A stretch of DNA of 37,815 bases from Paludibacteraceae bacterium (lineage in GTDB: Bacteria; Bacteroidota; Bacteroidia; Bacteroidales; Paludibacteraceae), in contig JAKSLA010000029.1 in assembly GCA_024401455.1 (NCBI GenBank), positions 1 through 37,815 of the forward strand. The letters are read 5' to 3'. The notes under the pieces were generated by a model, which had not been told where the DNA came from, did not search any database, and was given only the letters and a program-made list of their open reading frames with translations. Both the position numbers and the translations under genes were made by a program. Positions 1 to 37,815 of the stretch are shown piece after piece (position 1 is the stretch's first letter; each line of letters begins with the position of its first letter).

Positions 1-812
1 GGAAGTCGTTCTGTACATTCGCCACCACATTGCTCCGACTTTGGAAATATCTCGACCGTGAGGATATAACTGAAGAGATACGTAAGAAGAAGGATGCTCT
101 GGACGCCATATATAAGGAACTACAGAAGAAACGCAAACATGCCGACATTACCGATCTGAGTGTCGCTATCAATGATATTGTCAATGAACACCTGGAGATT
201 GACGATTCGCAGATGATGGTTGCCGATGGACGAAGGTTTGACATCAGCGGCATAGACTTTGACCTGCTTCGGCGCGAGTTTGCAAAACGAGAAGACAAGA
301 ACCTTGTGCTGCGTGATATACAAGGATTGCTTCAAGAACGTCTTGCCATGTTACTGGCAGCCAATCCCTCCCGCATCAATTTCTACGAGAGGTATCAGGA
401 GATTATCAAAGCGTATAACCAGGAACAGAACCGTGCAACGATAGAAAAGACCTTCGAAGAACTGATGCGCCTATCTCAATCTCTGAGCAAAGAAGAAAAG
501 CGTTATGTGCGTGAAGGATTCAAAAGCGACGAAGAACTCTCGCTTTACGACCTGCTACTGAAAGAAAACCTTTCAAAAGCAGAAGTCAAGAAACTGAAAG
601 ATGTAGCCATCGAATTGCTTGCCAAGATAAAAGGACAATTGTCTGGTATGGACCATCCGTTTGACAAGCCAACGACCCGTGCCACCCTCATCATTACCAT
701 CCGTGACGTGCTGTGGCAGGAACTTCCTGAGAGCTACAGCGAAGAAAGCATAAACCACTACCGCGACACCATCTACAACTATGTAAGTCAGAGATATGGC
801 GGTGTGGCTTAA
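1..812 (+). CDS. hsdR: Type I restriction endonuclease subunit R, C-terminal part
   Basis: The reading frame is open from the first bases of the window (frame starting at base 3) to the TAA at 810-812, so this is the 3' end of a gene that begins outside. About 269 residues are visible. They are charged and helical and resemble the C-terminal helical domain of HsdR (DUF3387-type), which connects the motor subunit to the methyltransferase core of type I restriction complexes. The nuclease and DEAD-box helicase motifs would lie upstream and cannot be checked here. The TTG at 30 is only an internal Leu codon. No hsdM or hsdS follows, so any partners must be upstream. The assignment rests on family resemblance of the C-terminal domain alone. 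Confidence 0.8.
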   Translation, partial: KSFCTFATTLLRLWKYLDREDITEEIRKKKDALDAIYKELQKKRKHADITDLSVAINDIVNEHLEIDDSQMMVADGRRFDISGIDFDLLRREFAKREDKNLVLRDIQGLLQERLAMLLAANPSRINFYERYQEIIKAYNQEQNRATIEKTFEELMRLSQSLSKEEKRYVREGFKSDEELSLYDLLLKENLSKAEVKKLKDVAIELLAKIKGQLSGMDHPFDKPTTRATLIITIRDVLWQELPESYSEESINHYRDTIYNYVSQRYGGVA

Positions 813-969
813 AATGTATAACAGGACAAATATTACTATATTAGTAAGTGAAAATTAGATTGTAAGGAGACTCTCTTTTTTATTGGGAATTATATACTAT
901 TTGACCCAAGGAATGAAAACACCCTCGGGGTTTAGGAGACCATGTAGAATTCGATACCAAATTAGGCAG

Positions 970-990
970 GTGACGTCTGAAAGACGTTAC
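970..990. other. Hairpin downstream of hsdR
   Basis: The sequence can fold into a stem of about eight pairs around ACGTC-TGAAA-GACGT, extended by GT/AC and one wobble pair. No T-run follows on the plus strand, so it is not a typical intrinsic terminator. It may protect the 3' end of the hsdR transcript. Confidence 0.45.
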
Positions 991-998
991 TTCAATAA

Positions 999-1040
999 CC
1001 CTGTACATACCCTGATACGAAGTGAAGGGGATGTGCAGGG
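999..1040. repeat. Imperfect inverted repeat
   Basis: The left arm 999-1012 (CCCTGTACATACCC) pairs with 1027-1040 (GGGGATGTGCAGGG), with one wobble and one mismatch. A similar GTACAT ... ATGTGCA arrangement recurs at about 1077-1108, so the element appears twice in degenerate form. The function is unknown. Confidence 0.5.
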
Positions 1041-1124
1041 TGATACGTGATAGGTGAAGTCATTGTTCGCATACCCCCGTACATGGAACGAAGAGAAGAT
1101 GTGCATGGCACACAACAAATCAAA

Positions 1125-1148
1125 AAGGGCGACATCTCTGCCGCCCTT
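1125..1148 (-). terminator. Intrinsic terminator of the dehydrogenase gene
   Basis: AAGGGCG (1125-1131) pairs with CGCCCTT (1142-1148). On the minus strand the stem is followed directly by a run of T. It lies about 20 bases beyond the stop codon of the gene ending at 1168. Confidence 0.75.
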
Positions 1149-1167
1149 CTCTTTTCGTATTTTAAAA

Positions 1168-2382
1168 TCAGATATTATCCAATTCCAAGTCTTCATTAAA
1201 CACCTCGTGCCAAGGCAATCCGTGCTTGTTCAACTCTGCCATAAATGGATCTGGATCGAAATCCTCCACGTTCCATACGCCTGGACGTCTCCATTGTCCT
1301 GTGCAGAACATCATGGCACCAATCATAGCAGGCACACCCGTAGTGTAACTTACACCTTGCATTCCAGTCTCCTTGTACGCCTCTTGGTGGCTACAGTTAT
1401 TATAAACGTAGTAAGTCAACGGCTTACCGTCCTTGCCCGTACCACTGATACGGCAACCGATGCTGGTCTCGCCCTCGTAGTTCTCACCCAAATCCTGAGG
1501 ATTAGGAAGAACCGCCTTCAAGAATTGAAGAGGAACGATCTTCACACCATTATACTCTACCTCATCAATACGAGCCATACCAATATTTTGGATAACACGA
1601 AGGTGAGTCAAATACTCCTGACCGAACGTCATCCAGAAACGAGCACGCTTGATGGAAGGGAAATTCTTCACCAACGACTCCAACTCCTCGTGATACATCA
1701 AATAAGAGTCGCGTGGACCGATGTTAGGGTAAGTAAGCGCCTTGTGAATCTCCAAGGCTCCAGTCTCCACCCACTTTCCGTCTTGATAGAAACGACCCTT
1801 TTGAGTAATCTCTCGAATATTGATCTCGGGATTGAAGTTTGTAGCAAATGCCTTGTGGTGGTTACCTGCGTTGCAGTCCACGATGTCAAGATATTCCATC
1901 TCTTTGAAGTGGTGTTTTGCAGCATAAGCAGTATAAACACCAGAAACACCTGGATCGAAACCACAACCAAGGATAGCCGTCAAACCAGCCTTCTCAAACT
2001 TGTCCTTGTAAGCCCATTGCCAGCTATACTCGAAATGAGCCTCATCTTTTGGCTCATAGTTCGCCGTATCCAAATAATTGACGCCACACTCAAGACAAGC
2101 ATCCATAATGTTCAAATCCTGATAAGGAAGCGCCACATTAATGACCAACTCTGGCTTATGCTTTTTAAACAAAGCAACAATTTGGTCCGTGTAGTCAGCA
2201 TCCACCTTGTCGGTAGTGACCGAAACTCCATAACGCTCCTTCAACACAGCTGCTACAGCATCACACTTTGCCTTTGTACGGCTTGCTATAACAATATCCG
2301 TAAAGACATTAGCATTTTGTGCCACCTTGTGACACACTACGGTACCAACACCGCCCACTCCGATAATAAGAACTTTAGACAT
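1168..2382 (-). CDS. Saccharopine dehydrogenase-family protein, probably carboxy(nor)spermidine dehydrogenase
   Basis: A 404-residue NAD(P)-dependent dehydrogenase. The N-terminus carries a Rossmann motif GVGGVG at residues 8-13, and the ATG start places it as the family expects. The whole length fits the saccharopine-dehydrogenase-like family. In Bacteroidetes, close members act as carboxyspermidine/carboxynorspermidine dehydrogenase, condensing a polyamine with aspartate semialdehyde. Lysine degradation is the alternative, but no lysine catabolic genes are nearby. The gene has its own promoter upstream and a terminator downstream, so it appears to be a single-gene unit beside hisS. The family is sure; the polyamine role is inferred from family knowledge, not from the sequence alone. 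Confidence 0.85.
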   Translation of the reverse strand: MSKVLIIGVGGVGTVVCHKVAQNANVFTDIVIASRTKAKCDAVAAVLKERYGVSVTTDKVDADYTDQIVALFKKHKPELVINVALPYQDLNIMDACLECGVNYLDTANYEPKDEAHFEYSWQWAYKDKFEKAGLTAILGCGFDPGVSGVYTAYAAKHHFKEMEYLDIVDCNAGNHHKAFATNFNPEINIREITQKGRFYQDGKWVETGALEIHKALTYPNIGPRDSYLMYHEELESLVKNFPSIKRARFWMTFGQEYLTHLRVIQNIGMARIDEVEYNGVKIVPLQFLKAVLPNPQDLGENYEGETSIGCRISGTGKDGKPLTYYVYNNCSHQEAYKETGMQGVSYTTGVPAMIGAMMFCTGQWRRPGVWNVEDFDPDPFMAELNKHGLPWHEVFNEDLELDNI

Positions 2383-2461
2383 TCTTCTTGTTGTTAATGT
2401 TTATACACTCAATATACAATCCACCACCCTCTCTGAAAGAAAGCCGTGACAAATCTGAATA

Positions 2462-2492
2462 CAAATATAAACTTATTTTATAAAAATACAAA
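2462..2492 (-). promoter_or_regulatory. Bacteroidetes-type promoter of the dehydrogenase gene
   Basis: Read on the minus strand there is a TTTG box (2489-2492), exactly 19 bases, then TATATTTG (2462-2469). This matches the Bacteroidetes -33 TTTG / -7 TAnnTTTG consensus and spacing. Transcription would start near 2455, about 70 bases before the ATG at 2382. Confidence 0.75.
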
Positions 2493-2500
2493 CATCTACG

Positions 2501-3862
2501 TTAAATTAACAAAGAAATCATCTCCTCTACGGAAACAAGATTCTGCTCTCCGCTTTGCATATTCTTAAGCATCACCTTCTTCTCTGCCATCTCCGTCTCG
2601 CCGATGATCGCCACAAACGGAATGCCCTTACTGTCAGCATACCCCATCTGCTTCTTCATCTTGGCTGGCTCAGGATAAACCTCTGCGGCCAATCCGGCTG
2701 CACGGACCTGCTTCAAGCATCCAAGGGCATATTTCAACTCATCTTGTCCGAATGTAACAAAAATGACCTTCGTTGACTGCAACATCTCGGCTGGATACAA
2801 ATCCAATTGATTCAAAACGTCGTAGATACGATCGGCTCCAAACGAAATACCTACTCCAGAAACGCCATCCATACCGAAGACGCCCGTCAAGTTGTCGTAA
2901 CGTCCGCCTCCTGTGATGCTTCCAATCTGCACGTCCTTTGCCTTCACCTCGAAAATAGCACCTGTATAATAATTCAAACCTCGGGCCAAAGTCAAGTCGA
3001 GTTCAACCTCAGTCTCTACACCGACCAACTTTACATATTCCAAAATTGTAGCGATCTCCTCTACTCCCTTCAAACCTATTTCTGAAGTAGCCAAAACCTC
3101 GCGGATGGTCTGCAACTTCTCCTCGTTAGAACCTTGAAGCAGGATGATTGGCTGTAACTTAGCGATAGAATCGTCTGGAATACCTTTCGATGCCAACTCT
3201 GCATTTACATTGTCCAAACCGATCTTATCCAACTTGTCAATAGCCACCGTGATGTCCACAATCTTGTCCGCCTGGCCGATTACTTCAGCTATTCCTGTCA
3301 ATATCTTACGGTTGTTCAACTTTACGCAGACATTCACTTTCAAACGACGGTAAACCTCGTCCACGATTTGAATCAACTCCACCTCGTTCATCAATGAATC
3401 GCTGCCGACAACATCGACATCGCACTGATAGAATTCACGGTAACGGCCCTTTTGAGGCTTATCCGCACGCCATACCGGTTGAATCTGGTAACGCTTGAAG
3501 GGGAAACTCAACTTGTCTCGGTTCATCACCACAAAGCGAGCGAATGGAACGGTCAAGTCATAACGAAGTCCCTTCTCCGAAATCTTGTTGGTCAACTTCA
3601 ATGAGTTGCGAGCCTCCAAATCAGCCTGCTCCACGCCAGCCAAGAAATCTCCAGAATTCAATATCTTGAATAGAAGTTTGTCGCCCTCATCGCCGTACTT
3701 GCCCATCAACGTGGAGAGGTTCTCCATTGCTGGCGTTTCAATTTGTTGGAAACCATACAAACGGAACACCTCCTTAATCGTGTTAAATATATAATTACGA
3801 CGCGCCATTTCAATTGGTGCGAAATCTCTTGTACCCTTAGGGATAGATGGTTTTTGTGCCAT
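2501..3862 (-). CDS. hisS: Histidyl-tRNA synthetase
   Basis: A 453-residue class II aminoacyl-tRNA synthetase that charges tRNA-His. Visible features are the class II motif 2 region [11 protein letters not shown] (from about residue 100), the histidine-specific [10 protein letters not shown] motif near residue 300, the motif 3 region with GGGRYDNL, and a C-terminal anticodon-binding domain of about 90 residues. Between the N-terminal catalytic strands and motif 2 there is a loop of about 20 residues (about 73-95), common in the Bacteroidetes form. The ATG start gives the typical N-terminus with KGTRDF. The gene sits 41 bases downstream of kdsA and is probably cotranscribed with it. Confidence 0.97.
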
Positions 3863-3903
3863 TTTTCGAAATATTATTTATTAGACTATACAAGCCTTAT
3901 CTA

Positions 3904-4716
3904 TTACAATTGATTTACCACTTCACGAATACGAACCAACTTTTGCATCAATGGCTCGAAAAGATCCAATCGGAGCATATTTGAACCGTCAGACTTAGCA
4001 TTCGCTGGATCTGGATGCGTCTCCAAGAAGAGACCGTCAACACCGACCGCAACGGCCGCACGCGCCATTGTTTCAATCATCTGCGGATTACCTCCCGAAA
4101 CGCCCGACACCTGATTGGGTTGCTGCAACGAGTGCGTAACGTCCAATATGGCAGGAAATCCCAACTGCTGCATCGTAGGGATGCTACGGAAATCGACAAT
4201 CAAATCCTGATAGCCAAAGAAAGTACCTCTGTCCGTCAACATAACCTGATTATTACCTGCATCCACCACCTTTTGGGCGGCAAACTTCATTGATTCAGGA
4301 GAAAGGAATTGTCCTTTTTTGATATTCACGCACTTGCCCGTCTTAGCGGCTGCCACCAACAAGTCGGTCTGCCTACACAAAAAAGCGGGAATCTGCAACA
4401 CATCCACATATTCAGCCGCCATTGCCGCCTCTTCAACCTCATGGATGTCCGTCACGACAGGAACGTCGAACTCTGCCCTAACCTTTGCCAAGACCTTCAA
4501 TGCCTTCTCGTCTCCTATACCCGTGAACGACGACGACTTCGATCGGTTCGCCTTACGATAAGAGCCTTTGAAAACAAAAGGGATCTTCAACTTGTCGGAT
4601 ACATTCTTGATGTGTTCTGCTATGCTCATAGCCATCTCTTCACCCTCAATGACGCAAGGTCCAGCCAAGATGAAGAAATTGCCAGAATCCGTATGCTTTA
4701 ATAAATTGGATATCAT
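3904..4716 (-). CDS. kdsA: 3-deoxy-8-phosphooctulonate synthase (KDO-8-P synthase)
   Basis: A 270-residue TIM-barrel enzyme that condenses phosphoenolpyruvate with arabinose-5-phosphate to give KDO-8-phosphate for the lipopolysaccharide inner core. The sequence shows the N-terminal AGPCVIEGE motif, the NRSKSSSFTG segment near residue 60, LTDRGTFFGY and a C-terminal ETHPDPANAKSDG. Cys21 in GPC sits where metal-dependent KDO-8-P synthases have a metal-ligand Cys, while metal-independent enzymes such as that of E. coli have Asn. This copy therefore looks metal-dependent (inference). The start lies 27 bases from the end of the lipid kinase gene and 41 bases before hisS, consistent with one operon. 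Confidence 0.97.
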   Translation of the reverse strand: MISNLLKHTDSGNFFILAGPCVIEGEEMAMSIAEHIKNVSDKLKIPFVFKGSYRKANRSKSSSFTGIGDEKALKVLAKVRAEFDVPVVTDIHEVEEAAMAAEYVDVLQIPAFLCRQTDLLVAAAKTGKCVNIKKGQFLSPESMKFAAQKVVDAGNNQVMLTDRGTFFGYQDLIVDFRSIPTMQQLGFPAILDVTHSLQQPNQVSGVSGGNPQMIETMARAAVAVGVDGLFLETHPDPANAKSDGSNMLRLDLFEPLMQKLVRIREVVNQL

Positions 4717-4743
4717 ATATATAATTTTATTTTATTCTAAAAG

Positions 4744-5700
4744 CTATTTTTTGGGGACAATCAACCGAAGGGCTTGCGGAAGGATCTCTATTTCAAAAGG
4801 GCCTTCTGCTCCCTCCAACAAAATACCATCCGCTTCGATTCGATGCTTATTACTGCCTGTGATATGTAACGACTTCGCCTTAAAAAAACGCAAGCAAGAG
4901 TTACCTTCCAACGAATTTCGGAACAAGCGATACAACGACTTGACAAGAAGTATAAACGAGGGACGCACCACCACAAAAACATCATATACGCCATCCGTAG
5001 GAACTGCATCGGGGGTCTGCTTTATGCCTCCGCCCGTATAAGGTCCGTTGGCAATCGACATCGTATAGACTTTGTCTTCTATCTTATAAGCACCTCCATC
5101 GGCTTCCAAACAGAGTGGTTTCGACGAATGCAACAAGGCTCCCAAGAGGACCGATATGGAATACACCCAAGAGCGCCCCGGCAAGAAATCGGCCAACTTT
5201 TCTGCATAATAAACGACCTGCGCATCGAAACCCAAGCCAACCGAATTGAGGAAGAACTTCACCTTCCGCTCGCCTTTCTCATAATAAGACAAACGACCGA
5301 CGTCCGTCATCTGTGACTCGCCTGCCGCAATAATCGGAATGCTTCGTTTCTGCTTTTTAGGTATGCCCCAATAGCGTGCCCAATCATTTCCCGTGCCACC
5401 AGGCAAAAGCGCCAATGTCACTTCGGAAGGATTGACAGACGACGAAAAGATGCCATCCACCACCTCGCTTATCGAGCCGTCTCCGCCTGCAACAATCAAG
5501 CGACGAACCCCTTTCTCCTCCAAAAGGTTCTTGACCAACTTCATTGCGTGACCAGCATATTCTGTGACGATTACCTCCACATCCAGCCCCGCCTCTTTCA
5601 GACGGTCTTCCATAGAGGTCCGCCGTTGAAAAAAACGCCTACTGCCAGCCTTAGGATTGGCAATCACCGTCCATTTCTCGTTGTCTGAAATTCCTGTCAT
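4744..5700 (-). CDS. Diacylglycerol kinase-family lipid kinase (YegS/LCB5-like)
   Basis: A protein of about 318 residues of the diacylglycerol/sphingosine kinase catalytic family. It shows an N-terminal NPKAG motif, the nucleotide-binding GGDGSISEV motif at about residues 73-81 and LPGGTGNDWAR around residue 100, followed by the C-terminal beta-sandwich half. Such enzymes phosphorylate the hydroxyl of diacylglycerol, ceramide-like or related lipids at the membrane. Bacteroidetes make sphingolipids, so the substrate is open. I prefer the ATG at 5700 over the GTG one codon upstream. It heads a probable operon with kdsA and hisS. Confidence 0.88.
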   Translation of the reverse strand: MTGISDNEKWTVIANPKAGSRRFFQRRTSMEDRLKEAGLDVEVIVTEYAGHAMKLVKNLLEEKGVRRLIVAGGDGSISEVVDGIFSSSVNPSEVTLALLPGGTGNDWARYWGIPKKQKRSIPIIAAGESQMTDVGRLSYYEKGERKVKFFLNSVGLGFDAQVVYYAEKLADFLPGRSWVYSISVLLGALLHSSKPLCLEADGGAYKIEDKVYTMSIANGPYTGGGIKQTPDAVPTDGVYDVFVVVRPSFILLVKSLYRLFRNSLEGNSCLRFFKAKSLHITGSNKHRIEADGILLEGAEGPFEIEILPQALRLIVPKK

Positions 5701-5731
5701 CACGTCGAAGCGAAACTAATGTTTTATCAAA

Positions 5732-5739
5732 CAAAAATA
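5732..5739 (-). promoter_or_regulatory. Possible -7 box upstream of the lipid kinase operon
   Basis: On the minus strand TATTTTTG fits TAnnTTTG, about 30 bases before the start codon. An upstream CTTG lies 17 rather than 19 bases away, so the -33 box is weak. Confidence 0.45.
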
Positions 5740-5806
5740 GTGCTTTTCATCCATTTCAAGGAGAAAAAGAAGAAACAATTATACACAAAAAACAAAAAAG
5801 AGAGTA

Positions 5807-5833
5807 GCAGAAGAAAATCCGTTTTTCTTCTGC
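5807..5833 (-). terminator. Intrinsic terminator after the antitoxin remnant
   Basis: GCAGAAGAAAA (5807-5817) pairs with TTTTCTTCTGC (5823-5833). On the minus strand the stem is followed by a T-rich tract (bases 5790-5800 are A-rich on the plus strand). It lies just beyond the stop at 5847. Confidence 0.7.
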
Positions 5834-5846
5834 CTCTAAATCTTAA

Positions 5847-6047
5847 TCAAATCGGTTTGACAATTTCCACTCTCATTCCAAGAGCAGTTATAATGCGATA
5901 AAATACACTTACACTTGGGGTGTTGACACCATGTTCTATCTGAGAAATATATGATTTAGTAGAATTAATCCTGTCTGCTAATTCTTTCTGAGTCATCTTA
6001 GCCTCTTTTCTTGCACTCGATTCGAGGCAGAAGGAGGTGTCAGACAA
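5847..6047 (-). pseudogene. Truncated HigA-like XRE antitoxin remnant
   Basis: The encoded segment is a Cro/C1 helix-turn-helix domain: MTQKELADRI, KSYISQIEHG and PSVSVFYRI, ending GMRVEIVKPI. This is the C-terminal two thirds of HigA-type antitoxins, which usually have about 40 more residues before ARKEAKMTQ. Here the frame is closed by a stop about 19 codons before the TTG at 6047, so the N-terminal part is missing. A 49-residue protein could start at the ATG at 5996. No partner toxin is recognisable in the 261 bases upstream. It reads as a decayed toxin-antitoxin locus, though a minimal functional regulator cannot be excluded. Confidence 0.6.
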
Positions 6048-6248
6048 TGGTTGGCTAATGTCGAATACATTGGGCTATCGTTGACCAACTTGTCACTTCT
6101 TTCCTTATGCTCGTCTTCACCCCCTCATACCATCATCACCTTTTTGCATATGCCAAGTTCCACTTTTTCAAAAGTTGCAACTCCTCGATGAAATCCATGA
6201 TTGTCAGGACAAACACCCACTTTGAATTAAATGTCAGATTAGACTTTA

Positions 6249-6281
6249 CAAAAAAAGAGACAACCTGTCAGGCCATCTCTT
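6249..6281 (-). terminator. Intrinsic terminator of manA
   Basis: On the minus strand AAGAGA, an inner CCTG-A-CAGG hairpin and TCTCTT form a stem followed by a run of T (plus-strand A-run at 6250-6256). It lies about 30 bases beyond the manA stop. Confidence 0.75.
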
Positions 6282-6308
6282 CCTTTCGCTATGCTTTTAC
6301 GACTAATA

Positions 6309-7358
6309 TCACTTCGAACTTAGATGTAAAAAGCGAGTAATCTTTCCAGCCAGCCCTCTATCCATATTGTCAATAAACGCATCGAGGATTTGCACCTTGC
6401 CTTCGATCGGAATCACATCGTAATCGGCCACACAAGCGGGAATCAGACAACTATGCCCTTCTTTCAACAGAACTTTCTCGTCCGACGAACGCAATTGAAT
6501 GTAGCACGAACCGCGCATACACATACTGATGACGAAACTATCGTACTTCATCAAATCACGATGAAAAGGGGCTGTCACATCCAAGACACGGACGCTAAAA
6601 AAAGGAGAGTCAACGACCAATTTCGCCTTGTTGTCTGTCTTGGAATAAAGCGTGCGATACTCATCTTCTACCTTAAAGTCCAAGGCTTTGACCGCCAATT
6701 CCGTATGCAGTTCTCTCGGCTTTCCATCCATTCCCAACCGTTCATAGTCATAGATGCGGTAGGTCACATCAGACGACTGTTGCACCTCGGCCAACAGAAT
6801 CCCTCCACAAATGGCATGCACCCGCCCGGCCGGAATATAAAATATATCTCCACTTTTCACCGAATGACGTGCCAAGACCTCCGTAATCGTTCCGTCTGCA
6901 ATGCGACGCTTATATTCTTCTCCTGTAACTGCCTTCTTAAAACCGGAATAGAGATAGGCATTCGGCTTAGCATCAATCACATACCACATCTCAGTCTTTC
7001 CCAACTTGCCATGCTCCCGCTGCGCCATTGCATCATCGGGATGAACCTGAATACTCAAATCCTTTTCCGCGTCAATGAACTTAACCAACAACGGCAATCT
7101 ATTGCCATAACGACGACAAACTGCCTTACCTAATATTTCTTCAGGATTTTCCGCTATGACACTCGCCAAATCATGTCCCTCGAAAGCGCCATTGCTTATG
7201 ACACTCACACTCGATGGTACGGCACTAACCTCCCACGACTCCCCTATCGGTTCTTGGTCAGAGGGCATACCTTTCCATGGTTTGAGACGATTACCGCCCC
7301 AGACAATGGAATGCAGGTTGGGATGAAAAAGAAATGGATATAGATTGGGCATATTCAT
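6309..7358 (-). CDS. manA: Mannose-6-phosphate isomerase, class I
   Basis: A 349-residue cupin-fold, zinc-dependent enzyme that interconverts fructose-6-phosphate and mannose-6-phosphate, the entry to GDP-mannose and GDP-fucose. It shows an N-terminal WGG motif, the zinc-binding QVHPDD at residues 104-109, the KTEMWYV segment near 120 and a third ligand region GRVHAI near 178. The length fits the short class I enzymes. The ATG at 7358 is used; a second in-frame ATG lies two codons on. Its position next to a glycosyltransferase and upstream of glycan genes suggests a role in supplying mannose-derived sugar nucleotides. A terminator separates it from the glycosyltransferase upstream, so it may have its own promoter in 7359-7436, which I could not identify. 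Confidence 0.95.
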   Translation of the reverse strand: MNMPNLYPFLFHPNLHSIVWGGNRLKPWKGMPSDQEPIGESWEVSAVPSSVSVISNGAFEGHDLASVIAENPEEILGKAVCRRYGNRLPLLVKFIDAEKDLSIQVHPDDAMAQREHGKLGKTEMWYVIDAKPNAYLYSGFKKAVTGEEYKRRIADGTITEVLARHSVKSGDIFYIPAGRVHAICGGILLAEVQQSSDVTYRIYDYERLGMDGKPRELHTELAVKALDFKVEDEYRTLYSKTDNKAKLVVDSPFFSVRVLDVTAPFHRDLMKYDSFVISMCMRGSCYIQLRSSDEKVLLKEGHSCLIPACVADYDVIPIEGKVQILDAFIDNMDRGLAGKITRFLHLSSK

Positions 7359-7436
7359 TAAGAGGGTTAATTTCCCCGATTTTACTGTTTAACAATCTGA
7401 AATCTTTTGCTGTTTTTTTAAGCCCCCTAATATAAA

Positions 7437-7461
7437 AAACGACTATCGCGAAATAGTCGTT
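7437..7461 (-). terminator. Intrinsic terminator after the GT4 gene
   Basis: AACGACTAT pairs with ATAGTCGTT (7453-7461) around a six-base loop. On the minus strand a T-run follows. It lies about 35 bases beyond the stop of the gene ending at 7496. Confidence 0.8.
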
Positions 7462-7495
7462 TGGAAGGTACACGTAGCAGAAAACGCTCTACTAC

Positions 7496-8611
7496 TTATT
7501 TCCTTAAACCAGCATAGACATCAGAGACTTGATCGGCAATGTTCGTCCACTTGTACTTGCTTAAATCATACGACACACGCAAGTGCGTAGATTCAGAAAG
7601 AATCGTTTCCAACTTTTCGGAAAGTTGATCCACATTCCCTAGTTTGAAATAGTTGTCAGCAGGCAACCCCACCTCCAAATTGGCAGGAATATCACTCACC
7701 ACGACGGGAAGATTGTAACTCATCGCCTCCAACAACGAGATAGGCAATCCTTCGTGTGACGACGGCAACACATAACAACTTGCATGCGTCAACAAAGAGT
7801 GAAGTTTCTGTCCCTTGACAAACCCAGGCAAGACGACACCAGCCTCCTTCGCCATCTTTTTCAAAGAGAGCGAGTAATCATCCTCAAAATCAGTATCGCC
7901 GGCCAAAACCAAACGGACCTTGTTTTCCGGATGTCTTTTTTGATAAGACACAAAAGCCTCCACCAAATGATGAAGATTCTTTTCTGGAACAAAACGGCAC
8001 ATACCCAAAATATAATTCTCCGGCTCTACTCCTAACTCTGTAAAATATTCCGGATAATCAACAAAATCGGGATCAGGAACACCATTATAAATCAAGTGTA
8101 CATGTTTTGTTCGATTATATTTATCTGCAATTAATTTTTTAATGACATTAGAGATAACAATAACCTCATCGGCAAAATTACAGCCCATACGTTCGCCAAA
8201 CTTCAGCATAGTTTTGGCCGCAAAGCCCCATTTATCTCTATCATAATCAGGGCCATGATGCGTAAAGACCACCTTCAACCCTCTCAGTTTGGCATAAGGA
8301 ACCAAAATAGCAGGACCTATGGCATGGATATGGAGCACCTCGGCACCCAATCTTTTTGCCTCATTAATCGCCCTAAATGTATGGATGATAGCCTCGAATG
8401 ATTTCTTCTTAGGCGATTGGACATCCACCAGTTTCACCCCGTTCCACTCAGTCGCCCCATCAGTGACATAATTAGAACGGCGAATCACCGTGACATCATA
8501 CCCCTTACGAGCCACAAGCGGAAACAACTCCTCACAATGGGTCTCAACACCCCCCATCACATTGGGGATGCCTCGTGTACCTGTAACGACGATTCTATTG
8601 AAATCAGCCAT
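7496..8611 (-). CDS. Glycosyltransferase, GT4 family
   Basis: A 371-residue retaining GT-B glycosyltransferase. The N-terminal domain opens with TGTRGIPNVMGGVETH (about residues 11-26), typical of a GT4 subgroup that includes capsule and rhamnan transferases. The C-terminal domain has the nucleotide-sugar-binding E-x7-E element EGLPISLLEA near residue 290. The donor and acceptor cannot be read from the sequence. The gene starts 10 bases after the radical SAM gene and is followed by a terminator, so the two form a short operon. It is probably cytoplasmic and membrane-associated. Confidence 0.88.
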   Translation of the reverse strand: MADFNRIVVTGTRGIPNVMGGVETHCEELFPLVARKGYDVTVIRRSNYVTDGATEWNGVKLVDVQSPKKKSFEAIIHTFRAINEAKRLGAEVLHIHAIGPAILVPYAKLRGLKVVFTHHGPDYDRDKWGFAAKTMLKFGERMGCNFADEVIVISNVIKKLIADKYNRTKHVHLIYNGVPDPDFVDYPEYFTELGVEPENYILGMCRFVPEKNLHHLVEAFVSYQKRHPENKVRLVLAGDTDFEDDYSLSLKKMAKEAGVVLPGFVKGQKLHSLLTHASCYVLPSSHEGLPISLLEAMSYNLPVVVSDIPANLEVGLPADNYFKLGNVDQLSEKLETILSESTHLRVSYDLSKYKWTNIADQVSDVYAGLRK

Positions 8612-8621
8612 GCTTCTCTGC

Positions 8622-9833
8622 TTATTTTATCTCAATATCACGGTCTGTCTCAGCAACCGTCGCTTCATATCCTTGACCCGCCACATCGGCATTAACGATA
8701 TCCTCTCCTCGCTTGCCCTTCAATGCCTCTTTACTATCGTCAGACAATCCGTTATTGATCGTTGCGTTCAAGTCACAAGTACTCAACTTGTCCAAATCCT
8801 CTTTCGAGACCTTACCATCACGATATTGACCACAAATCGGATTTTCGAACATTGAGTATTTCATACCCAACAAAGATTTCAACTTGTGAGTAGCGACCCA
8901 TGTTGCAGGCTTCCAGATATATTTGCGCATTGCAGGAGAGACGGATCCAATCATCCAGCAATTGCGGTTGCAGCAACGAACCTTCTTACGGACCTGCTCC
9001 GCTTCTGGAGAATTCCACAACTCGTCCCAAGTCTGCGTATTGATATTGCCCATCACCTCTTTATCTTTCGTTCCATTACAAGGCATAACGTCTCCATAAG
9101 GATCGATAAAGAAAGTATCAAATGACATATCACAAGGCAAAAGACGATCTTGTCCATAGATATAATTGATCAGACCATGATTAAAGTAGGCGCGGAACCA
9201 CTTCTTAGGGCTATTGCTTTTAAGCAACTCGTTCACCAAATTTTCAAAGTTCTTAGCCACCATCGGACGGTCTTTAATGATGTTCTTAGCCTCAACGAAA
9301 TAGAAGGAGTTGTGCAACGAAGCCGTAGCGAACTCCATTCCCATCTCATCGGAAATCTTGTACAAAGGCACCAAATCGGGCGCATTCTTGTCCTGGACGG
9401 TCATTCCAAAACCGACGTCCTTCATACCCATTTCACGAAGTTTCTTCAACGTAGTATAACCACGCTGGTATCCATCGTTCAAACCACGGATTTCATTGTT
9501 GGTCTGCTCCAAACCTTCAATAGAGATACGAATACCTATTTGCGGAAACTCCTTACAAAGATCGATGATACGATCGGTAAAAAAGCCATTTGTGGAGATG
9601 ACGATTCTATCGCTAAGTTTATACAATTCCCTAACGATATCCTTCAAATCCGTACGAATAAAAGGCTCACCTCCCGTAATGTTCGTAAAATACATCTTAG
9701 GAAGTTTCTTTATTGCCTCTATTGAGATCTCTTCCTCCGCCTTAGAAGGAGCCTTATATCGATTACACATCGAGCAACGAGCGTTGCATCGATAAGTCAC
9801 TATTACTGTTCCGTTTAACTTTTTTTCTGCCAT
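8622..9833 (-). CDS. Radical SAM protein with SPASM-like C-terminal domain
   Basis: A 403-residue radical SAM enzyme. The iron-sulfur motif CNARCSMC has Cys16, Cys20 and Cys23 (CxxxCxxC) and is followed by GGEP at 54-57, the SAM-binding signature. A cysteine-rich half follows with DPYGDVMPCNG and RCCNRNCW, matching SPASM/twitch auxiliary-cluster domains. The last 60 or so residues are an acidic tail of low complexity outside the catalytic fold. The gene is coupled to a GT4 gene, so the substrate is probably a sugar, lipid-linked glycan or small peptide of the surface-glycan pathway. No precursor peptide gene is visible nearby. The chemistry is unknown. Confidence 0.85.
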   Translation of the reverse strand: MAEKKLNGTVIVTYRCNARCSMCNRYKAPSKAEEEISIEAIKKLPKMYFTNITGGEPFIRTDLKDIVRELYKLSDRIVISTNGFFTDRIIDLCKEFPQIGIRISIEGLEQTNNEIRGLNDGYQRGYTTLKKLREMGMKDVGFGMTVQDKNAPDLVPLYKISDEMGMEFATASLHNSFYFVEAKNIIKDRPMVAKNFENLVNELLKSNSPKKWFRAYFNHGLINYIYGQDRLLPCDMSFDTFFIDPYGDVMPCNGTKDKEVMGNINTQTWDELWNSPEAEQVRKKVRCCNRNCWMIGSVSPAMRKYIWKPATWVATHKLKSLLGMKYSMFENPICGQYRDGKVSKEDLDKLSTCDLNATINNGLSDDSKEALKGKRGEDIVNADVAGQGYEATVAETDRDIEIK

Positions 9834-9885
9834 ATCTAAAAATTCACAACTTGAAATTTTTTATCGTGCCTCTCTTACAAAGAAA

Positions 9886-9893
9886 CAAATATA
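9886..9893 (-). promoter_or_regulatory. Possible -7 box upstream of the radical SAM gene
   Basis: On the minus strand TATATTTG matches TAnnTTTG, about 55 bases before the ATG at 9833. The expected -33 position holds only a GTTTTT-like sequence, so support is partial. Confidence 0.4.
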
Positions 9894-10065
9894 CAACTTT
9901 TTAGTTCAAGAAAAACTTATGATCCATCTTCTTTTAATTAAAAAATTTTCTTTCCCTTCTGGCAGAATAAACAACAATAAGACATTCCATAGGGCATTTA
10001 TAAATAAAGCACACATTTTCAACCATTAGCCCCAAGAATATCTTTAATTTTCGATGACTTCACTT

Positions 10066-13000
10066 TTATTTTATCACAACTCGATAACATGACACGCATT
10101 TTGAATCTTCATAGATACGAATTAAATAAGCGCCCTTCAGTCCCCTAAGCAAAGATTCTCCTGTTCTTGATTTTCTTACCAATCGGCCATTCAAATCAAA
10201 TACCCTATAGTCATCGCCTTGTATAAATTTTGGATCTATGCCCGTATATTCCTTTACCGTTAAGACATAATCACATTCAGCAAGTTCATAATTAGGATTG
10301 TTGGTTCGAACTTTAACCCAAAGGGATCCCACCTCGACTATACCAGGTGTTTTTGGTCCCCAAGAAGAGCCTCCATCCACACTGTATTCCATCGCAATGG
10401 AATCTCCTTCATATACGCCCTCCAATTGTACGATTGGAGATAAGAATTCTCCGTCGTATTCTTTCGTGACGTCTTCAGCATTAGGGCACATGATCTCCAA
10501 TTCCGCTGGGGTCACCTCCAATTCATATTCGCACTCCGTTGGATGATAGTTCGGATTATGGGCACGTACCTGAACCTTTTGAACCCCACGGTTGATTATG
10601 CTTGGAACGACCTTGCCCCAAGAAATTCCGCCATCAACACTGTACTCTACTATGATGGTGTCGCCTTCCAAGCCCAAGGCTTCTGCCATCGGATTCATTG
10701 GCTTGCCATCATATACCTTGATCGTAGAATCGGCATTTGGACACACCAAATCCAACTCTGCTGGGTTCACCACCAATTCATATTCGCACTCCGCCATATT
10801 ATAGTTCGGATTGTTCACCCGCACCTGCACTTGCTGTACGCCACTATTGACCATGCCAGGAACTACCACACCCCAAGAATTTCCGCCATCCACACTGTAC
10901 TCTACTATGATGGTGTCACCCTCCAAGCCAAATGCTTCTACCATCGGACGCATCACCTTGCCATCATATACCTTGACCGTAGAATCGGCATCCGGACAGA
11001 CTATCTCCAACTCGGCTGGGTCCACCACCAATTCATATTCGCATTCCGCCGGATTATAGTTCGGATTATGGGCACGCACCTGTACCTTTTGCACGCCACG
11101 ATTGACTATGCTTGGAACTACCGTACCCCAAGAGGTTCCACCATCCGTGCTATACTCAATTACGATAGTGTCACCCTCCAAGCCAAATGCTTCTGCCATC
11201 GGACGCATCGCCTTGCCATCATATACCTTGATTGTCGAATCAACATCCGGACAGACTATTTCCAACTCGGCTGGGCTCACCACCAACTCATATTCGCACT
11301 CCGCCATATTATAGTTCGGATTGTGGGCACGCACCTGCACTTTTTGTACACCTCGGTTGACTATGCTTGGAACAGCCTTGCCCCATGCATTTCCGCCATC
11401 CGTACTATACTCAATAGTAATAGTGTCGCCGTCCAAGCCAAATGCTTCTGCCATCGGACGCATCGCCTTGCCATCATATACCTTGATTGTCGAATCAACA
11501 TCCGGACAGACTATTTCCAACTCGGCTGGGCTCACCACCAACTCATATTCGCACTCCACCATATTATAGTTCGGATTGTGGGCACGCACCTGCACTTTCT
11601 GTACGCCACTATTGACTATGCCTGGAACGGCTTCGCCCCATGCGTTTCCGCCATCCGTACTATACTCAATGGTAATGGTATCGCCTGCTACTCCTTTCGC
11701 TTCGGCCATAGGGTTCAACATTACTCCATCATAAACCTTGACGGTCGAATCGGCTATCGGACACATGAGTTCCATATCCGCTGGAGTCACCTCCAATTCA
11801 TATGCACACTCCGCCATATTATAATTCGGATTATGGGCGCGCACCTTTATTTTCTGTACGCCGCGATTGACTATGCCTGGAACTGTTTCTACCCACGTAC
11901 CTCCTTCGTTTGCACTATATTCAATTGTGATGGTATCTCCTTCTATGCCTTTGGCTTCCGCCTTGGCACTCAACATTGTTCCATCATAAACTTTGACGGT
12001 CGAATCGGCTATCGGACACATGAGTTCCATATCCGCTGGAGTCACCTCCAATTCGTATTCGCACTCCGCCATATTATAGTTCGGATTATGGGCACGCACC
12101 TGCACTTTCTGCACACCGCGTCTGACTATGCTCGGAGCGGCCTCAACCCACGTACTTCCACCATCCGTACTATATTCTATTGTGATGGTATCTCCTTCTA
12201 TGCCTTTGGCTTCCGCCTCGGCACTCAACATTGTTCCATCATAAACCTTGACGGTCGAATCGGCTATCGGACACATGAGTTCCATATCCGCGGGGGTCAC
12301 CTCCAATTCGTATGCGCACTCCGCTGACTTATATTTTGGATGAGTAGCCCGAACCGTCACACCAAGAGAACCCTTCTCCTTGATTTCTGGAACAGATTGA
12401 CTCCATGACATGCCACTATCCACACTATATTCAGCAATGACATCCTCCCCTTCGTAATTACCACTCGAAAGCACATCATAACTCAAGGCTTTTCCATCAT
12501 AAACCTTAGTCACGTCATCCGGTGTTGGACATCCCAAAGAGAGGTATCCTTCCGTCCCATTCTCCCCCTTTGGAGATACAAACGAGACTACACCCACAGA
12601 CAACGTATCTGATTTCGGAGAAAACGAACGCCACGAATCAGAAGCATCACTTCGCCTTCCGTACGAACCATTAGTCTGCATCTTCACATAAGAGACCTGA
12701 TCTATTATCGTCGTATCTCCACAGACCTGAACCAATGCCAGCCTCGCCCCTTTGGCATTCTCCATCTTAAAGTTCGTGTGGGTTGCGCCCCTAAACGATT
12801 TTCCGTCTGCCCAAAGCATCAAATAGCCATGAGGTGCAATCTTCGTATTCTCATAAGAATATGGTATCTGGTATTTGGTCGGTTTCGTCAACTTATCTGT
12901 CAGATAAAGGCCGGCAACATCCACCGTATCCTCTCCATAATTATATAACTCTACCCAATCGGGGGTTAGTCCATAATCATCGACCAATCCATCCACAGTA

Positions 13001-15291
13001 CTGTCAGCAGAAGCGCACAACTCATTGATGACAACTGTTGGAAGTTCACATCCGACACTGTCAAAAACAGCAGTAATCTTACATCTCTTAGAAATCTTTT
13101 TCGACAACACTTTTGTATAAACAGAATATGTGGTATCAGCGAAACTCAAATCCCATCGATTGAACTTAAAACCAGCTGGTGCCACGGCCTCCAATTCTAA
13201 CATAAGTTTGTTCAGCCAATAGCCAGAAAACGAAGACTTATTCACCACCTCCTTGTTCATAATAAATCTGACTCCCTCCACATTCGCCGAATAAGATAGA
13301 CCGGAATTATAAGGATAACCATAATACTCACCCAAGGATGCAACTACATTTTGTATTCTCTGTTGGGAATTATTCAACAAAAATGTCTTGCCATTACATC
13401 GCTTAGGATTCAATCCATCAAAGGTTGCACAAAACTCCTCTGAGACAAGAGTAGCAAGACTATCATAAACCGCTGTAACATTTTTAAAATTGAGAGTCGT
13501 ACCCAAATACATCAGCCATCTATTCAAGAATCTTGTCTTGAATTGTGGATTTTCCATAAGATTTGCATAAATCTCATTACGCCATACACGTCCCTCTCTC
13601 CACCCTGGTATAGAGGCTTCTCCCGTGGACCATTTAATCGGATCAACTGAAACATCACTCGGCGTTGCACCCATAGTCACATCCACATCATACAAAATCC
13701 AACGAAACTTTCCATTCTCACGATCTCGCCAACACATGATGTTATTGAACGGCCAATCCACATTCGTCGCATATTGTTCAATAATCATATAATCAATGTA
13801 CTCTTCGATATCCATCATTTTGTCTGCCGTCTCATAATAGGACGAATCTTTAGGATCATTGTTTTTTAAAAAACGGACCAATTCATTATATGCTAATTTA
13901 TCGCCCACCTTTGCATCATTAACTTTGATAATATCCATTTCATCTTCTGCCAGTCCGAAATTGGATGTGACATAGCCATCCGACAAATGTTCACGAAGCC
14001 CCATCAGACCTTGGTAAACACCGTTCAAATAATAGGCTACAGGCTGATAAGCATGATAATCAACGTTCATTTCGCTAGCCAAACGATTAAAATAACCATC
14101 CCTGAAACGCAAACCCATCGCTGTATTGGCATTGCCTCCCGCTCTGATCTTCACTGCGTCAAACTTCACACCAGGTCTATCAGCAAAAAAAGGATATTCA
14201 AAAAGTTCTTTATCCGCCCCAATTTTCTTTCCTGTCTTAATCTTCAGCGATTTCGGTATGTTCGTATATGTACGCGTACATCCTCCAGAGACAGCCACTT
14301 CCGTTTCTTCGCAAAGGACTAACTTACCGTCCACAAAATATTCCATGACAGCAGGGCGCTTCCAATCTTGATTGAAATTGGCAGGAGTAGAGACACAATT
14401 TCCCATCGCACCATTGACACCCCTGACGGCAATACCTATTGTATCGTCCGTCAAATACTCATCATTCATCGTAAGAGAAAGAATGGGCAAAGTAAAACCG
14501 CCACAAGACTCATGCTTTTCATCCATGAAAATAAAAGTTCCAGTAAGCGACTGGCTCGGCAACAATGAATCAGAATAGGCTATTGCCTTTATACTTGTCG
14601 TGGAATCTATAGATAAAACAGAACCGTCCTTCAATATAGGACTTTCCTTGGTTGGTTCCGACCCATCCAATGTATAATGAATGGTCACATTAGGCGTTGC
14701 ACATTTCAACGACAACGAAATAGGGCCCGATTGAAGGCCTGGCTTAGCCCCGACGAAAGAAACAGGACTCACTCTATACTCTTTTAACGATGAATATATG
14801 GTTTGATTAGCCTTCTTGGGGGTTGGTAACATATAACCATAATTGCCCAAAGAATCTCTACCATACGCAATATGAGCCGTCATCGGCAAATAAGAGAATT
14901 CATCTACAACAACACCGGAAGGATCTGATACATATATTACACCTCCATCAGAATCCAACTTCGTTGATGAATGAAGAGACTTTAAGCTATCCTTATCAAA
15001 ATACAACAATAGGTAAGAATTCGAAGGCACCTCGATATTAGTTGTCACCCTCCACTTCCACTTGTACTTCAAGTTTCCTTTGGCCGTCAAATTGTGATGT
15101 TCAAAGGTGTATCCCTTCAGATTAATTGATTCTGTCGAAGCATTAAACAATTCCAAATATCCAGGGAAATTCCACGAATTTCTATCTAAATGAGAAGATA
15201 TATTGCACGTCATTACCTCGGTAATCTTCACCGAAGCATTCATTTGCAATGTCACAAGCAGGAAAACGAGTAATATAATTCTTCTAATCAT
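10066..15291 (-). CDS. Giant secreted CotH / lamin-tail / YDG-type repeat protein
   Basis: A 1741-residue protein with a signal peptide (first 19 or so residues, MIRRIILLVFLLVTL core). Domains in order: a lamin-tail-like domain (about 20-165), a chitobiase C-terminal-like segment with YTLDGSEPT (about 180-255), a CotH kinase-like domain (about 260-640, with GLRFRDGYFNRL near 395 and DVDVTMG near 530), a second lamin-tail-like domain (about 765-900), nine tandem repeats of 85 residues (about 914-1680) and a C-terminal domain of about 55 residues (FDLNGRLVRK ... YRVVIK) resembling a type IX secretion sorting domain. CotH kinases phosphorylate proteins in spore coats and occur widely as extracellular proteins in Bacteroidetes. 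The likely location is the cell surface or outside. The role is unknown. It has its own gap on both sides (232 and 194 bases). Confidence 0.85.
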   Translation of the reverse strand: MIRRIILLVFLLVTLQMNASVKITEVMTCNISSHLDRNSWNFPGYLELFNASTESINLKGYTFEHHNLTAKGNLKYKWKWRVTTNIEVPSNSYLLLYFDKDSLKSLHSSTKLDSDGGVIYVSDPSGVVVDEFSYLPMTAHIAYGRDSLGNYGYMLPTPKKANQTIYSSLKEYRVSPVSFVGAKPGLQSGPISLSLKCATPNVTIHYTLDGSEPTKESPILKDGSVLSIDSTTSIKAIAYSDSLLPSQSLTGTFIFMDEKHESCGGFTLPILSLTMNDEYLTDDTIGIAVRGVNGAMGNCVSTPANFNQDWKRPAVMEYFVDGKLVLCEETEVAVSGGCTRTYTNIPKSLKIKTGKKIGADKELFEYPFFADRPGVKFDAVKIRAGGNANTAMGLRFRDGYFNRLASEMNVDYHAYQPVAYYLNGVYQGLMGLREHLSDGYVTSNFGLAEDEMDIIKVNDAKVGDKLAYNELVRFLKNNDPKDSSYYETADKMMDIEEYIDYMIIEQYATNVDWPFNNIMCWRDRENGKFRWILYDVDVTMGATPSDVSVDPIKWSTGEASIPGWREGRVWRNEIYANLMENPQFKTRFLNRWLMYLGTTLNFKNVTAVYDSLATLVSEEFCATFDGLNPKRCNGKTFLLNNSQQRIQNVVASLGEYYGYPYNSGLSYSANVEGVRFIMNKEVVNKSSFSGYWLNKLMLELEAVAPAGFKFNRWDLSFADTTYSVYTKVLSKKISKRCKITAVFDSVGCELPTVVINELCASADSTVDGLVDDYGLTPDWVELYNYGEDTVDVAGLYLTDKLTKPTKYQIPYSYENTKIAPHGYLMLWADGKSFRGATHTNFKMENAKGARLALVQVCGDTTIIDQVSYVKMQTNGSYGRRSDASDSWRSFSPKSDTLSVGVVSFVSPKGENGTEGYLSLGCPTPDDVTKVYDGKALSYDVLSSGNYEGEDVIAEYSVDSGMSWSQSVPEIKEKGSLGVTVRATHPKYKSAECAYELEVTPADMELMCPIADSTVKVYDGTMLSAEAEAKGIEGDTITIEYSTDGGSTWVEAAPSIVRRGVQKVQVRAHNPNYNMAECEYELEVTPADMELMCPIADSTVKVYDGTMLSAKAEAKGIEGDTITIEYSANEGGTWVETVPGIVNRGVQKIKVRAHNPNYNMAECAYELEVTPADMELMCPIADSTVKVYDGVMLNPMAEAKGVAGDTITIEYSTDGGNAWGEAVPGIVNSGVQKVQVRAHNPNYNMVECEYELVVSPAELEIVCPDVDSTIKVYDGKAMRPMAEAFGLDGDTITIEYSTDGGNAWGKAVPSIVNRGVQKVQVRAHNPNYNMAECEYELVVSPAELEIVCPDVDSTIKVYDGKAMRPMAEAFGLEGDTIVIEYSTDGGTSWGTVVPSIVNRGVQKVQVRAHNPNYNPAECEYELVVDPAELEIVCPDADSTVKVYDGKVMRPMVEAFGLEGDTIIVEYSVDGGNSWGVVVPGMVNSGVQQVQVRVNNPNYNMAECEYELVVNPAELDLVCPNADSTIKVYDGKPMNPMAEALGLEGDTIIVEYSVDGGISWGKVVPSIINRGVQKVQVRAHNPNYHPTECEYELEVTPAELEIMCPNAEDVTKEYDGEFLSPIVQLEGVYEGDSIAMEYSVDGGSSWGPKTPGIVEVGSLWVKVRTNNPNYELAECDYVLTVKEYTGIDPKFIQGDDYRVFDLNGRLVRKSRTGESLLRGLKGAYLIRIYEDSKCVSCYRVVIK
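10255..12550 (-). repeat. Nine tandem 255-bp coding repeats
   Basis: The CotH gene contains nine in-frame copies of an 85-residue unit with a VYDG motif, GDTI.IEYS.DGG, and RAHNPNY near the end. The seven inner copies (about 10510-12294) are close to identical; the first and last are diverged and share their own DVTK.YDG form. Each inner unit has two Cys, near positions 8 and 78. DNA around 11178-11342 matches 11433-11597 with one difference noted, at an offset of exactly 255, implying recent duplication. Confidence 0.92.
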
Positions 15292-15485
15292 CTCTTTATC
15301 TTATAATTAAATTCAATATAAAACAAAATATCATTTTAATACCATTCGATATAAACAACCATCTGAGACACTCATACGCACATTCTACTGTATTGTAAAT
15401 CGGATTGCTGTTATTAAACGGTAAGATTTTCAAAAAACAGATTCATCTATACGATTTTTTTTACTGTATGCAAGCATAAAAAAAA

Positions 15486-16193
15486 TTATTTATCTAAATA
15501 TGCCTGCATAATCTTCTGGTGCGATGATTCAAATGTGGCTTGTCTATGCCAACTGATATTCGTTTTCACCACCTTTGCAGGTATTCCTACGGCAAGACTG
15601 TCATCTGGAATGTCCTTGGTTACCATAGTATTAGTACCAATAATCACATTGTTTCCTACTGTGACTCCTTTCATCACCATACTTTTTGGAGCAATCCACA
15701 CATGGTTGCCAATCTTGACACTTTTTCCTGGATTTATCCTTTCGCCTGTTGCATTGCCAGTTATGATATGAGAATCGCTCGTCCTAACTGTAATCGTATT
15801 GGAAAACATACAATCTTCTCCCACCTCAATGCTTAGACCATCTTCTTGCGCACAAAAATGGACAGTATGCGTAAATGTTGTATGAGCCCCTATTCGAATA
15901 GTTATGTTACTGCCTTCCGCCCAAAAACTGCATTTGGGGCCAACACTACACCCGTCCTCAAATATAATCGTATTGTTGTTGCCCGTTATGTGGATAACTG
16001 TTCCGTCAAACGAACTCATGCCTTTACATATCACCTTGTTTCCTCCGCCAACGATTTGTTTGACAAAACGACCTTTGTAGTTTCCTTCTATAACAAGACC
16101 ACCTTTGATTGTTTCATATTGCTTGGGAACCAATTTGCACAAAGCCTTATAAATGCCAAAAATCTTACTCTCTTTAATCAGTCTTTTTATCAT
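15486..16193 (-). CDS. Left-handed beta-helix (hexapeptide) acyltransferase
   Basis: A 235-residue protein with hexapeptide repeats from about residue 65 to 205. The C-terminal end has the acetyltransferase pattern VWIAPKSMVMKGVTVG, then VIIGTNTMVTKDIP and AVGIPAKVVK, as in WbbJ/maltose O-acetyltransferase-type enzymes. These usually move acetyl from acetyl-CoA to a sugar hydroxyl or amine. The first 60 residues are a distinct N-terminal region. It is the last gene of the polysaccharide cluster, 167 bases downstream of a second acyltransferase. The acceptor is unknown. Confidence 0.85.
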   Translation of the reverse strand: MIKRLIKESKIFGIYKALCKLVPKQYETIKGGLVIEGNYKGRFVKQIVGGGNKVICKGMSSFDGTVIHITGNNNTIIFEDGCSVGPKCSFWAEGSNITIRIGAHTTFTHTVHFCAQEDGLSIEVGEDCMFSNTITVRTSDSHIITGNATGERINPGKSVKIGNHVWIAPKSMVMKGVTVGNNVIIGTNTMVTKDIPDDSLAVGIPAKVVKTNISWHRQATFESSHQKIMQAYLDK

Positions 16194-16249
16194 ATCTCAA
16201 ATCTACCAAATTACCAATGTTTTATTTTTTACATTCATTCAAATTAAGC

Positions 16250-16280
16250 AACTTCTATAAATTCCCGATTTTTCTCTTTT
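16250..16280 (-). repeat. 31-base direct repeat, copy 1
   Basis: Plus-strand AACTTCTATA, then TTCCCGATTTTTCTCTTTT, occurs 57 bases upstream of the acyltransferase start at 16193. It matches 17123-17154 except for two changes in the middle. Confidence 0.8.
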
Positions 16281-16360
16281 TACATTTTAGGAATTCCATA
16301 AAAAACCTTTTGCTTAAAACTTTGAAATTTGTCACAGACTAATGATTTTGACCCGTCTCC

Positions 16361-17098
16361 TTAATAAAATCTTCCGCACCGACCTTTAAACTCATACACC
16401 AATTTTTGAGGCCGCTGCGCCACTTCCTGCGCTGGTATTCCTGCGACAACTGAAAACGGAGCAACATCCTTTGTCACCACACATCCTGCACAACAAACGG
16501 CCCCTTCGCCTATTGTTACACCTGGCAAAACAACGACATTGCAGCCCAACCACGCTCTATCCCCAATCTTCACATCTTGACGTCTTTTAACTGGTTCTAT
16601 ACATGCGAAATTAGGGTTTCTATAGTCATGCTGGCGCGTATAAATACTTACATTAGAAGATAAATTCACATTCTTGCCTAACACCAAACCATGGCGAGCA
16701 TCCAATATTGCATTATCGCCAATGATGCAACCATCCCCCACTTCCAAATTACGAGGATCCCTGATTTCTGTTCGGAAATGGAATACGGCATTTCTACCTT
16801 TTTTCACCCCTACACCAACATACATCCAACCTCGTAGATGAACGGAGGGTATCAACCCAACCTGATATAACCACCAACGCTCATACCCCCCACGGAACAA
16901 TTTATTATCTAAACTCTTGGGTATATGACACAACTTAGAGAGAAAAGAGGATTTCCCTTTTCTACAATATTTTTCCATACACAAAAAAGGGAAAGTAAAA
17001 ATTACTATCCACCACTTGATGTAAGCAATCAATACTATCCCCATAAATACAAGCAAGTAATCATAATACTCACCTTGAAAGACATTTAAAAATATCAT
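16361..17098 (-). CDS. Membrane-anchored hexapeptide acyltransferase
   Basis: A 245-residue protein. Residues about 10-40 form a hydrophobic segment (YLLVFMGIVLIAYIKWWIVI core), so it is probably tethered to the inner membrane. The rest is a left-handed beta-helix with GDNAILDAR, the active-site-type Y-x-R-Q-H-D turn near residue 155, then LGCNVVVLPGVTIG and VVTKDVAPFSVVAGIPA. This fits sugar O- or N-acetyltransferases of surface glycans. It lies 99 bases downstream of the beta-helix gene and 167 bases upstream of the next acyltransferase. The acceptor is unknown. Confidence 0.83.
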   Translation of the reverse strand: MIFLNVFQGEYYDYLLVFMGIVLIAYIKWWIVIFTFPFLCMEKYCRKGKSSFLSKLCHIPKSLDNKLFRGGYERWWLYQVGLIPSVHLRGWMYVGVGVKKGRNAVFHFRTEIRDPRNLEVGDGCIIGDNAILDARHGLVLGKNVNLSSNVSIYTRQHDYRNPNFACIEPVKRRQDVKIGDRAWLGCNVVVLPGVTIGEGAVCCAGCVVTKDVAPFSVVAGIPAQEVAQRPQKLVYEFKGRCGRFY

Positions 17099-17122
17099 CT
17101 GCCTATTGATTCCTTTTAGGGA

Positions 17123-17154
17123 ACTTCTATATATTTCCCGATTTTTCTCTTTTC
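17123..17154 (-). repeat. 32-base direct repeat, copy 2
   Basis: Nearly identical to 16250-16280 (AACTTCTATA ... TTCCCGATTTTTCTCTTTT) and placed 25 bases upstream of the acyltransferase start at 17098. Both copies therefore precede acyltransferase genes in the same orientation. Confidence 0.8.
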
Positions 17155-17197
17155 TTTTTATGTACTTGAAAATCTCTGCAAAAAAAACAGGTGCCTT

Positions 17198-18568
17198 CTA
17201 TTTATACGGCATCCCGTTTACAACGCAATTCTGAATCCGGTACTTTTTGCCCGTCATTAATGCATTCCCTTTCATTTTATTGGTGAATCTACAATTCTTC
17301 GCCTCTATCTGTTCTGTCGAGAAGACCTCATCATTAGACACCATTTCACAATTCTCAAGTTTCAATCTAATATCATCTTGGCCCGGCCTATACTTCCGCT
17401 CAAACAAAACTCCATCCGAAACTATTTTGCAATTATTAAATGTATAACAACCTTTTCGACGCGAATCCCTATCATCTATCAACGGAGACACATTTTTCAA
17501 ATTAAACTCACATTCGTTGAATACATACGATATTGCTTCGGTAGGCATGGAAGTTCCCTTCGAATAAATGATGCCGCAAAGTCCATTCTTTTTGGGTGAT
17601 TTAAAAAGAAAATCGAACTTACACTTTTCAAAGGTGGTACGAAGGACTCCATAATCATAATCGGAATCACCACTACATATTTGATACCTCTGCACTTGTC
17701 TGAACATATCCCCATCCGTTCTAAAGGTCGTATTTCGATAATTTATATCCATAGAAGAATAAGCCTTTTTAGAATCAGCAGATACAATAATAAATCCGGA
17801 CGACTTGCCCTTACCCGCTGAATAAAATTCACAACTATCAATATCTACGCGCATATTGCATGTTTTCTTTGAGAACAAAGGACTCACATTAAAACACATA
17901 CATTCGTCCTTCACGTCATGCTCAAAATAGGAATTCTTCAAAGCAACGGTACATATTGAATCCCGGATATTTTGAAACCAAAGAATACCACCTTGTACAG
18001 ACAAGGTGTTGATGATGATTCTACAACCATCCATCAACAAGTTACGAGAACCATTATCTCTCAAAAAAGAGACATTATTGTAATGTTTCTCTGCCTTAAA
18101 GTTCACATTCCTAAAAACAATGTCTTCGCAAGACTGAACAGCAAACATATAGGTATCTCCTCGTGCATCAGACTTATCAAACTTCTGTCCTAATAAATAG
18201 TCGATGTCCAAGTCTGTCACCTTCAATATTTTTTTTCGAGGCACACCCAAATAAAAAATCGAAGAGTTCTCTTTCACCGGATATTTTTCGGAAATCGTCA
18301 TTTTTGCCCCATTCCCCTCTATAACCAACATTTCATTCTTTAAAGCCGCAACCTCCGATTGAAGCAAATAATTCTTATTGGCAGTCAATTTAATTGTTTT
18401 TCCTGTTTTCAGACAGTTATTAAAAGCAGGAGCGTCATCCGATTTACCGTCGCCCTTCGCTCCAAAAGATTCAGGTGTTACATAGTCTTTTTCAAAAACA
18501 GCACCATACCCGACAACACACGCACAAATCACCATGCATACTGCCACTACATATTTTAGCTTACTCAT
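17198..18568 (-). CDS. Secreted right-handed beta-helix protein (pectate-lyase-3-like)
   Basis: A 456-residue protein with an N-terminal hydrophobic signal (residues about 4-23). It is followed by SFGAKGDGKSDDAPAFNNCL, the classic start of pectate-lyase-3/glycosyl-hydrolase-28-type beta-helices and phage tailspikes. The rest has repeated short strands with Asn and Cys turns, consistent with a right-handed parallel beta-helix. Such proteins bind or cut polysaccharides, or act as epimerases on exported alginate-like chains. The catalytic residues cannot be assigned. The gene starts 2 bases after the GT4 gene, so it is part of the polysaccharide operon and probably acts on the exported glycan in the periplasm or at the surface. 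Confidence 0.8.
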   Translation of the reverse strand: MSKLKYVVAVCMVICACVVGYGAVFEKDYVTPESFGAKGDGKSDDAPAFNNCLKTGKTIKLTANKNYLLQSEVAALKNEMLVIEGNGAKMTISEKYPVKENSSIFYLGVPRKKILKVTDLDIDYLLGQKFDKSDARGDTYMFAVQSCEDIVFRNVNFKAEKHYNNVSFLRDNGSRNLLMDGCRIIINTLSVQGGILWFQNIRDSICTVALKNSYFEHDVKDECMCFNVSPLFSKKTCNMRVDIDSCEFYSAGKGKSSGFIIVSADSKKAYSSMDINYRNTTFRTDGDMFRQVQRYQICSGDSDYDYGVLRTTFEKCKFDFLFKSPKKNGLCGIIYSKGTSMPTEAISYVFNECEFNLKNVSPLIDDRDSRRKGCYTFNNCKIVSDGVLFERKYRPGQDDIRLKLENCEMVSNDEVFSTEQIEAKNCRFTNKMKGNALMTGKKYRIQNCVVNGMPYK

Positions 18569-18570
18569 CT

Positions 18571-19812
18571 TTAGTTCTTTTGAAGAATACCGTTAAACAA
18601 ATTCATAAGCGACTCATAATGCACTTCTGGTGAATATTGAGTACAAACTCTCTCATAAGCGAGATTGCCCATATCAACTGCTTTCTGTGGATTTGAAAAC
18701 AAATCCTGCACCTTCTGACGAAAGTTTACTTCGTCTGCATACTTAAACAGACTTCCCGTTTCTCCCTCACGCACCAATTCTGGCAAAGATCCGAAATCCG
18801 TCGCCACAACCGCCTTTTTATAGGCAAAACTCTCCAATATTACATTCGGGAAATTATCATACCATTCAGAAGGAACTACAGTGAACAAACAAGACTTAAG
18901 ATACGGAACAATCTGTTCAAAATCCATTTTCCCGAGAAACTCGATGTTGTGCTTCTTTCCTTCAAGATAAGACTTCAATTCATTCTCGTAACCATTGTTT
19001 GAAAAACCGATAATTTTCAAGTTGAAGTCTGTACCTTCAAATGCTTTTATCAATGTGAACAACCCTTTTTGCTTTTCTATACGTCCGACAAACAAAGCAA
19101 AAGGCTTATATTCTACCTGAGGATCGGCCTCCTTCATATTGAAAAATGTTGGAATATGATTAAGTTTTGAAGGCTTTATCCCATACTGCTCCAACTTTGA
19201 CAAAGTGAACGAAGAAGGGACGACAAAAGCATCGATCTTGTCTTTTACGTTCATACAATCATGCAACTTCTTGGCTGCAATTTTCAATCCCGAATAAACG
19301 GATGAATTAAGGACACACTTATATTTCACGCAACTTGTCCATTTTCCCTTCAAGCAATCCTCGCAGACCCCCACCGCATCGTTGTAAAATAGTGCATTAG
19401 GACACATATACTGAAAATCGCTGATTCGGTGAACCACAGGGACATTCAACGAACGAGCCGCATCAATAATGCTTGGGGAAATCTTGTTGTGATATTGCAT
19501 TATATAGACCAAGTCCGGCTTCTCCTGTTGCAACAGTGCCTTAAACTTAGTTTTCGCTTCAAAAGAATAAAACATTCTTGTGAACGACTTCAATATGACA
19601 GGAAGCGTCTTTTTCGCCTTTGCGAAATAGACCTCATCATCCACTACATCCAAAAAGAACTCATCGTAAGGAGTCTTTTCATTTCTGGAACTCTTTATGC
19701 TGAACGGAATAACCTGATGACCATTTTTCTCCAGTATCTCCTTGATATTGAAATAGTAACGTTCTGGCCCTCCCGAAATGAAATATCTATAATTAACTAA
19801 TGCTATCTTCAT
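18571..19812 (-). CDS. Glycosyltransferase, GT4 family, with Cys-rich insert
   Basis: A GT-B glycosyltransferase of about 413 residues. The N-terminal domain has the acceptor-side GGPERYYFN motif. A cysteine cluster lies at about 138-167 (a CP motif followed by C-x2-C, then a spaced C and C), found in a GT4 subgroup. The C-terminal domain carries FVGRIEKQKG and a PSEWYDNFPNVILESFA sugar-nucleotide site. I prefer the ATG at 19812; the upstream GTG at 19818 shares a base with the preceding stop codon. The linkage made is unknown. It belongs to the tightly packed polysaccharide operon. Confidence 0.88.
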   Translation of the reverse strand: MKIALVNYRYFISGGPERYYFNIKEILEKNGHQVIPFSIKSSRNEKTPYDEFFLDVVDDEVYFAKAKKTLPVILKSFTRMFYSFEAKTKFKALLQQEKPDLVYIMQYHNKISPSIIDAARSLNVPVVHRISDFQYMCPNALFYNDAVGVCEDCLKGKWTSCVKYKCVLNSSVYSGLKIAAKKLHDCMNVKDKIDAFVVPSSFTLSKLEQYGIKPSKLNHIPTFFNMKEADPQVEYKPFALFVGRIEKQKGLFTLIKAFEGTDFNLKIIGFSNNGYENELKSYLEGKKHNIEFLGKMDFEQIVPYLKSCLFTVVPSEWYDNFPNVILESFAYKKAVVATDFGSLPELVREGETGSLFKYADEVNFRQKVQDLFSNPQKAVDMGNLAYERVCTQYSPEVHYESLMNLFNGILQKN

Positions 19813-19817
19813 ACTCA

Positions 19818-20954
19818 CTAATCATTAAAAACATAATCAATCAACTTATCCAAATCATTATTCTGTTGATTAGTTATGTCAGCATAACGCTTAAACGCAC
19901 TTTCCGAACATATAGTTCTTTCTGTCGGGTCTGACAAACGGATGATTCGGTTCATGATCTCTTCCTCTGAATATGGGTTCGCATACAAAACCGCATCCCC
20001 ACAAACTTCAGGAATAGAAGTGAACGGAGATGCAATAACTGGCACGCCATAATGCATTGCTTCAAGCGGAGGATAACCAAATCCTTCATTCAAAGACATA
20101 TATATCAAAGCATAAGCATCATGGTAAAGTTGCTCCAATTCATCATCTTCAACATATCCATAGAAATCGAATCGCTCCGGATTCTTCAATGTATATCTGA
20201 AATTTGCCATACTTTTCGCTCCCGTGACCTTCACTTTGTAGTCCGACAAATAACCATTAGAGAACAACCTATCCAAAGCCATAATGCCTCTCAAAGCATT
20301 TTTTTCCCAACGATTGGCACTTACTATCAAAAAATATTTCTCCGGATATTTTGTACCTATCTCTTGAGTTGACGATGTCGAAGGACTATAAAAGACAGGT
20401 ATTTCCACATCTCTATATTGCGGGAAAAATGCCTTTAGCGAACATTTTGTATGGTTGGAAACCACAACAAAACGAAAATTTTTACGATCAGCCAAAGTTC
20501 CAAAATCATGGTACTCGCGCTTCAACCCGAATTTCGGGAACATCTTTACTATACACAGACGTAAATATTCCTTGAGTTTCGATTTGTAACGAAAAGCATG
20601 CCAATCCACTCGGGTTTCTAAACGACGTAATCCATGAATTGTACCGATAACCTCACAATCCAATTTTGTTTCTGGCATATCAAGCGGAAGCGGCGAATAA
20701 ACAACTTCATAACCGTTCTGCCTTATTATATCGTGCAACGACTCCTTACTGACGTCGTGAAGCGCCACCCCATGAGACTTTACCAGATTCTCCATTTCAG
20801 GATTCAACCATCGTGATGAATCATAGAAACAAGAAACCGCCATGCCTCTTTCCAGTATCCGCTTCAACACCACCTCGCCGTAACGACCACCGCCATGCCT
20901 TTTGGCTCCGTCGTTAGGTTGAGAAGAAAATAAATCAAATAGAACCTTGCGCAT
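19818..20954 (-). CDS. Glycosyltransferase, GT4 family
   Basis: A 378-residue GT-B glycosyltransferase. The N-terminal region has a glycine-rich GGGRYGE loop (about residues 21-27). The C-terminal half shows IVSANRWEKNALRGI, then NEGFGYPPLEAMHYGVPVIA (E-x7-E type) and SIPEVCGDAV. The fold and motifs are those of mannosyl- or similar transferases of capsule loci, but donor and acceptor are unknown. It overlaps the Wzy polymerase gene by 20 bases at its start and ends exactly where the next GT4 begins, indicating translational coupling. Confidence 0.87.
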   Translation of the reverse strand: MRKVLFDLFSSQPNDGAKRHGGGRYGEVVLKRILERGMAVSCFYDSSRWLNPEMENLVKSHGVALHDVSKESLHDIIRQNGYEVVYSPLPLDMPETKLDCEVIGTIHGLRRLETRVDWHAFRYKSKLKEYLRLCIVKMFPKFGLKREYHDFGTLADRKNFRFVVVSNHTKCSLKAFFPQYRDVEIPVFYSPSTSSTQEIGTKYPEKYFLIVSANRWEKNALRGIMALDRLFSNGYLSDYKVKVTGAKSMANFRYTLKNPERFDFYGYVEDDELEQLYHDAYALIYMSLNEGFGYPPLEAMHYGVPVIASPFTSIPEVCGDAVLYANPYSEEEIMNRIIRLSDPTERTICSESAFKRYADITNQQNNDLDKLIDYVFND

Positions 20955-22365
20955 CTTCTGTCTTTTTATCTTTCAACACCTTAATCACTTTCATGAAGTT
21001 TAACAACTTCTTTTGCTCGTCATTTTTGTATAGAAAATACTTTAATAAAAGAGCATATCCACACAAAAACAATCCCCAAAAATAAGGCCCTGTCATAAAT
21101 GCATAAACAACATAAGAGAAGACGAAACAAGACATAAACCAAAAATCCAATTCGCCTATTCTTGACAACTGCTTATAGTGCCAGCATAAATGCAACATGG
21201 CTAAAAAAAACAATAAATATAATAAGAAAAAACCAACAATGCCATATTGCGTTACGGCATTGAAGAACAAACTTTCAAATCCCAGCAAAACCGGGTGCAT
21301 TCCATTTCTATGAATGTATTTCGAAATCCAACCGGCTCCTAACCCAAATACGGCTCCTTTTGCTCCCACTACGTCGGCAAGACCTTCCAACTGGTATTGC
21401 CTCATCGCAACAGAAGAACCTTTTATCTCTCCTTTACTTTTAGAATCGTCCCAAAAATAGATGATAGAATCCACAAAAACCTGATACTTACCAAAGACAG
21501 GGAAACTCATGCCCAAAATCAAAACGAATACCACCGCAGTAAAGGAAATCGCCAGACGCGTCTTCGACCACCATTTCAAGCAAAAACAGCCAAAGCCTAA
21601 GAACAAAGCCACCAAGGATGACCGTGAACCCGAGAAGAAAACATTCATAAATAGTCCACCCATGGAAGCCAACAATATCAATTTCCAAAAGAACTGCTTT
21701 TTCGACAATTTCAAATATAGCCCCAATATGAAGTAGAAAAGAATCAATAACAAACCCGAATAGAATACGGGATTTCCGATTGTACCTCCCAAACGACCTT
21801 CCAAACCGCCTCTCGACTCTTCCAACATCTTCTCAAATCCTGCCACATCCGAATAGACCGCACTCACTAACATTATATACAAATTCTGCTGCGTCGCATA
21901 CGAATAAACACCATAAACGAATACAAACAGACCTACTACGGATATGTATTTCAAAATAGACTCTACTTGACGGCTATTTCTCAACAAATACGAGAAGAAA
22001 GCAAACGGGAATACATCTAAGACAAATATTTTCAATGCTTCCTTTTGATCGGGTTCCAAAAAGTCCATTCCTGCTCCTAATGGCAAAAGGAATAAATAAA
22101 CCGACATATAGACCAATAGCACGGCCATTATCTTCTTATTGTCTATTTGGGTAAATAATTTATTCTTGATTCCATAATACAAAGAAATAGCAAATAGCAA
22201 ATAAGAAAAAATCGTCGATGGTGAAAATCCAAAAATCTTCACCTGAGGAGGGAACAACAAGACACAAAACAAATAAGTTGCCAACCCTGCCGTTATCCAT
22301 TTAAAACGAGTAAACAGAAGAGCTGCAAAGCAACCTATCACCAAAAGCGCTAAAAAAATCAGCAT
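20935..22365 (-). CDS. wzy: O-antigen/capsule polymerase (Wzy-like)
   Basis: A 476-residue multi-pass membrane protein with about 11-12 hydrophobic helices. A large periplasmic loop lies in the second half and carries SGSRSSLVAL, then GLGAGWISKYIHRNGMHP and ESLFFNAVTQYGIVGF, the hallmark of the Wzy_C/O-antigen ligase family. It would link lipid-bound repeat units into polymer on the periplasmic side. A ligase role (WaaL-like) cannot be excluded, but the location beside Wzx and glycosyltransferases favours polymerase. The start overlaps the stop of the GT2 gene by one base. Confidence 0.82.
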   Translation of the reverse strand: MLIFLALLVIGCFAALLFTRFKWITAGLATYLFCVLLFPPQVKIFGFSPSTIFSYLLFAISLYYGIKNKLFTQIDNKKIMAVLLVYMSVYLFLLPLGAGMDFLEPDQKEALKIFVLDVFPFAFFSYLLRNSRQVESILKYISVVGLFVFVYGVYSYATQQNLYIMLVSAVYSDVAGFEKMLEESRGGLEGRLGGTIGNPVFYSGLLLILFYFILGLYLKLSKKQFFWKLILLASMGGLFMNVFFSGSRSSLVALFLGFGCFCLKWWSKTRLAISFTAVVFVLILGMSFPVFGKYQVFVDSIIYFWDDSKSKGEIKGSSVAMRQYQLEGLADVVGAKGAVFGLGAGWISKYIHRNGMHPVLLGFESLFFNAVTQYGIVGFFLLYLLFFLAMLHLCWHYKQLSRIGELDFWFMSCFVFSYVVYAFMTGPYFWGLFLCGYALLLKYFLYKNDEQKKLLNFMKVIKVLKDKKTEDAQGSI

Positions 22366-23315
22366 TATCTAAGCAACTTTACAATTCTAATTTTCAGACC
22401 AAAAAGCATTTGGGCAATACACCACATGACTTTTTGCAAACCACTCATCTCACAATATTGAGCAAGATAATGGGAAGCACTATCCAAAGAACACTTCAAC
22501 AGAAAAGCGCCGCTCACTTTCTGGGTTGACGTGGCGCCCAAATGAATACATCGACTCTTGGGTAAGAGATAATTCTTCTTGCCTAACGAAGATATCTTTT
22601 TGTACAAAATATTCTCTTCAAAATAAAGGAATGTCCCCGAATCGAATCCTCCAATCTGTTTCATCAACTCCTTGGAAACAAGCATACAAGAACCACTTGG
22701 GAGATCAATCGGCAACAACTCGTCATTGGCCAAATTAGGATCAGCAACAAGTATTTTACGCTGCGCCTCCCTCTTCGATATAAAACCGAAAAGGTCTTTA
22801 TACAAAAATAAATACGTCAATATCAATTCCCATTCCGTATGGTTCTTTCGCGCACAGTTGAAATCCAACCCTTGCATATCCTTTTTATACAAGATGGGAC
22901 TTACAATTCCGCAATTCGCAATCGCTGCTTGCTTTGCACGCAATTCAGGAATAATATCCTCCACAAAAAGGATATCACTATTCAAAATGAGTATATCGTC
23001 AATCGAATCATCTAAATAAGCCAAGCGTAATCCCTTATTGTTACCTTCGGCATATCCATCATTACAAGACGACATATAGAAAGTCACCTTGGGCAAGCAG
23101 ATACTCTCCTCCTCTATTCTATCCTTCAAGATAGCAACATCAGAAAAAGTGGATTCCAAAAAGTCAGCTATTTCATCCACTACATTTTTCTTGGAAGAAC
23201 CATTATCTACGATTATATACTTGATATCAGCGGTATTGTATGCCTCAACACTCTTGACACACGCTATTGTATCGCTCGAGTTATTATAATTCAGTATGAT
23301 TACTGCTGTCGACAT
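22365..23315 (-). CDS. Glycosyltransferase, GT2 family
   Basis: A 316-residue inverting GT-A glycosyltransferase. It opens with VIILNYNNSSDT and VDNGSS, and the metal-binding stretch NSDILF follows near residue 120; EENILY near 235 is the usual catalytic-base region. The form resembles rhamnosyltransferase-like GT2 proteins with a C-terminal extension, but the sugar is unknown. It is linked by a one-base overlap to the Wzy gene and by a 3-base gap to the acyltransferase gene. Confidence 0.87.
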   Translation of the reverse strand: MSTAVIILNYNNSSDTIACVKSVEAYNTADIKYIIVDNGSSKKNVVDEIADFLESTFSDVAILKDRIEEESICLPKVTFYMSSCNDGYAEGNNKGLRLAYLDDSIDDILILNSDILFVEDIIPELRAKQAAIANCGIVSPILYKKDMQGLDFNCARKNHTEWELILTYLFLYKDLFGFISKREAQRKILVADPNLANDELLPIDLPSGSCMLVSKELMKQIGGFDSGTFLYFEENILYKKISSLGKKNYLLPKSRCIHLGATSTQKVSGAFLLKCSLDSASHYLAQYCEMSGLQKVMWCIAQMLFGLKIRIVKLLR

Positions 23316-23318
23316 ATA

Positions 23319-24119
23319 TCAATATTGATAATGCAATTCTTGGAACTTTTTCTTGGTTTCCTCGTCTAAAGCATCAAACGGCAAAGATGGACTACCATTA
23401 AACATCCCTTGGATGTGCTTATCCAAAGAAGCATCAAACATTCGATGAATACCCGATTTCTTACACTTTGCCGGTATTCCAGCAAATAGGCAGCCACTTT
23501 CCCCGGCTCCTGACAAATCCTTATTAACCAACGAATAACTTGAAACAATTGAATGAGATGGCACTACCGACCTTTTGGAGATACTGCTATGATTTCCTAT
23601 CCAGACATAATCCCCAATCTTTACTGTACCCCAAGGGGCCAAGAATTCTTTCTTTTCCGAATCGTATAACACATGAAAATCTGAATCCGTCACTTGGACA
23701 TTCCATCCAAATCTAACGTGATTTCCGATTGTCATTTCGTTAGAGCAAGCCAAAAACACATTGTGATTGAACAACACATCGTCACCCAATGTCAATTTAG
23801 CATTTTCATTGACACTAATATTCGCTCCTCCATGTATCCGGACATTCTTACCAACAGACAGAGTCGCCCCTCGTGAAAACTTCAATTGAGTTGTTAATGT
23901 AGAATCAAAAGCCACCACACCTAATTGTATTGAAAACGAAGGTGTATCGTCGTGCTTCAGTTCTACACATCCCTTCCTCAATCCTATCAATTTCGCCCTA
24001 CCGATTACTCGGACAGGAAATTTCATTGCCACAGAAAAAGGGAACACTCTAAAATTAAAATAGAGCGTCTTAATAAAATTACTCTTAAAAGGTAACTCGT
24101 AGAACAACAATTTCAACAT
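23319..24119 (-). CDS. Left-handed beta-helix acyltransferase
   Basis: A protein of about 266 residues with an N-terminal region, followed by hexapeptide repeats (about residues 90-220). The pattern includes IGDYVWIGNHSSISKRSVVP and CLFAGIPAKC near the C-terminus, as in sugar acetyltransferases. A TTG-initiated longer form (to 24161) would overlap the upstream gene by 49 bases, so I choose the ATG at 24119, which overlaps the upstream stop region by only seven bases. The substrate is unknown. Confidence 0.85.
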   Translation of the reverse strand: MLKLLFYELPFKSNFIKTLYFNFRVFPFSVAMKFPVRVIGRAKLIGLRKGCVELKHDDTPSFSIQLGVVAFDSTLTTQLKFSRGATLSVGKNVRIHGGANISVNENAKLTLGDDVLFNHNVFLACSNEMTIGNHVRFGWNVQVTDSDFHVLYDSEKKEFLAPWGTVKIGDYVWIGNHSSISKRSVVPSHSIVSSYSLVNKDLSGAGESGCLFAGIPAKCKKSGIHRMFDASLDKHIQGMFNGSPSLPFDALDEETKKKFQELHYQY

Positions 24120-25072
24120 AACTTTTCTCTTGCTATTTGAAGAGCTGCTAACGGAATACAAAAGAACAATCGGGGATTTTCCAAGAAAAGTCCTTTGAAT
24201 TCTGATTTCGTCACATACCCATCTTTATATAATCTTCTCCACTTCGCGATGATAGATGCACAGATTTTCTTATCTTCAACAAAACTTCGCTTTTTAAAAT
24301 CGCCTTTCAAAAAGATTTCCGAAGCTTTCACTGCCGATATTGCGCACAAACGCACTCCATTCTTTCTATCAGATTGAACTATTCCATTAGGATTAATTCT
24401 ATAGGCTCCCATTTTTTCAGGAATATATGCCCCTTCCGAAAAGCCAGCGAACAGCAAATACTGGAAATAATCTATGGACACCTTGCTCTTTTGACAATAA
24501 TCTACACTCTTTCTATATATGTCAGAACGCAAGCAAACCGTCAAAGTCAAGATATAATTGTGGTGCATCAATGAAGCGAATAAGTCTCCACTATGAGAAC
24601 GCTGCATCCGTTCCTCACACCACGCCAAATTGAGTTCTTGATTGTTCTCATTAACCACAGAAAATGCAGAATATGTAAAGCCAACATTCTTGTCAGCATC
24701 CAAAATATCTACCTGTTTCTGCAATTTAAGATCATCCGTCCAATAGTCATCCCCTTCACAAAAAGCAACATACTCACTCCGTTTAAACCACGGCTCCAAC
24801 AACGGATACTTTTTCTTCTTTTGAGAATAATAGTTTTCCTGTAAATATATACCCTTGATTATATCTGGATACTCTTCCTCATATCTGCGAATTATGGATG
24901 CTGTGCCATCCGTGCTGCAATCATCTACCACTAAAACACAAAAAGGGAAGTTTGCCTTTTGCTTGACAAATCCCTTCAATGTATCTTCGATAAAGCGCTC
25001 CTGATTATAGGTAAAACACTTTATGACCACCTTATAATCTTGTGTAGGCTGTATTATATCTTGCGCTGACAT
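24113..25072 (-). CDS. Glycosyltransferase, GT2 family
   Basis: A 319-residue GT-A glycosyltransferase. Visible motifs are VVDDCSTDGT (about residues 48-57, nucleotide-binding) and CEGDDYWTDD (about 104-113) carrying the DxD-type metal site. The family also includes enzymes that add the second or third sugar of a capsule repeat. The start ATG lies 18 bases after the fumarase-alpha stop. Its own 3' end overlaps the next acyltransferase start, consistent with coupling. The donor is unknown. Confidence 0.87.
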   Translation of the reverse strand: MSAQDIIQPTQDYKVVIKCFTYNQERFIEDTLKGFVKQKANFPFCVLVVDDCSTDGTASIIRRYEEEYPDIIKGIYLQENYYSQKKKKYPLLEPWFKRSEYVAFCEGDDYWTDDLKLQKQVDILDADKNVGFTYSAFSVVNENNQELNLAWCEERMQRSHSGDLFASLMHHNYILTLTVCLRSDIYRKSVDYCQKSKVSIDYFQYLLFAGFSEGAYIPEKMGAYRINPNGIVQSDRKNGVRLCAISAVKASEIFLKGDFKKRSFVEDKKICASIIAKWRRLYKDGYVTKSEFKGLFLENPRLFFCIPLAALQIAREKLC

Positions 25073-25090
25073 TTATACCTAAACAATAAT

Positions 25091-25942
25091 TTAGAATTCA
25101 ACACTTGCTCTTCTTGGTTCAAAACAACAGCATGGACGAAGGGCAACAACTCGTACTCCACTTGCTCGTTGAGGTCCCACCTTAGCGAAGGTGGCAAGTA
25201 CACTGGTATCGCCACCCAATCCAAGGGCACCAATGCCCGCCTCATTAATGCGACGGGTGATTTCACTCTCAAATTCAGTCTGTTGATCATAATTTCCATG
25301 AGCCATGGCATCCATCATCAGGGCAGTGGCCTCGTATTGACTACGTCCTATACCTACAGCCAACGTACATGGAGAACAGCCCAACTGAGAAACGGCCGTC
25401 TTTGCTCGTTCCACAATTTCGTCGAGCACCACTTGAACACTATGTTTGTGGAAAATCCTGTGTGTTATACCACGGATGGCTGGACCTCCACCCAACATTA
25501 AGACCGTCAATCTGATTTTATCGTCATCTTCATGCTCGCGAAGAATGATTGGTGCATGATCAAGTGCAGCTGGATCTTCGTCCAAACCTCCCGATTGATC
25601 AATACGTTGATTGTCATTCCCCTTGATAGCCATAGGCCTTCCTGGCAATTGACGCAACCCTTGACGAACCCCTTCTCGGATATCCTCCAACATGGCACCA
25701 CTAACCGAGCGATTTTTACCTATTTCAATATATATATGAGGAATACCTGTATCATCGCACAATGGACAGAGACATTTTTCCGCCACCTCTGCATTGTCCA
25801 ATACTTGTGACATCACCCATTTTGTATGGTTGTTACTCTCTTTCGAAATGGCTTTACGATAAGCCTCCTTCTGATCTAGTCGGAATGAGGAACCTGCCTT
25901 TACCAGCGTCTGTGCCACTAAATCTATCATCTCCTGTGCCAT
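25091..25942 (-). CDS. Class I fumarase/tartrate dehydratase alpha-like subunit
   Basis: A protein of about 283 residues matching the alpha (N-terminal) half of class I, [4Fe-4S]-dependent hydro-lyases such as L-tartrate dehydratase TtdA. It shows LCDDTGIPHIY near residue 60, GCSPCTLAVGIG near 190, and a GLGGDTSVLA segment then a Cys cluster PCCCFEPRR at the C-terminus, providing candidate cluster Cys. These enzymes remove or add water on a small hydroxy di-acid. The likely start is the ATG at 25942, two bases after the beta-gene stop; a GTG at 25948 is also in frame. In most genomes alpha precedes beta, but here beta is upstream. The true substrate is unknown and the location inside a polysaccharide operon is unusual. 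Confidence 0.85.
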   Translation of the reverse strand: MAQEMIDLVAQTLVKAGSSFRLDQKEAYRKAISKESNNHTKWVMSQVLDNAEVAEKCLCPLCDDTGIPHIYIEIGKNRSVSGAMLEDIREGVRQGLRQLPGRPMAIKGNDNQRIDQSGGLDEDPAALDHAPIILREHEDDDKIRLTVLMLGGGPAIRGITHRIFHKHSVQVVLDEIVERAKTAVSQLGCSPCTLAVGIGRSQYEATALMMDAMAHGNYDQQTEFESEITRRINEAGIGALGLGGDTSVLATFAKVGPQRASGVRVVALRPCCCFEPRRASVEF

Positions 25943-25944
25943 AT

Positions 25945-26460
25945 TCACACCTCCTTATCGTATATACTTTTACCATGAGCCGCTGCAATGATTGCTTGGT
26001 AACCCTCCACTTTGATACGATGAAGAGCTTCCATTCCTAATTCCGGCCAACCAACCAATTCGCGTTCCTTCGTTTGATCTTCAAACAAGGCTGTCGTAGG
26101 CGGAATCACAGCAAAAACAGCATTGTTTTCTTTCAATGCCTCTATCGTTGCTTTTGAAATGGCACCCTTGCCCAAATGCATCTTCAATCCGGCCTCGGAA
26201 AGAGGTCTGAAACTCTCCTCTATTTCCTTTTTATTACTTGAAGTAGGACCTACACCAGCCGGACTGACGGCAGTATGAAACATCACGGCACCTTGAAGAT
26301 CAATATTATGTTCTGCCAACGTTCCTTTTGCAATGCACTCCTGCACTTTAGGCAGAACTGCATCACGACCTGTATATATCCATCCTGAAATAGAAACCAC
26401 ATCGCCTACTTGAAGGTCAGAGATTTCTTCTTCTGAGAATGGGGTTGTTAAATATTTCAT
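25945..26460 (-). CDS. Class I fumarase/tartrate dehydratase beta-like subunit
   Basis: A 171-residue protein matching the C-terminal (beta, TtdB-like) half of class I hydro-lyases. It shows LTTPFSEEEISDLQVGDVVS at the N-terminus, then SGWIYTGRDA near 26-35, GKGAISKATIEAL near 120 and GWPELGMEALHRI near 140. The partner alpha subunit is immediately downstream, so the two probably form a heteromeric [4Fe-4S] dehydratase. Fumarase, tartrate dehydratase and related acids are possible substrates. The gap to the upstream lipoprotein gene is about 10 bases. Confidence 0.85.
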   Translation of the reverse strand: MKYLTTPFSEEEISDLQVGDVVSISGWIYTGRDAVLPKVQECIAKGTLAEHNIDLQGAVMFHTAVSPAGVGPTSSNKKEIEESFRPLSEAGLKMHLGKGAISKATIEALKENNAVFAVIPPTTALFEDQTKERELVGWPELGMEALHRIKVEGYQAIIAAAHGKSIYDKEV

Positions 26461-26470
26461 TTTCTATTAC

Positions 26471-27706
26471 TTATTTTATTCTTATCGGTTCGTTAGTAAC
26501 TCTTCCATATTTACCTTGGAAAAATACTTTTAAATATATAGGATTTGCCACATCAGGCAATGTTACTGACGACACCCTTGTATTGATTTCCTGCTCATTG
26601 AATTCCCTCATTACCTGCGTAGTTCCATCTTCCAAACACACCTTCACACCTATAGGAGTTGCATTGAGAGATGCAAAAGAGAATTCAACCTTCGCCCCGT
26701 AACCTGTCACCTTGACAAACGTGGACAAGACCTCAAAAAAAGTCGGTTTCGACAAGACTCCGCCTTTACGGAGGTAAACCCTATAACTGCCGGGGGGCAA
26801 ATTCGTCAAAGTTATAGACTTGGAACTCAAAGGGAAAGACGTGCTGTCCTTATCTGACACTAATACATAATCCGTATATTCAGCCTTTGAAAGGATATTC
26901 AATACCACCTCCTCGCCTTGCCTATAAGTAACTTTATCGCCTCTGTAAGTCAATATATCGTACGAATCAGAGATTATAGGCCAAGGTTCCGCTTCCGGCA
27001 CATTGCGCAAATCTTTTAATCTATAAATTCGCCAATGGGTTTTCTTATATCGATGCAAAAGCCCCCATGAATTGTACATCGTCCTTACAATTCCCTCTCC
27101 ATTTGCTTCTGTGGTCTCTATGCACTTCTTTCCATTTCGATCAAAAACCCTGGAAACGATAACCACATGCCCTGGCTCCCATAGGGCATCACACAACTCA
27201 ATATTGTCAAATGTCGGTTCTATATGTTCAAAGCAAGACAAACTATCATATAGATGCGTAGGATACTGCATTTTTAAACCATACGCATAGCCTACAAGGC
27301 CTGAACAGACCGTCCCATAATAGGCCGCCGCACCGTTTCCCTGCTTTGATGCATCCTTCAGATTCTCGTTATAGAGACACCCATCAATGTTTTTGACGGC
27401 TGTCAAAAACGTCTCCATGGAGACGTCATACCCAACCGACTTGTCAATCTCTTTAACGGAGGAATAAATCAACCCTTTCTGACGACTACCTTTAGACAGG
27501 CTTCCGACCAAAGTGGGAATGCCCTTCAACGGAATCCACTCTATGTCCGCCATGTAATCAATTCTGCGCAATATATTGTCACACCCTTCTTTGTGGGGAT
27601 AGTCTTCATATATATCGTCAGAATCATCAGAATCACAACTGACAAAAGGGAAAAACAACACACAAGTACAAAAACACAAGAGTGTTTTCGCTTTTCCCGC
27701 AAACAT
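26471..27706 (-). CDS. Surface lipoprotein with NlpC/P60-like cysteine hydrolase domain
   Basis: A protein of about 411 residues starting at the ATG at 27706. It has a lipoprotein signal peptide ending in a lipobox FVSC, followed directly by DSDDSDD. Serine/aspartate-rich tracts right after the Cys match the Bacteroidetes surface lipoprotein export signal (SDDDD type in Bacteroides), so a surface location is inferred. The middle carries GTVCSGLVGYAYGL and EPGHVVIVSRV, the Cys and His of an NlpC/P60-like papain-fold hydrolase, with ETTEANG after them. The C-terminal part resembles beta-sandwich segments. It may cleave peptide or amide bonds in the envelope. It is unusual in the middle of a biosynthetic operon. 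A TTG-initiated longer form to 27754 would overlap the upstream gene. Confidence 0.7.
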   Translation of the reverse strand: MFAGKAKTLLCFCTCVLFFPFVSCDSDDSDDIYEDYPHKEGCDNILRRIDYMADIEWIPLKGIPTLVGSLSKGSRQKGLIYSSVKEIDKSVGYDVSMETFLTAVKNIDGCLYNENLKDASKQGNGAAAYYGTVCSGLVGYAYGLKMQYPTHLYDSLSCFEHIEPTFDNIELCDALWEPGHVVIVSRVFDRNGKKCIETTEANGEGIVRTMYNSWGLLHRYKKTHWRIYRLKDLRNVPEAEPWPIISDSYDILTYRGDKVTYRQGEEVVLNILSKAEYTDYVLVSDKDSTSFPLSSKSITLTNLPPGSYRVYLRKGGVLSKPTFFEVLSTFVKVTGYGAKVEFSFASLNATPIGVKVCLEDGTTQVMREFNEQEINTRVSSVTLPDVANPIYLKVFFQGKYGRVTNEPIRIK

Positions 27707-27731
27707 AATAATTAAATTTTTCACTGCCAAC

Positions 27732-28424
27732 TTACAAACTCCTTTTGATTTCAATCATTCTTTTCACCGATTCATTCGTCATTTTAATGGACAATAAATC
27801 AGAATGCTGAACAATAAGTTCTTTCGGCCAATTCCACCATTCACTTTCCAAAAAGTCGGCAACCAAACTCTCCGAAAAACGATATTTTAATACCTTAGCA
27901 GCTCCCCCCTGATTACAAACAATTGCACAAGGAGGAACATCTTTTGTTACAATACTACCTGCGCCAATAACAGCGCCGTCTCCAATATGAATGCCGCGCA
28001 TTATATTGACACCAGATCCAATCCACACACCATTTCCTATCGTTCCTGTTAGACCTTCGTTATGATCTGGAATTTTGACACCAAACACTTTTTTCCACCA
28101 ATAGGAGGTGTACATGCTCGGACAACCATAATCGTGGTTGCTACCCCCGATACTGATATTCCATGCTATACTTGTAAACTTTGCTATATCAGTAAACTTC
28201 ACTAACGAATTAGGTCCTATGTAACTACCGAAACCGAAACTGGAATCTTGTACATAAGAACGTCGCCCTACTTCAACATGATCCGCCAATCTACTTCTGT
28301 CAACCACTACATCATCTGCACATAAACAATCTTCCCCGATAAAAGAATTGCGAATCAAACATCCTTTATAAATTTTAGAAGACGGCGCAATTTCTGAATT
28401 GATAATCGTACTACTATCGTTCAT
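27732..28424 (-). CDS. Left-handed beta-helix acyltransferase (XAT-like)
   Basis: A protein of about 230 residues with an N-terminal run of hexapeptide repeats (SKIYKGCLIRNSFIG, then VGRRSYVQDSSFGFGSYIGP). A central NISIGGSNHDYG motif is followed by the aromatic YTSYWWKK insertion, and the helix resumes with IGNGVWIGSGVNIMRGIHIG and VVTKDVPPCAIV. This is typical of xenobiotic acyltransferase/Vat-type enzymes. I chose the ATG at 28424, four bases after the previous stop; an ATG at 28463 would overlap it. It may acylate an amino sugar, but the substrate is unknown. Confidence 0.8.
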   Translation of the reverse strand: MNDSSTIINSEIAPSSKIYKGCLIRNSFIGEDCLCADDVVVDRSRLADHVEVGRRSYVQDSSFGFGSYIGPNSLVKFTDIAKFTSIAWNISIGGSNHDYGCPSMYTSYWWKKVFGVKIPDHNEGLTGTIGNGVWIGSGVNIMRGIHIGDGAVIGAGSIVTKDVPPCAIVCNQGGAAKVLKYRFSESLVADFLESEWWNWPKELIVQHSDLLSIKMTNESVKRMIEIKRSL

Positions 28425-28428
28425 GCCA

Positions 28429-29568
28429 TCAATGTCCAAACAATTCCAAATAGCAAGCGTCATTTTCAATCACACCATACGCCTTTGCTCGCATGGAGAT
28501 TTTTTCTGCCCAACGCTTATGCGGACCTATCTCATTCATTTTGTTGGCGTTTACACTCTTAACAACACCGCCTGATGTATTAAGAATCTGCTCTGCATCC
28601 TCGTATTCTTCACGCGTCACAGCCAACATACCATTAATGTAATTCAAGTGTGTTGGGTGAATACAAGTCTTACCCATGAAACCGTTGGCTTGGTCAAGCA
28701 CCAACTCGCGCATCAAACCATCCACCGCATCGTTAACGATAGCCTTACGCTTCAACAGTGTATCTTCCAAATTAAATCCTTGCAACTCCTTGAATTTCAT
28801 ATTCTTGTTTACACGAAAATATTCCCAAACAGGACCGCTGACCGTATAATCATTATTTCGAGTGAATACATTCAAGATATCCATCAAACAATCTCTCACT
28901 GTCATGATATCGTAAATCGTGTAGTTAATGCCTCGACGAACACCAAAGCAAGATGAAAAATCTGTGCCACCTACTCTGACATTGAGCACTAAATCCTTAT
29001 GACGATCAAGAATCATCTTGATACCGATAAGTTCCACAAAACGACTCTCTTTAAAAGCCACTTTAGAATCTTCTATAATCGGCATACCATAAATAACCTC
29101 TCCGAATTTTTCATTCAAATACTCAAGATGCTCGTAATATTCATCTCCATTGTAAGAATTGAACTTCGGGAAATTGATACCAGTTATCAAATGAATATGC
29201 TCCTTCTTTAGCATAGAACTCCAATGTTTGAACTGTTCTACAGAACGAACACGGAAGAAGATCAAAGGAACATCCTCATAACGAAGTTTACCTTCATTTA
29301 ACCATACATTCAATTGGTCTAAAAGCGCCAACGTGTTTTGCTCTGCAGCAGGAACGTCTTCCTCCTTGCAAGCATCCTCAAAACACATCACCATAGACGT
29401 AAGTCCTGGATATTTCTTTTCTATGATAGCCTGAGCAAAATCCTTTGTTCCTGGCATATACATTGTTGCACCAAGGCAATACTGCAACAAACTTCTATCC
29501 GTATATTTGTTAAAGTCCTGAGGTGCTTTAACAAACTGATATGATGGATTATATTGATGATGTATCAT
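28429..29568 (-). CDS. CitE-like C-C bond lyase (HpcH/citrate lyase superfamily)
   Basis: A 379-residue TIM-barrel protein. Motifs such as FGVRRGINYTIYDIMTVRDC (about residues 210-229), SGPVWEYF near 255 and GKTCIHP near 305 match the C-C bond lyase subfamily best known from tellurium-resistance-associated metabolite modules. Acidic residues in FEDAC (about residues 63-67) could bind Mg. The family cleaves or forms C-C bonds in hydroxy-acyl acids (citrate, malyl, citramalyl). It lies one base from the ATP-grasp gene and belongs to the acid-metabolism cassette. Substrate unknown. Confidence 0.75.
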   Translation of the reverse strand: MIHHQYNPSYQFVKAPQDFNKYTDRSLLQYCLGATMYMPGTKDFAQAIIEKKYPGLTSMVMCFEDACKEEDVPAAEQNTLALLDQLNVWLNEGKLRYEDVPLIFFRVRSVEQFKHWSSMLKKEHIHLITGINFPKFNSYNGDEYYEHLEYLNEKFGEVIYGMPIIEDSKVAFKESRFVELIGIKMILDRHKDLVLNVRVGGTDFSSCFGVRRGINYTIYDIMTVRDCLMDILNVFTRNNDYTVSGPVWEYFRVNKNMKFKELQGFNLEDTLLKRKAIVNDAVDGLMRELVLDQANGFMGKTCIHPTHLNYINGMLAVTREEYEDAEQILNTSGGVVKSVNANKMNEIGPHKRWAEKISMRAKAYGVIENDACYLELFGH

Positions 29569-29569
29569 T

Positions 29570-30790
29570 TTAAATATATTTTCTATTCAACAAGTCAGTT
29601 CCATGGCTATCCAAAACTCTTATCTTGGCATAAGCCTGTCTCTCTTTTTCCTTGAGTTCATCGTAAGTCGACGCTTTAACAATAAAAGCCGCAACACGAT
29701 TACCACTTGACATGTTCGAGTCAATTTCAGTGCCAGGCGTCTTCATTACAAAGGATTTATTGACTATGCCCTCGTCACACAATTCTTCAAAACCCTCTAC
29801 ATGACTAAAGATACCAGGATGCATATAAATTAGATTAGTGGAATAACACGCATCCAAAGTTGCCTTAGCATATTGCATCTTCTGTCCAAGGAAAGATTGA
29901 ATTGCACATTTTACAACATCCACTCCCGCTATATTTTTCAAAATGTAGTAAGACAATCCGCCTCCAATACGAGGAGCAAACTCCAATACTTTTATTCCTT
30001 CAGAATCGACAATCGCCTGATAAAAGAAAGGCGTATTCTTCAATCCAAAAGAGGCTGCAATTTTTTTTGCCACATCAAGAGTTTGAGCCCTCAACGCCGC
30101 ATCAAGATTGGCAGGAATAATAGAACCTGTTGATTGAAGTACGATATCATCGTCTCGCCTAATCTGCTTTTTCTGTCTCGTAAGCAGTACATCAGCATCA
30201 CCATCTAATGCCAAACAATCCACTTGGATTTCAAAACCTTCGACAAACCCCTCAATAATTGCACTTTTTGTTCGGCTCATAGACAAAGCCTCAACTGCAT
30301 ACTTATGAAGTTCCTCTACTGTATCTACTTTGCGGACACCTTTCGAACTATTGCAATCCACAGGTTTTACCACCAATGGGAAAGCAAATCGATTGTCTTC
30401 TATTTCTTCTTCGGAATGAATAGTATAGAAATCAGACGTCGGAATTCCACCGTCTTTGAAGATTACCTTCATTCTTCCCTTATCAGTAACATCCAACGAC
30501 GTCTGATAAGAATAAGGAAGAGGTAACCCTAATTTCTCTGCGACATAACAGCATGTACTATTCGCCTGATCTATACATGTACTAATAACAAGTTCTACCT
30601 TCTCTTCCTTTGCTATACGACATACTGCTTCCTTATCCAATGTGGATGCTTGGATATGCTTGTCCGCTACTTTTATACCCGGAGAATTATCCAAATAATC
30701 CACCAATATTACCTCATAATCTAATTCATGAAGATAATTAATCAAAAGAACGTGCGGACTTGTACCTCCGAGGACAATCGCTTTTTTCAC
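29570..30790 (-). CDS. ATP-grasp ligase
   Basis: A 406-residue ATP-grasp enzyme. It has an N-terminal pre-ATP-grasp Rossmann-like domain (AIVLGGTSPH), the ATP-binding FPLVVKPVDCNSSKGV segment near residue 145, and the metal-binding LEFAPRIGGGLSYY segment near residue 273. ATP-grasp enzymes make amide (or similar) bonds by activating a carboxylate as acyl phosphate. The preferred partners are not readable. It overlaps the upstream TIM-barrel gene by four bases and lies one base from the CitE-like gene. In this context it may couple a cassette-made acid to an amine such as an amino sugar. Confidence 0.87.
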   Translation of the reverse strand: MKKAIVLGGTSPHVLLINYLHELDYEVILVDYLDNSPGIKVADKHIQASTLDKEAVCRIAKEEKVELVISTCIDQANSTCCYVAEKLGLPLPYSYQTSLDVTDKGRMKVIFKDGGIPTSDFYTIHSEEEIEDNRFAFPLVVKPVDCNSSKGVRKVDTVEELHKYAVEALSMSRTKSAIIEGFVEGFEIQVDCLALDGDADVLLTRQKKQIRRDDDIVLQSTGSIIPANLDAALRAQTLDVAKKIAASFGLKNTPFFYQAIVDSEGIKVLEFAPRIGGGLSYYILKNIAGVDVVKCAIQSFLGQKMQYAKATLDACYSTNLIYMHPGIFSHVEGFEELCDEGIVNKSFVMKTPGTEIDSNMSSGNRVAAFIVKASTYDELKEKERQAYAKIRVLDSHGTDLLNRKYI

Positions 30791-31680
30791 TTCTTAAAAC
30801 CTTTAGGAGACCAGATTGCCTCTGGATAATATGTATCGATTACACGCTTAACAAGAGAAACTTGCTTAGCCCGTTTCTTTGCATCATCAGTAGTAGAATC
30901 CCAACTGTGAGTCTGAGCCACACTACCGCCTGTCTTTAAATATACAGGAGCAGCAACACGAATGAACTCAGGCACTTCGTAATGACGAATAAAGCCACCT
31001 GTTGATTTTGGATTCTCCGTATGAATATCTATTGGAACATTCACCGCAGCACGCATTGCCGACAACATTTGAAGTTGAATATCACGAACTGGATTCAAAG
31101 AATCCGCACCAATACTTTCTAATAGGTGGGCCGAACATGGATTTCCAAATCCCGTATGGGCTGAAACCTTAAAATGGCAATCGGCTGGGAGTTCTCCTGC
31201 TTTACGCATTTCATTCAATGCCCAAAGACATCCTTCGTCATAGACAAGGAAACCGCGACATCCGAAGGCGGCCGCACGCTTCACATCTTCAATAGCACGA
31301 ACCACTTGCTCCTGTCCTCGAAGACGATACCCCATACGAACTCCCTCCGGAGTATTTACAGAAGCACTGGTATCAGTCGTGGCTCTCGGTCCAATTGCGA
31401 GAATCAACTCCACATTTGCCTGTTGTGCCAACTTCACCATCGCCTCTATATCACTATCGGCAAGAGACATGATTCCCTTTGTCTGCGTAACACGGTGCAA
31501 GTAAAGCCCATATTTATCAATTTCCTCCAGTAATGCCTCCATTACTTTCGGTCCTTGGATGCCCGGTACTTCAAATCGATATTGACCACCATCATCAAAA
31601 CGCTTGTCTGACGTAGGGAGTGTATATAGGTCGCCACCTGGCATACCTAACTTTTCAAGGAAATCTCTTGTTGCTTTCAT
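30787..31680 (-). CDS. TIM-barrel protein, U32-peptidase-like
   Basis: A 297-residue protein that reads as a TIM barrel. Conserved-looking segments include VELILAIGPRATTDTSAS near residue 90, CRGFLVYDEGCL near 145, FKVSAHTGFGNP near 170 and IDIHTENPKSTGG near 218. I tentatively relate it to the U32-family/collagenase-like barrel group, but the usual U32 Cys-x-C cluster is not evident, so its activity is unknown. It lies between MmgE/PrpD (six-base gap) and the ATP-grasp gene (four-base overlap), so it is part of the same cassette. Confidence 0.55.
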   Translation of the reverse strand: MKATRDFLEKLGMPGGDLYTLPTSDKRFDDGGQYRFEVPGIQGPKVMEALLEEIDKYGLYLHRVTQTKGIMSLADSDIEAMVKLAQQANVELILAIGPRATTDTSASVNTPEGVRMGYRLRGQEQVVRAIEDVKRAAAFGCRGFLVYDEGCLWALNEMRKAGELPADCHFKVSAHTGFGNPCSAHLLESIGADSLNPVRDIQLQMLSAMRAAVNVPIDIHTENPKSTGGFIRHYEVPEFIRVAAPVYLKTGGSVAQTHSWDSTTDDAKKRAKQVSLVKRVIDTYYPEAIWSPKGFKK

Positions 31681-31686
31681 ATCCTA

Positions 31687-33003
31687 TTAAAGATTGGAAT
31701 ATAATTCTTGTATATTGCTCTGTTCCAAGGCTTTCATGGCCGCATTAGTATTAACACTAGTATAAGCCGTTAAAGATTGGAACTTTTGTATAAATTCTGT
31801 TTTTGAAAGTGGATTCTCTCTATCGCCTTTAGCATACTCCACCATTTTACTGATGCTACTTCCATCCTTAAAATCTATTGTAACGTTAGCCTGACGTTTA
31901 TTAGACTGTTGACTTGTATAATCAGCATCCTCTACAACAGATACCCTTTCAATCAATAGCCTTACATCTTTATCATTTAAGACCTCCGCTTCGAATGAAT
32001 CAAATGTAACTGATTGGTATTTATAAGCGACGGCCACCGAATACGGGATACTTAACTTCGCTGATTGTTCGCCACAAATATCCTTATGGTCATGACCTTT
32101 TATCGCCAATTGATAAGTTGCCACTCTTATCGAATTGATATCGCATGGAGCAACCTTATGCTGCTCGCTTATTTTTATTGCAGCTTCTATAGCCGGATGA
32201 CAATGACGACAAGCCGCATATAACTTCACATAGATACGTTGTATTTCATAATCATCAGAAACACCCACCAATTTATCCATGTTTATATCTTCGCATAGTA
32301 ACTTTATAAAACCTCTGTTGCCCCCAAGTATATCGTCTGCGCCCTTTTTCCCCGTTTGGCCAACATAACTGGCCATAACTGCAGACATGGCTGCATTAGA
32401 AACATTATAAGGTTTCAACTCTGATGAATCTTCCTGAATTTCAAGGAAACCAGCAGCCGACGTCGCTGCAGCCGACAAAGTTGCCTTTAATTGACTTGGG
32501 GTTTGTGACATTGCAAAAGCACAACCTAATGCAGCACCTATCGTACCACAAGTACCCGTCGTATGAAAGCCTTTTTTCTTATGGGCCGGCTGAACAGATT
32601 GCGCTAATCTTGCTGTAGCCTCATAGCCCATCACAACACCTCTTATAAGGGAATCAAAATCAAGATTCCGCTCTTGCACAATAGCCAGAACTGAAGCAAC
32701 CACCACCGCTCCGATATGCGTCATACCATAACGATGACCATCGTCCAATTCGGTAGTATGTGCGTTAAATCCATTGACAAAAGCGGCAATAGGAGCCGCT
32801 GCTTTGAAAAGTCCCGACCCTATAATAGCACATTCACCACCCATCGGATAAGATTTCACAAACGACGGGTTATGACGATAGCCATTGGCCGCAGTGGCAA
32901 TAAAATCAATAATGCATTGCTTAGCCTTTTCCACTACGATAATAGGCATGCTTTCAGCACACTTACCGACAAGATAATCTATATATTGATCCGATATACT
33001 CAC
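31687..33003 (-). CDS. MmgE/PrpD family protein
   Basis: A 438-residue protein of the MmgE/PrpD fold. It has HTTELDDGHRYG near residue 77, the GFHTTGTCGTIGAALG motif near 147, LKPYN near 200, YAACRHCHPA near 262 and SAKLSIPYSVAVA near 310. The Asp, His and Lys residues in these motifs correspond to active-site positions known in cis-aconitate decarboxylase and 2-methylcitrate dehydratase. The reaction is therefore likely a dehydration, hydration or decarboxylation of a citrate-like acid. The start is a GTG at 33003, two bases after the preceding stop; no close ATG exists. It is not near a methylcitrate cycle, so the substrate is probably cassette-specific. Confidence 0.85.
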   Translation of the reverse strand: MSISDQYIDYLVGKCAESMPIIVVEKAKQCIIDFIATAANGYRHNPSFVKSYPMGGECAIIGSGLFKAAAPIAAFVNGFNAHTTELDDGHRYGMTHIGAVVVASVLAIVQERNLDFDSLIRGVVMGYEATARLAQSVQPAHKKKGFHTTGTCGTIGAALGCAFAMSQTPSQLKATLSAAATSAAGFLEIQEDSSELKPYNVSNAAMSAVMASYVGQTGKKGADDILGGNRGFIKLLCEDINMDKLVGVSDDYEIQRIYVKLYAACRHCHPAIEAAIKISEQHKVAPCDINSIRVATYQLAIKGHDHKDICGEQSAKLSIPYSVAVAYKYQSVTFDSFEAEVLNDKDVRLLIERVSVVEDADYTSQQSNKRQANVTIDFKDGSSISKMVEYAKGDRENPLSKTEFIQKFQSLTAYTSVNTNAAMKALEQSNIQELYSNL

Positions 33004-33005
33004 GA

Positions 33006-33971
33006 TTATAGATACTTATTTTGTGCTATTGTCTCCAACTCTCCACGCTCAAAATGATACATATTTGCCATTGCATCATGCATCATACCATGAAATGAAT
33101 CATATGTCACGCCTCCGATATGAGGCGTAGAAACTACATGAGGATGTTTAATAATTGTCCAATCTATTGGTGGTTCAGAATTAAAGACATCCAAACCTAC
33201 AAAAGAGACTTTCCCGCTATTTAGCGCATCAAGCAAATCTGCCTCATTCACAAGCTGACCTCTCGCAGTATTGACAATCACAACATTATCCTTCATTTTT
33301 TCAATGGATCCCTTGCATATCAATTCTTTAGTGTCAGGAGTCAAGGGACAATGAAGTGTAATAATATCCGATTGGGAAATCACCTCATCCAACGGCAGCT
33401 GCTTTACATTCCATGCTTGCTGCTGAGACTCGGTCAAATCAGGATAAGTGTGGCATATTACTTGGGCACCAAAAGCATTCAACAAATGTGCAACTTTCTG
33501 TCCGATATTACCCAAGCCTATAACCCCGACCGTTTTCCCTCTTAGTTCGAATGTACGCACTCCTTGTGCTTGCTTAATCCATTGCCCTCCTTTTGTATTT
33601 GCCAACACCTCTGGCAAGCGTCGTAAGCAAGATAAAATCAGTAACAAAGCATGTTCGGCGACACTATCTGCATTAACCCCATTATTGACATAGAGAGGTA
33701 TATTCCTTTCTCTTAGCAAATCTAAATCTAACGCATCCAAACCTACGCCCGTACGCTGCACCATTTTTAACTTTGTTGCAGCCTTTATTACCGGCTCATC
33801 GATTTTCAGTCGACCGCTTGCTAAAATATAGTCTGCTTCAGGGGCTTTCTTCACAAGATCTTCTTGAGAGACCTCGTCCAACATCAACAAACGGAACCCG
33901 TCGGGTACACAAGATGAAATAATCTTATATGGACCTTCAGGATATTTATTAGTCAACAGAATGGTTTTCAT
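33006..33971 (-). CDS. D-2-hydroxyacid dehydrogenase (phosphoglycerate dehydrogenase-like)
   Basis: A 321-residue NAD-dependent D-isomer 2-hydroxyacid dehydrogenase. The Rossmann motif VGVIGLGNIGQKVA is near residue 147. The catalytic triad is visible as Arg in NTARG, Glu in FNSEPP and His in TPHIGG. These enzymes interconvert a 2-keto acid and a 2-hydroxy acid; phosphoglycerate dehydrogenase and hydroxypyruvate reductase are relatives. The gene lies two bases upstream of the MmgE/PrpD gene and four bases after the aminotransferase, so it belongs to the cassette. Substrate unknown. Confidence 0.9.
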   Translation of the reverse strand: MKTILLTNKYPEGPYKIISSCVPDGFRLLMLDEVSQEDLVKKAPEADYILASGRLKIDEPVIKAATKLKMVQRTGVGLDALDLDLLRERNIPLYVNNGVNADSVAEHALLLILSCLRRLPEVLANTKGGQWIKQAQGVRTFELRGKTVGVIGLGNIGQKVAHLLNAFGAQVICHTYPDLTESQQQAWNVKQLPLDEVISQSDIITLHCPLTPDTKELICKGSIEKMKDNVVIVNTARGQLVNEADLLDALNSGKVSFVGLDVFNSEPPIDWTIIKHPHVVSTPHIGGVTYDSFHGMMHDAMANMYHFERGELETIAQNKYL

Positions 33972-33975
33972 TAAC

Positions 33976-35085
33976 TTATTTAACTATCAAATCAAGAATT
34001 CTATTGACAACCTCTTCCGAAAGCGCATGATGCATAGGCAAACAAATCACGCTGTCCGCCATCTTGTGCGCATTCGGCAAATTATCTCTGCGAGCCGAAT
34101 CCAACCCTTTGTATGTTGAAAACTCACTGATCAAAGGATAGAAATAACGTCTGCCCAAGACCTTTTCATCCTTCATCTTGAAGTATAATTCATCGCGCGT
34201 CATTCCATACTCCTCCTCATTGACGAAAATTGGGAAATAGGAATAGTTATGCCTCACACCTGGCATATCATCGAAGAAGGTGATGCCTTTCACATTGCGC
34301 AATGCATTACGATATTGAATTGCCACTTGATGACGAGCCTCAATAGCACCGTCCACCTGTCGAAGATTCAAGATGCCGTAAGCAGCACGAACTTCATCCA
34401 TCTTGCTATTAATGCCAGGAGCAATGACCTCCGTTTCTCCTGCAAAGCCGAAATTTTTCAGATAGTCTATGCGTTTCTTGGTCTGCTCGTCATGCATCAC
34501 CATCGCACCGCCCTCTATCGTGTTATAGACCTTTGTAGCATGGAAACTGAGCGTACTCATATCGCCTGCAGTCAAGACACTTTCTCCATTTACCTCCACA
34601 CCAAAAGCATGGGCTGCATCGTAAATCACCTTCAAACCATACTTGTCGGCAATGTCCTTGATTCTTTTCGTGTCACAAGGTTTTCCATAAACATGTACAG
34701 GCATAATAGCCGTAGTGCGTGGAGTAATGGCCGCCTCTATTTTATCTGGATCTATGTTACCTGTCGCCAAATCAATGTCAACAAAGACTGGCTTGATTCC
34801 ATTCCACCATAAAGCATGAGTTGTAGCAACAAAGCTATACGGAGTTGTAATCACCTCTCCTGTAACATGTAAAGCCTGAAGTGCCGTAATCAACGGCAAC
34901 GTTCCATTGGTGAAAAGGCTCACATACGGAACTTTCAAATATTCAGCCAACTCCTTCTCCAACTGTTTATGGAAAGAGCCATTATTTGTAATCCACTTGC
35001 TGTCCCAAATCTGTTTCAACATTACTTGGAATTCATCCAAGTTGGGCAACAAAGGGGATGTCACCGTTACTATATCGTCACTCAT
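33976..35085 (-). CDS. DegT/DnrJ/EryC1 aminotransferase, VioA-like
   Basis: A 369-residue PLP-dependent sugar aminotransferase. The PLP lysine is in SFHATKVYNTIEGGAM near residue 190. The N-terminal WITNNGSFHKQLEKELAEYL and FTNGTLPLITALQAL segments fit the sugar-nucleotide aminotransferase family. The pattern resembles VioA-type dTDP-4-amino-4,6-dideoxy-D-glucose (Qui4N) aminotransferases (from memory, not a search). It would need a 4-keto-6-deoxy sugar from a dehydratase, which is not in the window. It overlaps the Wzx gene by eight bases and begins the run of cassette genes. Confidence 0.85.
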   Translation of the reverse strand: MSDDIVTVTSPLLPNLDEFQVMLKQIWDSKWITNNGSFHKQLEKELAEYLKVPYVSLFTNGTLPLITALQALHVTGEVITTPYSFVATTHALWWNGIKPVFVDIDLATGNIDPDKIEAAITPRTTAIMPVHVYGKPCDTKRIKDIADKYGLKVIYDAAHAFGVEVNGESVLTAGDMSTLSFHATKVYNTIEGGAMVMHDEQTKKRIDYLKNFGFAGETEVIAPGINSKMDEVRAAYGILNLRQVDGAIEARHQVAIQYRNALRNVKGITFFDDMPGVRHNYSYFPIFVNEEEYGMTRDELYFKMKDEKVLGRRYFYPLISEFSTYKGLDSARRDNLPNAHKMADSVICLPMHHALSEEVVNRILDLIVK

Positions 35086-36523
35086 TTTTCTTACCTCTTT
35101 TTATTAGCAAATCTTTTATGTCCTGCAACTCTGAAAAGCGGAAGAGAACACTACCTCCTATATAAATGGCAGCACCCAGTAAACCACCTACTACAAGAAC
35201 AATATATTGGTTTTCTATAATAAATGTCAGCCCCCAAACGGCAGAGAACATCATCAAACCTAAAAGAAGAGTAGGAAAATAATCCTTCATCTGTTTGAAA
35301 AAGCCAAAGTCAATCAGTTTCCCTGTAAAATAAGTATTTATTATCAAAGACAACAACGAATTGACAATCTGACCATAACACATCACGATGATTCCATAAG
35401 GTGCAGTTAAGAACAACATGCTGACACCCAATATCTTCTTTATTATCTCCAAGTTTAGGAACAAATCCGAACGTCCTTTCACTTGCAGCAAATTCAGATT
35501 TATCGCATGGATTGGATACCACATCATGGCAAAACACACCACCTGCAATATTTGTGCACAAAATAGCCATTTTTCTCCGATCAAAACATTGGTCAACGGG
35601 ATGGCCAAAGCCGACAAGCCCATCATTAATGGAAAAACCACAAAAGCCGCCAAGTTCAAAAACTTTCGATATAAAGTCCTTAACCGCTCCTCCTCGTTTT
35701 GGATCTGGCACAACACCGGATATGAAACGCGGTGCATTATATTCGTCAGATTGGTTGACGGGAACTGGGCAAAATGCTTAGCTCTATTATAATGTCCCAA
35801 ATCGGGAGCCGAAAACAATTTTCCTATGACTATCGGATAAATCTCCTTATAAATTGTATTAATCAATCCCGACAACATCAATTTGCTTCCAAACGAGAAC
35901 ATTTCACGGAACGAGGTCCAAGAAAAGGCTTTGATAGGTCGCCAATCCGACATTTTCCACAACAAAACCATTGTAATGAATACTGACGCGATCTGCTGTC
36001 CCACTAAAGCCCATACTCCATAACCAGCATAAGCCACAACAACGCCACCTATTCCTGAAATCACCGCCCCTATGGAAGAAGCCTTCATCAAAGACTTGAA
36101 ATCCAATCTCGAAGTAAATTCCGCCCGTTGGACGACACAAAGTGAATTCAAGAAAAACACAACGCACAATACTCTTATGACATCGGTCAACAATGGCATT
36201 TTATAAAAATCGGCTACCAACGGAGCAGATACAAAGGCGATGAAATACAATAGCACGCCAACTACTATATTGAAATAGAAAACTGTCGATTTATCAACTT
36301 CCGTCCTTTCTTGCTTACGAATCAATGCTTGAGAAAATCCACTATCTATCAACGAATTAGAAACAGCAATAAAAATGGCTGCCATGCCTACCAAACCATA
36401 ATCGCCTGGAGACAAAAGCCTTGCCATAAACAACATAACAAGGAACTGAACCCCTTGAATAGAAAAACTATCCAAGGCATTCCATATCATGCTTTTTACT
36501 GTTTTTTCTTTTAATTCGGACAT
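35078..36523 (-). CDS. wzx: Polysaccharide flippase (Wzx-like)
   Basis: A 481-residue multi-pass membrane protein of the MATE-type/WzxC flippase superfamily, with about 12-14 predicted helices. The N-terminus shows ARLLSPGDYGLVGMAAIF and a long series of hydrophobic helices, typical of polysaccharide export flippases. It would transfer lipid-linked repeat units across the inner membrane. It is the first gene after the UpxY-like antiterminator, at a 62-base gap, and its end overlaps the aminotransferase. Confidence 0.9.
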   Translation of the reverse strand: MSELKEKTVKSMIWNALDSFSIQGVQFLVMLFMARLLSPGDYGLVGMAAIFIAVSNSLIDSGFSQALIRKQERTEVDKSTVFYFNIVVGVLLYFIAFVSAPLVADFYKMPLLTDVIRVLCVVFFLNSLCVVQRAEFTSRLDFKSLMKASSIGAVISGIGGVVVAYAGYGVWALVGQQIASVFITMVLLWKMSDWRPIKAFSWTSFREMFSFGSKLMLSGLINTIYKEIYPIVIGKLFSAPDLGHYNRAKHFAQFPSTNLTNIMHRVSYPVLCQIQNEEERLRTLYRKFLNLAAFVVFPLMMGLSALAIPLTNVLIGEKWLFCAQILQVVCFAMMWYPIHAINLNLLQVKGRSDLFLNLEIIKKILGVSMLFLTAPYGIIVMCYGQIVNSLLSLIINTYFTGKLIDFGFFKQMKDYFPTLLLGLMMFSAVWGLTFIIENQYIVLVVGGLLGAAIYIGGSVLFRFSELQDIKDLLIKRGKKNE

Positions 36524-36585
36524 ATCAATTATTGCATTGCATCGGCCAAGACTTCGTTAAATTCGGAGTCTGGACAATTACCATC

Positions 36586-37110
36586 TCAAACTTTCTCTAA
36601 CATATCTAATGTTGCACCAACGGAACAAGCGATGATGTTTTCAACGATAACCAAAACTTTATCTTTACCATCAACCCTAACCAACTCGCCGACTATTCCC
36701 TTCATTGGCCCTTTTTTAAATATTACCTTGTCCCCCTTCATATACATTACCTCTTCCGACTCAACCGTATATTGTGACCCTGCAGCACTTACAAAATCAA
36801 TGAAGTTTCGCATTTGATAGTCGGGAATCTCCAACAACGAAGTATTAATGGTCATATCCCGCAAGTAGGAGACTTGTATGCCATGCTCATTATGCAAGTC
36901 AATGGCAGTCTGCTTATCAGAATGTACAAACACCGTATTGGGTATCAATACGGCATCCACCTTCTTCTTTCGATCGTGCCACTCACGGATCTCCTCTCTC
37001 GTAGGCAAGAACGTCTCAACACCCAATTGGGCTATTTGTCGCTGAACCGACCTTTCCTGCTTCGCCCGTGTTTTTGCAACGAACCATTTAACTGCTTTAT
37101 CTTCTGCCAT
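36586..37110 (-). CDS. UpxY-family transcription antiterminator (NusG paralogue)
   Basis: A protein of about 174 residues (ATG at 37110) with an N-terminal NGN domain, WFVAKTRAKQERSVQRQI and FLPTREE, and a C-terminal KOW domain with MKGDKVIFKKGPMKGIVGEL. UpxY proteins head Bacteroidales capsule operons and let RNA polymerase read through their long leaders, one operon per regulator. The TTG-initiated form to 37182 would add unlikely residues, so the ATG form is chosen. Unlike the UpxY-UpxZ pairs of Bacteroides fragilis, no upxZ follows; the flippase gene comes directly. The gene controls the polysaccharide operon to its left (inferred from its place at the front). Confidence 0.88.
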   Translation of the reverse strand: MAEDKAVKWFVAKTRAKQERSVQRQIAQLGVETFLPTREEIREWHDRKKKVDAVLIPNTVFVHSDKQTAIDLHNEHGIQVSYLRDMTINTSLLEIPDYQMRNFIDFVSAAGSQYTVESEEVMYMKGDKVIFKKGPMKGIVGELVRVDGKDKVLVIVENIIACSVGATLDMLEKV

Positions 37111-37195
37111 ATACTTCACTTTATAGCACGCTTCGCGGCTGATAGTAACATTCGTACCACCACACCAAACATAATACACCAAGTAATATCAACTA

Positions 37196-37203
37196 CAAAG
37201 ATA
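37196..37203 (-). promoter_or_regulatory. Possible promoter -7 box of the upxY polysaccharide operon
   Basis: On the minus strand TATCTTTG matches TAnnTTTG, 86 bases before the upxY ATG. The best -33 candidate is a TTGTTG-like sequence about 20 bases upstream, so the -33 box is weak. Confidence 0.5.
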
Positions 37204-37389
37204 AAGTTTTCCAAACGATTACACAACAAGAAAACGAAACTAAAAGTACGCAGAGCCAAGAATTCAATATGCCCCATTTGCCCATAACGTCCAAACTCAT
37301 GATACAAATCATTTGTTTTTTACCGTTCAACTATCAATTCATAACTTTAAATGACATTATTTAAATGATTTTCTCTCCAAAACAGACTC

Positions 37390-37418
37390 TTTTTTTCGAA
37401 AAAGATTTATACCTTTGC
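37390..37418 (+). promoter_or_regulatory. Bacteroidetes-type promoter of the ilvD leader
   Basis: TACCTTTGC (37410-37418) matches the TAnnTTTG -7 box closely. Upstream, a T-rich stretch (about 37390-37397) stands where the -33 TTTG box is expected. Transcription would start near 37424, giving a leader of about 260 bases before the ilvD ATG. Confidence 0.6.
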
Positions 37419-37447
37419 AAAACATAAAAGGAAATAGCATATTAAAT

Positions 37448-37507
37448 ATGAGTATAACAGCCCTACATACCGTCCTTCTGCTCGTGGTGGTCGTGAGCGA
37501 CTGCTAA
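37448..37507 (+). CDS. Leucine/valine-rich leader peptide of the ilvD operon
   Basis: A 19-codon ORF, too short for routine gene calling, encodes MSITALHTVLLLVVVVSDC. It contains four Leu and five Val codons (three Leu then four Val in a row) plus one Ile, and stands between the promoter and ilvD, a gene for branched-chain amino acid synthesis. A purine-rich AAAAGGAAA lies 13-20 bases before the ATG. The pattern is that of ribosome-mediated attenuation leaders such as E. coli ilvL: when charged Leu-tRNA or Val-tRNA is scarce, the ribosome stalls here. Confidence 0.8.
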   Translation: MSITALHTVLLLVVVVSDC

Positions 37508-37581
37508 GGGGAAAGGATTTTATGTGTGCGTGCTTCGCTATAAACAAAAGCCTTTCCCATTTTGGGGAAGGCTTTTGTTTT
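37508..37581 (+). promoter_or_regulatory. Transcription attenuator with alternative antiterminator
   Basis: Two mutually exclusive helices are visible. GGGAAAGG (37509-37516), placed directly after the leader stop codon, is perfectly complementary to CCTTTCCC (37551-37558), giving an antiterminator. The same CCTTTCCC is the 3' end of the left arm of the terminator at 37545-37577. A ribosome stalled on the Val codons leaves 37509-37516 free, favouring antitermination. One that reaches the stop codon would cover it, favouring termination. Confidence 0.75.
37545..37581 (+). terminator. Attenuator terminator hairpin
   Basis: CAAAAGCCTTTCCC (37545-37558) pairs with GGGGAAGGCTTTTG (37564-37577) over 14 positions, one a wobble, around a five-base loop. 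TTTT follows. The stem is strong and the U-tract moderate. Confidence 0.8.
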
Positions 37582-37682
37582 GAGGGCACCCACAAGGGGC
37601 GCCCGTACAGAAATCCGGGGTCCATTTTTCGAATGGCCAATGTTACAGGAAAATTGAAAATATAATAAAAACATACAAAATT

Positions 37683-37815
37683 ATGAAAGTACAACTTCGC
37701 AGTGCATTCAGCACAGAGGGTCGCAGAATGGCCGGAGCAAGAGCTCTTTGGGTGGCAAATGGTATGAAGCGTGAGCAGATGGGTAAGCCTATCATCGCTA
37801 TCGCCAACAGTTTTA
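37683..37815 (+). CDS. ilvD: Dihydroxy-acid dehydratase, N-terminal part
   Basis: The first 44 codons of a gene that continues past the window. The start [20 protein letters not shown] and then ALWVANGM and [11 protein letters not shown] are the N-terminus of dihydroxy-acid dehydratase, the third step of valine and isoleucine synthesis, an iron-sulfur enzyme. The ATG at 37683 is preceded by an A-rich leader and by the attenuator described. Expression would thus be controlled by Leu/Val supply (inference from the leader). Confidence 0.92.

Follow-up and report, generated by a model that had tools for sequence, protein, structure and literature searches.

A tight operon in the polysaccharide region of a Paludibacteraceae bacterium carries a gene set whose bearers are gut bacteria of several phyla, mostly within surface-sugar operons, and on balance this set probably represents a mobile cassette for the synthesis of a single dedicated hydroxy-carboxylic acid and for its attachment to a surface polysaccharide. 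The observations behind this reading are the gene families, two predicted folds, the recurrence of the set, its two kinds of outlet, the exchange of modules between them and the altered motifs of its fumarase-like enzyme.

The cassette lies between a flippase and glycosyltransferases

The window analysed is the whole 37,815-nucleotide stretch of contig JAKSLA010000029.1, in which positions 25091-35085 on the minus strand form a single tight operon with intergenic gaps of -41 to +10 bp. On one side, upstream, is a Wzx-type flippase (35078..36523, minus strand; PF13440, 329.2 bits) and on the other side are glycosyltransferases; a NusG-domain protein (36586..37182, minus strand; PF02357, 46.8 bits) is by its position presumably an UpxY-type antiterminator. 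A sequence-only reading had proposed a carboxylic-acid-type gene set in a polysaccharide operon, and this held: all genes that it named were found, intact, on the minus strand of the tight operon between these flanks. Its gene list was complete except for a 427-aa lipoprotein-like open reading frame (26471..27754, minus strand), which separates the acyltransferase gene from the fumarase-like pair. This frame has a TTG start, may be over-long and has no Pfam or NCBIfam match; at E 1e-25 the window holds its only copy among the loci searched, with a weak match of 86 bits in locus L071.

The core gene set recurs around close relatives of the TIM-barrel gene

Relatives were sampled as the best 80 of 493 matches to the window's TIM-barrel gene, and 19 distant loci of the same TIM family, treated with identical thresholds, served as the control; 20 loci had been hand-picked from 37 listed TIM places, and L121, being a type-D cassette (see below), was excluded. 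MmgE/PrpD, the PF15617 lyase and the fumarase-like FumA and FumB were all nearby in 59 of the best 80 of 493 loci, versus 0 of the 19 control loci, six of which do carry a canonical fumarase that the FumA and FumB thresholds shut out. The gene set is therefore recurrent and not a chance mixture. The sequence-only reading had named unrelated neighbours elsewhere as the outcome that would speak against it; instead, each core gene is present in 70-73 of the best 80 of 493 TIM loci (MmgE 70, lyase 73, FumA 71 and FumB 73), and 414 of 415 core genes in these loci share the strand of the TIM gene.

At least one surface-glycan family, detected with profiles built from the proteins of the 80 loci themselves, was present in 62 of the best 80 of 493 loci versus 0 of the 19 distant ones. 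No glycan gene was found in the fetched stretch of the remaining 18 loci, 11 of which are shorter than 14 kb and seven longer (L021, L022, L050, L051, L056, L068 and L077). Within the fetched stretches, the lyase was absent from the type-D loci L049, L055 and L060, and the aldo/keto reductase from L036 and from L076, the latter of which ends at a contig end. In E. coli genomes, no DNA match to the TIM or lyase gene was found.

A predicted TIM-barrel protein and a fumarase-like enzyme with altered motifs

The 297-aa protein encoded at 30787..31680 (minus strand) has no Pfam or NCBIfam match at E 0.001; its best PDB sequence matches, at E 0.4 and 0.15, point to no relative, and its AF2 model (pLDDT 83.6) predicts a TIM barrel. 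In Foldseek and VIA-align comparisons many TIM barrels, including class II aldolases, CutC, Mk0906 and RuBisCO, scored nearly alike, and the fold thus gave no answer as to the reaction. U32 family peptidase is the record name of two of four plasmid relatives, an identity that the profile search of the window protein did not return. Distant TIM relatives adjoin Ldh_2, HADH-like, PanB-like or 2-oxoacid-dehydrogenase-like genes, the last two labels being assigned by eye. On plasmids, such a relative has HADH-like (58 bits) and aminotransferase genes nearby in L005; sugar-ABC-type genes lie nearby in L004, by annotation, and in L006, by eye. We treat the neighbourhoods L004-L007 as hints only; the records of L006 and L007 are unannotated.

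The split class I fumarase-like enzyme of the sequence-only reading is indeed encoded by two adjacent genes, the alpha subunit at 25091..25948 (PF05681, 176.9 bits) and the beta subunit at 25945..26460 (PF05683, 83.2 bits), both on the minus strand; the Fumerase and Fumerase_C domains match the two-subunit class I fumarase/tartrate dehydratase fold, and TIGR00722 scored 126.5 over its cut-off of 100.65. The alpha-subunit motif is CDDTG in 57 of 74 cassette copies, including the window's, and CDDSG in the other 17, and PQRASG is present in 72 of 74 (PQRAS in the window). The beta-subunit motif is GPTSSNK in 73 of 75 copies, again including the window's, and GPTTSGK in two. The canonical motifs CQDTG and GPTTSxR were found in none of the cassette copies (0/74 alpha, 0/75 beta), in contrast to six of six catabolic operons carrying CQDTG and GPTTS[GY]R. 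Since every cassette copy read shows altered motifs, and since another class I fumarase domain is encoded in the same genome within a 573-aa frame, an ordinary housekeeping fumarase was rejected.

Family assignments of the lyase, MmgE/PrpD and ATP-grasp proteins

The protein encoded at 28429..29568 (minus strand) passes the PF15617 gathering cut-off by far (384.3 vs 28.4 bits) and has no sequence relative in the PDB at E 0.01. The "CitE-like lyase" of the sequence-only reading thus stands as a C-C bond lyase but not as CitE proper, its score with the citrate lyase beta subunit profile TIGR01588 (20.8 bits) lying below the cut-off (443.4). Its likeness to malyl-CoA and citramalyl-CoA lyases (CLYBL), to which the cassette lyase is 17% identical, lies in the predicted fold. 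Strict motif searches of 74 lyases found GMPI[IL]E in 71, RVGGTD in 51, GKTxIHPTH in 22 and F[FV]RVR in 18. The MmgE/PrpD protein (31687..33003, minus strand) carries the MmgE_PrpD domains PF03972/PF19305 and scored far below the 2-methylcitrate dehydratase PrpD cut-off (TIGR02330, 46.6 vs 458 bits); its closest solved relatives are IRG1-like proteins and IDS epimerase. The ATP-grasp ligase (29570..30790, minus strand) is of the L-amino-acid ligase type, combining an ATP-grasp domain with the C-terminal LAL_C2 domain, and exceeds the cut-offs of PF13535 (52.3 vs 27 bits), PF18603 (LAL_C2; 33.3 vs 29.4) and PF15632 (39.8 vs 29.1).

Two outlet types share exchangeable modules

Two forms of the cassette were distinguished by their terminal gene. 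In type H, the window's form, it encodes a 2-hydroxyacid dehydrogenase, either HADH (in the window at 33006..33971, minus strand; PF02826, PF00389) or, in three loci (L023, L025 and L075), the unrelated Ldh_2; in type D it encodes a phosphonopyruvate-decarboxylase-like protein (Ppd), usually with an aldo/keto reductase. Among the best 80 of 493 loci, 19 carry HADH only, 3 Ldh_2 only, 53 Ppd only, one both HADH and Ppd (20 with HADH altogether) and four none of these. In the lyase tree the three Ldh_2 loci sit within the HADH side but not together, requiring three changes, two of them forced by starred branches, and the lyase of L025 is 90% identical to that of the HADH locus L033. This scatter indicates that one step is served by dehydrogenases from two unrelated families.

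The exchange of the other genes between types was evaluated by counting changes of type label on quick LG+G4 trees, which have many weak branches, over the 67-74 loci that belong to type H or type D, with the MmgE copy nearest the TIM gene used. Eight of 82 TIM loci with both, neither or Ldh_2 outlets (L011, L023, L025, L026, L061, L073, L075 and L082) were left out of the count, and a later tree added the Ldh_2 loci plus L121, L145 and L146. The label changed once on the lyase (CCL) tree and twice on the MmgE tree, versus 12, 14 and 13 times on the TIM, FumA and FumB trees, respectively. The 12 changes for TIM are fewer than in all 200 shuffles (minimum 15), so its distribution is non-random by type yet far from one clade, and the counts for FumA and FumB fall within their shuffles (minimum 10 and 12). 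A single type-H clade was rejected by the AU test for TIM (p 1.8e-150), FumA (3.2e-56) and FumB (4.7e-5), and was not rejected for MmgE (p 0.69). A weak TIM tree could inflate the label changes; this is answered by the AU rejections and by the FumA sequences, whose divergence suffices (72.5% identity within types, 69.1% between) and which are still mixed. In these gene trees, the TIM and fumarase-like genes cross between types, and the lyase and MmgE/PrpD track type.

Amino-sugar companions and comparison with known systems

The DegT/DnrJ/EryC1 sugar aminotransferase (33976..35085, minus strand; PF01041, 331.5 bits), read earlier as VioA-like, belongs to the DegT family and exceeded no aminotransferase equivalog cut-off, VioA/DesI 4-aminotransferases included (best DesI, 298.6 vs 650). 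Close DegT relatives (601-740 bits) stand directly upstream of the TIM gene in L016, L017 and L030, from the best 80 of 493 loci, and in L145 and L146, from the window's family. With DegT of that grade in only 3 of the best 80 of 493 loci, the aminotransferase lies outside the core; it is a lineage-specific companion, and its adjacency to the TIM gene in five related loci favours an amino-sugar connection of the cassette there. The left-handed beta-helix (hexapeptide) acyltransferase (27732..28469, minus strand; PF00132), which is CatB/Vat/phn_thr-like and scored 112.7 bits with TIGR03308, under the cut-off of 201.65, has three other matches (91-204 bits) in the searched loci and is an optional part of the cassette.

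N-acyl modules of 4-amino-4,6-dideoxy sugars, comprising VioA and an acyltransferase, occur in O-antigens and capsules. The window resembles them in uniting a sugar aminotransferase, an acyltransferase and an acid supply within one polysaccharide operon, and differs in that its acid supply is a multi-gene pathway of its own with an ATP-grasp ligase. Among the matches listed from open-licence full-text literature, on the gene combination, such acyl groups, Ter, phosphonopyruvate and class I fumarase residues, no description of the cassette was found. The PF15632 score of the ligase (ATP-grasp with Ter operon) recalls the Ter operon, as do the listed plasmid relatives of the lyase, which stand beside phosphoribosyltransferase or StiP genes, the latter presumably a Ter component. 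An excerpt of one account names phosphoribosyltransferase, HAD phosphatase and TerD as components of the Ter biosynthetic module (PMC7824862); none of the three was found among the 20 window proteins scanned. Bacillota operons contain the same TIM family beside a two-subunit fumarase, either as Ldh_2-TIM-fumarase-malic-enzyme-like operons (L123-L125, L130 and L131) or without Ldh_2 (L122), but their fumarase motifs are canonical, and MmgE, a PF15617-type lyase, a cassette-grade ATP-grasp and glycan genes are absent at the thresholds used.

A proposed pathway and its alternatives

In the pathway that we infer for the cassette, from its reactions and their order to its product and the place of that product on the glycan, a shared trunk, composed of the TIM-barrel protein plus a fumarase-like hydratase turned to a new use, would lead to a non-central alpha-keto acid. 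The outlet genes alone suggest that types H and D share this acid, a point against the pathway: were the acid oxaloacetate or 2-oxoglutarate, there would be no need for the trunk. The D-2-hydroxyacid dehydrogenase of type H would reduce it to an (R)-2-hydroxy acid, and the ThDP decarboxylase of type D, usually with the aldo/keto reductase, would convert it to a shorter hydroxy compound, with the type-specific MmgE/PrpD and PF15617 lyase shaping the carbon skeleton. The ATP-grasp ligase would couple the acid, through its carboxylate, to an amine; the simplest candidate is the 4-amino group on the DegT-made sugar. Wzx would export the unit once the acid is attached. The acid may be citrate- or malate-like, and may serve as an N-acyl group on a 4-amino-4,6-dideoxy sugar, as the sequence-only reading had it. 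More tentatively, and at somewhat less than an even chance, the cassette may represent a novel pathway to a non-central alpha-keto acid, with TIM-barrel enzymes of a new family, a fumarase-type hydratase in a changed role and interchangeable reduction and decarboxylation outlets giving differing glycan substituents.

The acid might instead be an ordinary one, D-malate or 3-hydroxypropanoate made from oxaloacetate, with the TIM, FumAB, MmgE and lyase proteins supplying or regenerating oxaloacetate, which would suit both outlets. Bacterial polysaccharides do contain D- and L-malyl amides, a point in its favour; these amides and (R)-2-hydroxyglutaric acid, described in the same source (PMC3210612), also fit the dedicated-acid reading. 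Yet a five-gene supply of a central metabolite would be a wasteful thing to conserve across phyla, and the canonical motifs are missing from the FumAB of the cassette; we regard this explanation as unlikely. We give similarly little weight to a catabolic cassette for organic-acid import and fermentation with glycan genes merely adjacent. DctM-type transporter genes, which precede 12 of the best 80 of 493 cassettes, and LysR genes, which precede or lie near 9 of them, would fit it, as would the six distant TIM relatives in fumarase and malic-enzyme-like operons, five with Ldh_2 and some with TRAP-like genes. It is opposed by the glycan genes of 62 of those 80 loci, by cassettes directly following Wzx or a DegT/Wzx pair (the window, L012, L015, L016, L018, L027 and L145) and by the NeuB/NeuC/NeuA-like genes adjoining the cassette in L080 and L032 (by eye; cytidylyltransferase by search).

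Phosphonopyruvate could also be the shared acid, with the TIM barrel or the lyase substituting for PEP mutase; type D would then yield phosphonoacetaldehyde and 2-hydroxyethylphosphonate, and type H phosphonolactate. The known fates of phosphonopyruvate include decarboxylation and reduction, and all 11 type-D ThDP enzymes scanned pass the equivalog cut-off of AepY-type phosphonopyruvate decarboxylase (TIGR03297, 387.6-424.8 vs 312.5). However, PEP mutase (TIGR02320) exceeded its cut-off in just four of the 24 cassette genomes tested, whose completeness is mostly not given, namely 4 of 18 with type D (14 without) and 0 of 6 with type H or Ldh_2; in the window's own genome, 90.3% complete, PF13714 remained below its cut-off (24.5 vs 31.5 bits). 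We also know of no role in a phosphonate route for MmgE/PrpD, a fumarase-like enzyme or a CoA-lyase-fold protein, and consider this route very improbable.

If the dedicated-acid reading is true, acid substituents of a new class would be predictable from genes alone for the cell coats of numerous gut bacteria, and a reaction could be assigned to a conserved enzyme family that has no name of its own. The database names phosphonopyruvate decarboxylase, U32 peptidase and fumarase, which may mislead readers of these genomes, could then be corrected. Thanks to the two interchangeable outlets, purified enzymes offer a direct test of the intermediate that both would share.

Organization of the operon in the window

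The cassette genes named by the sequence-only reading were borne out by the ORF listing and by Pfam/NCBIfam scans. In order of transcription on the minus strand, they are a Wzx flippase (35078-36523), a DegT aminotransferase (33976-35085), a D-2-hydroxyacid dehydrogenase (HADH, 33006-33971), MmgE/PrpD (31687-33003), a predicted TIM-barrel protein (TIM, 30787-31680), an ATP-grasp protein (29570-30790), a C-C bond lyase (CCL, 28429-29568), a hexapeptide acyltransferase (27732-28469), a lipoprotein-like ORF with no Pfam or NCBIfam match (26471-27754), and the fumarase-like beta (FumB, 25945-26460) and alpha (FumA, 25091-25948) subunits, followed by glycosyltransferases. Intergenic gaps run from -41 to +10 bp from DegT through FumA, with -8 bp between Wzx and DegT and +18 bp between FumA and the glycosyltransferase. 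A NusG-domain gene heads the locus, and glycosyltransferases and a Wzy-like protein (Wzy_C score 28.6, below the cut-off of 31.7) lie downstream. We take the Cys/His pattern of the lipoprotein-like ORF to be reminiscent of NlpC/P60 amidases. The G+C content is 0.453 for TIM and 0.455 for FumBA (25091-26460), above the 0.389-0.410 of HADH, MmgE, ATP-grasp, CCL and the acyltransferase, a difference consistent with TIM and FumBA having had a history of their own. Elsewhere in the window, 10066-15291 encodes a 1741-aa protein rich in tandem repeats, each about 80 residues long; judged by eye, its N-terminal part may resemble CotH-like proteins.

Recurrence of the cassette

TIM was present in 2/393 genomes sampled from the window's order, its own counted, and CCL exceeded 400 bits in the same two, the third match (G264) scoring 19.6 bits. 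The second genome, G101, is of a different family and carries a single run of ATP-grasp, TIM, CCL, aldo/keto reductase, MmgE/PrpD, ThDP decarboxylase, FumB, FumA and DegT, adjoined by a sugar transferase. In the sample of the window's family, TIM was found in 3 of 101 genomes, again counting its own, and was absent from the three other genomes of its genus; the two other family loci carry DegT, TIM, ATP-grasp, CCL, HADH and MmgE (L145), and DegT, TIM, two ATP-grasps and CCL (L146). Scanning 84,980 species genomes turned up 493 TIM relatives, of which the best 80 (identity 78-88%) formed the locus set. By record title these 80 are mostly from Clostridia and kin, with Fibrobacter, Bacteroidales, Victivallales, Spirochaetales and Kiritimatiellae also represented; many come from metagenome assemblies, so individual placements may be wrong, and cultured isolates are included (e.g. 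L013, L062, L065, L066).

Among these best 80 of 493, MmgE was found in 70, CCL in 73, FumB in 73, FumA in 71 (all four jointly in 59), the phosphonopyruvate-decarboxylase-like ThDP enzyme (Ppd) in 54, aldo/keto reductase in 50, HADH in 20, the unrelated dehydrogenase Ldh_2 in 3 and ATP-grasp at ≥200 bits in 25, some of the absences reflecting loci truncated at contig ends. Surface-glycan genes, sought with 13 profiles (sugar transferase, Wzx, glycosyltransferases, sugar-nucleotide enzymes, DegT, ATPgrasp_ST), gave one or more matches in 62/80, a count helped by the use of single proteins from these same loci as profiles. As a control, 19 loci with distant TIM-family members were hand-picked from 37 places in 28/348 Bacillota genomes. 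None of the 19 had MmgE, CCL, Ppd, aldo/keto reductase, HADH, cassette-grade FumA, FumB or ATP-grasp, or a glycan-profile match; Ldh_2 occurred in five, a canonical two-subunit fumarase in six (70-89 bits, below cassette thresholds) and an HADH-like protein (124 bits) in one, L132.

Two cassette types with a proposed common trunk

The cassettes end either in HADH or Ldh_2 (type H, as in the window) or in Ppd, usually with an aldo/keto reductase (type D). On the CCL tree one branch parts all 51 type-D copies from 18 HADH and 3 Ldh_2 copies. Ldh_2 (PF02615, 339-369 bits) replaces HADH in L023, L025 and L075, and the CCL copies of these three loci are scattered, well-supported branches forcing at least two separate origins. 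We read this as repeated swapping of one dehydrogenase for the other at the same step, which would point to an alpha-keto acid undergoing reduction. We infer the stereochemistry of this outlet from the dehydrogenase families.

On trees of 67-74 loci, the type label changed once for CCL and twice for MmgE, and 12, 14 and 13 times for TIM, FumA and FumB. AU tests rejected a single type-H clade for TIM, FumA and FumB but did not reject it for MmgE. Mean identities within/between types (59 loci) were 0.858/0.843 for TIM, 0.725/0.691 for FumA, 0.706/0.680 for FumB, 0.754/0.588 for CCL and 0.488/0.349 for MmgE. Together, these results suggest that TIM and FumAB are common to both types and would work alike in them, and that CCL and MmgE are each adapted to the outlet present. 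Most simply, two branches would leave a shared trunk, with a tentative order of reactions.

Individual loci vary. Over the stretch examined, the type-D loci L049, L055 and L060 lack CCL, and the type-D loci L036 and L076 lack aldo/keto reductase, although L076 is truncated at the end of its contig; the MmgE/PrpD genes of L049 are two in number and differ from each other. By eye, NeuB/NeuC/NeuA-like genes adjoin type-D cassettes L080 and L032, and PseI/PseG-like genes adjoin a third, L054; DctM-type genes occur at L080 and L054, and a LysR gene at L054. In an Oscillospiraceae genome, a protein encoded upstream of the type-H cassette (L027:94-1269) shares its domains and a nearly identical start with the window's Radical SAM/SPASM protein (8622-9833; PF04055, PF13186).

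Enzymes of the proposed trunk and outlets

All 11 type-D decarboxylases scanned (10 from the 80-locus set plus G101) exceeded the phosphonopyruvate decarboxylase equivalog cut-off. PEP mutase passed its cut-off in 4 of 24 cassette genomes tested, all type D (4/18), and in none of the six type-H or Ldh_2 genomes. Given this scarcity, the database name is probably wrong for most type-D enzymes, or else an unfamiliar route leads to the same keto acid.

The fumarase-like enzymes of the cassettes carry CDD[TS]G in 74/74 FumA copies (window and G101 counted) and GPT[ST]S[NG]K in 75/75 FumB copies, whereas 6/6 catabolic operons have CQDTG and GPTTS[GY]R. Going by solved class I fumarases, the altered residues would presumably contact the substrate; a search of open-licence papers yielded nothing useful on this role. 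Another class I fumarase domain exceeds the Pfam cut-off in the window's genome, and the length of its open frame (573 aa) indicates that it is probably a fused form.

In Bacillota, neighbours of distant TIM relatives were named by eye from protein starts with the cassette profiles as guide, phmmer matches underlying only the names Ldh_2, FumA, FumB and HADH. TIM shares an operon with Ldh_2, a canonical fumarase and a malic-enzyme-like gene at L123-L125, L130 and L131, and the operon at L122 is alike but lacks Ldh_2. A malic-enzyme-like gene is nearby at L126-L129, a PanB-like gene is the neighbour at L133, L134, L138 and L140, and L132 has 2-oxoacid-dehydrogenase-like and HADH-like genes. Such neighbourhoods would link TIM with alpha-keto acids and 2-hydroxy acids. 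To our knowledge, the (Ldh_2)-TIM-fumarase-malic-enzyme-like operon has not appeared in print; some of these operons (L122-L125, L130, L131) also contain TRAP-like genes.

Proposed product and placement of the cassette

D-/L-malyl amides, amide-linked R-malic acid and (R)-2-hydroxyglutaric acid, the last in the Bacteroidota genus Flexibacter, are recorded in bacterial polysaccharides (PMC3210612). The type-H product fits best with an acid of the malic/2-hydroxyglutaric class, which the ATP-grasp ligase would couple to an amino sugar. DegT is a fit partner of the cassette solely in Bacteroidota and Fibrobacter loci. No description of the gene combination was found in open-licence full-text papers. 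Overall, this is a genuine, recurring cassette of modular make-up, which we file among polysaccharide-decoration gene modules, a known class.
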